This document shows, in pieces, positions 1 through 51,398 of a stretch of DNA of 51,398 nt; position 1 is the stretch's first letter; each line of letters starts with the position of its first letter. The notes beneath the pieces were generated by a model. The model worked only from the letters and a program-made list of their open reading frames with translations, made no database searches and was not told where the DNA came from. The stretch comes from an uncultured Arenicella sp. Its GTDB lineage: Bacteria; Pseudomonadota; Gammaproteobacteria; Arenicellales; Arenicellaceae. The stretch spans positions 1 to 51,398 of the forward strand of contig CALKRK010000060.1 of assembly GCA_937989675.1 (NCBI GenBank). Direction: 5' to 3'. Position numbers and translations under genes: made by a program.

Positions 1-618
1 AACATCAATATTCTTGGTAACGTGGACGCACCTCGACTTTCGATTATCTCTTTTAGGATAAGGCATGATTCGAAAGACCTGCATTATAGTTTTGTCGTTG
101 CATTGTTGAATGATCTCTTCGGCATTCAGGCGCGTGGCGGATGCTCTTGTGCCGGGCCATACGCACATAGCTTGCTCAGCATGGACATGTCCACCAGCAA
201 TGCCATAGAACGAGAGCTCATGAATGGTCAAATGATTCTGCGGCCCGGTTGGGTTAGGCTCAATTTTAACTACTTCATAAGTGAGCAAACCTTCAATTAT
301 GTCGTTAGTGCGGTCGAGCTTGTTGCACAACATGGCTGGCGACTTCTGCCGTATTACCAATACGATAGAGAGAGTGGCACATGGCGTTATCAAAACGAAA
401 AGATGGCGTTTAGCAGCAGCCTGAAAGACTGCAACTTTGAAACATCTAAGGCACGTTTATTAGATCAGAAAATCGAAGATCATGAGCTAGCAAGCTATCT
501 GGAGCAAGGAAAACAAGCGCTGCTGCAAGATCAGCAGAAGACGCGTTGCTCGGCTCCCTCTTTGAATGCTCAGGCAGAATCATTGCGATGGTTTAGCCTT
601 CCGAAAAAAATTGCCTAA
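1..618 (+). CDS. Class V aminotransferase / cysteine desulfurase-like protein, C-terminal part (5' truncated)
   Basis: The frame is open from base 1, so the gene begins upstream of the window; only about 205 C-terminal residues are visible. The segment RGGCSCAGPYAHSLL is the hallmark of the small domain of class V PLP aminotransferases of the SufS/selenocysteine lyase-like group, where the cysteine in the RGGCSCAG loop is the candidate persulfide-carrying residue. The segment RPGWVRLNFNYF also fits the end of this fold. About 60 residues beyond it are low in recognisable motifs. The PLP lysine lies outside the window, so the reaction cannot be judged. A palindromic mobile-element-like sequence starts three bases after the stop codon. 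The family assignment is firm; the substrate is unknown. Confidence 0.85.
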   Translation, partial: NINILGNVDAPRLSIISFRIRHDSKDLHYSFVVALLNDLFGIQARGGCSCAGPYAHSLLSMDMSTSNAIERELMNGQMILRPGWVRLNFNYFISEQTFNYVVSAVELVAQHGWRLLPYYQYDRESGTWRYQNEKMAFSSSLKDCNFETSKARLLDQKIEDHELASYLEQGKQALLQDQQKTRCSAPSLNAQAESLRWFSLPKKIA

Positions 619-620
619 CT

Positions 621-890
621 CTAGGGGTCTGTTGATAATTCATCTTCAAACCGAGATAGCGCCTACTTTTCGCTATTGAGGCGTCCATTTTGACATTGAG
701 TTATTCCCGATCATAAATGAACAACAAAAAGAGCGAAACGTAGGCGCTACCCGTCAGGTTATGACTCATTTTGGCTCATACTTTGTTAGAAACCGCTCGC
801 TTAGACTGACTAAGCGTCGCGATTTCTGCCGTGTCAGAACCAAAATGAGGCCATAATCTCGATTGAATATGAACTGTCAACAGACCCTAG
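621..890. mobile_element. Palindromic MITE-like element with CTAG flanks
   Basis: The 311-bp gap between two genes holds a nested inverted-repeat structure. The outer ends are complementary: GGGTCTGTTGA after base 624 and TCAACAGACC before base 887. CTAG occurs at both borders (621-624 and 887-890), as expected for a 4-bp target duplication of the YTAR type used by some IS5-family elements. Inside are two long hairpins. One pairs 657-674 with 732-749 (17 of 18 bases). The other pairs about 760-804 with 810-858 around the tight stem CGCTTAG/CTAAGCG. No open frame of useful size is present, so this is a non-autonomous element. A large transcribed cruciform unrelated to transposition is the alternative. 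Confidence 0.7.
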
Positions 891-929
891 TACACTATTA
901 TTTACGACATTTTTCGGGAACCTTAAGCG

Positions 930-2318
930 ATGATCGATAGCCGACGACGATTTCTAAAATATTCACTTGCCACTAGCACGGCCCCATTTATCACCGCCTG
1001 TGGTCAACGTGAGCGAGTTAAAGTATTAGTGATTGGTGGTGGCCTGGCTGGTTTAAATTGTGCACGGATTTTACAGTCCGAAGGGTGGGACCCAGTTGTA
1101 TTAGAAGCGAGCAATGAGGCCGGCGGCCGAACTCGCAGCAAAACCATCGACGGCGAAACTATTAACCTCGGCGGCATTGAAATTGGCGATGGATACGCGC
1201 GATTTATGCATTTGGTCAAGGAACTAGAGCTTGCCACCTACGACCCTCACGAATCGGTTGGAGGGCTTAGTCTGTTTCACAGCGAGCAGTTGATAGATGC
1301 AAAAGACTGGGCTGAGTTCTCTGGTAACCCATTGCCCGAAGAGCTCAAATCTCAATTGCCTTCGCGCCTGCAATACGGCTTCCACACAAAAGACTTTCCA
1401 CTTACCAGCACCAGCGATTGGCTGGATGAGAAATACGCCAAATACGATATTGCGGAAGGCGCAAGCTTACGTGCATTGGGCGCTCCTGAAGCCGCTATTG
1501 ATTTAATTAACCGAGCAGGCAACTTCAACCATATTGATGAAGTGTCCACACTTCATGTATTACGCTCTTATGCCAACTTCCGGTTTGGTACATCAAGCAA
1601 AACACTACGCCTCAAAGGCGGCAACCAACAATTGTGTTTAGCCATGGCACAGCAGCAAACCAGGTTGCTTACCAATCACAGAGTTAACTCAGTTATCGAA
1701 ACGCCTAATGGCATAGAGGTTGACTGTGAGAATGGCAAACAATGGCTGGCGGAGTATGTTGTGATAGCGCTACCATTCTCAGTATTGCGAAAAATGGACC
1801 TGCAAGCGAACTTACCATCGATTCAACGCGACGCCATCAACCAACTCAATTACACCAAAATCAACAAGCTGGTTGCTCGTGTTGATAAGCCCTTTTGGGA
1901 GCAAGACGGCTTACCCCCTAACATGTGGTGCGACTCCGCATTAGAGCGTTGCTTTCTAGGCAAGTCTGAGCGTGGCACTGACCTATTAACAGTTTTTATA
2001 AATGGGGTTGGCACCCAAACCTTAGATACTCTTGGCGACGCAGAAGCGAGCCAATGGATATTAAAGAAACTTGCTCAAACCCGACCTTCAACGAGCAATG
2101 CCCTTACTCCGCTGATCTATACCTCGTGGGGAAACAATGACCTCGCTGCGGGCGCCTACCACGCTTATGGGCCCGGTCAGGTTACTCGGTTTGCCCGCCA
2201 ACTGGTATTACCAGCGGGGCGACTATTCTTCGCTGGGGAACATTGCGCGCGCGCATCTAGCGGCATGGAAGGGGCACTCGAGTCTGGCGAAACCACAGCG
2301 TTGCAGCTATTGGCTTAA
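930..2318 (+). CDS. FAD-dependent amine oxidase (flavin monoamine oxidase family), Tat-exported
   Basis: This 462-residue flavoprotein probably oxidises an amine (or a related substrate) with FAD and oxygen outside the cytoplasm. The N-terminus carries a twin-arginine signal (SRRRFLKYS, residues 4-12), followed by a short hydrophobic stretch and ITAC, which could be a lipobox with the Cys as lipid anchor. The FAD-binding fold starts at about residue 32 with VLVIGGGLAGL, then an acidic strand end at VVLEAS and the GGRTRS loop. The C-terminal FAD motif FFAGEHCARASSGMEGALES is typical of MAO/polyamine oxidase-type enzymes. The substrate cannot be read from sequence. It stands alone on the + strand, downstream of the palindromic element, whose insertion may affect its promoter. 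Confidence 0.85.
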   Translation: MIDSRRRFLKYSLATSTAPFITACGQRERVKVLVIGGGLAGLNCARILQSEGWDPVVLEASNEAGGRTRSKTIDGETINLGGIEIGDGYARFMHLVKELELATYDPHESVGGLSLFHSEQLIDAKDWAEFSGNPLPEELKSQLPSRLQYGFHTKDFPLTSTSDWLDEKYAKYDIAEGASLRALGAPEAAIDLINRAGNFNHIDEVSTLHVLRSYANFRFGTSSKTLRLKGGNQQLCLAMAQQQTRLLTNHRVNSVIETPNGIEVDCENGKQWLAEYVVIALPFSVLRKMDLQANLPSIQRDAINQLNYTKINKLVARVDKPFWEQDGLPPNMWCDSALERCFLGKSERGTDLLTVFINGVGTQTLDTLGDAEASQWILKKLAQTRPSTSNALTPLIYTSWGNNDLAAGAYHAYGPGQVTRFARQLVLPAGRLFFAGEHCARASSGMEGALESGETTALQLLA

Positions 2319-2368
2319 AGCAGCTTTAGCGAGGAATTTAAATGTGCTCTAACTGACTGTGCTCTAGC

Positions 2369-2803
2369 CTACTCAGCTAATGTAAGGCCCACCTGCATCC
2401 ACCTCAAATTCATCCCCAAACGCCCAGCACCTGGCTCGCCCCAAATGTAGGTAATGGCGCGTTCCTTCCCTTCTTCATACAAAGCCAATTTTAGAACGGT
2501 GGTATTCGTTTCTTCGTAGGTGATCACAATCAATTCAATCGAATAAGGCGTCTCTTTGTCACCATCCATCAGTTTTAAAATCTGACCCTCGTCGGTCATT
2601 TTGATATCACGAATGGATATCCACTGATCGGGGTCAGCTTCGGGTTCCAGGTGTTGACGCTTAATTACAGCCCAACCTGAGTACGTTAGTGGTAATCGTT
2701 TCTCAACTTCACTCATCTTCGCCGACGCATTCTCATCAGCGTATGCACCCGGCAGCATCCCAGCACAACAAAACAGAAACACAACTAAAAATGGTCGCAA
2801 CAT
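2369..2803 (-). CDS. Small secreted protein of unknown function
   Basis: I do not recognise this 144-residue protein. The ATG at 2803 is chosen because AGAGGA lies just upstream and the protein then starts with a clean signal peptide (MLRPFLVVFLFCCAG, cleavage probably after AYA). A longer frame upstream adds 21 residues that would bury the signal. The mature part is rich in charged residues, without membrane segments or obvious cofactor motifs, and ends in WMQVGLTLAE. It is divergent from the DUF1838 gene and shares its AT-rich promoter region, so the two may be co-regulated. Confidence 0.65.
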   Translation of the reverse strand: MLRPFLVVFLFCCAGMLPGAYADENASAKMSEVEKRLPLTYSGWAVIKRQHLEPEADPDQWISIRDIKMTDEGQILKLMDGDKETPYSIELIVITYEETNTTVLKLALYEEGKERAITYIWGEPGAGRLGMNLRWMQVGLTLAE

Positions 2804-2849
2804 GAAGAGTCCTCTTACTTGACATCGGTTAAGCTGAAAACTAGTATAT

Positions 2850-2870
2850 AAATGTATTAATGACATATCA
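2850..2870 (+). promoter_or_regulatory. Candidate operator, copy 1 of a shared AT-rich motif
   Basis: The 21-bp stretch between the divergent secreted-protein gene and the DUF1838 gene contains TGTATTAATGACATATCA. The same motif, with two differences over 21 bp, occurs on the opposite strand at 8267-8287, upstream of the CoA-transferase and HMG-CoA-lyase genes. The wider area (about 2849-2879) is an imperfect palindrome with arms TAAATGTATTAAT and ATCAATATATTTA. This fits a dimeric repressor site; no regulator of this type is encoded nearby. Confidence 0.4.
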
Positions 2871-2890
2871 ATATATTTATTAGGATTCCC

Positions 2891-3805
2891 ATGAACATGA
2901 CCCCGCTCCGCTTATTTTCCAAAACCCTCCAAATATTACTTCTCTGCGCATTCGCTAGCACCGCAGTTTTGGCCGAAAAAATCGATCCAAACACTGGCGA
3001 AGGCTACGTCAAACTTAATCGAAAACTGCATTGCTCACTCAAAGACGGCGAAGAGGTGACTTACCGCTGGTGGGGCAATGCGTATTCGCGTATACCAGGG
3101 CAACGCGATACTTTATTGTTTAAGTTAGAGGGTATGAATGTTCGCCAATGCGTCACCCTTAATGATGAAAAAATGGGCACAGGTTACCGCATGGTATCGC
3201 GCGAAATAATGCTCTACTTGCACCCAGAAACCGGTGAGATAATGCGTAAGTGGGAGAATCCATTGACCGGCGCGACCAATGACGTAATTCATGTTGCAAA
3301 CGACCCTGTTAATGGCCGCCCGAGTTTCCCGGTTAACAAAGACGGTAAAGAGAATAAGTTTCACGCGAGCTTTTTAAACGGTACGTACTTTGCAAACTTT
3401 GAAGTACCGCTGTTCTATCCAAACCCACTTGGTGGCGACTATCAAAAACTTATCGGGGGTACATACCATAGCGCTGAGATCTTCGATTTCAGTGGCAATG
3501 AGGATGATCTATTAGATGCCAACACCGATATCGAATATGGCAATATCGCCTGGGTTCGCATTGCTAAATGGTTACCTTGGATGGAGATGGGTGATCGTCC
3601 AGGATTAATGTATTTCAACGCCGTTGGCAAAAAGTTGCAAAGCTGGAATGAGCTGCCAGACATCATGAAAAAGGAAATCGCAAAGAATTACCCTGAATAC
3701 ACCAACGCACCTCCGGCCGACGACACGCGTAAAAACGAGACTTCTTGGACGTACATGAAAAAGATTATTGACCAACGCCGTGCTGAAAAATCCGCGGCAG
3801 AGTAA
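2891..3805 (+). CDS. DUF1838 family secreted protein
   Basis: This 304-residue protein has an N-terminal signal peptide (hydrophobic ILLLCAFASTAVLA, cleavage near residue 29). It shows DUF1838-type features: a conserved early block with YRWWGNAYSRIPGQ, then LFKLEGMNVRQC, later GTYHSAEIFDF, and WVRIAKWLPWMEMGDRPG near residue 220. No enzymatic activity is established for the family that I can name. The start ATG follows TAGGAT. The gene begins a + run with a VOC protein and a TonB-dependent receptor, so a role around the receptor's substrate in the periplasm is a reasonable inference. The AT-rich operator candidate lies 20 bases upstream. Confidence 0.75.
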   Translation: MNMTPLRLFSKTLQILLLCAFASTAVLAEKIDPNTGEGYVKLNRKLHCSLKDGEEVTYRWWGNAYSRIPGQRDTLLFKLEGMNVRQCVTLNDEKMGTGYRMVSREIMLYLHPETGEIMRKWENPLTGATNDVIHVANDPVNGRPSFPVNKDGKENKFHASFLNGTYFANFEVPLFYPNPLGGDYQKLIGGTYHSAEIFDFSGNEDDLLDANTDIEYGNIAWVRIAKWLPWMEMGDRPGLMYFNAVGKKLQSWNELPDIMKKEIAKNYPEYTNAPPADDTRKNETSWTYMKKIIDQRRAEKSAAE

Positions 3806-3858
3806 ACTCGTTATCACCAAAGTTTCTCACCTCCCGTGATAGGTATGTGTGTAAGACG

Positions 3859-4272
3859 ATGATCACACATATCCATCACATCAACTTTCTGGTCAACGAC
3901 CTCGCCCTAGCAATCACTCGTTACAGTGCATTGCTAGGCGGGGTCGAATTTATTGAAGACCAACTGGACCAGCGCTCAGTCAAAACCGCGCGTACCAAGC
4001 TCGGCGACACCTGGTTGATATTAGTACAACCAACCGATGAGCAAAGCACCCCTGCTCAACACCTTAAACAACATGGCGAAGGGTTCTTTTTATTGTCACT
4101 TAATTGTGATGACTTAGATCAAGAGCAACAACGAATTAACGCGCTCAGCGGGTTGAATTTCTCAACACCAGAGCGTACTGGCTTAGAGGGTTGGCGCATA
4201 CGCGACCTACCCAAAGAACCGTTCTTCGGAACACAATTGCAATTAACACAGGACGTAAACAAAAGAGAGTAG
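3859..4272 (+). CDS. VOC (glyoxalase/bleomycin-resistance fold) family protein
   Basis: This protein of about 137 residues opens with ITHIHHINFLVNDLALAI, the typical first strand-helix of a vicinal-oxygen-chelate domain, with a His that usually binds the metal. A second half-module follows near residues 60-130. VOC proteins include lyases, dioxygenases, isomerases and binding proteins, so the reaction is open. The ATG at 3859 is preferred over an upstream GTG at 3847 because the domain starts right after it, although the ribosome site is weak. It lies between the DUF1838 gene (53-bp gap) and the TonB receptor (29-bp gap), suggesting one operon. Low sequence complexity in motifs makes the exact subfamily uncertain. 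Confidence 0.7.
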   Translation: MITHIHHINFLVNDLALAITRYSALLGGVEFIEDQLDQRSVKTARTKLGDTWLILVQPTDEQSTPAQHLKQHGEGFFLLSLNCDDLDQEQQRINALSGLNFSTPERTGLEGWRIRDLPKEPFFGTQLQLTQDVNKRE

Positions 4273-4301
4273 TACACACCACAATACCTGAGGGGTAACC
4301 C

Positions 4302-6809
4302 ATGAAGAAGACCGCACTGGCCACTGGCCTAATGCTCGCTCTGAGCACGACACCGCAGTTTGGTTTACAAACACTATCAGCCGCTGAGCTTGAGGAAATA
4401 CTCGTTACCGCACGTAAACGATCCGAAAGTTTGCAAGATGTCCCCATTGCAATCAAGGCATTCACGGCGCGTACCATCGAACAAGCCGGTATTGAACGCC
4501 CAAGCGATTTCATCTCCTTAATGCCCAATGTGACGATTGTTGATACCGCCAATGTCGGCGACACTCAGGTTAGTATTCGCGGCATTGTCTCTACACGCGA
4601 CGCCGAATCTACCTTTGCTTATGTTGTTGACGGTGTTCTCAACACCAATCCGAACAGCTTTAATGAAGAGCTGGTGGATATCGAACAAATCGAGGTGTTA
4701 AAAGGCCCGCAGGGCGCGCTGTATGGCCGCAACGCGGTCGCTGGCGCGATACTTGTTACAACCAAAAAACCGGGCGACGAACCCGAAGGCAAAGTTAAGG
4801 TGGGTTTAGGTTCACAAGGGTCCACCAAGGTATCCGCCAGCTACTCTACACCACTAAGTGACAACCTTAAAGGCAGCTTCACCTATAGCCACCGTGAAAC
4901 CGATGGGCACTATACGAACATATTTACCGGTGCCAATGACAGCGTAGATTTTCTTGAGGATGACACCGGCCGAGTTCGTTTGCTTTGGGATGTCAACGAC
5001 AACCTTTCATTTGACTTGAAGGCTGGAGTGTCAAAAGTTAGCGCTGGCGCCATCAATTTTAACGCCGCCTTTGCGATCCCTGCCTTCGTTACAAACTTCG
5101 GCAGCCCCACCTTTAACTCCAACGTAAATGACTTAGACTTTCGTTACGTTTTCAACGTGCCAGGCGAGAACGAACAAGAGACCTCCGACTTTTCACTAAA
5201 GATGGATTACAGTGCCTCATTTGGCGATATCAGTGCCAACATCACTTATAACGATCTTGAAGAATATTTGCTCTCTGACGGCACCAGCGCCACCTTTTAC
5301 GGCTATGAATTAACCCCAGCATGCCAAGCTGATCGGGCAACTCTTAATAGTTTCACTCGCTCTGATCTGTTTGGCCCAGCTTTTCAACCGTTTGGGGTAC
5401 TGCCTCCGGGCGCCGACTTCGCGGGCGTCTATGGCCCCTATACACCAACCAGCTGTGATGGCTATCAATATCAAGAACGCAACCAAAATGATATTAGCGC
5501 AGAGTTCCGCATTACATCGCCACAAGACAGCGAATTACGCTGGTTAGCCGGAGCCTATGTCACACAAATCGAGCGCGAAGTGGTGGTGGCTTACGGTGCG
5601 GACCAAGGCCAGGGATTTCTGCGCCAAGCCTATGTTGCTCCCAGCGGCCCTAACCCAACCGATCTACTATTCTCCGATGAATTCAATACCGATGTATTCG
5701 CTGTGTTCGGGCAATTCGAGTATGACTTAAACGACACTGTTGAAGTTGCACTAGCCCTTCGCTATGACCGCGAAGATCGTTCGGTGGACAACCGTGTACC
5801 GGCCGTTCGTGCCTCGGGTCTCAACATCAACACGCTTGGCCCTGACGGTCTGCCTGGATTTATAAACCCAGCACTTGCCAACAACCCAACAGGCATACCC
5901 AGTCGCTCGGAAGATTTCGACCAGCTACAACCGAAGCTCACACTCAGTTGGCAACCCTCTGACGCGTTAAACCTATACGGCAGCTACGGCGTTGGTTTTC
6001 GCAGCGGTGGCTTTAATTCTCTAGGCAGCCGAGACCTACTTGAGTTTTGGTTTAATGCCGGTTCTGGTGGGCCTGGCGAAGCGGTTAACGCACAACTACG
6101 TATCAATGATGAGTACGAAAAAGAAGTTTCCAAAAGTTTCGAACTCGGGCTCAAGGGCGAATTTCTAGAACGTCGACTACAGCTCAATGCCGCTGTGTTT
6201 AACACCGATGTTGATGACAATCAGTTCTTTGAATTCTTTGCCGGCCCATTCGGATTGCTGCGCGTGGTTACCACCATCGAGGAAATCCAACTCAGAGGGC
6301 TAGAAGCAGACTTCAATTTTGTGGCCAATGACTATCTAAGCGTGTTCGGCGGTTTTGGACTAATTGATTCAGAAATCAAACAGAACAGGAATCGCCCACT
6401 GAGCGTCGGCAATGACGTACCGCAAGCACCAGAGCGGACTTTTAACTTAGGCGCTGCAATCGAAATACCAGTCGGCGATAACGGCAACTTTTTTGCACGA
6501 GCCGATTGGCAATACATCGGTGATACGCAATTTCATACGTTACAAGGCGAACAAACACCGACCATCTGGCAGGTGTTTTTTGGCCCAGGTTTACTACAAG
6601 ACTTCACCAACTCCGAACGCGATGCCCATGACACCCTAAATCTAAGGCTCGGCTTTGAATCTGAGCAATGGTCAGTTACCGCATGGGGCCGCAATATTAC
6701 CGACGAACAGTACTTGGAAGAAGTGATACCGGCACCCGAGTTCGGCGGCAGTTTTAATCACCAAGCAGCAGGCGACAGCTATGGCGTCGAGGTATCCTAT
6801 AAGTTCTAA
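4302..6809 (+). CDS. TonB-dependent outer-membrane receptor
   Basis: At 835 residues this has the normal length for a TonB-dependent receptor. The signal peptide is followed by the TonB-box region (LEEILVTARKRSESLQDVP, about 29-48). The plug domain includes the conserved VSIRGI (about 88-93), VLKGPQGALYGRNAVAGAI and VTTKKP. The 22-strand barrel ends with aromatic YGVEVSYKF, the expected C-terminal Phe. The protein imports a bulky or scarce substrate energised by TonB-ExbBD, none of which is in the window. The barrel type resembles receptors linked to organic substrates rather than classic siderophore clusters, but this is inference. AGGGG precedes the start. Confidence 0.93.
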   Translation: MKKTALATGLMLALSTTPQFGLQTLSAAELEEILVTARKRSESLQDVPIAIKAFTARTIEQAGIERPSDFISLMPNVTIVDTANVGDTQVSIRGIVSTRDAESTFAYVVDGVLNTNPNSFNEELVDIEQIEVLKGPQGALYGRNAVAGAILVTTKKPGDEPEGKVKVGLGSQGSTKVSASYSTPLSDNLKGSFTYSHRETDGHYTNIFTGANDSVDFLEDDTGRVRLLWDVNDNLSFDLKAGVSKVSAGAINFNAAFAIPAFVTNFGSPTFNSNVNDLDFRYVFNVPGENEQETSDFSLKMDYSASFGDISANITYNDLEEYLLSDGTSATFYGYELTPACQADRATLNSFTRSDLFGPAFQPFGVLPPGADFAGVYGPYTPTSCDGYQYQERNQNDISAEFRITSPQDSELRWLAGAYVTQIEREVVVAYGADQGQGFLRQAYVAPSGPNPTDLLFSDEFNTDVFAVFGQFEYDLNDTVEVALALRYDREDRSVDNRVPAVRASGLNINTLGPDGLPGFINPALANNPTGIPSRSEDFDQLQPKLTLSWQPSDALNLYGSYGVGFRSGGFNSLGSRDLLEFWFNAGSGGPGEAVNAQLRINDEYEKEVSKSFELGLKGEFLERRLQLNAAVFNTDVDDNQFFEFFAGPFGLLRVVTTIEEIQLRGLEADFNFVANDYLSVFGGFGLIDSEIKQNRNRPLSVGNDVPQAPERTFNLGAAIEIPVGDNGNFFARADWQYIGDTQFHTLQGEQTPTIWQVFFGPGLLQDFTNSERDAHDTLNLRLGFESEQWSVTAWGRNITDEQYLEEVIPAPEFGGSFNHQAAGDSYGVEVSYKF

Positions 6810-6830
6810 CTTTAAGGAGAATCTAACACC

Positions 6831-6869
6831 CAAAAAACAGGCCCGACTGAGTTGCTCAGCCGGGCCTGT
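6831..6869 (-). terminator. Rho-independent terminator (best on the minus strand)
   Basis: A 15-bp stem (6837-6851 with 6855-6869, one mismatch) closes a 3-base loop. On the minus strand the hairpin is followed by six T residues (6832-6837 read in reverse), so it is a strong terminator for the CoA-transferase transcript. On the + strand the following CCTTTAT is poor, but the hairpin may still help end the TonB-receptor transcript. Confidence 0.8.
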
Positions 6870-6976
6870 CCTTTATCAGACATGAACTAATAACCTTTGG
6901 GGGGACAGTGCATATCTAATCCTTTCAAGAGACCTTAGTAGATCACGGAAGCTTTCAAAATAAATGAAAATTTTTG

Positions 6977-8170
6977 TTAATTTATAACTCCTCGCTCTCT
7001 AAGATTCTCTATTTCAGCGTCGGCGAAACCTAGCTCACCTAAGACGCACTTTGCATTTTCACCAGCCTTTGGCAAATCCAAACGCGCAGAGAATTTTTCA
7101 CCTGCAACCTCTATCGGCAGGGCTGGTAGTGATACCGCCTCACCCTCGTTCTCACCATCTGGTAAAGTTAAGTCAACCAGCCCACCAGCGCTTGTTAGGT
7201 GCTCGTCATCAAACAAATCTGAAGGCTTATTAATCGGCGCAAATGGTATTCCAGCTCGATCTAAGCGGCGCATCATTTCATCAGTAGTCATGCCCGCAAA
7301 CAAATCCTCAACACGAGGAAGAATCCGGTCACGCTGCTTAACACGCTCGTTATTCGCATCTAAGGCGCGGTCTGCAGCAAGGTCATCTAACTCAAATTCG
7401 GTGCAAAACAATTTCCAAAGAGCGTCGCTGACCACGCCAACAAAAACACGTTCTTGGTCGCCACTGTAGAAAATGTCATAAATCGACCAAGCTGAGCGTC
7501 GCACCGACATTGGTTGTGGCGCCTCACCTGATACAGCTTGCTGAGCCATATGCTGACCAACCATAAACACAGTCGTCTCAAATAGGGAGCTTGAAACCAA
7601 CTCGCCACGCCCGGTTGTATGTCTACGCTCAAGCGCGGATAAGATTCCGATCACGCCAAACATACCGCCGGTAATATCAATCACAGAGGAACCCGCACGC
7701 ATTGGCTTATCGGGTAATCCAGTCATATATGCCAGACCACCCATCATTTGAGCCACTTCATCCAACGCCGTTCGATGCTGATACGGCCCAGATAAAAACC
7801 CTTTAAGCGAGCAATAGATCAGGCGTGAATTCAATTCACTTAATTGTTCATAGCCCAAGCCTAGCTTGGTCATAGCTCCAGGACGGAAGTTCTCGATAAC
7901 AACATCGGCCTCTTTAACTAAACGGGTCACAACTTCCAGACCCTCAGTCGACTTAAGGTTAACGCTAATGCTCTTTTTGTTGCGGTTATACATCGAGAAA
8001 TAACCTGCTCCTGAGCCTTTCAACCGACGAGTCTTATCCCCACCTATAGGTTCGACCTTGACAACATCCGCACCTAGGTCGGCTAAGATGACACCAGTCG
8101 CAGGCCCCATCACCATATGGGTAAACTCGACTACGCGAATGCCTTTTAACGGCAAATTATTGTTATCCAT
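6977..8170 (-). CDS. CaiB/BaiF family (class III) CoA-transferase
   Basis: This 397-residue protein has the usual length for class III CoA-transferases, which move CoA between carboxylic acids in the cytoplasm. The N-terminus GIRVVEFTHMVMGPATG followed by LADLGADVVKVEP is diagnostic. The stretch GYFSMYNRNKKSISVNLKS and the TALDEVAQMMGGLAYMTG block, which contains the candidate catalytic Asp, complete the family pattern. It is divergent from the HMG-CoA-lyase and aldehyde-dehydrogenase genes across a 163-bp region carrying an operator-like motif. Acid activation as a CoA thioester followed by C-C cleavage is a plausible joint pathway. The substrate is unknown. Confidence 0.9.
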   Translation of the reverse strand: MDNNNLPLKGIRVVEFTHMVMGPATGVILADLGADVVKVEPIGGDKTRRLKGSGAGYFSMYNRNKKSISVNLKSTEGLEVVTRLVKEADVVIENFRPGAMTKLGLGYEQLSELNSRLIYCSLKGFLSGPYQHRTALDEVAQMMGGLAYMTGLPDKPMRAGSSVIDITGGMFGVIGILSALERRHTTGRGELVSSSLFETTVFMVGQHMAQQAVSGEAPQPMSVRRSAWSIYDIFYSGDQERVFVGVVSDALWKLFCTEFELDDLAADRALDANNERVKQRDRILPRVEDLFAGMTTDEMMRRLDRAGIPFAPINKPSDLFDDEHLTSAGGLVDLTLPDGENEGEAVSLPALPIEVAGEKFSARLDLPKAGENAKCVLGELGFADAEIENLRERGVIN

Positions 8171-8266
8171 TCGTCTACTATCTACTTAATATGTACCTTG
8201 AGTATGACTGAAATTCACATGAAATTGTGATTCAGGGCTACCCTTAAATTTTGTATATTGTTAATA

Positions 8267-8287
8267 TGATATATCAATAATACATTT
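8267..8287 (-). promoter_or_regulatory. Candidate operator, copy 2 of the shared AT-rich motif
   Basis: Read on the minus strand, this site contains TGTATTATTGATATATCA, matching the site at 2850-2870 in 19 of 21 positions. Its core TGATATATCA is a perfect 10-bp palindrome. It sits 47 bases upstream of the HMG-CoA-lyase start and 97 bases from the CoA-transferase start. It could therefore control both divergent transcripts. Confidence 0.4.
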
Positions 8288-8333
8288 TAGCAAGCCAAAC
8301 CCGCTTTTGATACGTAAAAGCGACCAGCAGAAG

Positions 8334-9263
8334 ATGAAAAAAGACATACAAATCAGCGAAGTAGGACCAAGAGACGGTTTACAAAGCGTCACATCCATTA
8401 TGCCGACCGACGCGAAAAAACGATGGATAAAAGCCCAATTTGAAGCAGGCACTACCGAAATTGAGGTTGGATCTTTTGTGCCTGCATCACTCTTGCCACA
8501 AATGGCAGATACGGCTGAAGTCACTCGTTATGCAAGCTCGCTAGAGGGGCTCGACGTAGCGGTGCTCGCCCCCAATTTATACGGTGTAAAGGCGGCGGCT
8601 GAAAACGGCGCGCACAAAATTTCAATCCCATTTTCGATGAGTGAGTCACACTCCGTTAAAAACGTTAGAAAAACACACTCGCAGATGTTGGAAGAAATAG
8701 CGCGTTGTTCAGAATTTATTCAATCACTCGGTGAACAACGCCCAATGCTCGAGGTAGGCTTATCAACCGCATTTGGTTGCTCGATTGAGGGTGCGGTGCC
8801 TGAGTCACGCGTGATAGCAATGGCTGAAGAAGTGATTAAACTAGGTGTCGACGAAGTTGGCTTATCAGATACAACCGGCGTCGGTAACCCCCGTCAATTG
8901 AAGCGCTTAGCCGAAGGTATCTGGCAACACTGCGGCCGAGAAAAACTGAATGGTGCTCACCTACACAACACTCGTGGGCAGGGCTTAGCGGTAGCGCTTA
9001 TGGCCGTTGAGATAGGGATGACAACACTTGATAGTTCCTTGGGCGGGCTGGGCGGTTGCCCCTTCGCGCCTGGTGCCAGCGGTAATATCGTTACCGAAGA
9101 CTTGGTATTTATGCTTGAATCCATGGGTTTGAACACTGGTATAGACATAGAAAAGCTGATCGAGGTAAGGACGCTGGTACAAGCCGCCCTTCCCGACGAA
9201 ACCTTATATGGTTTTACACCCGACGCAGGTACACCGCTAGGCTGGCCATACGGAGAAAATTAA
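8334..9263 (+). CDS. HMG-CoA lyase-like enzyme (HMGL family)
   Basis: This enzyme of about 309 residues belongs to the HMGL/DRE-TIM aldolase-lyase family, which cleaves hydroxymethylglutaryl-CoA or similar thioesters. EVGPRDGLQ near residue 9 supplies the metal-binding Asp. HLHNTRGQ near residue 205 has the two metal-binding His but NTR in place of the more usual DTY. GGLGGCPFAPGASGN near residue 236 carries the catalytic Cys loop. The ATG at 8334 is chosen over a TTG 27 bases upstream, because the family starts close to this residue. The aldehyde dehydrogenase follows after 2 bases, so the two are translated as an operon. The true substrate may differ from HMG-CoA. Confidence 0.88.
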   Translation: MKKDIQISEVGPRDGLQSVTSIMPTDAKKRWIKAQFEAGTTEIEVGSFVPASLLPQMADTAEVTRYASSLEGLDVAVLAPNLYGVKAAAENGAHKISIPFSMSESHSVKNVRKTHSQMLEEIARCSEFIQSLGEQRPMLEVGLSTAFGCSIEGAVPESRVIAMAEEVIKLGVDEVGLSDTTGVGNPRQLKRLAEGIWQHCGREKLNGAHLHNTRGQGLAVALMAVEIGMTTLDSSLGGLGGCPFAPGASGNIVTEDLVFMLESMGLNTGIDIEKLIEVRTLVQAALPDETLYGFTPDAGTPLGWPYGEN

Positions 9264-9265
9264 TT

Positions 9266-10693
9266 ATGACTATTCTAGATGTTCGCAACCCTCGAAATGG
9301 CAAGATTGACTACCAAGTTCCTGCGCTTGACACCAATCAAATTAACCGCTTAGCAGGCCAGTTACGAGTAGAACAATCAAACTGGCTAGCCATTGGCATT
9401 GCGCAGCGGTGCAGCGTTCTCAAGCAATGGCAAAAAGCCATTACTGAGAATGCGGAAGCAATAATTGAGGCCCTCTGCATAGACACCGGCCGTCGTGTCA
9501 TTTCAGAGTTTGAAGTGTATGGCCTAATTGGCATGATTGACCGCTGGGTGGAACGCGCCCCAGAATTACTTGAACCCAATGCCAGCACTCCATCACGGAT
9601 GGCCCCTAGCGTTGAGGTCAGACACAAACTGGTGCCCTACTCACTGATTGGTGTAATCAGCCCCTGGAACTTTCCGTTAACTCTTTCGATGATCGACACC
9701 ATACCGGCCTTATTAACGGGTGCTTCGGTACTACTAAAGCCGAGTGAAGTCACTCCACGCTTTATAAAGCCTCTGCAGCAAACTATCGATCAAGTCGAGG
9801 GGCTCAAAGGCATTCTCAATATAGTCACCGGCGGGCCAGAAACTGGTATGGCCATTATAGATAATGTTGACGCCATCTGCTTTACAGGCAGCGTACCCAC
9901 CGGTCGTAAAGTTGGAATGCAAGCGGCTAAAAACTTTATCCCAGCTTTCTTAGAACTGGGCGGCAAAGACCCAGCTATCGTATTAGCATCAGCCGACATT
10001 GATAACGCTGCTAACGCAATTCTCAGAAGCGCCGCCGGCAGCACAGGCCAGGCCTGCCAGTCTCTAGAACGCATCTATGTACACGAGTCCGTCTTTGAAG
10101 AGTTCGTGAACGTTATTACAAGCAAAGCCAGCAATACTAAATACAACTGGCCAGACCTACATGAGGGCCAAATTGGCCCATTAATCTTCGCAGCTCAAGC
10201 GGAAAAGATAGGCGCACAATTAGCTCAGGCCGTCGAATCCGGGGCCAAGGTTCATTGTGGAGGCAAAATCGAGCATCATGATGGCGGCTGCTGGATTGCT
10301 CCAACCGTAGTTACCAGTGTTGATCACTCCATGGCGTTAATGACCGAGGAGACCTTCGGGCCGGTCATTCCAGTCATGCCGTTTCAATCAACCGAAGAAG
10401 CAATACAGCTTGCTAACGACTCTATCTACGGTTTATCTGGCGCAGTATTCGGAAGTGATGAAGAAGAAATCAATACCGTTGCAGAGCAAATTGAAGTTGG
10501 TGCAGTCAGTATTAACGACGCCAGCTTAACGGCTTTGGTTAACGACGCCGAGAAGAATTCATTCAAGCTATCAGGCACGGGTGGGTCGCGCATGGGAGAA
10601 AGCGGCTTTACACGATTTCTTCGCAAACGAGCCATTTTGCAACAAACGAGTAAAGCTAGCGCAATTTCTCTTTTTAGCGAGAAAAAACCTTAG
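9266..10693 (+). CDS. NAD(P)-dependent aldehyde dehydrogenase
   Basis: This 475-residue protein is a standard ALDH superfamily member. It oxidises an aldehyde to an acid with NAD(P). Visible motifs are SPWNFPLTLS, LLKPSEVTP, FTGSVPTGRKVG, the base-containing LELGGKDPAIV (Glu about 230) and the nucleophile region GSTGQACQSLERI (Cys about 264). The conserved EETFGPVIPVMPF block follows near residue 362. Immediate coupling with the HMG-CoA-lyase-like gene suggests that the aldehyde is a product or precursor in the same catabolic route. A terminator lies 50 bases downstream. Confidence 0.93.
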   Translation: MTILDVRNPRNGKIDYQVPALDTNQINRLAGQLRVEQSNWLAIGIAQRCSVLKQWQKAITENAEAIIEALCIDTGRRVISEFEVYGLIGMIDRWVERAPELLEPNASTPSRMAPSVEVRHKLVPYSLIGVISPWNFPLTLSMIDTIPALLTGASVLLKPSEVTPRFIKPLQQTIDQVEGLKGILNIVTGGPETGMAIIDNVDAICFTGSVPTGRKVGMQAAKNFIPAFLELGGKDPAIVLASADIDNAANAILRSAAGSTGQACQSLERIYVHESVFEEFVNVITSKASNTKYNWPDLHEGQIGPLIFAAQAEKIGAQLAQAVESGAKVHCGGKIEHHDGGCWIAPTVVTSVDHSMALMTEETFGPVIPVMPFQSTEEAIQLANDSIYGLSGAVFGSDEEEINTVAEQIEVGAVSINDASLTALVNDAEKNSFKLSGTGGSRMGESGFTRFLRKRAILQQTSKASAISLFSEKKP

Positions 10694-10742
10694 ATAACAT
10701 TTCTCTACCTCCCTCCAAGCCAATTTCACTGATTAGAATCGC

Positions 10743-10775
10743 AAAAGGCATCGTCATATTAGGCGATGCCTTTTT
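10743..10775 (+). terminator. Rho-independent terminator after the aldehyde dehydrogenase
   Basis: The stem AAAAGGCATCG / CGATGCCTTTT (10743-10753 with 10764-10774) encloses a 10-base loop and ends in five T residues. It is placed 50 bases past the stop codon of the aldehyde dehydrogenase. Confidence 0.85.
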
Positions 10776-10852
10776 CAGTTTATGCGGATAACTTTCATTT
10801 TTACACAACGCGAAGCTCACTCAATTTAAATGAATTTTCTTACAAATGTAAC

Positions 10853-10877
10853 GCAAACCACAAAATGTATGGTTTGC
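10853..10877. promoter_or_regulatory. Perfect inverted repeat, operator candidate
   Basis: GCAAACCA and TGGTTTGC are perfect complements separated by 9 bases, in AT-rich non-coding DNA. The sequence ATGTAACGC overlaps its left edge and recurs at 11231. The geometry suits a dimeric regulator; no target gene is adjacent. Confidence 0.3.
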
Positions 10878-11013
10878 CCCTAACTGAACAAAATACGTCA
10901 CTGACCAGGCTCACTCTTAACAACAATTACAATATTAAGACACTCAAAATAAACATTTAAAATCAATAACTTAACTCCAAATAAAAATAATTGTTAACTC
11001 ATTCAACGAAGCT

Positions 11014-11041
11014 TTGTTCTGATTGATATCAGGCGTATAAC
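11014..11041 (+). promoter_or_regulatory. Sigma-70-like promoter of the candidate small RNA
   Basis: TTGTTC (11014-11019) and TATAAC (11036-11041) are separated by 16 bases. The -10 box is good and the -35 box weak. Transcription would begin near 11048 and would end at the strong terminator at 11203. Confidence 0.35.
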
Positions 11042-11099
11042 TACAGTCAAGCAAGCATACACAACAGCTTGATTAACAGAATTTACTCCCTAGGTTTGC

Positions 11100-11138
11100 G
11101 GAACGGGTTGGAACGGGTTGGAACGGGTTGGAACGGGT
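11100..11138 (+). repeat. Tandem repeat (GGAACGGGTT), about 3.9 copies
   Basis: Four perfect head-to-tail decamers occupy 11100-11138, the last one base short. A 10-base period is about one helical turn. Copy number could vary between strains by slippage. Confidence 0.95.
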
Positions 11139-11168
11139 GTTAAGGGCTTGTCTTACCCAGGACTAAAG

Positions 11169-11203
11169 ATACCGATTGGTGTGGGGCCAATCGGTATTTT
11201 TTT
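11169..11203 (+). terminator. Strong Rho-independent terminator of the candidate small RNA
   Basis: An 11-bp perfect stem (ATACCGATTGG with CCAATCGGTAT) around the 7-base loop TGTGGGG is followed by seven T residues. No coding gene lies within 470 bases upstream on this strand, so it must end a non-coding transcript or be residual. Confidence 0.85.
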
Positions 11204-11230
11204 GCTCATCACAAATCAAAGCATTTCAAT

Positions 11231-11270
11231 ATGTAACGCGAATGTAAACTTTTAGGCTAAATCGTTACAT
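11231..11270. promoter_or_regulatory. Inverted repeat upstream of the VWA gene
   Basis: ATGTAACG (11231-11238) and CGTTACAT (11263-11270) are perfect complements 24 bases apart, 79 bases upstream of the VWA protein start. A further direct copy of ATGTAACGC occurs at 10846. This may be a paired regulatory site for the VWA gene. Confidence 0.3.
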
Positions 11271-11348
11271 CTTTGCGCCTTACGATAGATTGCTTGCAAC
11301 GCTAACTTATCTCTCAACAACAACTGGTGTTAACCAATGGGAGATAAC

Positions 11349-12560
11349 ATGTTCAAAAAACACTCTAAACAGCCAACTATAAAACACACAGCACTCACCC
11401 TTGCCATTGCTTGCTTAGTCGGCGGCGCACCCTCACACGAGGCATTAGCAAAGTCAATATCCGCAGAACAATCTACTTCTGTGCAGGCAACCACGCGTAT
11501 CGCTCGAGGGCCTAGGATTCAACTGGCTATTTTACTCGACACCAGTAGTTCTATGGACGGTTTGATCGACCAAACTCGCAACCAGCTCTGGAGCGTAGTA
11601 AATGAATTCTCCACCGCCAAACGAAACGGCCAAACCCCAACCCTGGAAGTTGCCTTATTCGAATACGGCAATAACAACCTTTCAAAAAGTTCTGGTTACA
11701 TCCGTAAACTTAATCACTTTACTGGCGAGTTGGATCGAATCTCGGAAGGCCTGTTTTCACTACAAACCAGCGGTGGCGACGAGTTTTGCGGTATGGCCGT
11801 ACAAACGGCTGTTGACTCATTGCAATGGAGCCAATCAAACAACGACATCAAAATCATTTTTATTGCTGGCAATGAGCCATTCACCCAAGGGCCTGTAAAT
11901 TATAAACAAGCGATATCCTTAGCCAAACAACAAGGCATTGCGGTGAACACTATTTTTGCTGGCGATCACCAAAGCGGAGTCAGTGGAGGTTGGCAAACTG
12001 GTGCTCAACTTGCGGGCGGAGACTATATGAGCATTGACGCTAACCGCGCCATCGTGCACATAGAGGCACCGCAAGACAAAGAAATTGCCCGTTTAAACAA
12101 CGAATTGAATAAAACTTATGTACCTTATGGTGCTTTGGGCAAAGACAGCGCAGCTCGCCAAGTTGAGCAAGACCAAAAGAACAGCTCAATTTCTCCGGCC
12201 TTGCTTGCCAAGCGCGCAAAATCAAAATCATCTTCGTACTACAGCAACAGTAAATGGGATTTAGTCGACGCAATCAATGACGGAGAAATACAGGAAGCTG
12301 AGCTCGCTGAACTCAAGGAAGACCAACTACCCGAGCCGATGAAAAATATGGATGCCGAACAACGTAAAGATTACGTCGCCAAGCAAACCCAGGAACGCAA
12401 ACGGGTAAAAGCCGAAATTGCCAAACTCAGTGATGAGCGAGATCAATTCGTTAAAAAGAAAAAGCAAGAACAAAGCGAAGAATCTGCAAGTATGAGCGAT
12501 GCCTTATCGCAGGCGGTAAAAAAACAAGCGAGTAACAAAGGCTTTGAACTAGGCAGTTAG
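11349..12560 (+). CDS. Secreted von Willebrand factor type A domain protein
   Basis: The 403-residue protein starts at the second ATG, which has GGGAGA four bases upstream; the first ATG (11337) overlaps that site. A signal peptide (residues 1-35, ending EALA) precedes a VWA domain from about residue 56. This has an intact metal-ion site: DTSSS at 64-68, an SGGDEFCG loop near 140 and FIAGNEPFTQG near 175. From about residue 250 the chain becomes Lys/Glu/Gln-rich and probably coiled-coil (ERKRVKAEIAKLSDERDQF). VWA domains mediate metal-dependent protein binding; the partner is unknown. It is a single-gene unit ended by a good terminator. Confidence 0.85.
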   Translation: MFKKHSKQPTIKHTALTLAIACLVGGAPSHEALAKSISAEQSTSVQATTRIARGPRIQLAILLDTSSSMDGLIDQTRNQLWSVVNEFSTAKRNGQTPTLEVALFEYGNNNLSKSSGYIRKLNHFTGELDRISEGLFSLQTSGGDEFCGMAVQTAVDSLQWSQSNNDIKIIFIAGNEPFTQGPVNYKQAISLAKQQGIAVNTIFAGDHQSGVSGGWQTGAQLAGGDYMSIDANRAIVHIEAPQDKEIARLNNELNKTYVPYGALGKDSAARQVEQDQKNSSISPALLAKRAKSKSSSYYSNSKWDLVDAINDGEIQEAELAELKEDQLPEPMKNMDAEQRKDYVAKQTQERKRVKAEIAKLSDERDQFVKKKKQEQSEESASMSDALSQAVKKQASNKGFELGS

Positions 12561-12590
12561 TTAAAAAATTTGCAACAATCTCTATAATCA

Positions 12591-12627
12591 AATCGATGGC
12601 TTAATCGAATAGAGCCATCGATTTTTT
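12591..12627 (+). terminator. Rho-independent terminator after the VWA gene
   Basis: AATCGATGGCT (12591-12601) pairs with AGCCATCGATT (12613-12623) and six T residues follow. It lies 30 bases past the VWA stop codon and also in front of the converging cupin gene end. Confidence 0.88.
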
Positions 12628-12749
12628 GGTTATAAATACAGAAACCGGACTTAGGTTAAGAAACCCTACTCGAATTGACAGCTTCAGTGTTGAACTCAAC
12701 ATCACAAAATCGTATTACTCCTTTCGCTAAAGGCCTATCAGAGAAAAAA

Positions 12750-13118
12750 CTAAATCCAAACATCATTCTCAGCAGTTAGTTCACTGGCTTGAGCAACGCC
12801 AGTATTCTTCACATTACGCGGTTCGATGAGCATCATTTTGACCTCCTCCTGCGCGTAAGGCTTATGCTCAACACCTTTGGGTACCACAAACATTTCCCCC
12901 GGGCCTAATTCCACATGATCGTCACGAAAATCGATTCTTAGATTCCCTTCAATAACGATGAACGTTTCATCCGTGTCTGGGTGGTTATGAAAAACGAAAT
13001 CACCCTTAATCTTAACCAGCTTGAACTGGTAGTCATTCATTTCAGCGATCACTTTCGGAGACCAATGTTCGTCGATTCGCGAGAGCTTGTTCTCAAAATT
13101 AATCGGTTTATTCATCAT
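12750..13118 (-). CDS. Cupin-domain protein
   Basis: This is a 122-residue single-domain cupin. Motif 1 reads GDFVFHNHPDTDETFIVIEG (about residues 39-58), with both His and the Glu that bind a divalent metal. Motif 2 reads GEMFVVPKGVEHKPYA (about 74-89), with the third His. Such small cupins serve as dioxygenases, isomerases or sugar/antibiotic-binding proteins, so no reaction is assigned. It overlaps the upstream EamA gene by the 4-base ATGA, implying translational coupling. It is probably the last gene of a long minus-strand run. Confidence 0.85.
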   Translation of the reverse strand: MMNKPINFENKLSRIDEHWSPKVIAEMNDYQFKLVKIKGDFVFHNHPDTDETFIVIEGNLRIDFRDDHVELGPGEMFVVPKGVEHKPYAQEEVKMMLIEPRNVKNTGVAQASELTAENDVWI

Positions 13119-13963
13119 TCTATTTTTTGACTATGCTTGGCTAAAGTGAGTATCAGTATACCGCCTAGCACCAGCACTGAGGAGGCAAGCAAACGGCCGT
13201 CGATGATTTCATTCGCAAACAACACACCGCCAATAGCAGCAATCACCGGCACCAATAGTTGAATAACAGCCGCCTGTGTGGTGGAAAGCCCTCGTAACGC
13301 AGCATACCAAAGCGCATAACCTAAACCTGAAGTGAGTGCACCAGAAGCCACGGCAAGCAGAAAACCTTTTTGAGTGACCGCCAACTGTTCGTAGAACGGA
13401 ATAAGCAACAAAACGAGGAAGGGCAAAGAACGAACAAAATTTGACGTTGTGTCACCCAAAGCATCCTTTGACCCTAAACCCTTTAGAGTGTAACCAGCCC
13501 ATGCCGCACCGGATACAACCATCATAAGAAAACCAACGATGGAAGGCTTAGAAAGCTCTGGCCATAACAAAACCACCAGACCAATACACGCGATTATAAA
13601 ACCTGCCGTCTCTATGTGAGATAGGCGATTACCTTGGAGCCGATTAACGGAGATCATTGTTAACTGCACCGCACCAAATAAAATCAACGCTCCGGTTGCC
13701 GTGTCCAAAGTAATGTATGCAAACGAGAAAAGCGCCGCGTAAAGATACAGCCAAAACCCGCCAAACCAAGAACCCTTAGTCGCAATACTCTTAATCGAAC
13801 CTGAAAATAGGAGAATAGATAACAGCACCCCCGCCCCAGAAATTAGCCTAATAATGGTGAAACTCGTTGGGTCGATACTGCCATCAGCTAATGCCAAGCG
13901 ACACAAAACAGAGTTGCCCGCGAAAGCCAATAATGCAAATGCGGATAACAAAACGGTTCTCAT
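13115..13963 (-). CDS. EamA/DMT superfamily transporter, second of a pair
   Basis: About 282 residues with roughly ten hydrophobic helices arranged as two EamA repeats, the pattern of drug/metabolite transporters in the inner membrane. The ATG at 13963 forms a classic ATGA overlap with the stop of the upstream EamA gene; a GTG six codons earlier is possible but less convincing. The second repeat contains ALWYAALRGLSTTQAAVIQLLVPVIAA, typical of the family. Substrate unknown; metabolite export is the usual role. Coupling to the cupin gene and to another EamA gene suggests a related function, possibly a heteromeric pair. Confidence 0.85.
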   Translation of the reverse strand: MRTVLLSAFALLAFAGNSVLCRLALADGSIDPTSFTIIRLISGAGVLLSILLFSGSIKSIATKGSWFGGFWLYLYAALFSFAYITLDTATGALILFGAVQLTMISVNRLQGNRLSHIETAGFIIACIGLVVLLWPELSKPSIVGFLMMVVSGAAWAGYTLKGLGSKDALGDTTSNFVRSLPFLVLLLIPFYEQLAVTQKGFLLAVASGALTSGLGYALWYAALRGLSTTQAAVIQLLVPVIAAIGGVLFANEIIDGRLLASSVLVLGGILILTLAKHSQKIE

Positions 13964-14868
13964 ATGAGTAACTGGCTCCACAAACCAAGAAAAACACTCA
14001 CGCCAGCGAAGGTGAGTATGGCCCCAACAGTCTTTCGTTTGCTCATCGCTTCTTTAAGAAAAAGCCACGCCATGATCACGATAAAGATATTCGCGGTTTC
14101 GTTTAGCACAGACGCCACCGACGCATCCGCGTATTTAAACCCGCCTAACCAAAACAACATGGCGAAATAGGTTCCAAAAACACTAGCCAGCCCAATACTC
14201 CACCATCGATGCTCCCCTTCACGAATAACGGCCAGGGTCGACTTCAAGTGGCCTTTCAATACGAGATATAAAAGCATACCTGCAATACCCGCCATCATAC
14301 GAAGTGTCACCAACCAGAAGAAGCCATCGTTAACAAGGATAGGTTTCATCGCAACCACCCCAGCGGCAGTGAAAAACACAGAGCTGGCTGCAAATACAAC
14401 GCCCTTCAACAGAACCGCTCGATCTATCGTTTGGTAGTGCCGTTGATAAACCACGACCAATATTCCTGCCAGTACCATGACAAAACCCAGCCATTGCCAA
14501 GCAGCCAAGTGCTCACCAAGAAAAACGATGGATAGGATCACCACAAAAGGGCTATACAAACTTGCGACGATCGCGGTTCTACCTGCTCCAAGATAACGCA
14601 GAGCTTGCAAGTACCATGTATCGGCCACCGCAATCCCAATATACCCACTGGCAGCCAAAATAAACCAATCGATGTTCGTCAAGTTCGGTATTGTGACGCC
14701 TTCCACAAACAAGGCAGTAGGCAGCAAGAGAGCCAAACCGAGTACATTTTTGACTAGATTCAAGGTGTTTGCACTCATGCTTTCACCTACATATTTGTAG
14801 AGCACAACAGCGCTGGCCCACATCAGAGCGCAGGCAAGCGAATATACTTCACCAAGTCCTATTTGCAT
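13960..14868 (-). CDS. EamA/DMT superfamily transporter, first of a pair
   Basis: At 302 residues this has ten predicted membrane helices in two EamA domains. The first holds GYIGIAVADTWYLQALRYLGAG and the second NETANIFIVIMAWLFLKEAMSKRKTVGA, where the acidic residue-lysine pattern after the helix is usual for the family. It differs clearly from its downstream neighbour, so the two are not a recent duplication. The start lies 32 bases after the modC stop, so it may be read through from the molybdate genes. Probable metabolite exporter of unknown specificity. Confidence 0.87.
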   Translation of the reverse strand: MQIGLGEVYSLACALMWASAVVLYKYVGESMSANTLNLVKNVLGLALLLPTALFVEGVTIPNLTNIDWFILAASGYIGIAVADTWYLQALRYLGAGRTAIVASLYSPFVVILSIVFLGEHLAAWQWLGFVMVLAGILVVVYQRHYQTIDRAVLLKGVVFAASSVFFTAAGVVAMKPILVNDGFFWLVTLRMMAGIAGMLLYLVLKGHLKSTLAVIREGEHRWWSIGLASVFGTYFAMLFWLGGFKYADASVASVLNETANIFIVIMAWLFLKEAMSKRKTVGAILTFAGVSVFLGLWSQLLI

Positions 14869-14900
14869 ATTCCCCTGAACCCCAACCTTGTATTGATCAT

Positions 14901-15965
14901 TTATAAAAGCGCCACGCTTTTTGCTTGTATAAACACATCCAGCCCGACCTTCAAGCCCAATGCATCAACGGATTTTCTAGTCACCTTCGCCAATACCGGT
15001 ACACCGTTTGAATGTAATTTAATCGTCGCCTGAGCACCGTCGGTTTCGGATATTTCTCTTATCGTCGCTGGAAATATATTTAGAATGCTGGTGTCGGTCT
15101 GCGACTTGAGTGTCAAGCTAACGTCTTTAGCTAATACTCTCAATCGAACTTGAGTGCCAATTGCCAAGGATTTACGTGCCACCGAAAACTGACCAACAGC
15201 TGAATCAAGATAGGTCAGTTGATATGTATCATCATGCGCCGTTACTTGCGCGTCGACAATGGATTCCGCATCGAAGTCTTTTGCTAAAGATAAATCTAAT
15301 TGCGTTAGCATAGAAGGCGCATCTCCAGCAGCAACAATACCTTCAGGCTCCATTAACACCAGTGTGTCAGCTAACCGTGCCACCTCATCAAGCGAATGGC
15401 TCACATACACAATCGGCAAATTCAATTCAGCGACCATGCCTTCGATGTATGGCAAAATCTCTCGCTTCGCATTTCTATCCAGCGCCGATAATGGCTCATC
15501 CATCAATAGCAATTTAGGGCTAGCACACAACGCCCGAGCTATCGCCACTCGTTGTTGCTCACCGCCAGATAAGCCATCAACTCGCCGCTTGAGCAAGTTT
15601 GATAAGCTAAGCAATTTAATCGCTTGATCCAATTCAATACGGCGCTGCTCTACTGGAACCCGTTTAAACGCATAGTTTAAATTCTCAACCACGTTTAGGT
15701 GTGCGAAAAGTCGTGCCTCTTGAAAAACCATTGCAAGCTCCCGTTGATGCGTTGGCACAAAAACATCATCGGACTGCCACACAGAGTTATTAAAACTAAT
15801 CTGCCCGTGCGTCGCCTTGTCTAGACCAGCAATAGCGCGCAACAAACTGGTTTTACCACAACCTGATGGGCCATAGAGTGCCGACACTCCTTTTGGCGGC
15901 AACGACAAACTTGCATCCAAAGAAAATGCCTCACGCCCAACCCGGCATTTTAAGTCTAAGCTCAT
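14901..15965 (-). CDS. modC: Molybdate ABC transporter ATP-binding protein
   Basis: ModC powers molybdate uptake through ModB. The real start is the ATG at 15965, giving 354 residues and an ATGA overlap with modB; a longer frame adds 29 residues from inside modB. Seen motifs: Walker A GPSGCGKTSLL (about 32-42), signature LSGGEQQRVAIARAL (about 127), Walker B LLLMDEPLSALDR and the switch His in VYVSHSLDEV. The C-terminal 130 residues include a TOBE/MOP-like oxyanion-binding region (TIKLHSNGVPVLAKVTRKSV). Length and order modA-modB-modC match the family. Confidence 0.95.
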   Translation of the reverse strand: MSLDLKCRVGREAFSLDASLSLPPKGVSALYGPSGCGKTSLLRAIAGLDKATHGQISFNNSVWQSDDVFVPTHQRELAMVFQEARLFAHLNVVENLNYAFKRVPVEQRRIELDQAIKLLSLSNLLKRRVDGLSGGEQQRVAIARALCASPKLLLMDEPLSALDRNAKREILPYIEGMVAELNLPIVYVSHSLDEVARLADTLVLMEPEGIVAAGDAPSMLTQLDLSLAKDFDAESIVDAQVTAHDDTYQLTYLDSAVGQFSVARKSLAIGTQVRLRVLAKDVSLTLKSQTDTSILNIFPATIREISETDGAQATIKLHSNGVPVLAKVTRKSVDALGLKVGLDVFIQAKSVALL

Positions 15966-16642
15966 GTGCGCATTATCCGTAGCTGCCGGTTGCTGGCGTA
16001 AACCAATATTAACAACACAAAAGACAGTAACAACAAGCACCCAGCCAACCAATGCGCCTGTGTATACTCTAAACTCTCAACGTGTTCATAAATCGCAATT
16101 GAAGCAACTTGTGTTTCCCCAGGAATATTGCCACCGATCATTAGCACCACACCAAATTCGCCCAGCGTATGCGCAAAACCTAATACAGCGGCTGAGATAA
16201 AACCTGGGCGAGCTAGTGGTATAGCAATACTAAAAAATCGATCAAGCGGAGATGCACGCAGCGTTGCCGCCGCTTCTAGCGACTGGGAACTTATCATGGT
16301 AAACGCATTCTGCAGTGGCTGTATCACGAATGGTAGAGAGTAAATCACCGAGCCAATGACTAAGCCCATAAATGAAAAGGCCAGGGTCTCGCCAGTCACC
16401 GACATCATCAAACCACCAAACCAATTATTGGGGCTAAACGCTATCAACAAATAAAACCCCAATACAGTAGGCGGCAGCACTAGCGGCAACGCTACCAAAG
16501 CCTCAATTAGAAACTTGAATCGCCATTGAGATCGAGCTAACCACCATGCTAATGGCGTACCCAACAGCAACAGCAGGCCGGTACTAATGGCGGCTAGCTT
16601 GAGCGTTAATTGAAGTGCACTAATATCATCGGGTGAAAACAT
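15962..16642 (-). CDS. modB: Molybdate ABC transporter permease
   Basis: This is a 226-residue inner-membrane permease with five to six hydrophobic helices. The cytoplasmic EAA loop, which docks to ModC, is seen as EAAATLRASPLDRFFSIAIPLARPG near residue 125. LGFAHTLGEFGVVLMIGGNIPG near 155 is the typical ModB segment. Its ATG overlaps the modA stop by one base (TAATG), and its stop overlaps the modC start. It is co-expressed with modA and modC. Confidence 0.95.
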   Translation of the reverse strand: MFSPDDISALQLTLKLAAISTGLLLLLGTPLAWWLARSQWRFKFLIEALVALPLVLPPTVLGFYLLIAFSPNNWFGGLMMSVTGETLAFSFMGLVIGSVIYSLPFVIQPLQNAFTMISSQSLEAAATLRASPLDRFFSIAIPLARPGFISAAVLGFAHTLGEFGVVLMIGGNIPGETQVASIAIYEHVESLEYTQAHWLAGCLLLLSFVLLILVYASNRQLRIMRT

Positions 16643-17358
16643 TACGGCGTATCGTAACCGTGATCTCGAATTAGCTCCAATGCTTTCTCACTTCGCAAAA
16701 AAGCGTGGAACTTGATCGCCGCCTGCTTGCTGCTCAATAACACCGCTTGCTGCTTAATTGGCGAATGAAGTTCCTCCGGTATCAGCCAGATTTTTTCAGG
16801 CCGCCCTTTAATTTGAGAAAGCGCGACCAAGCCAGCATCAGCGTTGCCCGTGTGCACAAATTGATAAGTTTGTGCGATATTTTCACCACGCACTAGATAC
16901 GTTCGCCAGTGTTTATAAACATCAAGCGCTTTTAAGGTTTGCACAGCCGCCATGCCGTAAGGAGCCAATTTTGGATTCGCGATGGCTAAGTGGCCAGCAG
17001 CTTTGTTTCGCAAACTCTCTTCATTCACTTTTGTTTCGGATGGCCACCATAGAGCTAAACGACCTTTTGCGTAAGTGAACCTTGAGCCCTTAATCGCCAA
17101 ACCCTTTTCTTCCAATAGAAGTGGCCTGGCCACGTCTGCGGCCATAAATACATCGACTCTGAGCCCATTACTGATTTGCGCCGCGTGTTTGCCGGTTGAG
17201 CCTGCGAGCAACACCACCTCATACCCAGTCAGCATCTCAAATTCCTGAGCGAGTATCTCAGCCGTAGTGAAAAAATTACTCGCAACCGCAACCCTCACCT
17301 CAACTGCGCTAGCTGGCAGAGTACTGAATAGGAATAAAAGTAGCGCAAAAGCTCGCAT
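16642..17358 (-). CDS. modA: Molybdate-binding periplasmic protein
   Basis: The protein has 238 residues with a signal peptide (MRAFALLLFLFSTLPASA). The start of the mature part, VEVRVAVASNFFTTAEILAQEF, and the ligand loop LLAGSTGKHAAQI with the oxyanion-binding Ser are typical of ModA. So is VFMAADVARP. It captures molybdate or tungstate in the periplasm for ModBC. A hydrolase gene ends 9 bases upstream on the same strand, so the mod genes may be expressed as part of a longer transcript. No ModE-like site was recognised. Confidence 0.93.
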   Translation of the reverse strand: MRAFALLLFLFSTLPASAVEVRVAVASNFFTTAEILAQEFEMLTGYEVVLLAGSTGKHAAQISNGLRVDVFMAADVARPLLLEEKGLAIKGSRFTYAKGRLALWWPSETKVNEESLRNKAAGHLAIANPKLAPYGMAAVQTLKALDVYKHWRTYLVRGENIAQTYQFVHTGNADAGLVALSQIKGRPEKIWLIPEELHSPIKQQAVLLSSKQAAIKFHAFLRSEKALELIRDHGYDTP

Positions 17359-17367
17359 GAGGGCTAT

Positions 17368-18150
17368 CTAGTCTTCGGAGCTATTTGTATCACCAACAGA
17401 CTCGACCAACAGCTCCGCTATCTCGCGTGGCTTCTCTCGATAAATCACATGGTCGCCTGCAAAGGTTCGCACGGTCCACCCGCGCGCCACAGCACGTTTC
17501 CAGGATGGGTCTTCGGCACGCTGCTCTCGCGTTACACCTTCCGGGACGAATGCAACAAAGGTAGCATTGATGCTTTTGGCTAAGGCACTATCGTAAGACA
17601 CCTTCTCGGTAACACTTTTATGCGGATGCGGCACATCCTTAGGTGGCGCGGCTGAATCATCCAACCAAGGAAAGTAGACCAGCCCATTCTCAATTTTTGT
17701 ATCGGGCGAAAAGAGCCCTCCCCATACATCTTGCGCCGACATACCATCGTCAGGCACCGCAGCATCCAGAAAAACAGCATGTTGAATACGCTCTGGCATT
17801 CGATCCATCACTCCGGTGATCACCATGCCACCGTAACTATGCCCCACCAAAACCACATTATTTAGCTCCTCATAAATAATAAGGTTTGCCACGTCATCGA
17901 TGTGAGTCGTCAGATTAATATCAAATTTGGCTAAATGATGTTTTTCACCCAGGCCAGTTAGTGTTGCGCGATAAACGTCGTGTGACAAATCTACTAATTT
18001 CGCATCAACGGTTTTCCAATCCCAACCTCCACCAGTCGCTCCGTGTACGATCACAAAGGTAAAGTTCTTAGGTTTAGAGTCCGAAGCAAAGCACAACATC
18101 GGTATGCCGATAGCGACTATAAACACAGCAAAACAGGCGATTTTTTTCAT
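17368..18150 (-). CDS. Secreted alpha/beta hydrolase
   Basis: The start at 18150 gives 260 residues with a signal peptide (MKKIACFAVFIVAIGIPMLCFA); an upstream in-frame extension of 27 residues would hide it. The alpha/beta hydrolase pattern is clear: oxyanion-hole HGATGGGWDWKTV (about 41-53), nucleophile elbow GHSYGGMV (Ser about 116), an Asp in VFLDAAVPDDG and a terminal His in FAGDHVIYREKP. This arrangement resembles the small esterase/hydroxynitrile lyase-like branch, whose members act on small esters. The substrate is unknown. It sits between a DoxX-like gene and modA. Confidence 0.83.
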   Translation of the reverse strand: MKKIACFAVFIVAIGIPMLCFASDSKPKNFTFVIVHGATGGGWDWKTVDAKLVDLSHDVYRATLTGLGEKHHLAKFDINLTTHIDDVANLIIYEELNNVVLVGHSYGGMVITGVMDRMPERIQHAVFLDAAVPDDGMSAQDVWGGLFSPDTKIENGLVYFPWLDDSAAPPKDVPHPHKSVTEKVSYDSALAKSINATFVAFVPEGVTREQRAEDPSWKRAVARGWTVRTFAGDHVIYREKPREIAELLVESVGDTNSSED

Positions 18151-18239
18151 GGAAATCTCTAGGGCAATTTTCGCCACTATCATACGTGTATAAAATAAAA
18201 ATCTGAAATAGTAGTTTGACTCCTCGATCACAAACGAAA

Positions 18240-18713
18240 TTAGTTTGCAAAGACGGGGGAGAGAATACCGTCCGCTCCGCGTCTCTCTGACGTTTTTCTA
18301 TCAATAAGCAAGACCACTAAACTAGCAGCTGCGACGACCAGAGCTGTATAAAATAGCCCACCTCCATCAGTATTACCTTGAGCGTCAACCACTCTATCTA
18401 CGCCTAATGGAGTGAACAGATGGAAAAAAATCGCGCCGCTAATAATAGACAAACTCAACGCGGCACCGAACCGCCTCAGCTTTGGCATCAGTATTAGCAC
18501 AGCTGCTAACAGCTCTGCCGACGCAATTACGAGTGCTCCGTACTGATCGAATGCATTTGCGAAGCTCTGAGGCAGGCCAATATCACCCATCCAAGCGGCA
18601 ATGGTCGTGAAGATAATAACGGTTTCTTCCGCGCCAGAGAATTTAAAGAAAAGCGATTGTGCAAAGATAAATGCAACAACTACGCTTAATACCCATATGA
18701 TTTTAGTAGTCAT
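18240..18713 (-). CDS. DoxX-like integral membrane protein
   Basis: About 157 residues. The ATG at 18713 is fixed by a strong AGGAGG eight bases upstream; an earlier in-frame start would overlap the DM13 gene. Four hydrophobic helices are seen (about 5-22, 55-78, 84-105, 120-140), with FAQSLFFKFSGAEE in the first loop, a pattern common in DoxX-family quinone-associated or redox membrane proteins. It lies 25 bases after a DM13 protein, itself a presumed redox domain, so a joint membrane/periplasm redox role is an inference. The family match is by pattern only. Confidence 0.65.
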   Translation of the reverse strand: MTTKIIWVLSVVVAFIFAQSLFFKFSGAEETVIIFTTIAAWMGDIGLPQSFANAFDQYGALVIASAELLAAVLILMPKLRRFGAALSLSIISGAIFFHLFTPLGVDRVVDAQGNTDGGGLFYTALVVAAASLVVLLIDRKTSERRGADGILSPVFAN

Positions 18714-18738
18714 GATTGTGCCTCCTGTATTTGTGACG

Positions 18739-19173
18739 TTAACTAGTACTATGTAGCTCTGAGGTTCCCCAAAGCTTGCTATAGGCTTCACAATGAAAGA
18801 TCAGCGTTTTGTAGTCTTGGATATTAGTGCCCGCGGGAATTTTGATTCTATTCTCACCTTCAAACGATGAAATCTGAACAACAAAGAGACTGCCTTGAGT
18901 GGCGTTATCCCCAGTCACATCTTCTGCGGAAATAGGCGACAGAAATATTTTAACGTCGGGCCCGTCTTTCGCCTTGAAGTTATCACCTAGCTCGATGTAG
19001 CTATTGCCGTTTTCTTCTACAATTTTCCAATCGCCTTGTAACGATGATTTGCCCCATGATGAGAAGGCACCATTTAAAGTACCTTGTGATAAAAGCTTAT
19101 CGCCAGCATTAGCGGCTAATGAAAAAATGAACGTAAGTGCGATTGTGAAAACAGTTTTTTGTAAATATTTCAT
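18739..19173 (-). CDS. DM13-domain secreted protein
   Basis: This 144-residue protein has a signal peptide (TIALTFIFSLAANAG) and one DM13-like domain. Typical parts are GPDVKIFLSP (about 73), RIKIPAGTNIQDYKTLIFHC (about 108) and the terminal CEAYSKLWGTSEL. DM13 domains have been proposed to act in electron transfer through a conserved Cys, here in FHCEAYS. The start has AGGAG seven bases upstream. It is the first gene of the minus-strand run that continues with DoxX and the hydrolase. Confidence 0.78.
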   Translation of the reverse strand: MKYLQKTVFTIALTFIFSLAANAGDKLLSQGTLNGAFSSWGKSSLQGDWKIVEENGNSYIELGDNFKAKDGPDVKIFLSPISAEDVTGDNATQGSLFVVQISSFEGENRIKIPAGTNIQDYKTLIFHCEAYSKLWGTSELHSTS

Positions 19174-19370
19174 GAGTGTTCTCCTACATGATAGTTAAAG
19201 TTCAGTTGGCTTGAATCGCCATGCATGTACTCTAACGGTGAGGAGACGAGTGAACTATGTGCGCCCGTCTGGGCTTTATGTCCAAGCATCCATGCAATGT
19301 ATAACGCGCCTTAAGACAGTTAGAGTTAAATCACCAACAAGGAGAGATTTGTGAATCGGCCTTTTTAGTT

Positions 19371-21104
19371 TTAAGGCTCTATACTAAAGTTAATTTTGAC
19401 GTTTTCAGGCTCATCCCAATAAACCACTTTCAACTTTACTTCATCTGTATTTGGTTTATCGAAATAGTGCACTGAAGAATCGCCCGCTTCTGAAAACTCC
19501 GCTTGACTGGCCTCAGAAACGCCAATCTCTTCATCATTTTGCAGCAGCACCACTTTTTTTACTAAACGAGACCCAGCATCTATTTGAAGAAAAAACTTAC
19601 CATACTCTTCATCAAGCATGGAGCCACCCGACCATCTTTGACTCCAGCCCTCATAAGCTTGTTTCAAATTCATAACAGATTCTTTCTCTTTATCGCTTAT
19701 ATCTAGTAAATTAATTTCAGTTTGAGTGATGTCGAGCCGCAACTTATGGATATCGGCGCCCTTTGACTTAATCAATTGTTCAAGGATATCTACTACACGA
19801 ACAGAGAAGTCAGGAAACTTCTTGGAAACTTGCTCCAAACCATATCTTAAATCGCTAAACTCATTTCCTCGTATAAATACCGGCCCAATTTGAAAAGACT
19901 TAAAGTCTGATGCACTGAATATATTCGACTCCAGTTCGGTAAAGTTCTGACCCTTGATTGCGATAACCGAACCTTGTAACTCTAGCGTGGAATTCATCGG
20001 TGATAGCCCTTCGTGGACCTTAATGCTCCAGCTAAGATAGTCATTTCCCTGATCATCTTTTTGGTTCATCAACCCACCTAAAGTGAAATTCTCACCACCT
20101 TCACTATCACGCCTTGCGTCAACCCCGTCTATTTTTAGAGAATCAATAATTAGTGACTCTTGATTTAACGAAATAAATTCATATCCTCTTGCAAAAAAGA
20201 ACAATTTTCCAGAATGGATCTTTTTATTATCTGAGTTATATCCCACATCACAATCATCGCTATAAGAAGAAGGCTTGTAATTTGAAGAGCAAATAGTCGC
20301 CTGACTAAAAACTGCTGATATTTCTTCGCTAATATTAGCAAAACTATCTATCCGAACATCGTTAACAATACTTTCGATATACTTACGTGCCGCTATGCAA
20401 CGGCCCGACTCATTGTCTTCACAACCCAACTTAAAGTAGTCGACAGCAGTCTCCACATTTTGTTCAACATACTCGCCATCACGATAGAACTCGGCTAGAT
20501 CTAAGCAGGCAGCCTGAAAACCTAACTTACAAGTCTTGTCGAGATATTTAATACTCTCACGCATATCACGTTCGACACCTTGAGAAACTGTATAAGCATG
20601 CGCCGCGCTACCACACATTAAGGCATCGTTAAGCTCGCACCCTTTGCGATAGTACTCAACTGCTTTACTAGGGTTTTTAGTTACTCCAGTGCCTCTAAGA
20701 TACAAATCAGCCAAATCAGAACATGCCCTTACGTACTTATTATTACAAGCCTTCTCGAGACCGCTTAGACCTCTATCAATATCCTTTTTTATGAACAAGG
20801 ATCCGTCTAAATACGACCTTGCAACCGTATAGCACCCATCAGTATTGCCGTACTCACATGCTAACTTATAGTATTTGAATAGAGACATAGCCTCTTCTTC
20901 ATTTGGTGTTCGGCTGGCATGCCTTAAATCGCGAGATATCTCTAATGCAATTCCATAACAGCTGTCCGCATGCTTTCTACTGCACTCACTTCTATATTCG
21001 TCTACAGTAACGCCAACTATATTGGCTTTCTGGTTACCCTGATTTGCATATAACGATTGAAAAATTAGCAATGAAGAAACTACTGTGAGAAGAAGATAGC
21101 GCAT
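19371..21104 (-). CDS. Secreted Hcp/SEL1-type cysteine-rich repeat protein (6 repeats)
   Basis: I choose the ATG at 21104 because the resulting N-terminus (MRYLLLTVV...YANQ) matches the signal peptide of the upstream paralog. The 577-residue product has six C-x7-C pairs about 36 residues apart (for example ACEYGNTDGC, GCELNDALMC, TCKLGFQAAC) inside SEL1-like helical repeats. In the Helicobacter Hcp proteins these pairs are disulfide-bonded. The following 300 residues are a beta-rich C-terminal region I do not recognise, ending VKLKVVYWDEPENVKINFSI. Likely periplasmic, perhaps binding proteins or peptidoglycan. GC looks lower than in flanking genes. Confidence 0.82.
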   Translation of the reverse strand: MRYLLLTVVSSLLIFQSLYANQGNQKANIVGVTVDEYRSECSRKHADSCYGIALEISRDLRHASRTPNEEEAMSLFKYYKLACEYGNTDGCYTVARSYLDGSLFIKKDIDRGLSGLEKACNNKYVRACSDLADLYLRGTGVTKNPSKAVEYYRKGCELNDALMCGSAAHAYTVSQGVERDMRESIKYLDKTCKLGFQAACLDLAEFYRDGEYVEQNVETAVDYFKLGCEDNESGRCIAARKYIESIVNDVRIDSFANISEEISAVFSQATICSSNYKPSSYSDDCDVGYNSDNKKIHSGKLFFFARGYEFISLNQESLIIDSLKIDGVDARRDSEGGENFTLGGLMNQKDDQGNDYLSWSIKVHEGLSPMNSTLELQGSVIAIKGQNFTELESNIFSASDFKSFQIGPVFIRGNEFSDLRYGLEQVSKKFPDFSVRVVDILEQLIKSKGADIHKLRLDITQTEINLLDISDKEKESVMNLKQAYEGWSQRWSGGSMLDEEYGKFFLQIDAGSRLVKKVVLLQNDEEIGVSEASQAEFSEAGDSSVHYFDKPNTDEVKLKVVYWDEPENVKINFSIEP

Positions 21105-21171
21105 GATTTTCTGGAAAACGTCAATTTGGGGATTATTAAGTAGTTGCATTTTCAAACTAGATCTAAACGAT

Positions 21172-23307
21172 CTAGGGCTTAAGGCTAAATTTAATTTTGA
21201 CATTTTTAGGGTCTTTCCAATAAACAACCTTAACCCTTACTCTTTTTGGAATCGGTGATTCAAAATGATGACCAGAGGATTCATCTTCATCCATGCGTAA
21301 AAAAGCTCGATGTTCAGATACACCAACTTCTGTATCACCATCGAGTAAAATAACTTTTTTTATCTGCCTAGAGCCTTTACCGACTCTTAGATAAAAGTCT
21401 CCGTCTTCATCTACCGACGACTGCTGGTATCTGCTTCTTTGGTCTAACCGTACATACTGATAAAATAACTCTGAGACCAACGCTTTTTCTTTTTCACTTA
21501 AGTTTTGCTCTTCAATGACACTATCAAGGTGTCTGGGTGAAATTAGCTCTCGCTCGGCAATCTCTGGCGTTATTAGCTGCTCTAGAATATCTATTTCGTT
21601 CTTAGTGACGTGCTCAATATCTTTAGCAACATACTCTATAGAATACCGAGTGTCTCTAAATTCCATACCTTGGAATGTTATCGGCCCCAGCTTAAACGAA
21701 TGAAAGTCCGTTGGGTCAAATGGCTCCGACACTACTGCCTCGACCTTTGCACTTGTGTTCGCAATCACTGACCCCTCGAGCTCAATCGAGTCATTCATGG
21801 ACGTAAACCCTTCGGCAACCGAAAGAATCATATCCAAAGATTCATCCTCATCTGCGCTATCATAGCCACCGTATGAATAAGAGTGGTTCGTACCTTCAAT
21901 AGAAAAATTGGTAGCCTTCTCCTGATCTTTACGTGAATCAACTCCATTGATCATAAGAGTTGCTACCCGCAGCGTTTCGGGGTTGATTGATATAAACTCA
22001 TCGCCTTGGACCGAAAAATACAACTTTCCAGAAAGCGCCCTTTCACCCTCTTCAAAAACACGATCGCATTCTCCATATTCGTTGCTGACAACACAGATAA
22101 TTTTCTTCACTAACTCGCTCGACACTTCTTTTGCGATTGGTAAATTGGCCGTATCGTCAAGCGGCATATTATTGCTGACAAGGTATATATAGTCTCTAAT
22201 ATCGTTACAACTATCAGACTCGTTGCCTTCACAACCGAGTGTGAAATATTCAACTGCCCTATCGGCACTTTGATCAACGTATTCACCGTCTCGATAAAAC
22301 TCGCCAAGGCTTACACATTCGTGAAGAACGCCTAAACTACACGCTTTCTCGCTGAATTTTAGACTCTGCTCCATATTTCTCTCTACGCCCGACGCAAATT
22401 GGTACTGATAAGATACGCTAGAGCAACTATATGCATCGTCAAGTTCACATCCTAAGAGACCATATTTGAGTTCTTTAGTCGGGTTTTTAACAACGTCCTT
22501 GCCATCATCATATAGGTAAACCAAGTGTGAACATGCTCTAGCTTCTTCTGCTCTACAAGCACGATCAAGATACTTCACAGCTCTATCTACATCCTTTTTA
22601 ATAGGCTGGGTCTCTTCAGCTAAATAGGACTTAGCAACAACATAACAGGCATACGCACTACCATAGTCGCAGGCTTGCTCCCGGTATTTGTATACATCTT
22701 TCACCTTTTTCGCATTCAACTGTTCATTTCTACGATCAAAATCGTAACTAAGTATCTCAGCGACGGCCATACAGCTCTCTGCGTGTTTTCGTGCACATGT
22801 CTTTTTAAATAAATCTAATCCCTCGCTTTCCGACTCACTCTCCAGAATTCGAGAGGACAGCATAGTTGCTAAAACAAAGCACCCATCGAAATTTCCTGAA
22901 TCACATGCCTTTTCTGAATAACGACGAGCCTTAACTTTATCGGCCTCCACATACTCTTCATAGCCATACAGAATGCTCAGATCGATACAACGCTCAGCGT
23001 TCCCGTCTTCGCAGTCAGCAGCTAAAACAGTGAGAGCTTTTTCATAAGGCATATCCTTATATAAATCGCGAAAACTTGCTGCTCGTATCAACAAACACTC
23101 CATATGCTCGCCATCATTGCAGCGTTCCTGTATTTGGTCTTCGTAGGCCGAAATCTTAGCGGGTATCGACTCCCCCCAATACGCACGCAAGGTGTATTCC
23201 TTTTCACTACTGTCGTTGTTATTTGGTTTCTCGCCCCGTTGGTTCGCATAGTTTGTTTGCGGCACTAGCGCGATAGAAAATAGAATCAGAGTCAATAGAT
23301 AGCGCAT
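21172..23307 (-). CDS. Secreted Hcp/SEL1-type cysteine-rich repeat protein (9 repeats), paralog
   Basis: At 711 residues this is a longer paralog of the next gene downstream. A signal peptide ends near YANQ. Nine C-x7-C pairs can be counted (RCNDGEHMEC, DCEDGNAERC, ACDSGNFDGC, TCARKHAESC and so on), each in a SEL1-like repeat. The same unrecognised C-terminal domain follows, with matching landmarks: SGKLYFSVQGDEFISI, SFKLGPITFQGMEFRDTRY, KVVYWKDPKNVKIKFSL. The extra three repeats suggest repeat expansion after duplication. A 67-base gap separates the genes. Ribosome sites are weak for both. Function unknown. Confidence 0.82.
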   Translation of the reverse strand: MRYLLTLILFSIALVPQTNYANQRGEKPNNNDSSEKEYTLRAYWGESIPAKISAYEDQIQERCNDGEHMECLLIRAASFRDLYKDMPYEKALTVLAADCEDGNAERCIDLSILYGYEEYVEADKVKARRYSEKACDSGNFDGCFVLATMLSSRILESESESEGLDLFKKTCARKHAESCMAVAEILSYDFDRRNEQLNAKKVKDVYKYREQACDYGSAYACYVVAKSYLAEETQPIKKDVDRAVKYLDRACRAEEARACSHLVYLYDDGKDVVKNPTKELKYGLLGCELDDAYSCSSVSYQYQFASGVERNMEQSLKFSEKACSLGVLHECVSLGEFYRDGEYVDQSADRAVEYFTLGCEGNESDSCNDIRDYIYLVSNNMPLDDTANLPIAKEVSSELVKKIICVVSNEYGECDRVFEEGERALSGKLYFSVQGDEFISINPETLRVATLMINGVDSRKDQEKATNFSIEGTNHSYSYGGYDSADEDESLDMILSVAEGFTSMNDSIELEGSVIANTSAKVEAVVSEPFDPTDFHSFKLGPITFQGMEFRDTRYSIEYVAKDIEHVTKNEIDILEQLITPEIAERELISPRHLDSVIEEQNLSEKEKALVSELFYQYVRLDQRSRYQQSSVDEDGDFYLRVGKGSRQIKKVILLDGDTEVGVSEHRAFLRMDEDESSGHHFESPIPKRVRVKVVYWKDPKNVKIKFSLKP

Positions 23308-23582
23308 TTTTGTTTTTAGTTGATTTATTTGGGGTTGGGTAAAGACACCCGTATATGCAATATTTAACGTTTGAAATCGAAAAAAGTTTCAAGTCCCCTG
23401 TGATTGCAATAAAATTGATGTAGTCCTTTTCAGGCTCAGTACCATAGATTAAATAGTAACGTTTTTATCTACTAGATAGTGATCGGTATTAGGATGTTGT
23501 TTAAAGATATTTCACCTTAAATTGGCATTCCCATTCCGAACCTTCATTGAAATAGTTTCCAACTATCTCTAAAAACTGCGCT

Positions 23583-24116
23583 CTACCACCCGTCATTGGA
23601 GCCAAAATGCTGATCAAACACATTTCGCACGGAACTCACAAATTTTGTCTTTAAATTCTCATTTGCTGAGTCTATCTGCGCTACAGCTTCAATCAATTGC
23701 ATAGTAGAGCGCGCCTGAGCTTCCGAGAAATTTGCTACGGCATTACTCAGAATTTTATCGGGTTTAGCGGTTACTTCATCGCCATCGCCGTATAAAAAAG
23801 TGCTGGAACGTAACAGGTCAGCCGCCTCTTCGTCCGTACGATTAAACTCATGTTTGAACAGTTCTAGTAGCGCCGCTTTTTCTTCGCGACTAATCTCGCC
23901 ATCCAATTTTGCTACGGCTGTTGAAAGTAGCGCAGCGACCTCCATGGGTTCGCTTAATGAGAACACCGGGTTGCCTTCAAACTTCTTTCGCCAAGCTCGG
24001 CGCCGCCGCCAGGTAAATGGGTTTAACCAACCAATATCTAACCCTGCATCTGATAAGCGATTAACTAAAATAAGAATTGTTACAACGGTGCCTAAAAAGG
24101 CGAGTATTAAATGCAT
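23583..24116 (-). CDS. TerB-like domain protein with N-terminal membrane anchor
   Basis: A 177-residue protein with one N-terminal hydrophobic helix (residues 2-19). A basic patch (WRRRRAWRKKF) follows, which puts the rest in the cytoplasm by the positive-inside rule. Residues 55-170 form a helical TerB/tellurite-resistance-like domain: VAALLSTAVAKLDGEISREEKAAL with the acidic metal-binding-like DGEIS loop, and a second copy at LIEAVAQIDSANENLKTKFV. TerB domains occur in stress and surveillance proteins near membranes. No other ter gene is present. It lies between the Hcp-like pair and the MORN gene on the same strand. Confidence 0.7.
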   Translation of the reverse strand: MHLILAFLGTVVTILILVNRLSDAGLDIGWLNPFTWRRRRAWRKKFEGNPVFSLSEPMEVAALLSTAVAKLDGEISREEKAALLELFKHEFNRTDEEAADLLRSSTFLYGDGDEVTAKPDKILSNAVANFSEAQARSTMQLIEAVAQIDSANENLKTKFVSSVRNVFDQHFGSNDGW

Positions 24117-24175
24117 GCTTACCCCACACTCTCGGTTAATCTCATAAAATGTTCTCAGCTAGTTTAATTCAAAAA

Positions 24176-25552
24176 TCAAACAACGACCTGATCGCTGGTG
24201 AACATGAAAAAGCTACTCGTCTCCCAGTCGTCTATCTCTTCGTCCTTCGGCTTTTGTTTTTCTTTCTCTCTGTGAGGCTGGCTATCCGGCAGCTCAGATT
24301 TCTTTATTCGCCCAGCCTTCTTACCATTATTGAATTTGCCATGATACGTCTTACCATTCGCATAGGTGATAGTACCAACGCCATGAAACTCATTATTAGC
24401 AAACTCGCCCTCGTAACGGTCACCACTGGTGGTGTCATAAGCAACACCGTAACCCTTTTGTCTTCCTCGAACAAAATCGCCTTCATAATAGCTTCCATCA
24501 GCATAAATCAACTTACCTTTGCCGTGCTCTAAACCATTATCAAACTCTCCTTCATAACGCGCGCCACCACCGAAAAAACGGGTTCCTTGACCAAAAACAA
24601 CGCCATCTTTGAAGTTCGCTTCAAAACGGTCGCCTGTCTCTAGGCTTAAGACGCCCTGTCCATTCGGCTTAGAGTCTCGCATGGCGCCAACATACACATC
24701 GCCATTTTTCCAACGAAATTCTCCCTCGCCGTTAATGCCTCCTTCGTTAAGCGTGCCTTGATACGAATCACCATTACTCCATTGATAATGACCAGTTCCG
24801 CTGGGGATACTATTTTTAAACTCACCTACGTAAGAGTCACCGCTGGGCCAAGTAATTTTTCCGTTGCCCTCTAAGCGCCCATTAACATAATTACCTTGGG
24901 CAATGTTGCCATTGGTGTCTGTTAACACACCCTGGCCAGTACGCTTACTATCTACAAACCTGCCTTTAAATACTTTGCCATCGTTGTAGTACAATGTTCC
25001 CTCACCGTTAAACTTCCCTTTTTTGAAACCTCCGACGTAACGATCACCACTAGCGAAATTCAACGTGCCCTGGCCGTCAGGGAAATTATCGGCAAACTCA
25101 CCTTCATAACGGCTTTTGTCGATCATTATCAAAGTACCGCTACCATTCAAAACCCCGTTGACAAACTCACCCTGAATTTCTTGCCCTTCTCTACTAATTA
25201 GTTTTGCCATACCGGTTTGCTTTCCTTGCGTGAAACTCCCTTCATAACGATCTCCATTTGGAAAATAGAAGGCTCCTTCGCCATGTGGCTGGCCATTCTC
25301 AAACTCGCCTTCATAACGCCCGAGTCGGCCAAGATCTAATACGCCCTGGCCGCTACGAACGCCTTGATCAAAATCTCCTGTATAAGTATATCGGTCGCAC
25401 TCAAGGGTACCTTTGCCATGCGGCGTATCGTTTTGAACCTGCCCCTTAAAGAAACCACAACTCCATTCGAACTCCGCGCTGTGCGCTGAATTAGCAAAAC
25501 TCGAGCAGATTAACAGTAAGAGTAACCATCTTTTCAAGTTTACTAAGTTCAT
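24176..25552 (-). CDS. Secreted MORN-repeat protein (about 16-17 repeats)
   Basis: The protein has 458 residues with a signal peptide (WLLLLLICSSFANSAHSA). Nearly the whole mature chain is made of 23-residue MORN repeats with the pattern G-D-x-Y-x-G-x-F-x-x-G-x-x-x-G-x-G; about 16 or 17 can be counted between residues 35 and 420. The last 35 residues are charged, then end in SFFMFTSDQVVV. MORN repeats form elongated beta structures that bind proteins or lipids; a bacterial secreted form of this size would be an extended periplasmic or surface rod. It starts one base after the argB stop codon, an unusual partner. Confidence 0.88.
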   Translation of the reverse strand: MNLVNLKRWLLLLLICSSFANSAHSAEFEWSCGFFKGQVQNDTPHGKGTLECDRYTYTGDFDQGVRSGQGVLDLGRLGRYEGEFENGQPHGEGAFYFPNGDRYEGSFTQGKQTGMAKLISREGQEIQGEFVNGVLNGSGTLIMIDKSRYEGEFADNFPDGQGTLNFASGDRYVGGFKKGKFNGEGTLYYNDGKVFKGRFVDSKRTGQGVLTDTNGNIAQGNYVNGRLEGNGKITWPSGDSYVGEFKNSIPSGTGHYQWSNGDSYQGTLNEGGINGEGEFRWKNGDVYVGAMRDSKPNGQGVLSLETGDRFEANFKDGVVFGQGTRFFGGGARYEGEFDNGLEHGKGKLIYADGSYYEGDFVRGRQKGYGVAYDTTSGDRYEGEFANNEFHGVGTITYANGKTYHGKFNNGKKAGRIKKSELPDSQPHREKEKQKPKDEEIDDWETSSFFMFTSDQVVV

Positions 25553-25553
25553 A

Positions 25554-26770
<1,217 letters not shown>

Positions 26771-28348
26771 ATGACTGAAAAAATGACTAAGCCTTCTCAC
26801 TTAAATTACAGCAAGCGAGCGCTAAAAGTTTCCAGCTTGGCAACCTTATTGTTTCTTTCTGGCTGCATGAGTAAGCTCCAAAATCTGCCGGATGAAGCGG
26901 ATATCAAGGTGCCTGAAAAATGGCAAACACAGACGCCAGAGACCAAACCTCTCGACACCAGCACACCTGAAACCGTACAAACAGAAGAAGTTAAAAGCGG
27001 CTGGTTAAGTAGTTTTGATGATCCAGAATTAGCCCGATATGTTGGCATCGCTCTACGCAACAATCCAGACTTATGGGCGTCAGCCGCCGACCTCAAAAAA
27101 GCCATCGAACAGGTTACTGTAACCGGCTCCGCGCTGTGGCCAAATTTAGGCGCAGATGTCCGTCGCACGAGAACGGATGACGAAGTTGATGGAATCACCA
27201 CCGAGATTCGCACCGTAACCGGCACACTCGACATTAGCTGGGAGGCTGACGTATGGGGCAAGCTCACTCAACGTAAACGCGCTGCCGCCTATTCAGCAAA
27301 AGCTCAAGGTGAAATTTATAACGCTGCCGAACTATCGCTGGTTGCCAATGTTACTCGCGCTTGGTTCAACCTAGTTAGCAATAAACTTCAACTGGACCTA
27401 GCACAACAGCGCTTAGAGAGCTTTCAAAATACGGCGAACTTAATTGAGGAAAACTACGAGCGAGGTCTGCGTTCAGCTCTGGATGTTTACCTAAGCCGTA
27501 CCGACGTGCAACGCGAAATCTTATCGCTGTCTGACTCCAAGTTTGACTACATTAGTTCATTGCGCGCATTCAAAACCTTAATGGGCGAATACCCCGATAT
27601 CGCCATGGAATTTGAAGCCAAACTGCCAACATTGAGTGGCGCGGTTTCCGCTGGCTTGCCGGCAAAATTACTGACACGGCGGCCCGATGTGAAAGCCAGC
27701 CAGCTTCAGTATAAAGCTCAGGTCGCAAACGCTAAAGCGGCCAATCGTGATCGCTACCCAACTATCAACTTTAGGGGTTCTATTAGTGATAGCCGAGATA
27801 GCTTTAACCAGCTCTTTGACAATGACAATATGGTTATGACGCTGGTTTCGGGAATCAGCCAGCCCTTGTTTCAGGCCGGTGCTCTAAAGTCACGAGAGGA
27901 CCAAGCCTATTACGACGCCGAGTCTGCGTATGCTTCATTGGTCAAAACCACGTTAAATGCTTTTGAAGAAGTTGAAAACGCTCTGTCCAGAGAATCACTT
28001 TTATTTGAACAGCATACTGCTATAAAGGAAGCGGTAAAATTGGCTCAAGGCGGTTTGAACCTAGCACTGGATCGTTATCAATCCGGTATTGAAAATTACA
28101 CAACTGTACTTCAGTCGCAAAGAAGCCTATTTGATTCAATGCAGAACGAAATCAATATTCGTAATGCCTTACTACAAAACCGCATCGGTATTCACCTAGC
28201 GTTAGGCGGAGACTTTGCAACCGAAGAAAGCCGTGCGACTGAGCAAACGCTCCCGAGCCCGATAGACAAAACAAAAGAAGTACTCACTGAACAAACAGAC
28301 ATAAAAACACAACCTGAACCCGAGCCCGATTCAAACAAGAACGGGTGA
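26771..28348 (+). CDS. RND efflux outer-membrane channel, NodT/OMF lipoprotein
   Basis: This 525-residue protein is a TolC-type outer-membrane factor. A hydrophobic leader ends in the lipobox LFLSGC, making Cys32 the lipid-modified residue. Two OEP repeats follow: ELARYVGIALRNNPDLWASA and the DISWEADVWGKL block, then LLTRRPDVKASQL and NRDRYPTINFRGS, all usual in the family. It exceeds the normal ~480 residues through an acidic, Pro/Glu-rich tail of about 45 residues. The adaptor starts 36 bases downstream, and the order OMF-MFP-RND-RND suggests one tripartite pump. Confidence 0.93.
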   Translation: MTEKMTKPSHLNYSKRALKVSSLATLLFLSGCMSKLQNLPDEADIKVPEKWQTQTPETKPLDTSTPETVQTEEVKSGWLSSFDDPELARYVGIALRNNPDLWASAADLKKAIEQVTVTGSALWPNLGADVRRTRTDDEVDGITTEIRTVTGTLDISWEADVWGKLTQRKRAAAYSAKAQGEIYNAAELSLVANVTRAWFNLVSNKLQLDLAQQRLESFQNTANLIEENYERGLRSALDVYLSRTDVQREILSLSDSKFDYISSLRAFKTLMGEYPDIAMEFEAKLPTLSGAVSAGLPAKLLTRRPDVKASQLQYKAQVANAKAANRDRYPTINFRGSISDSRDSFNQLFDNDNMVMTLVSGISQPLFQAGALKSREDQAYYDAESAYASLVKTTLNAFEEVENALSRESLLFEQHTAIKEAVKLAQGGLNLALDRYQSGIENYTTVLQSQRSLFDSMQNEINIRNALLQNRIGIHLALGGDFATEESRATEQTLPSPIDKTKEVLTEQTDIKTQPEPEPDSNKNG

Positions 28349-28384
28349 CAAAGGTTTTGGTGACCGACCCCCACACGAGTGACA

Positions 28385-29983
28385 ATGAGTAGTGAACTGA
28401 ATTTAAACCTTGATAATTCTGACGAAAAACCAAGTTCCAAAAGCCTTTTCAGAAAAATTCTAAGCGGGCTTGGCGCCGCATTGCTGCTCATTCCGCGTAA
28501 AGCACGGATCGTGATTACCATTGTGGGCGTCACGTTTGCGATTATGGCGTTGCTAACAGCCTTGCAGCCACAAGCTGAAAAGCGCGCAATTCCTGAAACT
28601 GTGGTCAAGGTCGATGTAATTGAGGTGGCACCTTCGGACTACCCGATAATAGTTGCCACCAACGGCACCATTCAGGCCGATACCCGCGGCAACCTGGTCT
28701 CTCAGATACGCGGTGAAATCGTACGCGTGTCAGATAAATTCAGAACTGGCGGTTCGTTCAAAAAGGGTGAGGTGCTGGCTGAAGTCGATCAACGCGATTA
28801 CTTAGCAGCTCGAAGTCAGGCCTTGGCCGCCGTGTCTCAAGCGAAAGCCAATTACCGACAAGAAGTGGCTAACGCCAAACAGGCCACACGCGACTGGGAG
28901 CGCTTAGGCAATACAGGCAGCGCACCAGACTTAGTCGCACGCAAACCACAATTGGCCGCCGCGAAAGCACAATTGGAATCAGCCGAAGCAAACCTCGAGA
29001 CAGCAAAACTAAATCTAGAGCGAACCTATATAACCGCACCGTATACGGGCCGAATTATTCAGCGACAAGCCGTACTTGGCCAATACGTCAGCATTGGTTC
29101 TGTGTTAGCGGAAGTTTTCGCAACCGAGGGCGTAGAACTGCGCTTGCCCCTCAGTCAAGACGAATTTTCGCAGCTTGGCTTAGATTCGCTCTCAAACGAT
29201 CAATTCAATAATCAGTTTGCCGTCACGCTGAGCACACAGGTGGGTAGCCAGCGCTATTTTTGGGATGCCAATGTTACCCGAACTGACAGCACCTTTGATT
29301 TGAACACTCGCCAGATTGATGTCATTGCGACAGTCAAAGATCCGTTCTCAAGCGCCGGTAACAAACCACCATTGAAGATTGGGCAGTTTGTGAACGCCAA
29401 CATTCAAGGTCGCACCGTTGAGAGCGCAATGGTTGTTCCCAATAAGGCACTGCGCGAAGGAAACTACGTGTTCGTTTCCCAAGATCAGCGGCTAGAGCGC
29501 AGGCCTGTCACTGTTATCTGGCAAGATGATCAAAATGCACTGATTGAGTCCGGCTTAAACGCAGGCGATTTAGTTGTCACAACTTCCTTAAACAGCACGC
29601 TCGCTGGCGCGAAGGTTAAATTTTCAGATTCACTCTCCACCGAGCCAGCCGAAGCTCTCGCTGAAAACCCGAATGCGGAAGACAGCCCTGAGCCGAATAT
29701 TGCCCCCGAACTGAATGCCAGTTCTGATACAGGCGAAATTCCAGCGCAAGCCCAGAACGACCTTAAGCAAACTGAACAGGCCCTTGAACAACAACTTGAA
29801 GATGTAATAAACGAAACATCGGGCACGTCACCCAATGGTGCGAGCGAAGGCGGGCAAGTTGCCGAGCCGCCACTAACAGAGCCACTGCCTGAAGAGGCTG
29901 CGGTAGAACCCGTTAACGAGACAGTTTTGCAAAATGAATCGGGTGGCACCACAGATAGCGGTAATGCCGCCATCCAAAACTAG
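28385..29983 (+). CDS. RND efflux periplasmic adaptor (membrane fusion protein) with long acidic tail
   Basis: The ATG at 28385 yields 532 residues; a GTG two codons earlier is possible. A membrane anchor (about 38-58) is followed by the lipoyl half motif GEVLAEVDQRDYLAARSQ, a coiled-coil hairpin rich in Ala/Lys/Glu (about 140-210), the second half-lipoyl YTGRIIQRQAVLGQYVSIGS, and a beta-barrel domain. Typical adaptors are about 380-400 residues. This one carries an extra C-terminal tail of roughly 115 residues (from about 418), rich in Glu, Pro, Asn and Ala and probably disordered. The tail has no homologue I recognise. Confidence 0.9.
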   Translation: MSSELNLNLDNSDEKPSSKSLFRKILSGLGAALLLIPRKARIVITIVGVTFAIMALLTALQPQAEKRAIPETVVKVDVIEVAPSDYPIIVATNGTIQADTRGNLVSQIRGEIVRVSDKFRTGGSFKKGEVLAEVDQRDYLAARSQALAAVSQAKANYRQEVANAKQATRDWERLGNTGSAPDLVARKPQLAAAKAQLESAEANLETAKLNLERTYITAPYTGRIIQRQAVLGQYVSIGSVLAEVFATEGVELRLPLSQDEFSQLGLDSLSNDQFNNQFAVTLSTQVGSQRYFWDANVTRTDSTFDLNTRQIDVIATVKDPFSSAGNKPPLKIGQFVNANIQGRTVESAMVVPNKALREGNYVFVSQDQRLERRPVTVIWQDDQNALIESGLNAGDLVVTTSLNSTLAGAKVKFSDSLSTEPAEALAENPNAEDSPEPNIAPELNASSDTGEIPAQAQNDLKQTEQALEQQLEDVINETSGTSPNGASEGGQVAEPPLTEPLPEEAAVEPVNETVLQNESGGTTDSGNAAIQN

Positions 29984-30034
29984 GGCGTATACCAATGCCC
30001 GCGACGCGATCTGTATCAGGCGGGGGAACGAAGT

Positions 30035-33000
30035 ATGATTGAGTGGTTTGCCCGCAACCCCGTGGCCGCCAACTTGCTTATGGTCGGCATCATCATCGCT
30101 GGTGTCTTCTCGGCTACGCAGTCCATTCCAATGGAGGTGTTCCCATCATTCGAGTCTGACCGAATAACCGTTCGAACTCAGTTTCGCGGTGCCACACCTA
30201 AATCTGTTGAAGATGGTGTGACCACTCGCGTCGAAGAAGCCATCTACGACCTCGACGGCATTGAGAAGGTTCGCGGCCATTCATCCGAAGGTTCATCCTT
30301 AGTCATAGCCGACGTTGCGCCAGGCTTTGACCGAAGAGAAATACTGAACGACATAAAATTACGAGTAGACTCACTAAACACACTTCCGGGCGCGGCTGAA
30401 AAACCAGTGGTGTCTATCAATCAGCGAAACTCAGGCGTAATCTTTGTTGCCGTTGTTGGTGAAGCAAACCAAAACATAAGCACCAAAGGCCTTCGCCAAA
30501 TTGCGGACAAAGTGCGCGAAGATCTTCTCACCGATCCAGCCATTACCACAGTCGAATTTGACAGCACCGCGAATTACGAAATCGGTATTGAAATTGCGCC
30601 TGAAGTCCTGGACAGCTACAACATTACGCTGGCGGAAGTCGGCCGCAGGATCCGCGAAGGCTCAGCCGATGTCTCCGCAGGAAATATTCAATCGAAAAAC
30701 GGCGATATTCTTGTGCGTTCGGCTGGCCAGGCCTACAACGCCGAGGAATTTGCACGCATTCCAATATTAACCAGCGGCGATGGCCAACCAATCCGATTGG
30801 GCGATATAGCGCGCATCAGTGACGATTTTGAAGAAACGCCGCTAATTACGCTCTTCGATGGCAAGCCTGTGGTTATGTTGGAAGTGCTAAGAGTTGGCGA
30901 ACAAAGCGCTATCGATGTTGCTGATGCTGTACACGCCTATATGGACAAGGCCCAAGATACGCTTCCATCGGGCATTAGCCTGCAGTTTTGGGATGACGAT
31001 GCAATACTGGTTAAAGCACGTCTATCGACACTGTTAACCAGTGGAATACAAGGCGGCATTCTTGTTCTATTACTTCTATCTCTATTTTTACGGCCAGCCG
31101 TAGCGTTTTGGGTTTTCCTCGGCGTGCCTGTTAGCTTTATGGGTGCCCTGATCTTCATGCCATTTGTAGGTGGCACCTTCAATATGGTTAGCCTATTCGC
31201 ATTTATCACAGTACTCGGCATTGTGGTGGACGACGCCATTGTCACTGGGGAAAATATTTATCGGAAAATGCGTGAAGGAGAGGATTCGCTCAGCGCTTCA
31301 ATCAACGGCACTAAGCAAATCGCAATTCCCGTAACGTTTGGCATACTCACAACCGTGGTCGCCTTCTCGCCATTGGCGGACATGGGCAACACACGCCAAG
31401 GCTTTCTGGCCGCACAAATCCCGATGGTAGTGATCCCTGTATTGTTGATGTCACTGATCGAATCCAAGCTGGTACTCCCTGCGCACCTAAGCCATATTAA
31501 GCCACGCCAAGAGAATCAAAAAACCAATTTTCTAGCCCGAATACAATTAAAAATTTCTCGCGGTTTCGAGCGTGCCATAGAGCGCTACTATCAGCCCTTT
31601 TTAAAGCGCTGCCTAAATAATAAGCTGGTGACGGTATGCCTGCTATTATGTGTGTCACTGATCGTAATCACTTATGCGCAACTAGGCCATATTCGCTTTA
31701 CCTTATGGCCACGGGTGCAGGCGGAAGAAATTCGTTTCTCTCTCACCATGCCGGATACCACCGGCTTCGCAACAACTCATCAACACATCCAGACTATCAA
31801 CACTAAAGTCCAGGAGTTGCAGGAAAAATATAGAGATCCTGAAACGGGTAAATCGGTTATCCGACATATTTTTTCCACCAGTGGTAGTTCAGGGCGCGTT
31901 AACAAAGCCTCGGTTGGCCGCGTAAGTGTGGAAATCATTCCGCCTCCGGAACGCCATGTGGAAATCACGGCTACCCAACTAGCCCGCGAAGTCAGGCAAT
32001 CAGTTGGTGTTATTCCTGGCATGGAAAAGTTAAGCGTTAGAGCTGAAACTGGTGGCGGTGTCGCCCCAATTGATATTCAGCTGTCGGGCGACAGCTTAGA
32101 GCGCATGGGTGAAGTTGTGAACCTCATCCGAGAAAAGCTCAAGGAATATCCGACTGTTTATGACATTCAAGATAACTATACTGGCGGCAAGGAAGAAATC
32201 AATATTGCCCTCAAACCAGCCGCTTATGCGCTTGGCTTGAACTTAGCCGACGTTGCTGAACAGGTTCGCCATGGCGTATTTGGGTTTCAGGCACAACGGA
32301 TACAACGAGGCCGCAATGAAATTCGAGTGATGGTGCGCTACCCCATAGAAAACCGCTCAGCCATAGAAGATTTAACACAGCTACCAATCAAGGTGCGAAG
32401 TAGCGCAACCGAAATACCGCTATCTGATATTGCGACGTTCAGCGCAGGCTCAAGCCCTACCACACTTTATCGCTTAAACCGCATTGGTATCTTGAATGTC
32501 ACCGCCGACATCGAAAAAGAGATTGCAGATTTATCCGCCATCATGCGAGATCTGAACAGTTTCATGCTGGAGGTAAAACAGAGTTATCCAGACATTAGTT
32601 ATGAATTTAAAGGTGAGGCCGAAGAACAAGCAAAGACCAATGACAGCTTAGCAAGTGGCACAATTATTGTCTTAATCTGTATTTATGCCTTGTTAGCGAT
32701 TCCCTTTAAGTCTTATGGGCAGCCATTTATTGTAATGTCGGTCATTCCATTTGGTGTGGTCGGCGCTATCCTGGGGCATATGCTGTTGATGCGTGACCTC
32801 TCATTTTTAAGCATAGTCGGGATGCTGGCCTTATCAGGAGTAGTGGTCAACGACAGTTTGGTGCTGGTAGACACAATCAACCAGCGTCGTAAACGCGGCA
32901 TGGAGCTATTTGAAGCGATAGTCACATCCGGCTCAGCTCGATTCCGACCGGTAATGTTAACCTCTCTCACTACCTTTGCAGGCCTAACACCGTTGCTATT

Positions 33001-33196
33001 AGACTTCAGCACACAAGCTGAGTTCCTCAAGCAAATGGCTATTTCACTTGGTTTTGGCATCTTGTTCGCTACCATCGTGACTCTTGTAATAGTACCCATT
33101 AATTACCTACTGGCACATCAAGTTAAACACGCAGTTCTGCGTTTTTGGAATGCGCCAGACACTCTAATCACAGACAAATCGGGGAGCAAAGCATGA
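30035..33196 (+). CDS. RND efflux permease, first subunit
   Basis: The 1053-residue length is standard for AcrB-type inner-membrane proton antiporters. TM1 follows MIEWFARNPVAANLLM. TM4 has VVDDAIVTGENI with the two proton-relay Asp (about 397-398). The large periplasmic loops contain typical GRVSVEI and RVMVRYPIENR sections. The TM10 segment GVVVNDSLVLVD carries Asn where AcrB has Lys940. The downstream permease starts inside its stop codon (ATGA), so the two are translationally coupled, as in heteromeric pumps of the MdtBC/MuxBC kind. Substrate unknown. Confidence 0.93.
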   Translation: MIEWFARNPVAANLLMVGIIIAGVFSATQSIPMEVFPSFESDRITVRTQFRGATPKSVEDGVTTRVEEAIYDLDGIEKVRGHSSEGSSLVIADVAPGFDRREILNDIKLRVDSLNTLPGAAEKPVVSINQRNSGVIFVAVVGEANQNISTKGLRQIADKVREDLLTDPAITTVEFDSTANYEIGIEIAPEVLDSYNITLAEVGRRIREGSADVSAGNIQSKNGDILVRSAGQAYNAEEFARIPILTSGDGQPIRLGDIARISDDFEETPLITLFDGKPVVMLEVLRVGEQSAIDVADAVHAYMDKAQDTLPSGISLQFWDDDAILVKARLSTLLTSGIQGGILVLLLLSLFLRPAVAFWVFLGVPVSFMGALIFMPFVGGTFNMVSLFAFITVLGIVVDDAIVTGENIYRKMREGEDSLSASINGTKQIAIPVTFGILTTVVAFSPLADMGNTRQGFLAAQIPMVVIPVLLMSLIESKLVLPAHLSHIKPRQENQKTNFLARIQLKISRGFERAIERYYQPFLKRCLNNKLVTVCLLLCVSLIVITYAQLGHIRFTLWPRVQAEEIRFSLTMPDTTGFATTHQHIQTINTKVQELQEKYRDPETGKSVIRHIFSTSGSSGRVNKASVGRVSVEIIPPPERHVEITATQLAREVRQSVGVIPGMEKLSVRAETGGGVAPIDIQLSGDSLERMGEVVNLIREKLKEYPTVYDIQDNYTGGKEEINIALKPAAYALGLNLADVAEQVRHGVFGFQAQRIQRGRNEIRVMVRYPIENRSAIEDLTQLPIKVRSSATEIPLSDIATFSAGSSPTTLYRLNRIGILNVTADIEKEIADLSAIMRDLNSFMLEVKQSYPDISYEFKGEAEEQAKTNDSLASGTIIVLICIYALLAIPFKSYGQPFIVMSVIPFGVVGAILGHMLLMRDLSFLSIVGMLALSGVVVNDSLVLVDTINQRRKRGMELFEAIVTSGSARFRPVMLTSLTTFAGLTPLLLDFSTQAEFLKQMAISLGFGILFATIVTLVIVPINYLLAHQVKHAVLRFWNAPDTLITDKSGSKA

Positions 33197-36100
33197 TTAA
33201 ATGGTTTGCAAAAAATCACGTCGCCGCCAACTTGCTTATGTTCGGCATTGTTATCATGGGGCTGTTGGCCATCAAGCGCGACATCCCTTTAGAATTGTTA
33301 CCTGAAATTGATCTAGAAACGGTATCAATCGTAACTGTGTTACCGGGCGGTAATCCAAAGTCATTAGAGCAAACGATCACCTCAAGGGTTGAAGAGGCGA
33401 TTGCCGATATTGAGGGCATCAAAAAGATCACCTCTCGCACCGCGGAGAGCGTTTCGAGTGTCTTTGCGCAAATCGAGCCGGGCTACGATAAGCAAGACTT
33501 ACTCAGTGATATAAAGATCCGGATCGATGCTCTCACCACCCTACCACTGGACGCAGAGCGCCCGATTATTCAGATTGTAGAAGCGCAGTTTCAAGTAATT
33601 GGTATCGCAGTCTATGGTGACGAAATGACTTACAACGAGTTGTTTCAAACTACGGAAGATGTACGGGAAAAGTTATTGCAGGTAGACGGCATCACTCGGG
33701 TCGGCGATTTACAAGGGCCGCCACGAGAAATGCATATCGAGGTAGCACCAGAAACACTTAAACAGTTTAATCTGACCCTCGCCGACATTGGGCAAGCAAT
33801 CCAACGCAACTCTACCGACATATCGGCCGGTAATCTGAAGACTCGGGATGGCGACATTCTGGTAAGAACCAATGGGCAGGCGTATTACGCCGATGAGTTC
33901 CGCGCCATACCGGTCACCAATTCTGGAGACCGGGTAGTCTACTTGGGCGATATAGCCAAAGTAATCGATGGCTACGAACTGACCCAGGTTGAAACTACCT
34001 ACAACGGCAAACCAGCATTAACATTTGAGGTTTACCGAGTTGGCACACAAAGTACGCTCGACTTGTCAGCACGCACTAAAAAATTTCTAGCCGAATATGA
34101 GAGCGAGTTACCCAAAGGAGCTAAGTTAGGCACCTATGGAGAAACCGCAAAGGTTGTTGAAAGCCGCTTAAACACACTTATCAGCAGCGCTATTCAGGGC
34201 GGTATTTTGGTGATGATTTTGCTTGCCTTGTTCCTAAGGCCGGCGGTTGCACTTTGGGTCGGCATTGGCATCCCGGTGTGCTTTTTAGGCGCCTTCGCGA
34301 TGATGCCAATATTGGGCGTCACGCTTAATATGTTGACCATGTTCGCCTTCCTGATTGTGCTTGGCATCGTGGTCGACGACGCCATTGTTACTGGCGAAAA
34401 CATCTACCGGCACATGCGTAATGGCATGCCACCTGAACAAGCTGCGGTATTCGGCACCGAGGAAGTGGCGGTGCCGGTCACCTTCGGCGTTGTGACAACA
34501 ATGATTGCATTCGCACCATTGCTTGCCATTGATGGCACCTTAGGTAGTTTTGCCAAGCAGGTCCCGTTGATTGTAATTCCGGTGCTGGCGTTTTCTCTGG
34601 TCGAATCAAAGTTAATTCTGCCTGCACACATGAGCACAATTAAAGCCCGTAACGAAGAAGAAATCTCTGGGCTTGGCAGGATACAGCAACGATTTTCTCG
34701 TGGCTTTGAAAATGCGATAATCCGAGTCTATCGCCCCTTTCTGGAGCGCTGCATAAACAACAAGACCATCACTATTGTTACCGCGATCTGCACATTTTTC
34801 ATCGTGGTCACCATTATGAGTGCGGGTTGGTTGAAATCTTCGTTCGCCCCCGAATTCGAAGACAATGCCGTATATGTCAATCTTTCAATGCCTGCAACGA
34901 CAGGTTATGACACCACAAAAAAATACATCGACAGAATCGTTGAGGCAGCTGATGAGATTTCTGGTGAGTTCGTAGACCTACAAACTGGAGGCACGGTATT
35001 TCGCTATAGCGTCGCGGTAGCGGGCCTCACCTTTGGTCCCGCTGGCCTGACCTTTGGCACCAATAAAGGCATCGTCATTGTTGAGATTGAGTCTGACCGT
35101 GCACGGACCGGCGACCTGTCGATCAAAGACGTACAAAACCGTTTAAGAGAGCAAATTGGCGATATTCCAGGTGCGGAGAAATTGAGCCTAAGCTCTAATT
35201 TTGCCGATGCCGGACGCCCCATTTCCATCGCGGTTTATGGCAATAACGATGAGCGTATCAGCGTTGCTGTGGAGTCGTTACGTGAATACTTAAAAGGCTA
35301 CCCTGGAGTCTTCGACATCCAAGATAATTTCTCGTCGGGTAAAGAAGAAATTCAATTGGAACTTACACCAATGGCCGACTCACTTGGGCTCTCATTAGCG
35401 AATATTTCTAATCAGGTTCGCCAGGCTTTATTTGGCTTTGAGGCACAACGAATTCAGCGTGGCTATGATGAGCTTAAGGTCATGGTTCGCTATCCACCTG
35501 GAGATCGCGAATCGCTCAACGACATGAATAACCTGCCGATCAGTGCCAATAATCAGAGCGGCACCATTCCGCTCTCTGAGTTGGCGTCTTTTAATACCAC
35601 CAACAGCGCCGCATCGATTTATCGTGACAGACAACGGCGTTCGGTGTCAGTAACAGCCGATTTAGATAAAGACAACGTAAACCAAAAAGTTTTGACCAAA
35701 GACTTAGTCCAATATTTAGAGACTTATTTCGCCGCTGAACCTGATCTGACCTATAGCCTTGAGGGCCAAGCGGAAAGTGAGCGTGAAGCGAATGCCAGCT
35801 TCGGCTTAGGCTTCTTGCTGGTATTAGCGGCGATCTACGCACTACTGGCAATTCCATTCAAATCTTTCTCGCAACCGTTTATCGTGATGTCGATTATTCC
35901 TCTAGCGATCATCGGTGCGATCATTGGCCACCTACTTCTAGGGTTATCATTTTCTATGTTGAGTGTGATGGGAATTCTGGCACTCACTGGCATTGTGGTA
36001 AACGACAGCCTGGTACTGGTCGACTACATCAATCAGCAACGCAAAAAAGGGGTTCCAATACTGGAGGCAGTACTTACATCTGGCGAAGTGCGCTTCCGGC

Positions 36101-36333
36101 CAGTTATATTAACTTCTTTAACTACGTTTGTCGGTTTGCTACCGCTGATGATAACCAGCGACACTCAATCTCAAGCGCTTGTGCCAATGGCCGTTTCATT
36201 AGGCTTTGGTATCTTATTCGCGACGATCATCACGCTCATACTCATTCCAGTTAACTACCTGATTTTTTATCGAATTGGATTGTGGTGGAACGACCAACCT
36301 GCACCTGATATGAAAGTAGCGATCACTCAATAA
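33193..36333 (+). CDS. RND efflux permease, second subunit
   Basis: The ATG at 33193, preceded by GGGGAGC, is chosen over one 48 bases upstream, because MIKWFAKNHVAANLLM then aligns with the first permease. The product has 1046 residues, with VVDDAIVTGENI in TM4 (both relay Asp present) and GIVVNDSLVLVD in TM10, again with Asn at the Lys940 position of AcrB. Periplasmic porter domains show ELKVMVRYPPGDRES. It differs throughout from the first permease, so a hetero-oligomer is more likely than a recent duplicate. No transcription terminator is evident after it. Confidence 0.93.
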   Translation: MIKWFAKNHVAANLLMFGIVIMGLLAIKRDIPLELLPEIDLETVSIVTVLPGGNPKSLEQTITSRVEEAIADIEGIKKITSRTAESVSSVFAQIEPGYDKQDLLSDIKIRIDALTTLPLDAERPIIQIVEAQFQVIGIAVYGDEMTYNELFQTTEDVREKLLQVDGITRVGDLQGPPREMHIEVAPETLKQFNLTLADIGQAIQRNSTDISAGNLKTRDGDILVRTNGQAYYADEFRAIPVTNSGDRVVYLGDIAKVIDGYELTQVETTYNGKPALTFEVYRVGTQSTLDLSARTKKFLAEYESELPKGAKLGTYGETAKVVESRLNTLISSAIQGGILVMILLALFLRPAVALWVGIGIPVCFLGAFAMMPILGVTLNMLTMFAFLIVLGIVVDDAIVTGENIYRHMRNGMPPEQAAVFGTEEVAVPVTFGVVTTMIAFAPLLAIDGTLGSFAKQVPLIVIPVLAFSLVESKLILPAHMSTIKARNEEEISGLGRIQQRFSRGFENAIIRVYRPFLERCINNKTITIVTAICTFFIVVTIMSAGWLKSSFAPEFEDNAVYVNLSMPATTGYDTTKKYIDRIVEAADEISGEFVDLQTGGTVFRYSVAVAGLTFGPAGLTFGTNKGIVIVEIESDRARTGDLSIKDVQNRLREQIGDIPGAEKLSLSSNFADAGRPISIAVYGNNDERISVAVESLREYLKGYPGVFDIQDNFSSGKEEIQLELTPMADSLGLSLANISNQVRQALFGFEAQRIQRGYDELKVMVRYPPGDRESLNDMNNLPISANNQSGTIPLSELASFNTTNSAASIYRDRQRRSVSVTADLDKDNVNQKVLTKDLVQYLETYFAAEPDLTYSLEGQAESEREANASFGLGFLLVLAAIYALLAIPFKSFSQPFIVMSIIPLAIIGAIIGHLLLGLSFSMLSVMGILALTGIVVNDSLVLVDYINQQRKKGVPILEAVLTSGEVRFRPVILTSLTTFVGLLPLMITSDTQSQALVPMAVSLGFGILFATIITLILIPVNYLIFYRIGLWWNDQPAPDMKVAITQ

Positions 36334-36390
36334 ACGTTTGCTAAAACGAAAATTGAATCACTAGACTGATACGACACAGGCTGTTAGACC

Positions 36391-37053
36391 TTACAAATCA
36401 GTGTCATCGTTTGTTTTTTCAATCGTTAAACAATACTCTGATAAGGTTGTAAACGACTCCGATACATCGCCAATGAATTCATCGGCACTTCCCTTGTGAG
36501 CAATCTGGTTACCGATAATCACATCACAGTTAAACGGTACCAGTAGCGCTTCACCTTTAGGAAGTGCGCGCCCCAAGCCGTGCAACATAACCGGTGTAAC
36601 GGTCGTGTCGGGGCGGCCTTTCAACAAAAAATAGACACCTTTTTTAAGATCGCTCATGCGCTCCGGCTCACCTCGACTGCCTTCGGGGAACAAGATCAAT
36701 ACATTACCGTTATCCAATGCAGATTGGCAACCATCAAACAGTGCGTCACGCTCGGTCTTACCACTTCTATCCATCGGAATAATACCAATGCATTTTTGCG
36801 ATAGCCAAGCCATAAAGCCGCCCTTCTCTACAAAGTAATCTGCTGCCGCAACCGGCCTCACTTTATGAATCATCGAGAGCGGATATAAGCTCATTAGTAC
36901 CATGGTATCGAGATGGCTATTATGATTTGCCACAATCACCGCAGGCCCTTGCTTGGGCAAGTTATCGCGCCCTCGAATATTTAGCCCCAACACGATAAAT
37001 ACAACCGGCTTAATAAATAGAGCAAAGAAAACTATTTTTAGAAATCTTTTCAT
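36391..37053 (-). CDS. 1-acyl-glycerol-3-phosphate acyltransferase-like protein (PlsC family)
   Basis: This 220-residue membrane-associated acyltransferase shows the four PlsC motifs: NHNSHLDTM (H44-x4-D49), GIIPMDRSGK, FPEGSRGEPERM and PVMLHGLGRALPKG. Family members add a second acyl chain to lysophosphatidic acid. It has an N-terminal hydrophobic helix. AAGGTGAT precedes the start. It lies 48 bases after a CdsA-type gene and a CDP-alcohol phosphatidyltransferase, so its product probably feeds a dedicated lipid made by this operon; a housekeeping role is less likely because another acyltransferase is at the right end of the window. Confidence 0.87.
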   Translation of the reverse strand: MKRFLKIVFFALFIKPVVFIVLGLNIRGRDNLPKQGPAVIVANHNSHLDTMVLMSLYPLSMIHKVRPVAAADYFVEKGGFMAWLSQKCIGIIPMDRSGKTERDALFDGCQSALDNGNVLILFPEGSRGEPERMSDLKKGVYFLLKGRPDTTVTPVMLHGLGRALPKGEALLVPFNCDVIIGNQIAHKGSADEFIGDVSESFTTLSEYCLTIEKTNDDTDL

Positions 37054-37101
37054 ATCACATCACCTTGGATGGGTTTCATCATTGAGTAAGTCAAAGCTAG
37101 C

Positions 37102-38034
37102 CTAGTAATGAAGATAATAGACGTAGTGAAAAAACAGCGGCGCGGTGTAAGTCAGGCTATCTAAGCGGTCTAGCACCCCACCATGGCCTGGGATTAAATT
37201 ACCACTGTCTTTAATTTGCAGGTCTCGTTTTACCGAAGAAATAACCACATCACCAATAAACCCACTAAAACCGATCAATGCCCCAGCGCCCGCTCCCTGC
37301 AGAAAACTGAGTGGCGTTAACAGTGGCGCAACCAAACTGGCGCAAACCGTAATCGTAAAAAAACCGCCAAGAAACCCTTCCCAAGTTTTATTTGGGCTGA
37401 CTTTAGGAATGATTTTATGTTTACCAAATTTTTTACCCCAAACGTATTGGCAAACGTCGTTGAACTGCGTCATAAACAGAATAAACAACACCAAGCCCAT
37501 ATAGCCTGCAGCTTCGTTTTTAACTGGCAATACCATTAAAAAGGCAATATGGCTGATACTAAAAATCGATAACATCGTGGTCCAAGTCAAAACACCAGCA
37601 GACCGAATAAAGCCACGGGTTTCCCCAACTAGCACCATGCGCATGGGCAATATCAAAACAAGAAAGATAGGAACGAAGATAATAAACATCCCATACCATT
37701 CAACATAAACCCAAAAGTACTGTACTGGAATGGCTGCGTAAGCCCAGAAAATTGCACGCCGATCCGTCATGCGCGTGGGCACTATCGATAAAAATTCTTT
37801 CAGCATCAAGAAGCTGAGAAAAGCAAAAAAGGTAATGGCAACGCCTTTACTGGCCAGCAAGACAGTAAACAAGATACCAATCATTACCCACCACGACTGA
37901 ATACGCTGCCGCAGCTCTGTGTAATCCGAATCAGGATTACGCACAGTGAACATAAAGCTGACACCTGAGGCAATTAACAAAAGCACAAAAACCGTGCCCA
38001 TCAGGTAGAGAGAGTTTTGCGGTATGGACATCAT
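37102..38034 (-). CDS. Phosphatidate cytidylyltransferase (CdsA family)
   Basis: The enzyme makes CDP-diacylglycerol from phosphatidate and CTP in the membrane. The 310 residues contain about eight helices and the complete CDS signature near residues 265-295: SVKRDLQIKDSG, then HGG-x-LDRLDSL. The KVSPNKTWEGFLGG block precedes it. Starts at 38037 (GTG), 38034 or 38031 are adjacent; 38034 has GAGG at a good distance. The upstream gene stops directly before it, so translation is coupled. Being next to a CDP-alcohol phosphatidyltransferase, it supplies that enzyme's CDP-lipid. Confidence 0.92.
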   Translation of the reverse strand: MMSIPQNSLYLMGTVFVLLLIASGVSFMFTVRNPDSDYTELRQRIQSWWVMIGILFTVLLASKGVAITFFAFLSFLMLKEFLSIVPTRMTDRRAIFWAYAAIPVQYFWVYVEWYGMFIIFVPIFLVLILPMRMVLVGETRGFIRSAGVLTWTTMLSIFSISHIAFLMVLPVKNEAAGYMGLVLFILFMTQFNDVCQYVWGKKFGKHKIIPKVSPNKTWEGFLGGFFTITVCASLVAPLLTPLSFLQGAGAGALIGFSGFIGDVVISSVKRDLQIKDSGNLIPGHGGVLDRLDSLTYTAPLFFHYVYYLHY

Positions 38035-38037
38035 CAC

Positions 38038-38748
38038 TTAGGCCTCGTTGGTTTCGTGTTGAGCTTCCAGAAAGATATACGCATTTCGGGTGCGACGAAA
38101 GATCGTAAAAAGGCAACCGATAACAATACACGCGAGCGCCAATGCAAATGTAATATCCGCACTCCATAGCCATGCTTGCAATGCTGCAACAACACAAGCC
38201 ACCGTCATTAAGGCCATTCGATGTTGCTTTGCCATTGGCCCACTAAAATCGACAGGTGCACCGATACTCGCCGATAATGTTCTAACATAAGCGGTCATTA
38301 CCGCCAGCACTCCCGCTGCCCAGCCTAGCGATGAAGCCCAACCGAACGAGCTAACAGCATACCCAGCCGCAATAAGAATAAGCGGATCAGCAATGCGGTC
38401 AGGTATGTCATTAAACAACTCACCAGACGGCGTACCCTTACCACCCTCAACCGCCACCATTCCGTCGAACAAATTACACAGTAGGCGCGCCTGAATAAAC
38501 AAGGCAGCTAGTAGCGGCAATAAGCAATTGCTCACACCACCTTCTATAGGATTCGACAATAAAGGTAATAATACTAGGCAAATGGCTGCCAGTGCGGCAA
38601 AGCCGACGCTCGCGATTGATATTTGGTTTGGTGTCACTTGTTTTTCACTCAACCACTTTGCTGCTTTACCTGCGAATCCAGCTTGCCTGACTTTCAATGG
38701 CCGTCGACCATCCATCTCGTCGATAGCTTCTTCGTGTTTAGAATTCAT
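38038..38748 (-). CDS. CDP-alcohol phosphatidyltransferase family protein with a divergent active-site motif
   Basis: This 236-residue polytopic protein should transfer a phosphatidyl group from CDP-DAG to an alcohol. The canonical signature is D-x2-D-G-x2-A-R-x8-G-x3-D-x3-D. Here it reads N92-x2-D95-G96-x2-A99-V100-x8-G109-x3-N113-x3-D117, so two metal-binding Asp are Asn and the Arg is Val. Spacing is otherwise exact, so it is the true motif position. From memory, a proteobacterial subfamily shows the same NLFDGMVAVEGG pattern, so this is probably a fixed variant, not a broken gene. AGAGGA precedes the start. Confidence 0.83.
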   Translation of the reverse strand: MNSKHEEAIDEMDGRRPLKVRQAGFAGKAAKWLSEKQVTPNQISIASVGFAALAAICLVLLPLLSNPIEGGVSNCLLPLLAALFIQARLLCNLFDGMVAVEGGKGTPSGELFNDIPDRIADPLILIAAGYAVSSFGWASSLGWAAGVLAVMTAYVRTLSASIGAPVDFSGPMAKQHRMALMTVACVVAALQAWLWSADITFALALACIVIGCLFTIFRRTRNAYIFLEAQHETNEA

Positions 38749-38761
38749 CTAAGTGTTTCCT

Positions 38762-39190
38762 CTAGTCCTTAGCAGCGCGGCTATCAACAGCAGCGTGCAA
38801 CTTGTAAGTAGTAAATACACAAAATAAAAATGCCACACTCAACGGTGGCACAACGGTTCGAATAATATCTGGCGTTTGCGCAAACCAGTGCAGGGTGACA
38901 ATACAACTACCGGTCAGTGCAACCGTTAGCAGAGCTGGCACAATTAGCAACCCTGGGATTAACGGCAAACGTTGGTAAACTCGAGTGACAATGCGCACCA
39001 TTATCAACGTGATAACCGCACTCGCTGCACCTTGAATCAAACCCGACTTCACACCAACAGATGCACCATTGGGTTGATTCACGTAATAGGCCCAGGCGCC
39101 CCACATCACAAATGCAAGCAAAGCCGAAACCAAGTTAAACAAGCTGCTTGTCGATTTGATAGAACCTGCTTTTTCTGAGTGCTCTTTCAT
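38762..39190 (-). CDS. Small integral membrane protein, unknown function
   Basis: I do not recognise this 142-residue protein. It contains four hydrophobic helices (about 18-37, 50-66, 78-102, 110-130) and short charged ends. The start lies 13-14 bases from nothing but a promoter-like gap, and the stop is 13 bases before the CDP-alcohol phosphatidyltransferase start, so it is the first gene of the lipid operon. Its role may be to assist the enzymes in the membrane; this is inference from position only. Confidence 0.7.
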   Translation of the reverse strand: MKEHSEKAGSIKSTSSLFNLVSALLAFVMWGAWAYYVNQPNGASVGVKSGLIQGAASAVITLIMVRIVTRVYQRLPLIPGLLIVPALLTVALTGSCIVTLHWFAQTPDIIRTVVPPLSVAFLFCVFTTYKLHAAVDSRAAKD

Positions 39191-39505
39191 ACGCGCGTAA
39201 ATTACCTTTATCTTAAAACATCACTGTCTTCGCTAGTCAGTCTCCATTGTAGCAAGGCGCTCTGCAAACGGAAAATATGAAGTCGCATATATCTATCCGG
39301 CTAGTGCAACTTAACTGTACTTGCACAAGTAGCTAGACTTATAGAATTAGCTTGTCTGTTCAGTCATTAAGTATTGCCCATAGCGCTGCGCCTCTAACTA
39401 GGAAATAAGGCCGCCCTCATCCATAATTTCCTGCGGCGGTTTACATCTCATGAGCGCCCTTAACATCCGGCTGCAATAGGCCACCATTTTTATATTAATT
39501 AATTT
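39191..39505. other. Intergenic region upstream of the lipid operon
   Basis: This 315-base stretch follows the MocR gene end. It holds the inverted repeat GTGCAA/TTGCAC (39304-39309 with 39321-39326, 11-base spacer) and GGAAAT/ATTTCC arms near 39400-39433. Promoters for the lipid operon must lie here, but no convincing -35/-10 pair or terminator was found. Confidence 0.5.
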
Positions 39506-40909
39506 TCAAAGCACCACGTTGGTAAGATGTAGGGGATGCTCGAAAATATCTGCGACCAGCTTAAGAGACTCTTCGCACTCACGACGTGATAATGAACCAC
39601 CAAGACCGATCCGTATAGAATTAGTTGGATTGTTGTTAGTGCAAAACGCAGCACTTGATACGGCGTTCACACCATTTTCTCGCAAATGCGCGGCAAACAC
39701 GGATGGATTCATCTCAATTTTCTTGGGCAAATCTAGCCATAGGTGAAAAACGTCTGGGTTGTTGTCTGCAATAAAATCTGAGAGGTGCTCTTTGGCACAG
39801 GCTTGCCGAATCGCGGTTTCATTTTTAATACCCTCGATTACCTCCCATAGCGTGCCGTCGTAAATCCAGTCGGTTGCAAGCGCGTTTGTAATCGGGCTGG
39901 CCATTACAGACAATGCCCGCAATGCCCCAGCGGCGCGCTGAGCAAGTAAATTGCTTGGTGCATACAGGTAAGCCGTTCTCAAGCCTGCACCAAAGCATTT
40001 GGAAAAACCAGTAATATAGTATGTGAGCTCAGGGGCGAAGCTCGCTATTGGAGGTATTGCTTTATCGATCAGCAGTGCGTAGGGGTCGTCTTCAATGATT
40101 GGCACACTATAGTGGGTAGACAGTTCCGCAATCGCTTGGCGCCGATTAATGCTAATGGTCCGCGTGGTGGGATTTTGCAGTGTTGGATTCAAGTAAATCG
40201 CCGCGACAGATTGAGTGCTTAATAAGGCTTTCATTTCGTTGATAATCGGCCCGTCTTCGTCGCTGCTGATTGCCGTGAGCGTGACACCTAGTTGGGCGGC
40301 AATTGCTTTCATCCCCGGATAAATCAGACTTTCAACACAAACCGTGGAACCTCGAGCAGCTAACAATGACGTAAGGCCAACGAGCGCACTGTGAATGCCC
40401 GGACACACCAATACTTGCTCGGCCTGCGGCTTGTCAATCAACGTCTCCAGAAATTTAACTCCAGCGTTACGTGCATTATCAGAGCCGCCAAAGTCCTGAT
40501 ATCGGAACATCGCATGTAGGTCGTGTTTTCGACTTAACATTTCTATGCCAGAGTTTATTTTTTTCGAGAGCAATGCCAACTTTGGCTCGGGTGGCAAGTT
40601 CATCGTCATTTCAAAATTGCTACCACCTTGCAATGTCATGGTTTTGGCTCGGCCTTTTACAAAAGAGCCTGAACCTGGATTCGACTCGATCAATCCTTGA
40701 TTACGTGCTTCCTTATAAGCTCTAACTACGGTGGTGTAATCAAGCTCTAAGAACTTTGCTAGCTCCCGAATAGTCGGCAGTCTTTCTCTAGGTTTTAGTA
40801 AGCCGAGATCAATATCGTCTGAAATTATCTCAGGGATAAGTAGGTAGGCGGGTCGTTTTTCGTTGGCCGCTAACTCAGATAGCCAATGTTTGAATTTTGA
40901 CATATCCAT
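39506..40909 (-). CDS. MocR/PdxR-like transcriptional regulator (GntR wHTH fused to aminotransferase domain)
   Basis: The 467-residue regulator has a GntR winged helix (about 10-85) with RLPTIRELAKFLELDYTTVV and GLIESNPGSGSFV. A class I aminotransferase-like domain (about 110-460) follows. It has the cofactor site: YLNPTLQNPTTRTIS, IIEDDPYALL with the Asp, and GFSKCFGAGLRTAY with the PLP lysine near residue 300, all apparently intact. GGGAGA six bases upstream fixes the ATG at 40909. It is divergent from the Nit1C genes across 411 bases. PLP or an amino compound would be the expected effector. Control of Nit1C is inferred from position. Confidence 0.87.
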   Translation of the reverse strand: MDMSKFKHWLSELAANEKRPAYLLIPEIISDDIDLGLLKPRERLPTIRELAKFLELDYTTVVRAYKEARNQGLIESNPGSGSFVKGRAKTMTLQGGSNFEMTMNLPPEPKLALLSKKINSGIEMLSRKHDLHAMFRYQDFGGSDNARNAGVKFLETLIDKPQAEQVLVCPGIHSALVGLTSLLAARGSTVCVESLIYPGMKAIAAQLGVTLTAISSDEDGPIINEMKALLSTQSVAAIYLNPTLQNPTTRTISINRRQAIAELSTHYSVPIIEDDPYALLIDKAIPPIASFAPELTYYITGFSKCFGAGLRTAYLYAPSNLLAQRAAGALRALSVMASPITNALATDWIYDGTLWEVIEGIKNETAIRQACAKEHLSDFIADNNPDVFHLWLDLPKKIEMNPSVFAAHLRENGVNAVSSAAFCTNNNPTNSIRIGLGGSLSRRECEESLKLVADIFEHPLHLTNVVL

Positions 40910-41004
40910 AAACTATCTCCCGATCAACGGCTCCAAATTTGCTGCATTAATGCTCTTAATAAGCACGATTCATGCCAACGCTACAGATGCTGAGGTTGAA
41001 AATG

Positions 41005-41199
41005 TTGATTGCATATTCAGCTCTTCATTGATTGGATGTGGCGCGCTAATTGTGTGCACCATGACGCAACAATAGTGCATAAATTGGTTGATGTCTAAGT
41101 TAGATAAATTCTTATCGGACGCATATCTAGGGGAAAAAAAATATTTTTTCACTTTCTCATCAATGATCAACCAAGTTTGATTGCCTGTTGATTGGATGC
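41005..41199 (+). promoter_or_regulatory. Four TTGATTG repeats upstream of the Nit1C promoter
   Basis: TTGATTG occurs at 41005-41011, 41028-41034, 41178-41184 and 41189-41195. The 2nd and 4th extend to TTGATTGGATG. The last two are 11 bases apart, about one helical turn, and end just before the -24 box of the sigma-54 element. Direct repeats of this kind fit binding of the divergent MocR regulator, or of an activator protein. The region 40910-41320 contains nothing coding. Confidence 0.45.
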
Positions 41200-41214
41200 T
41201 CGCGAAACGCAGTT

Positions 41215-41230
41215 GGCACGACGCTTGCTC
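41215..41230 (+). promoter_or_regulatory. Sigma-54 type promoter of the Nit1C operon
   Basis: TGGCAC-N5-TTGCT matches the -24/-12 consensus (TGGCAC-N5-TTGCW) at every defined base, with GG and GC dinucleotides at the exact spacing. Transcription would start near 41241, about 80 bases before the first Nit1C gene. Sigma-54 promoters often serve nitrogen metabolism. They need an AAA+ activator, and none is encoded in this window. Confidence 0.75.
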
Positions 41231-41320
41231 TTTTAATCATGACTGGTAGGCGGTTACTGCGAATTCATTACGAGTAGCCGCATCAGGAATTCACTAACAT
41301 TTATTATTGAGGAAACATCA

Positions 41321-41803
41321 ATGCCACAGGTTACTACTGCGAAACACAAAGACGGCGATTTTTTTGTCGATTACGAAGAAAAATTATTTGAGGATGTTCA
41401 AGCTAAGGAAGGCGAGAAGGCCTTGGTTACCTTTCATGCGGTTGCCTTTGAAGGTTCGATTGGTTTAGTGAATATGCTGCAAGCAACTCGGCTGCAACGT
41501 AAAGGGTATGAAACCTCAATCTTATTGTACGGCCCAGGCGTTACCTTAGGCATACAACGTGGTTTTCCAACCTTGGGCGACGAGGCATTTCCAGGTCATC
41601 AAAATTACGCAAATCAGCTAAAAAAATTCATGTCTGAGGGCGGTAAGGTCTATGCCTGTCGTTTCGCATTACAAGCTCTGTACGGCCATGGCGAGCCATC
41701 GCTGGTTGAGGGAGTTCAGCCAATTAGCCCACTAGATGTGTTGGACATCAAGTTGCTGCATACACGCGACAACGCCTTTATCATCGACACTTGGACGATG
41801 TAA
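41321..41803 (+). CDS. MSMEG_0572/Sll0783 family nitrogen-starvation response protein
   Basis: This 160-residue protein is the first gene of the Nit1C cluster. It matches the Sll0783-type family in length and conserved parts: [36 protein letters not shown], and [18 protein letters not shown]. The biochemical role of the family is not known; in Synechocystis, loss of sll0783 affects polyhydroxybutyrate build-up under nitrogen starvation. The nitrilase gene follows after 12 bases. GAGG precedes the start. Confidence 0.87.
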
Positions 41804-41815
41804 ATCAAACACATT

Positions 41816-42835
41816 ATGTCTGATTCCAGAATCGTTCGCGTCGCTGCTGCTCAGCTTTCTCCCAGTTTAGAGAAAGCTAGCAGTACGCTCGACAAAGTAC
41901 TTGGAGCAATCGACGACGCAGCCCAACGGAGTGCTCAACTGATTGTCTTTCCGGAAACGTTTGTTCCTTATTATCCCTATTTCTCGTTTGTGTCTACGCC
42001 AATGCAAAGTGGCAAAGAACATATGCGGTTGTACAGCGAAGCAGTATTAGTGCCAGGCCCGATTACTGACGCGGTCAGCCAACGAGCCAAAGATAAGGGT
42101 ATTGCGGTTGTGCTAGGCGTTAACGAGCGGGATCGGGGTTCACTTTACAACACCCAATTAGTGTTCGACGTTGACGGGCACCTACTGTTAAAACGCCGAA
42201 AGATCACGCCAACCTTTCATGAGCGAATGATCTGGGGTCAGGGCGACGCGTCTGGTTTAAAAGTGGTTGAGAGTCAAATAGGGCGAATCGGTGCTTTAGC
42301 CTGTTGGGAGCACTACAACCCGTTAGCACGTTATGCCTTAATGACTCAACATGAAGAAATTCATTGCAGCCAGTTTCCGGGGTCTCTGGTTGGCCCAATT
42401 TTTGGTGATCAAATTGAAGTCACCATTCGACATCATGCCTTGGAATCAGGTTGTTTTGTAGTCAATTCGACCGGCTGGTTAAGCGACCAACAAATTGAAT
42501 CCATTACTCTCGATGAAACCCTTCAAAAAGGGTTGCGACACGGCTGCATGACCGCCATTGTTTCTCCAGAAGGCGCACATCTGTGCGAACCTCTCACTCA
42601 AGGCGAGGGGATTCTAGTCGCGGACTTAGATATGTCACTCATTACAAAGCGCAAACGCATGATGGATTCGGTTGGCCACTACGCTCGGCCAGAATTGTTA
42701 TCGCTGATGATGAATGACAAGCCAATGGTGTATCGAGAAGTAAATAGAAATAGCGCTTCTCAATCTCAATGTGATTTCGCAACCCCAAATGAAAAAACTA
42801 ATGTGCCTCATGACACACAACTAACAGAACAGTGA
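41816..42835 (+). CDS. Nit1C nitrilase (Nit6803-like)
   Basis: A 339-residue carbon-nitrogen hydrolase of the nitrilase type, converting nitriles to acid and ammonia. The catalytic triad is intact: Glu47 in FPETFVPYY, Lys129 in KRRKITPT and Cys163 in [10 protein letters not shown]. Cluster nitrilases of this kind (Nit6803, NitC) accept small nitriles; in Pseudomonas fluorescens NCIMB 11764 the cluster supports cyanide assimilation. The last 40 residues, beyond the domain, are weakly conserved. It lies in the cluster order of Synechocystis sll0783-sll0787. The cyanide role in this organism is inference. Confidence 0.93.
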
Positions 42836-42845
42836 GAAAATAGAG

Positions 42846-43961
42846 ATGAACTACGTGACTGGCTCTAAACGAAAGCTGTTAACCGATATTCAAACGCAAG
42901 GCATTCGCCTGGCGCATCGCGAGCAAGACCATCTAAGCCGCCGCGGCGGTGCTGGGCCATCAGATCATCAAGCAATTGTGATCGACGGCACACCTGTGAT
43001 GGTACCAGTGCACACCCAATCAGTAATCGACTCTCCTTATAGTTTAGAAGACACAGACCATGGCAAAGCTAATCTCTTACTAAATGGTATCCCTGTAGTC
43101 GATGTATCATTTGCCAAAGATCCAAAGTTCTACAAATTACAAACGCAAGACGGTATCCCATACTCTAAGATTGCCACTTTGCACAGCACGGATGTACTTG
43201 CAACGACTGTGCTGCAAACCTGCATTCGCTACGAAACTCGTAAACAGACCTGCAAATTTTGTGCCATTGGCCAATCACTCGCCGCCGACCGCACAATTGC
43301 GCGCAAGTCTCCACAACAGCTGGCGGAAGTGGCTAAGGCAGCCGTTGAACTGGATGGCGTAAAACACATGGTCATGACCACCGGAACCACTGCCAGCTCG
43401 GACCGTGGCGCGAAAATACTCTGCGACAGCGTGTTAGCGGTAAAAGCCGCAGTTGACCTGCCGATACAAGTTCAGTGCGAACCGCCAGAAGATTTAGGGT
43501 GGCTCCAACGTTTAAAAAATGCAGGTGCAGACGCGCTAGGCATGCACCTTGAGGCCGTGAGCTCACACGTGCGAAAACAAGTCATGCCAAGTAAAGCATC
43601 GATCACTGTTGATGAGTATATGCGGGCGTTTGAAGTAGCCGTTCCAATCTTTGGCTGGGCGCAAGTTAGCACTTATATTCTGGCAGGTTTGGGTGATAGT
43701 CGAGAATCGATTCTATCGGTGTGCGAACGCCTAACCAACATTGGGGTTTATCCCTTTGTAGTGCCGTTTGTGCCGATCCGCGGCACTCCAATGGAAGACC
43801 ATCAACCGCCAAGTTCGGAATTTATGCAATCAATTCTAGCGCCACTCGGCGACATGCTCACCCAGATGAATATTCACTCAAGCGATGTCAAAGCGGGTTG
43901 CGCGCGCTGCGGCGCTTGCTCGTCGCTAAGCCGCTACGAGCGCAATGATGCGCCTCTTTGA
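42846..43961 (+). CDS. MSMEG_0568/Sll0785 family radical SAM protein
   Basis: The 371-residue protein is the Nit1C radical SAM enzyme. Its likely cluster-binding cysteines are C126, C136 and C139 (TCIRYETRKQTCKFCAIG). This gives C-x9-C-x2-C, not the canonical C-x3-C-x2-C. The biotin-synthase-like core follows, with MVMTTGTTASSDRG, VQCEPPEDLGWL and GMHLEAVSSHVRKQVMP. The C-terminus has a second Cys group, C352-x2-C355-x2-C358 (GCARCGACSS). No product is established. Gaps to neighbours are 10 and 67 bases. Confidence 0.9.
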   Translation: MNYVTGSKRKLLTDIQTQGIRLAHREQDHLSRRGGAGPSDHQAIVIDGTPVMVPVHTQSVIDSPYSLEDTDHGKANLLLNGIPVVDVSFAKDPKFYKLQTQDGIPYSKIATLHSTDVLATTVLQTCIRYETRKQTCKFCAIGQSLAADRTIARKSPQQLAEVAKAAVELDGVKHMVMTTGTTASSDRGAKILCDSVLAVKAAVDLPIQVQCEPPEDLGWLQRLKNAGADALGMHLEAVSSHVRKQVMPSKASITVDEYMRAFEVAVPIFGWAQVSTYILAGLGDSRESILSVCERLTNIGVYPFVVPFVPIRGTPMEDHQPPSSEFMQSILAPLGDMLTQMNIHSSDVKAGCARCGACSSLSRYERNDAPL

Positions 43962-44028
43962 ACACTTTTGAAAATTGAAATAACAAACTACTAGACAATC
44001 ACGGTCAATAAGAGAGACAGCATCAAAT

Positions 44029-44646
44029 ATGGCAAGCCAATACCCTTATTCTGATTACACCATTAAATGGGCCACTTCTCAGTGGGAAGTGGATCAAGCT
44101 CGCACGCTCAGGCGACGCGTTTTCTGCGAAGAACAAGGCTTATTCGATACTGATGACACTGATTTGATTGACGATTATGCGCAATGCTTGATCGCCATTG
44201 CTAACCACGGTTGTTGGCACGACAAGGTGGTAGGTACGGTTCGCATTCACGACGAAGGTGGCCATGTTTGGTGGGGCTCTCGGCTCGCAGTCGACACAAG
44301 TTTTCGCACTCATATAGGCTTAGGCTCAGCACTAATTAAACTAGCCGTATCAAGCGCTCACGCCAAAGGGTGTCAGCAATTTTTGGCGCAGGTTCAGAAA
44401 CGAAATGAAGGCTTATTTCAACGCCTGAACTGGCAGAGCCGCTTTGAACTCATGATTCACGATCACCCGCATGTGATGATGGAGGCCGAGCTGTCGATGT
44501 TCCCGCCCAATCATCAACCACAAAAAGGCTTCGTGTTGCGCGAGAAGCTAGATCAATACAACCATGAAGTGGCACCCGCATTATTAGCTCGATTCAGTGA
44601 ACGCTTTCTATCGATTCCACCTTTGGCCAATGGCGGGCACGGGTAA
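44029..44646 (+). CDS. MSMEG_0567/Sll0786 family GNAT acetyltransferase
   Basis: This 205-residue protein is a GNAT-fold acetyltransferase. Motif-like parts are ARTLRRRVFCEEQGLF (about 26-41), VVGTVRIHDE (about 67) and the acetyl-CoA-binding RTHIGLGSALIKLAVSSA (about 96-113). Acetylation of a metabolite with acetyl-CoA is the expected reaction; the substrate is unknown. In Mycobacterium the corresponding MSMEG_0567 fuses this domain with the AIR-synthase-like one; here they are separate, with the next ATG directly after the stop codon. Confidence 0.88.
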   Translation: MASQYPYSDYTIKWATSQWEVDQARTLRRRVFCEEQGLFDTDDTDLIDDYAQCLIAIANHGCWHDKVVGTVRIHDEGGHVWWGSRLAVDTSFRTHIGLGSALIKLAVSSAHAKGCQQFLAQVQKRNEGLFQRLNWQSRFELMIHDHPHVMMEAELSMFPPNHQPQKGFVLREKLDQYNHEVAPALLARFSERFLSIPPLANGGHG

Positions 44647-45651
44647 ATGACGCTCGAGTTAAAACAACTTTTGGACGATGTGAAACAACGATCGGGCATT
44701 CAGCAAAAAGTTGAAATACAAACGGTAGCTCGCGCTCTTAAAGCCGCCTTGCCAAATCCAAATTTTCCGAACGGCGACGATGCGGCCGTAATCGTGCGAC
44801 CAGATGGCTATGATTTGATTGCCGGAGAAGGGTTTATTTCTAAGTTCGTAGAAACCGACCCATGGTTTGCAGGTTGGTGTGGCGTAATGGTGAACGTCAG
44901 CGATATCGCAGCGATGGGCGGTCGCCCGTGTGCGGTTACCAATACCTTGTGGGGTTACGATGTCGAGCTTTGCGAGCAAATTTTGGCCGGAATGGCTGCC
45001 GCGTCTAGTATTTTCAATGTGCCGATTGTCGGCGGCCATACCAACCTGCGCAGTGCCAACACACAGTTCGGCGCCTCAATTTTTGGTCGAGCTAATGCCC
45101 TGCTGAGTAGTTTTTCAGCGCAAGCAGATCATGTATTGGTTGCCGCAATTGATTTGCGCGGCGAGTTCCGTAAACCCTTTTTAAATTGGAATGCAGCGAC
45201 CACCGCGCCACCAGATCGCTTGCGTGGTGACGTTGAACTACTCGCAAACATAGCCGAACAACGGTGGGCGCACTCGGCCAAAGACATCAGTCAAGCGGGC
45301 TTACTAGGCACGTGCCTGATGTTGCTCGAAAGCTCACAAGTCGGCGCTAACATTGATCTCAAACGCATCCCTAAGCCAAACAACGTTGAGTGGATTGATT
45401 GGCTATGTTGCTTTCCAAGCTTCGGCTATTTGCTCACGACTCCTCGTAGCAAGTTGGACGGCCTGTTACAGGCGTTTGACGCTCGGAACATCAGCGCTGC
45501 AGACATCGGCTACATCACCACTGATAAATTGGTATGTATCGAGCATGAGCTACAGACGGAGCTATTTTGGAACATCGCAACTACGCCGGTTACGGGCATG
45601 ACATCGCTCAACAACGATTTAACCACTCAGCAAAAGGTGGCTCATGCCTGA
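44647..45651 (+). CDS. MSMEG_0567/Sll0787 family AIR synthase-related protein
   Basis: The 334-residue protein belongs to the PurM/AIR synthase-like ATP-dependent fold. NGDDAAVIVRPDGYDLIAGEG (about 42-62) and VNVSDIAAMGGRP (about 84-96) hold the acidic metal- and ATP-binding residues, and VGGHTNLRS follows. The C-terminal domain shows DISQAGLLGTCLMLL. Such proteins phosphorylate or cyclise small N-containing metabolites, but the Nit1C reaction is not known. It starts one base after the GNAT stop and overlaps the next gene by 8 bases. Confidence 0.88.
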   Translation: MTLELKQLLDDVKQRSGIQQKVEIQTVARALKAALPNPNFPNGDDAAVIVRPDGYDLIAGEGFISKFVETDPWFAGWCGVMVNVSDIAAMGGRPCAVTNTLWGYDVELCEQILAGMAAASSIFNVPIVGGHTNLRSANTQFGASIFGRANALLSSFSAQADHVLVAAIDLRGEFRKPFLNWNAATTAPPDRLRGDVELLANIAEQRWAHSAKDISQAGLLGTCLMLLESSQVGANIDLKRIPKPNNVEWIDWLCCFPSFGYLLTTPRSKLDGLLQAFDARNISAADIGYITTDKLVCIEHELQTELFWNIATTPVTGMTSLNNDLTTQQKVAHA

Positions 45652-45928
45652 ACGATATTTTGATGTGCGGTGGCCAGACGATCATCAAGAAAGCTGTTAC
45701 TCACCCTCAAGCAGCATAGAACAGTACTTTTCAGCGGGCCAGCAATACCCGCTTGACCAGTTCGTGGCATTGTCAGACCAAGCGCTTAAGCAAGCGAGTG
45801 AGCGGGTTCGACAAAAATACGGTTACGCATGTTCTAGTGCGATGGATCAACTAAGCCAAATTAAGCAACGCGCAACGCGCTATAAAAACATGACTGACCC
45901 ACAGGTTTTGGTAGTACGTATTTCCTAG
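45644..45928 (+). CDS. MSMEG_0570 family nitrogen-starvation response protein
   Basis: A 94-residue small protein: MPERYFDVRWPDDHQESCYS and YFSAGQQYPLDQFVALSDQA are the conserved parts of the MSMEG_0570 family. Its role is unknown; it has no signal peptide or membrane segment. It overlaps the AIR-synthase-like gene by 8 bases, which implies coupled translation. The flavoprotein gene begins 37 bases later. Confidence 0.87.
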   Translation: MPERYFDVRWPDDHQESCYSPSSSIEQYFSAGQQYPLDQFVALSDQALKQASERVRQKYGYACSSAMDQLSQIKQRATRYKNMTDPQVLVVRIS

Positions 45929-45965
45929 CCCAAACATAAAACAAGTTTCTCTAATCGGTAGTCTT

Positions 45966-47243
45966 ATGCAAACATCTAATATTAATTCCCAACAAACGCA
46001 TTACTCGGTTGTGATCGTTGGCGGAGGCCAAGCCGGCTTGTCAATGAGCTACTATCTGCAAGCCAACCAAATTGATCATCTAGTAGTTGAAAAGGGCGGC
46101 ATCATGAATGCATGGAAGGAAAAACGTTGGGATTCCTTCACCTTGGTCACGCCAAATTGGCAGTGTCAGCTTCCTGGTCACCCCTATGCGGGGGACGATC
46201 CAGATGGTTTTATGACCAAAAACCAAATTATCGATTACCTCGATGACTTTGCTGAAAAAGTGAACCCACCCATTCGACTTAACACCTCGGTGAATCGCGT
46301 TAACGACGACCGAGGTGTTTACCACATTGATACCTCGTCGGGTAGGTTAACGGCCGATCAAGTTGTGATTGCTTCTGGCAGCTATCCAGTGCCGATCATT
46401 CCGCGCATGGCGGAAAAAATACCATCGAACGTTCAGCAATTGCATTCTGAGCAGTATAAAAATGCTGACCAACTTAAGAGCGGAGCGGTTTTGGTCGTTG
46501 GTTCTGGCCAGTCAGGCGCGCAGATCGCAGAAGATTTACATTTGTCCGGGCGCAAAGTTCATTTAGCGACAGGCGACTCACCACGTTGCGCGCGCTTTTA
46601 CCGTGGGCGCGATGTGGTCGATTGGCTCAACCAGATGAATTATTACAAAATGCCTGTGCAAGAACACCCCCTGCGCGAGGGTGTGCGCGATAACAGTAAC
46701 CACTATGTCACTGGCCGCGATGGTGGTCGAGACATCGACCTACGCGTATTCGCCAAGCAAGGAATGGAATTGTATGGCTTTATGAACGACCTTGTGGGCG
46801 ATGAACTCTGCTTCACCCCGAACTTAGTTGCCAACCTCAACAAAGCCGATCAGAGTTATAACAATATTAATCGCAAGATCGACCAGTTCATTGTCCAAAA
46901 CAATATCGATGCGCCTGAGCAAACCGAATACCAAGCGGTTTGGGAACCAAGCTGCGAACGAGAACGTTTATCACTCAGCGAATCTGGCATTACTAGTATT
47001 GTATGGTGTATTGGCTTTCAGCCCGACTACAGTTGGATTGATGTGCCTGTCTTTAATGGTCGTGGCTACCCACAACATCAGCGTGGCATTACAGAGAAAA
47101 AAGGGCTCTATTTTCTTGGCTTGCCTTGGCAGCACACATGGGGGTCAGCACGCTTTTCTGGAATCTCGCAAGACGCTCAGTATATTAGCGAAGCGATTCT
47201 ATTGTCACATAGAGAAAGTAACCAAGCGCAGATTCGTGCTTAA
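45966..47243 (+). CDS. MSMEG_0569 family flavin-dependent oxidoreductase
   Basis: A 425-residue FAD/NAD(P)H-dependent monooxygenase-like enzyme. The FAD site is VVIVGGGQAGLSMSYYL (about 14-30). KEKRWDSFTLVTPNW matches flavin monooxygenases near residue 51. The second Rossmann motif, VLVVGSGQSGAQIAEDL (about 175-191), binds NADPH. The C-terminal VWCIGFQPDYSWIDVP and GLYFLGLPWQHTWGSARFSG finish the fold. It is the last of the seven cluster genes. Oxidation of an N-containing substrate is likely, but the identity is unknown. Confidence 0.9.
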   Translation: MQTSNINSQQTHYSVVIVGGGQAGLSMSYYLQANQIDHLVVEKGGIMNAWKEKRWDSFTLVTPNWQCQLPGHPYAGDDPDGFMTKNQIIDYLDDFAEKVNPPIRLNTSVNRVNDDRGVYHIDTSSGRLTADQVVIASGSYPVPIIPRMAEKIPSNVQQLHSEQYKNADQLKSGAVLVVGSGQSGAQIAEDLHLSGRKVHLATGDSPRCARFYRGRDVVDWLNQMNYYKMPVQEHPLREGVRDNSNHYVTGRDGGRDIDLRVFAKQGMELYGFMNDLVGDELCFTPNLVANLNKADQSYNNINRKIDQFIVQNNIDAPEQTEYQAVWEPSCERERLSLSESGITSIVWCIGFQPDYSWIDVPVFNGRGYPQHQRGITEKKGLYFLGLPWQHTWGSARFSGISQDAQYISEAILLSHRESNQAQIRA

Positions 47244-47538
47244 CACTGGATGAGTGGTAGATAAGGCTATTACTTCGCTCCCGCCCCGTTAACCGAAAAA
47301 ATGTATTCTCACCGAGACCTTTGCATAAATGTTTTTTAAAGGCCTCACGCTGTCTGTCAACTTCACGCTTTAGCTGAGCTACATAAATTGGGAAGGTGAA
47401 TGTTAACTAAACGATTGGCTTCAAGTTAATCACTTAGGAGAAAGCCCAAATTCCCGTGAGGTTATATACGCTATAGGTATAAAACCTTCATCGAGATAGA
47501 TATTTTGACCATATAGCGCAATGAAAAATATGCACAAG
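47244..47538. other. Convergent intergenic region after the Nit1C cluster
   Basis: Convergent gene ends leave 295 bases. GAGACCTTTGCATAAAT near 47311 resembles the tips of some IS5-like elements, with AAAGGCCTC close by as an imperfect inverse. No second end, transposase or terminator is visible, so a mobile remnant is only possible. The rest shows nothing supportable. Confidence 0.35.
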
Positions 47539-48543
47539 CTACCCCGGATCGATCTCTGCCCCAACCTTCCGTTTAAGCAGCCCGTAAAAGGCTTGCTCAG
47601 CTGTGCGTCGCCCGGCGATCACTTCGTGTACATCCATAGCGATCGGCATTTCTACATTATAGCGCTCGGCTAACTTTATTACCGTTGGCGAGCTTTTGAC
47701 TCCTTCCGCAACCATCACCATGTCCTGGATGATCTCGTCAATATGCCGGCCTTTGCCTAACTCGACACCAACATGGTGATTTCGGCTTTGTGGGCTAATA
47801 CAGGTCGCTAACATGTCGCCCATGCCGGTTAAACCGGAAAACGTTTCCGCGCGCCCACCAAGCGCTACACCAAGGCGAGTCACCTCAGCTAAACCGCGTA
47901 CTATTAGTGCTGAACGAGTGTTATCGCCCGCACCCAAACCAATGCCCATGCCCACCGCAATGGCGATGATATTTTTTAATACGCCACCCAATTCGCAGCC
48001 AACGACATCATCATTGGTATAAACGCGAAACACACCACTGTTAAATACTTTTTGCAATTCTCTGACGATGATTTCATCGTCCATTGCAATAACGCTCGCG
48101 GCAGCTTGCCCAGCCATAATCTCACGTGCAAGATTTGGGCCTGTTAGCACACCAACGGGGTGGCCCGGCAGTTCGCTTTCAATAACCTGAGTCATTCTCA
48201 GGTCGGTACCTTTTTCCAAACCTTTGGTCAAACTCACCACTGGCACCCAAGCACGCAAATGTGGTTTTAGCTGTTTCAGAACTTCTCGAAAAGAATTGGA
48301 TGGCACTCCCATGACCAAGACATCGGCGTCCGCCACTACCGCTTCGAGTTCTTGATGTGCAACTAGATTTTCGGGCAGTACCGCATCAGGGAGATACTTA
48401 GAATTGGTATGCTGTGTATTAATTTCCTTTACAGTTTCCGCGCTGCGAGCCCACAGCGACACATCGGTGTTCTTGGCAATCAACGACGCAACCGTTGTGC
48501 CCCATGAGCCACCACCAATCAAACCCACTTTTAGTCTATGCAT
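47539..48543 (-). CDS. gpsA: Glycerol-3-phosphate dehydrogenase [NAD(P)+]
   Basis: GpsA reduces dihydroxyacetone phosphate to glycerol-3-phosphate, the backbone for phospholipids. The 334 residues fit the family. The dinucleotide motif GLIGGGSWGTTVA (about 8-20), SLTKGLEKGT, LTGPNLAREI, the substrate-binding CELGGVLKNIIAIAVGM with Lys near 193, and GAGDNTRSALI are all present. It lies 31 bases downstream of plsB, which uses its product, so a functional operon is likely. Confidence 0.95.
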   Translation of the reverse strand: MHRLKVGLIGGGSWGTTVASLIAKNTDVSLWARSAETVKEINTQHTNSKYLPDAVLPENLVAHQELEAVVADADVLVMGVPSNSFREVLKQLKPHLRAWVPVVSLTKGLEKGTDLRMTQVIESELPGHPVGVLTGPNLAREIMAGQAAASVIAMDDEIIVRELQKVFNSGVFRVYTNDDVVGCELGGVLKNIIAIAVGMGIGLGAGDNTRSALIVRGLAEVTRLGVALGGRAETFSGLTGMGDMLATCISPQSRNHHVGVELGKGRHIDEIIQDMVMVAEGVKSSPTVIKLAERYNVEMPIAMDVHEVIAGRRTAEQAFYGLLKRKVGAEIDPG

Positions 48544-48574
48544 TATTATTCTCCGCTGTCGGATTTTATCGCGG

Positions 48575-50896
48575 TCAGTCTAGATCATTTGGCATGGCAA
48601 GTGCACGTATTTGTTCAATACGATGCGAAAGCACACGAAAATCTCGGCTGATTTGCTTGCGGCGTTCGACTATTTCAGCACCGCCACTGTCAACAACGCC
48701 ATAACTATCAAGTAACTTGCGCCCATTCGAAAATAAAATTTGCCCGATAGACGCCTTACTGCTTATGCGCCGCTGTAAATACGCTTGCCGACCATATCTG
48801 AAGGACGCGGACAGCATCGCCTTTTCATCCAGCGTCTCGCCCTCGCCTAAACGTGCAAATACGTCAGCCACAATTCGGTAAGCTTCAACGTAGGGCTTCA
48901 AACAACAATGCGCGACCAATGGTTTCATCGAACGAAGAAGCTGTGCAAGATAGTCTTTATCCGCGGACTCAGGTTTACCAATTTTAGCTTCCCATTCAGA
49001 ATCATATTGAGTTAACTCAGCTTTAATCTGCTCATGAAATTCATCAGTAGGTGCGTAGAAAAATTCGAATTTAAACATGTCTTTCAGGCGATCAGCCTCA
49101 CGCCAAAAGGCGCCCAGAGCATCGCCAGGTTCCGTAGCTGCCTCTACCAAGCTTAGTTCGGCTATTGCCTTTGAGATAAAGTGGTGAACAATCGTATTAC
49201 GATAATAGCTCGCCATCACCTGCTGTTCGGCTGCCACAGCGTAAACAGTTTCTGGGCCCTCGTCGTAACGATTGATTAACTCAGCGCTTACCATATTATC
49301 AATCAAATCAAGCATCTGCGTTTCATTAGCGTCGTCAAAGTCACTGGTGAAACGAATATCGCGATGTTTTGACCATTCGCGCAAAGCGCTCATATTCTCG
49401 CCGAGTTCGGCGATTGTTTGAGCGCGCGGGGCAGCGCCCAATAATGACAAAGACATCAACGCGGTGAGCGTTATTGGGGTAACTCGGTTTGCCTCAACGC
49501 CAACCTGGAAAGCCGTTTTCTGCAATGCCAATGGGTCATCGTTAAACGCCGATTTATTTACCACCACAGGCTCACCAAAGTCCACATAAATTCGGCCAAG
49601 CGGTTGCCGCATTCGCCTTAGGTATGAAATAAACCAACTCAGTGATTCTGGCCTTTTAATGCCACCACCCTGCTCTGCCGCATAATCCTTAACATCGTTA
49701 TTCATATCGTAGTTGATCGCGACGGGAATAATGTGCAAACCATCTGCACTGGAATCTTGAATAGCATCCATGACGTATTTCAACATTCCATAACGCGGCG
49801 GCATCAATTTGCCAACACGTGAGCGCGTGCCTTCAAACGACCAAGTCAGCGGGAAACGTTTTTCCAATAAATACGCTAGATAGTTTCGCAGTACCAACTT
49901 ATACAGTGGGTTGTCTTGAAATGAGCGACGAATAAAAATGGCACCTGAACGGCGAGCTAAAAAACCAACGCCAGCGAACGCCATATTTATGCCCCCCATC
50001 GTGTGGGGTGGCGGAAAGTCATTTTCGAACAGCACAGATTGCATGGTAATGCCATCCATATGGGTTTTGTGTGTCCACAGCAAAGCCGTCGGGTGCTCTC
50101 GAACAATGGAGCGATAGCCTTCAAGTTTGTCGGTATCAATAACAAGTTTGTTTTGATAGCCGAGCGAGATTACCCAGCGGTTGAACGCGCCTGCGACATC
50201 TTGCCAAAAGTTGTGCGGTAACGCGACCAGTTCCTTAAAATATGGCAATGCCCGCTGTCGTAATTCCTGCTCACTATCGCCGGTTTGCTCAACGATTTCT
50301 TGTAAGCCACGCCGATAACGATCACTGGCTCTTACCTGCTTAGACACTTGGCGCGGCACCTTATAACGGCTTCCGCGCAGTCTGCGTTCAGCAACCTCTA
50401 GAGCTAAGCTCGCTTGCTCCGCGACGTATTCAGCTAACTCGGCGTCGATCTCGGCAATGGCTCGCCGCTGTTCATAGCGCTCGCTTAAATCTGCAATGGT
50501 GGCGGGCTTACCTAGAATGCATAACGCTCTAGACGGGTCTGCATCCAATATTCGTTGAGCTTGGCGTTGGCTTGGGCGGCGAGGGTTGCCGCGCAACAGA
50601 TCTCGCACTCTTGGTTTGCCATCGACTTTATCAAACTTGGTTTTCCACACGACCCGCACTGGCGCCACCAAAGTATCATCAGACACCTGCAAGGCCATTT
50701 GCAAGCCTTCGGTCGGAATATCTTCCGGGTCGTGAGCAATAGGCACTACACAATGGCTTACCGCACCATCAAACCCATGCTGCGACTTACTTTCGTTTAA
50801 CCACTCTAGCAGCAACCGCTCCTCAACTTGATGTGCTGCATCAATAATAAACAGAACTTGTTTAGAGTCTATGCGTTGCCAGGGGTTCGTTGTCAT
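48575..50896 (-). CDS. plsB: Glycerol-3-phosphate 1-O-acyltransferase (PlsB-like)
   Basis: The 773-residue enzyme puts the first acyl chain on glycerol-3-phosphate at the inner membrane. HX4D is seen as WTHKTHMDG (H about 276, D about 281). GGINMAFAGVGFLARRSGAIFIRR follows; its glycerophosphate-binding EGTRSR (about 355) is EGTRSRVGKLMPP here, closer to actinobacterial PlsB than to the E. coli EGGRSR. An N-terminal 200-residue region is usual for PlsB-sized proteins. The ATG at 50896 follows GAGG; an adjacent TTG at 50899 is less likely. The partial acyltransferase gene ends 21 bases upstream. Confidence 0.88.
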   Translation of the reverse strand: MTTNPWQRIDSKQVLFIIDAAHQVEERLLLEWLNESKSQHGFDGAVSHCVVPIAHDPEDIPTEGLQMALQVSDDTLVAPVRVVWKTKFDKVDGKPRVRDLLRGNPRRPSQRQAQRILDADPSRALCILGKPATIADLSERYEQRRAIAEIDAELAEYVAEQASLALEVAERRLRGSRYKVPRQVSKQVRASDRYRRGLQEIVEQTGDSEQELRQRALPYFKELVALPHNFWQDVAGAFNRWVISLGYQNKLVIDTDKLEGYRSIVREHPTALLWTHKTHMDGITMQSVLFENDFPPPHTMGGINMAFAGVGFLARRSGAIFIRRSFQDNPLYKLVLRNYLAYLLEKRFPLTWSFEGTRSRVGKLMPPRYGMLKYVMDAIQDSSADGLHIIPVAINYDMNNDVKDYAAEQGGGIKRPESLSWFISYLRRMRQPLGRIYVDFGEPVVVNKSAFNDDPLALQKTAFQVGVEANRVTPITLTALMSLSLLGAAPRAQTIAELGENMSALREWSKHRDIRFTSDFDDANETQMLDLIDNMVSAELINRYDEGPETVYAVAAEQQVMASYYRNTIVHHFISKAIAELSLVEAATEPGDALGAFWREADRLKDMFKFEFFYAPTDEFHEQIKAELTQYDSEWEAKIGKPESADKDYLAQLLRSMKPLVAHCCLKPYVEAYRIVADVFARLGEGETLDEKAMLSASFRYGRQAYLQRRISSKASIGQILFSNGRKLLDSYGVVDSGGAEIVERRKQISRDFRVLSHRIEQIRALAMPNDLD

Positions 50897-50917
50897 CAAG
50901 CCTCGTGTATTAAAGAG

Positions 50918-51398
50918 TTACGATTCATCCAGAGTGCGCGCTGACACCTTAGGCGAGGTCGTTTTACGTGCCCGTCGCCTAGTAGTTCGTTTAGGTTGAG
51001 TTGTCTTTTTCGTTTTGAGCGGCGTAACCAGCTTGTCTGATTTACTTTTAGTGTTAGAATTCTTCGGTTTCGTTGCCTTGCTCTTAGCCGTAACGGCCGC
51101 ACTCACAAGCTTCACCGATTGTTTTGTCGCAGTTACTCGTTTCTTAGTCTGTGACTTCCTTACCTTAGATTTCTTAGTCGTTTCCTCGGCTTTCTTACGA
51201 CTTTGCGCGCGCGCTTTTATAGCTCTCTCAGCGGCTAAACGACTTTCTTCACGGCTAGGTTGAAACTGCATCTGATCTAACTCAACCAGAAACATATCTC
51301 GCACTTCTTCGACGTGTTTATTCATCGTTGTCGCTTTCCAATCACTGGTATCAACGGCAGGCAATACCGTCACCTTAACGGTGGCAGGCCTAAGCACA
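50918..51398 (-). CDS. Acyltransferase (PlsC-type) C-terminal part with lysine-rich tail, 5' truncated
   Basis: The frame is open to the right edge, so the N-terminus and catalytic part lie outside. The first visible residues (RPATVKVTVLPAVDTSDW, then EEVRDMFLVELDQ) match the end of 1-acylglycerol-3-phosphate acyltransferases, including HAD-IB/PlsC fusions. About 110 further residues are Lys/Arg/Thr/Ser-rich with KKS, KPK and TKK runs and no hydrophobic core, resembling histone H1 or AlgP tails. It ends 21 bases before plsB, so it is a lipid-synthesis neighbour. The tail may bind acidic lipid heads or nucleic acid; that is inference. Confidence 0.7.
   Translation of the reverse strand, partial: VLRPATVKVTVLPAVDTSDWKATTMNKHVEEVRDMFLVELDQMQFQPSREESRLAAERAIKARAQSRKKAEETTKKSKVRKSQTKKRVTATKQSVKLVSAAVTAKSKATKPKNSNTKSKSDKLVTPLKTKKTTQPKRTTRRRARKTTSPKVSARTLDES

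Follow-up and report, generated by a model that had tools for sequence, protein, structure and literature searches.

A divergent MocR-type regulator, operator-like boxes and a sigma-54 promoter element upstream of the Nit1C cluster in an uncultured Arenicella sp.

The window analysed here is a stretch of 51,398 nucleotides from an uncultured Arenicella sp. It carries a Nit1C gene cluster (nitBCDEFGH), whose seven open reading frames, with confirmed positions, lie with short gaps on the plus strand at 41321-47243, in the order known for Nit1C. A preliminary description had already read these seven consecutive genes as the Nit1C set in its known order, and the assignment stands: each of the seven proteins exceeds the curated NCBIfam cut-off of its own Nit1C model, including the small MSMEG_0570 and MSMEG_0572 proteins, for which an absence of model matches had been named as grounds for rejection. 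The genes are nitB (41321-41803; MSMEG_0572/Sll0783 family; TIGR04044, 280.7 bits against a cut-off of 109.85), nitC (41816-42835; Nit6803-family nitrilase; TIGR04048, 555 against 502.6; PDB 3wuy, 7.9e-145), nitD (42846-43961; radical SAM protein; TIGR04043, 568.8 against 303.7), nitE (44029-44646; GNAT acetyltransferase; TIGR04045, 200.8 against 68.45), nitF (44647-45651; sll0787 family AIR synthase-like protein; TIGR04049, 394.6 against 321.3), nitG (45644-45928; MSMEG_0570 family; TIGR04042, 122.9 against 79.85) and nitH (45966-47243; MSMEG_0569 family flavoprotein; TIGR04046, 646.5 against 498.35). Because nitF and nitG overlap, there is no glycosyltransferase gene between them, and the MSMEG_0565-type enzyme is absent, as previously stated. 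Among the 76 loci in which both genes were found, the nitF-nitG gap is at most 900 bp in 39 and longer in 37.

NitD has two cysteine motifs, CX9CX2C (C126, C136, C139) and a C-terminal CX2CX2C (C352, C355, C358), and all six cysteines are kept in 81/81 aligned sequences; searched against PDB sequences, it had no match at E 0.01. The structure of NitG was predicted with confidence (model pLDDT 95), and the model found no fold match in the PDB (best E 0.55). An Rfam scan of positions 36000-51398 gave no match at the gathering threshold. Of the 80 nearest Nit1C loci, 75 have matches to all seven families. None of 17 genomes of the same genus was found to carry Nit1C; thus, the cluster looks horizontally acquired. 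The same seven families make up the Nit1C cluster of Pseudomonas pseudoalcaligenes CECT5344 (nitBCDEFGH), and the order is that of the gammaproteobacterial versions. For P. pseudoalcaligenes, the cluster is reported to function in the assimilation of cyanide or nitriles (PMC11049912, PMC8567248), and statements and reference titles in PMC8567248 and PMC9716671 describe nit1C as cyanide-induced and essential for growth on cyanide. These reports make it quite unlikely that the cluster serves here to make or modify a nitrogen-containing product, with cyanide or nitrile assimilation as a side activity, even though the radical SAM, GNAT, AIRS-like and flavoprotein steps would seem to have no role in simple nitrile hydrolysis and the title of a reference in PMC9716671 links sll0783 to PHB accumulation under nitrogen starvation. 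The Nit1C cluster itself is already known, and the new part is its control.

Divergent from nitB, on the minus strand at 39506-40909, just outside the interval (40910-47243) covered by the preliminary description, lies the gene for the PLP-type MocR regulator that the description had placed there. We name this Nit1C-adjacent MocR NitR. It has the MocR/GabR architecture, with an N-terminal GntR winged helix-turn-helix domain (Pfam GntR, 1.5e-11) and a fold-type-I aminotransferase-like domain (Aminotran_1_2, 3.1e-18), and its predicted structure (pLDDT 86) has Foldseek matches that include GabR and PdxR. Among the 25 matches listed of 35 NCBIfam families, none reaches its cut-off, and the best of those listed is EhuR (EnuR; NF052286) with 337.5 bits against the 480 needed. 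In an alignment of 18 MocRs, D274, K304, R311 and R433 are invariant and Y277 is conserved in at least 90%; these residues, which we take to be PLP-site residues, fall in stretches aligned with aminotransferases. The PLP site of NitR is predicted to be intact, which fits the earlier suggestion that the sensed signal may be an amino compound or the PLP state. In two plasmid records, the Nit1C-adjacent regulator is annotated only as "PLP-dependent aminotransferase family protein", and a regulator so labelled is easily overlooked.

The linkage between this MocR and Nit1C extends well beyond the window. Of the 80 nearest loci, 75 have a homologous MocR next to Nit1C (in divergent position in 69, downstream in 6); of the remaining five, four are on cut contigs and one has no MocR. 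Across Pseudomonadota, which our regulator survey covered, a MocR is adjacent in 15/16 Nit1C genomes from an even draw of 398 genomes of the phylum and in 3/4 from a draw of 369 genomes of the class, or 16/18 distinct genomes when both are pooled, own genome included. The co-occurrence elsewhere, on which the proposed pairing had been made to depend, is therefore found. Other carriers of the module include Marinobacter salinexigens, Halomonas campaniensis, Variovorax paradoxus and Pantoea sp. At-9b. A quick tree of 55 MocRs, rooted at its midpoint, places the 41 Nit1C-adjacent sequences inside a branch of 45 (SH-aLRT 84), in which four non-adjacent MocRs are nested. In one genome of the survey (G250), the gene divergent from Nit1C instead encodes PAS, sigma-54 activator and Fis domains and is NitA-like. 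NitA itself, a sigma-54 activator, is the regulator described for Pseudomonas Nit1C (PMC11049912); such control, by a divergent AAA+ sigma-54 activator beside nitB, is absent from the window, where the divergent gene encodes a MocR.

The gap between the NitR gene and nitB (40910-41320) is 411 bp long and contains four plus-strand boxes resembling TTGATYGCAT. The distal pair consists of TTGATTGCAT (41005-41014) and TTGATTGGAT (41028-41037), and the proximal pair of TTGATTGCCT (41177-41186) and a second copy of TTGATTGGAT (41188-41197), 11 bp apart from start to start. Shuffled versions of the gap held 0.26 boxes on average and reached four in 0/5000 cases, and the nit locus is the only place in its genome with the tandem box. 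The proximal pair ends 16 bp before the -24 element of a sigma-54 promoter sequence, TGGCACGACGCTTGCT (41214-41229, plus strand), which matches the consensus at 12/12 positions. The window holds two exact -24/-12 matches, one of them in the gap, and with one mismatch allowed there are 3 matches against 2.47 expected, so that the element by itself is not rare. Between the distal and proximal clusters lies an NtrC-type dyad, GCGC-N7-GTGC (41043-41057), with one mismatch to GCAC-N7-GTGC in one half. The genome encodes both RpoN (432.6 bits) and NtrC (689.5 bits). The sigma-54 element, the dyad and the boxes were all missing from the preliminary description.

These features recur upstream of nitB in other genomes. 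Box sites were collected by counting the TTGATYGCA core, after a free EM motif search had collapsed to AT-rich sequence. In 51 non-redundant MocR-linked regions we counted 140 boxes, distributed over 46 regions (shuffle mean 8.2, although the regions are related by descent and shuffles overstate their independence); the other five had no box within one mismatch. Box density is 6.9/kb upstream; in the nitD coding sequences of these 51 loci, which total 55 kb, 8 sites were counted, or 0.145/kb. An earlier coding control, based on 1-kb stretches of which some missed nitD and leaving out 11 of the 51 loci, gave 0.125 boxes/kb. A sigma-54 element matching at least 10/12 positions is present in 47/51 non-redundant regions (shuffle mean 1.5, maximum 5) and in 78/93 when near-copies are included (shuffle mean 2.4; reverse strand 8). 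Where both features occur, 15-16 bp separate the nearest box from the promoter downstream of it in 22/41 non-redundant loci, with other spacings in 19, and in 55/77 loci with near-copies included; nine of the 140 sites, in eight loci, overlap the sigma-54 element itself. The NtrC-type dyad was found at -380 to -180 in 30/51 regions (shuffle mean 5.5, maximum 13), while other gaps from 3 to 12 yield only 3-10 regions. The fuller consensus TGCACYA-N3-TRGTGCA occurs in 0/51 regions at up to one mismatch and in 4/51 at up to two.

The make-up of the boxes bears on their owner. Most are in the plus orientation (119/140), they occur as 11-13 bp tandems with a spacing peak at 11 bp, and the base after the core is T at a frequency of 0.74; we regard them as candidate direct-repeat operators, presumably bound by NitR. 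Alternatively, IHF or some other looping protein could own them: ATCAA, which forms part of the IHF consensus, is found in the reverse complement of the box, and IHF typically sits between an enhancer and a sigma-54 promoter. One MocR-bearing genome also lacks any box within one mismatch, as well as any sigma-54 element within two. Against this, the box flanks show no IHF YAA element, and the preference for T after the core and the tandem arrangement, together with the absence of boxes from three loci without a MocR, make ownership by such a protein hardly probable. IHF itself was rated low on flank make-up.

It is also very unlikely, in our estimate, that the MocR is a hitchhiking neighbour that regulates only itself and leaves the nit operon to NtrC and sigma-54 alone. 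In the loci whose MocR gene follows nitH, boxes are kept before nitB in 6/6 cases, and none was found in the 450 bp before the MocR gene in any of the six; box spacing is set from the nit promoter, and a scan of 600 bp at the gene starts of the four non-adjacent MocRs nested in the branch found no boxes. The opposing points are a general statement that autoregulation is frequent among transcription factors (PMC5320631) and four genomes that keep a MocR of this clade with no Nit1C radical SAM match at the cut used.

In the papers searched, we found no description of MocR-driven switching of Nit1C. The 2005 Nit1C paper reports neither conservation outside the cluster nor any conserved binding sites (PMC1199592), and the string "nitril" occurs 0 times in the main text of PMC5320631, although a prior listing in its supplement or in RegPrecise is possible. 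Two MocRs linked by description to cyanide are among the closest known parallels. MpaR of Pseudomonas aeruginosa is described as a MocR-type regulator tied to the cyanide response, in which the PLP-site lysine and tyrosine matter, with the reservation that the mutant proteins are also less abundant; it differs in having an oxidase subunit gene as its target, a promoter drawn with -35/-10 sites and the motif ATCTGAT (PMC10790758). As a check on kinship to MpaR, seven MocR regions from five genomes of family f17 were inspected by eye, and no ccoN neighbour was recognised. The cio MocR of P. pseudoalcaligenes shares the link to cyanide physiology and is divergent to cio, not to Nit1C (PMC8567248). 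The ectoine regulator EnuR/EhuR has a half-site, ATTGT, that resembles ATTGAT, but acts at a sigma-70 promoter with inverted repeats (PMC8739950).

NitR could be a classical repressor that shuts the sigma-54 promoter, or loops distal to proximal boxes, with repression ending when an external aldimine is formed by an amino-acid inducer. EnuR, the best NCBIfam match listed, is such a repressor, with PLP on Lys302 (PMC8739950), the cio MocR has been proposed as repressor of its cluster on the basis of unpublished data cited there (PMC8567248), and the presence of two box clusters suits looping. Yet EnuR operators overlap the core promoter (PMC8739950), whereas nit boxes most often end 15-16 bp upstream, and MpaR is required for target expression in the cyanide response (PMC10790758). 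Repression by NitR is thus possible, if somewhat doubtful.

We consider it probable that the locus is an acquired Nit1C module carried along with its dedicated NitR, in a scheme where NtrC and sigma-54 would report nitrogen hunger and NitR a cyanide- or nitrile-derived compound. This reading rests on comparison, namely of gene content, MocR-Nit1C linkage, boxes, sigma-54 element, preferred spacing and enriched dyads. The module would serve to obtain nitrogen from cyanide or small nitriles. The nit operon would be read from the sigma-54 promoter, with NtrC, its likely activator, acting from the enhancer-like dyad so that the operon responds to nitrogen starvation. NitR may occupy the tandem boxes, the proximal ones at about -43 to -63 relative to the expected start and the distal pair about 160 bp further upstream. 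From there it would gate the promoter, presumably helping rather than repressing, through a putative effector that would react with the PLP of NitR and would be either cyanide itself or an amino compound derived from cyanide or a nitrile. A stricter version, in which NitR senses cyanide directly, cyanide adding to PLP and the altered NitR, positioned at an almost constant distance from the sigma-54 polymerase, letting NtrC fire the promoter, seems to us unlikely; if true, a MocR would serve as co-activator of sigma-54 transcription, and nitrogen hunger and cyanide would be joined in an AND gate spread across Pseudomonadota.

If the boxes are NitR's own, a MocR would sit at a sigma-54 promoter, and NitR would be a third cyanide-linked MocR, after MpaR and the cio MocR. 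The switching-on of the nit genes is now directly testable. The effector of NitR is expected to be an intermediate or signal of the Nit1C pathway, and this unsolved pathway may thus become accessible through its own PLP regulator, for which there is a clear candidate operator.

Seven plus-strand ORFs (41321-47243) fit the Nit1C families nitBCDEFGH in order, and each exceeds its own curated NCBIfam cut-off, which confirms the full set in the known order claimed in the preliminary description. The genes are tightly packed: nitE and nitF abut, and nitF and nitG overlap by 8 bp, the glycosyltransferase gene previously reported as missing being indeed absent. The nitF-nitG gap exceeds 900 bp in 37 of the 80 nearest loci and does not in 39 (4 unscorable). 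The nitrilase NitC has a close relative with a solved structure (PDB 3wuy). The radical SAM protein NitD (42846-43961) has no PDB relative by sequence at E 0.01; it carries a C-X9-C-X2-C motif, with a spacing that we take to be Elp3-like, and a C-terminal C-X2-C-X2-C, both invariant in 81/81 sequences. NitG (45644-45928; MSMEG_0570 family) has a predicted model with pLDDT 95 that matches no PDB fold (best E 0.55), and its cysteines C18 and C63 are invariant among 18 sequences. In all, this is a complete Nit1C of the usual kind. Elsewhere, in two Halomonadaceae loci (L010, L012), the DNA just past the MocR gene (~5756-6638) encodes another nitrilase-like protein, 33% identical to that of nitC.

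The Nit1C marker, nitD, was not detected at E 1e-60 in any of 60 relatives, 17 of the same genus and some incomplete (75-100%). Similarly, no close MocR was found in 40 relatives, some incomplete (75-100%); the best other match scores 162 bits vs 1043 for self. This distribution suggests that the module was acquired horizontally. Three compared loci (L211, L212, L215) have gpsA beside RND pump genes with one small gene in between, and at this site the window holds ~11 kb extra (36391-47243), of which 36391-39190 also occurs in genome G013, on a different contig from its gpsA. Because other genes occupy the same place between the RND efflux pair and gpsA in G013 and G011, the site looks like an insertion hotspot. 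The module is found on plasmids too, the radical SAM gene being present in 513 of 72,556 plasmid records; MocR, boxes and promoter are all present in both records examined. In these two enterobacterial plasmids (L222, L223), a gene for an AMP-binding protein follows nitH.

The MocR-type regulator divergent from nitB, here called NitR (39506-40909, minus strand), proved to be a regular partner of Nit1C, and the co-occurrence that the preliminary description proposed to check is seen in other genomes. Among the nearest loci, the best 80 of 450 relatives found, a homologous MocR gene is adjacent in 75: divergent in 69 and downstream of nitH in 6, with 1 absent and 4 undeterminable on cut contigs. 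The single exception, L003, is the second Nit1C copy of Agaribacter marinus and shares a contig with L005, which has the MocR. L003 (8499-14053) is without adjacent MocR, boxes or nitG match and has a sigma-54 element. The 80-locus set favours near relatives, and two even genome draws were therefore added. The phylum draw yielded the marker in 16 of 398 genomes (own included), with MocR adjacent in 15, verified on sequence; the class draw yielded it in 4 of 369, two counted before, one with MocR (G743) and one without (G537). Pooled, MocR is adjacent in 16/18 Nit1C genomes. In G250, which lacks it, PAS, sigma-54 activator and Fis-type HTH domains mark the divergent gene as one of the type of NitA, the activator controlling Nit1C in Pseudomonas. 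In G537 the upstream gene encodes a PAS-GGDEF-EAL protein; the radical SAM frame there (L217, 5134-6195) holds one in-frame TGA. Four genomes of the phylum draw have a high-scoring clade MocR and no marker at E 1e-80. In G167 and G211 (L155, L161), the contig with the Nit1C-linked MocR gene also encodes another, more distant MocR ~10 kb away.

A quick maximum-likelihood tree (midpoint root) was computed for 55 MocRs, 41 adjacent to Nit1C and 14 non-adjacent, the latter picked for high profile scores and including 2 on a Nit1C contig, ~10 kb away. All 41 fall within a 45-row branch (SH-aLRT 84) with 4 non-adjacent sequences inside, and the next branch outward adds one non-adjacent row (SH-aLRT 99). 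The adjacency label changes 4 times on the tree vs 12.6 in shuffles. The 4 nested sequences are most simply read as losses of Nit1C. For four clade MocRs from genomes without a Nit1C radical SAM match (L148-L151), a scan of 600 bp at the gene start found no box.

Stretches upstream of nitB were obtained for 93 of 96 loci, a set that includes near-copies and two MocR-less loci, and 51 of them form a non-redundant subset. A sigma-54 element (at least 10/12 consensus positions, within 360 bp) occurs in 78/93 regions (shuffle mean 2.4, maximum 7; reverse strand 8) and in 47/51 non-redundant ones (mean 1.5, maximum 5); in the window it lies at 41214. An NtrC-type dyad, GCAC-N7-GTGC with at most one mismatch, was found at -380 to -180 in 30/51 regions (shuffle mean 5.5, maximum 13) and nearer nitB in only 8/51 (mean 4.6, maximum 10). 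With the gap set to any other length between 3 and 12, the counts are 3 to 10. Exact dyads occur in 9/51 regions vs a shuffle mean of 0.5, and the window copy, at 41043, has one mismatch. The fuller NtrC consensus is rare (0/51 with at most one mismatch, 4 with two, 14 with three; shuffle mean 2.7 for the last).

The same regions contain the candidate operators, TTGATYGCAT boxes (at most one mismatch), with 140 sites in 46/51 non-redundant regions (shuffle mean 8.2 sites), 119 of them on the plus strand; in 55 kb of nitD coding sequence from these 51 loci, 8 sites were counted. Tandem boxes are spaced by 11 bp (16 times), 13 bp (6) or 12 bp (5). Window boxes lie at 41005, 41028, 41177 and 41188. 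Across the own genome (3.58 Mb, 80% complete), the tandem pattern occurs in only two places, both upstream of nitB, and NitR may thus have a single target there. Where MocR lies downstream of nitH, nitB keeps at least 3 boxes in 6/6 loci, and no box was found in the 450 bp in front of MocR. The MocR-less loci L003, L154 and L217 have no box. Two findings count against boxes serving NitR. Six loci with MocR (L065, L077, L081, L163, L166, G743) have no box within one mismatch, the first five from alphaproteobacteria or phylum genomes outside the window's class, and in 8 loci a total of 9 among the 140 sites coincide partly with the sigma-54 element.

Of 41 non-redundant loci with both elements, 22 have a nearest plus-strand box that stops 15-16 bp short of the -24 element (55/77 with near-copies counted; 16 bp in the window), a spacing seen mainly in gamma- and betaproteobacteria. 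This preference in spacing relative to the polymerase site points to helping or phasing by NitR more than to simple blocking. NitR could instead be a repressor of the nit promoter, a possible but rather doubtful reading that we retain because shared descent could also preserve the spacing.

The predicted NitR model (pLDDT 86) matches fold-type-I aminotransferases, GabR and PdxR. All 18 MocR sequences compared share D274, K304, R311 and R433, and nearly all share Y277; these are presumably the positions that hold PLP and the substrate carboxylate in aminotransferases, and their retention makes an amino-acid-like effector plausible. Another candidate, by analogy, is cyanide itself, because MpaR, also a MocR, mediates a cyanide response in P. 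aeruginosa. Changing the PLP-site lysine of MpaR abolished activity, with less mutant protein present, and the authors proposed a PLP-cyanide adduct (PMC10790758).

Both Nit1C and MocR regulators are already known kinds. In the literature searched, we found no account of the NitR clade, its candidate operator or a MocR at a sigma-54/NtrC promoter, and the main text of a 2016 MocR regulon survey does not contain "nitril" (PMC5320631). Our preferred reading is dual control of the nit operon, in which NtrC and sigma-54 would supply the nitrogen-starvation signal and NitR would supply the specific signal at the nit promoter.
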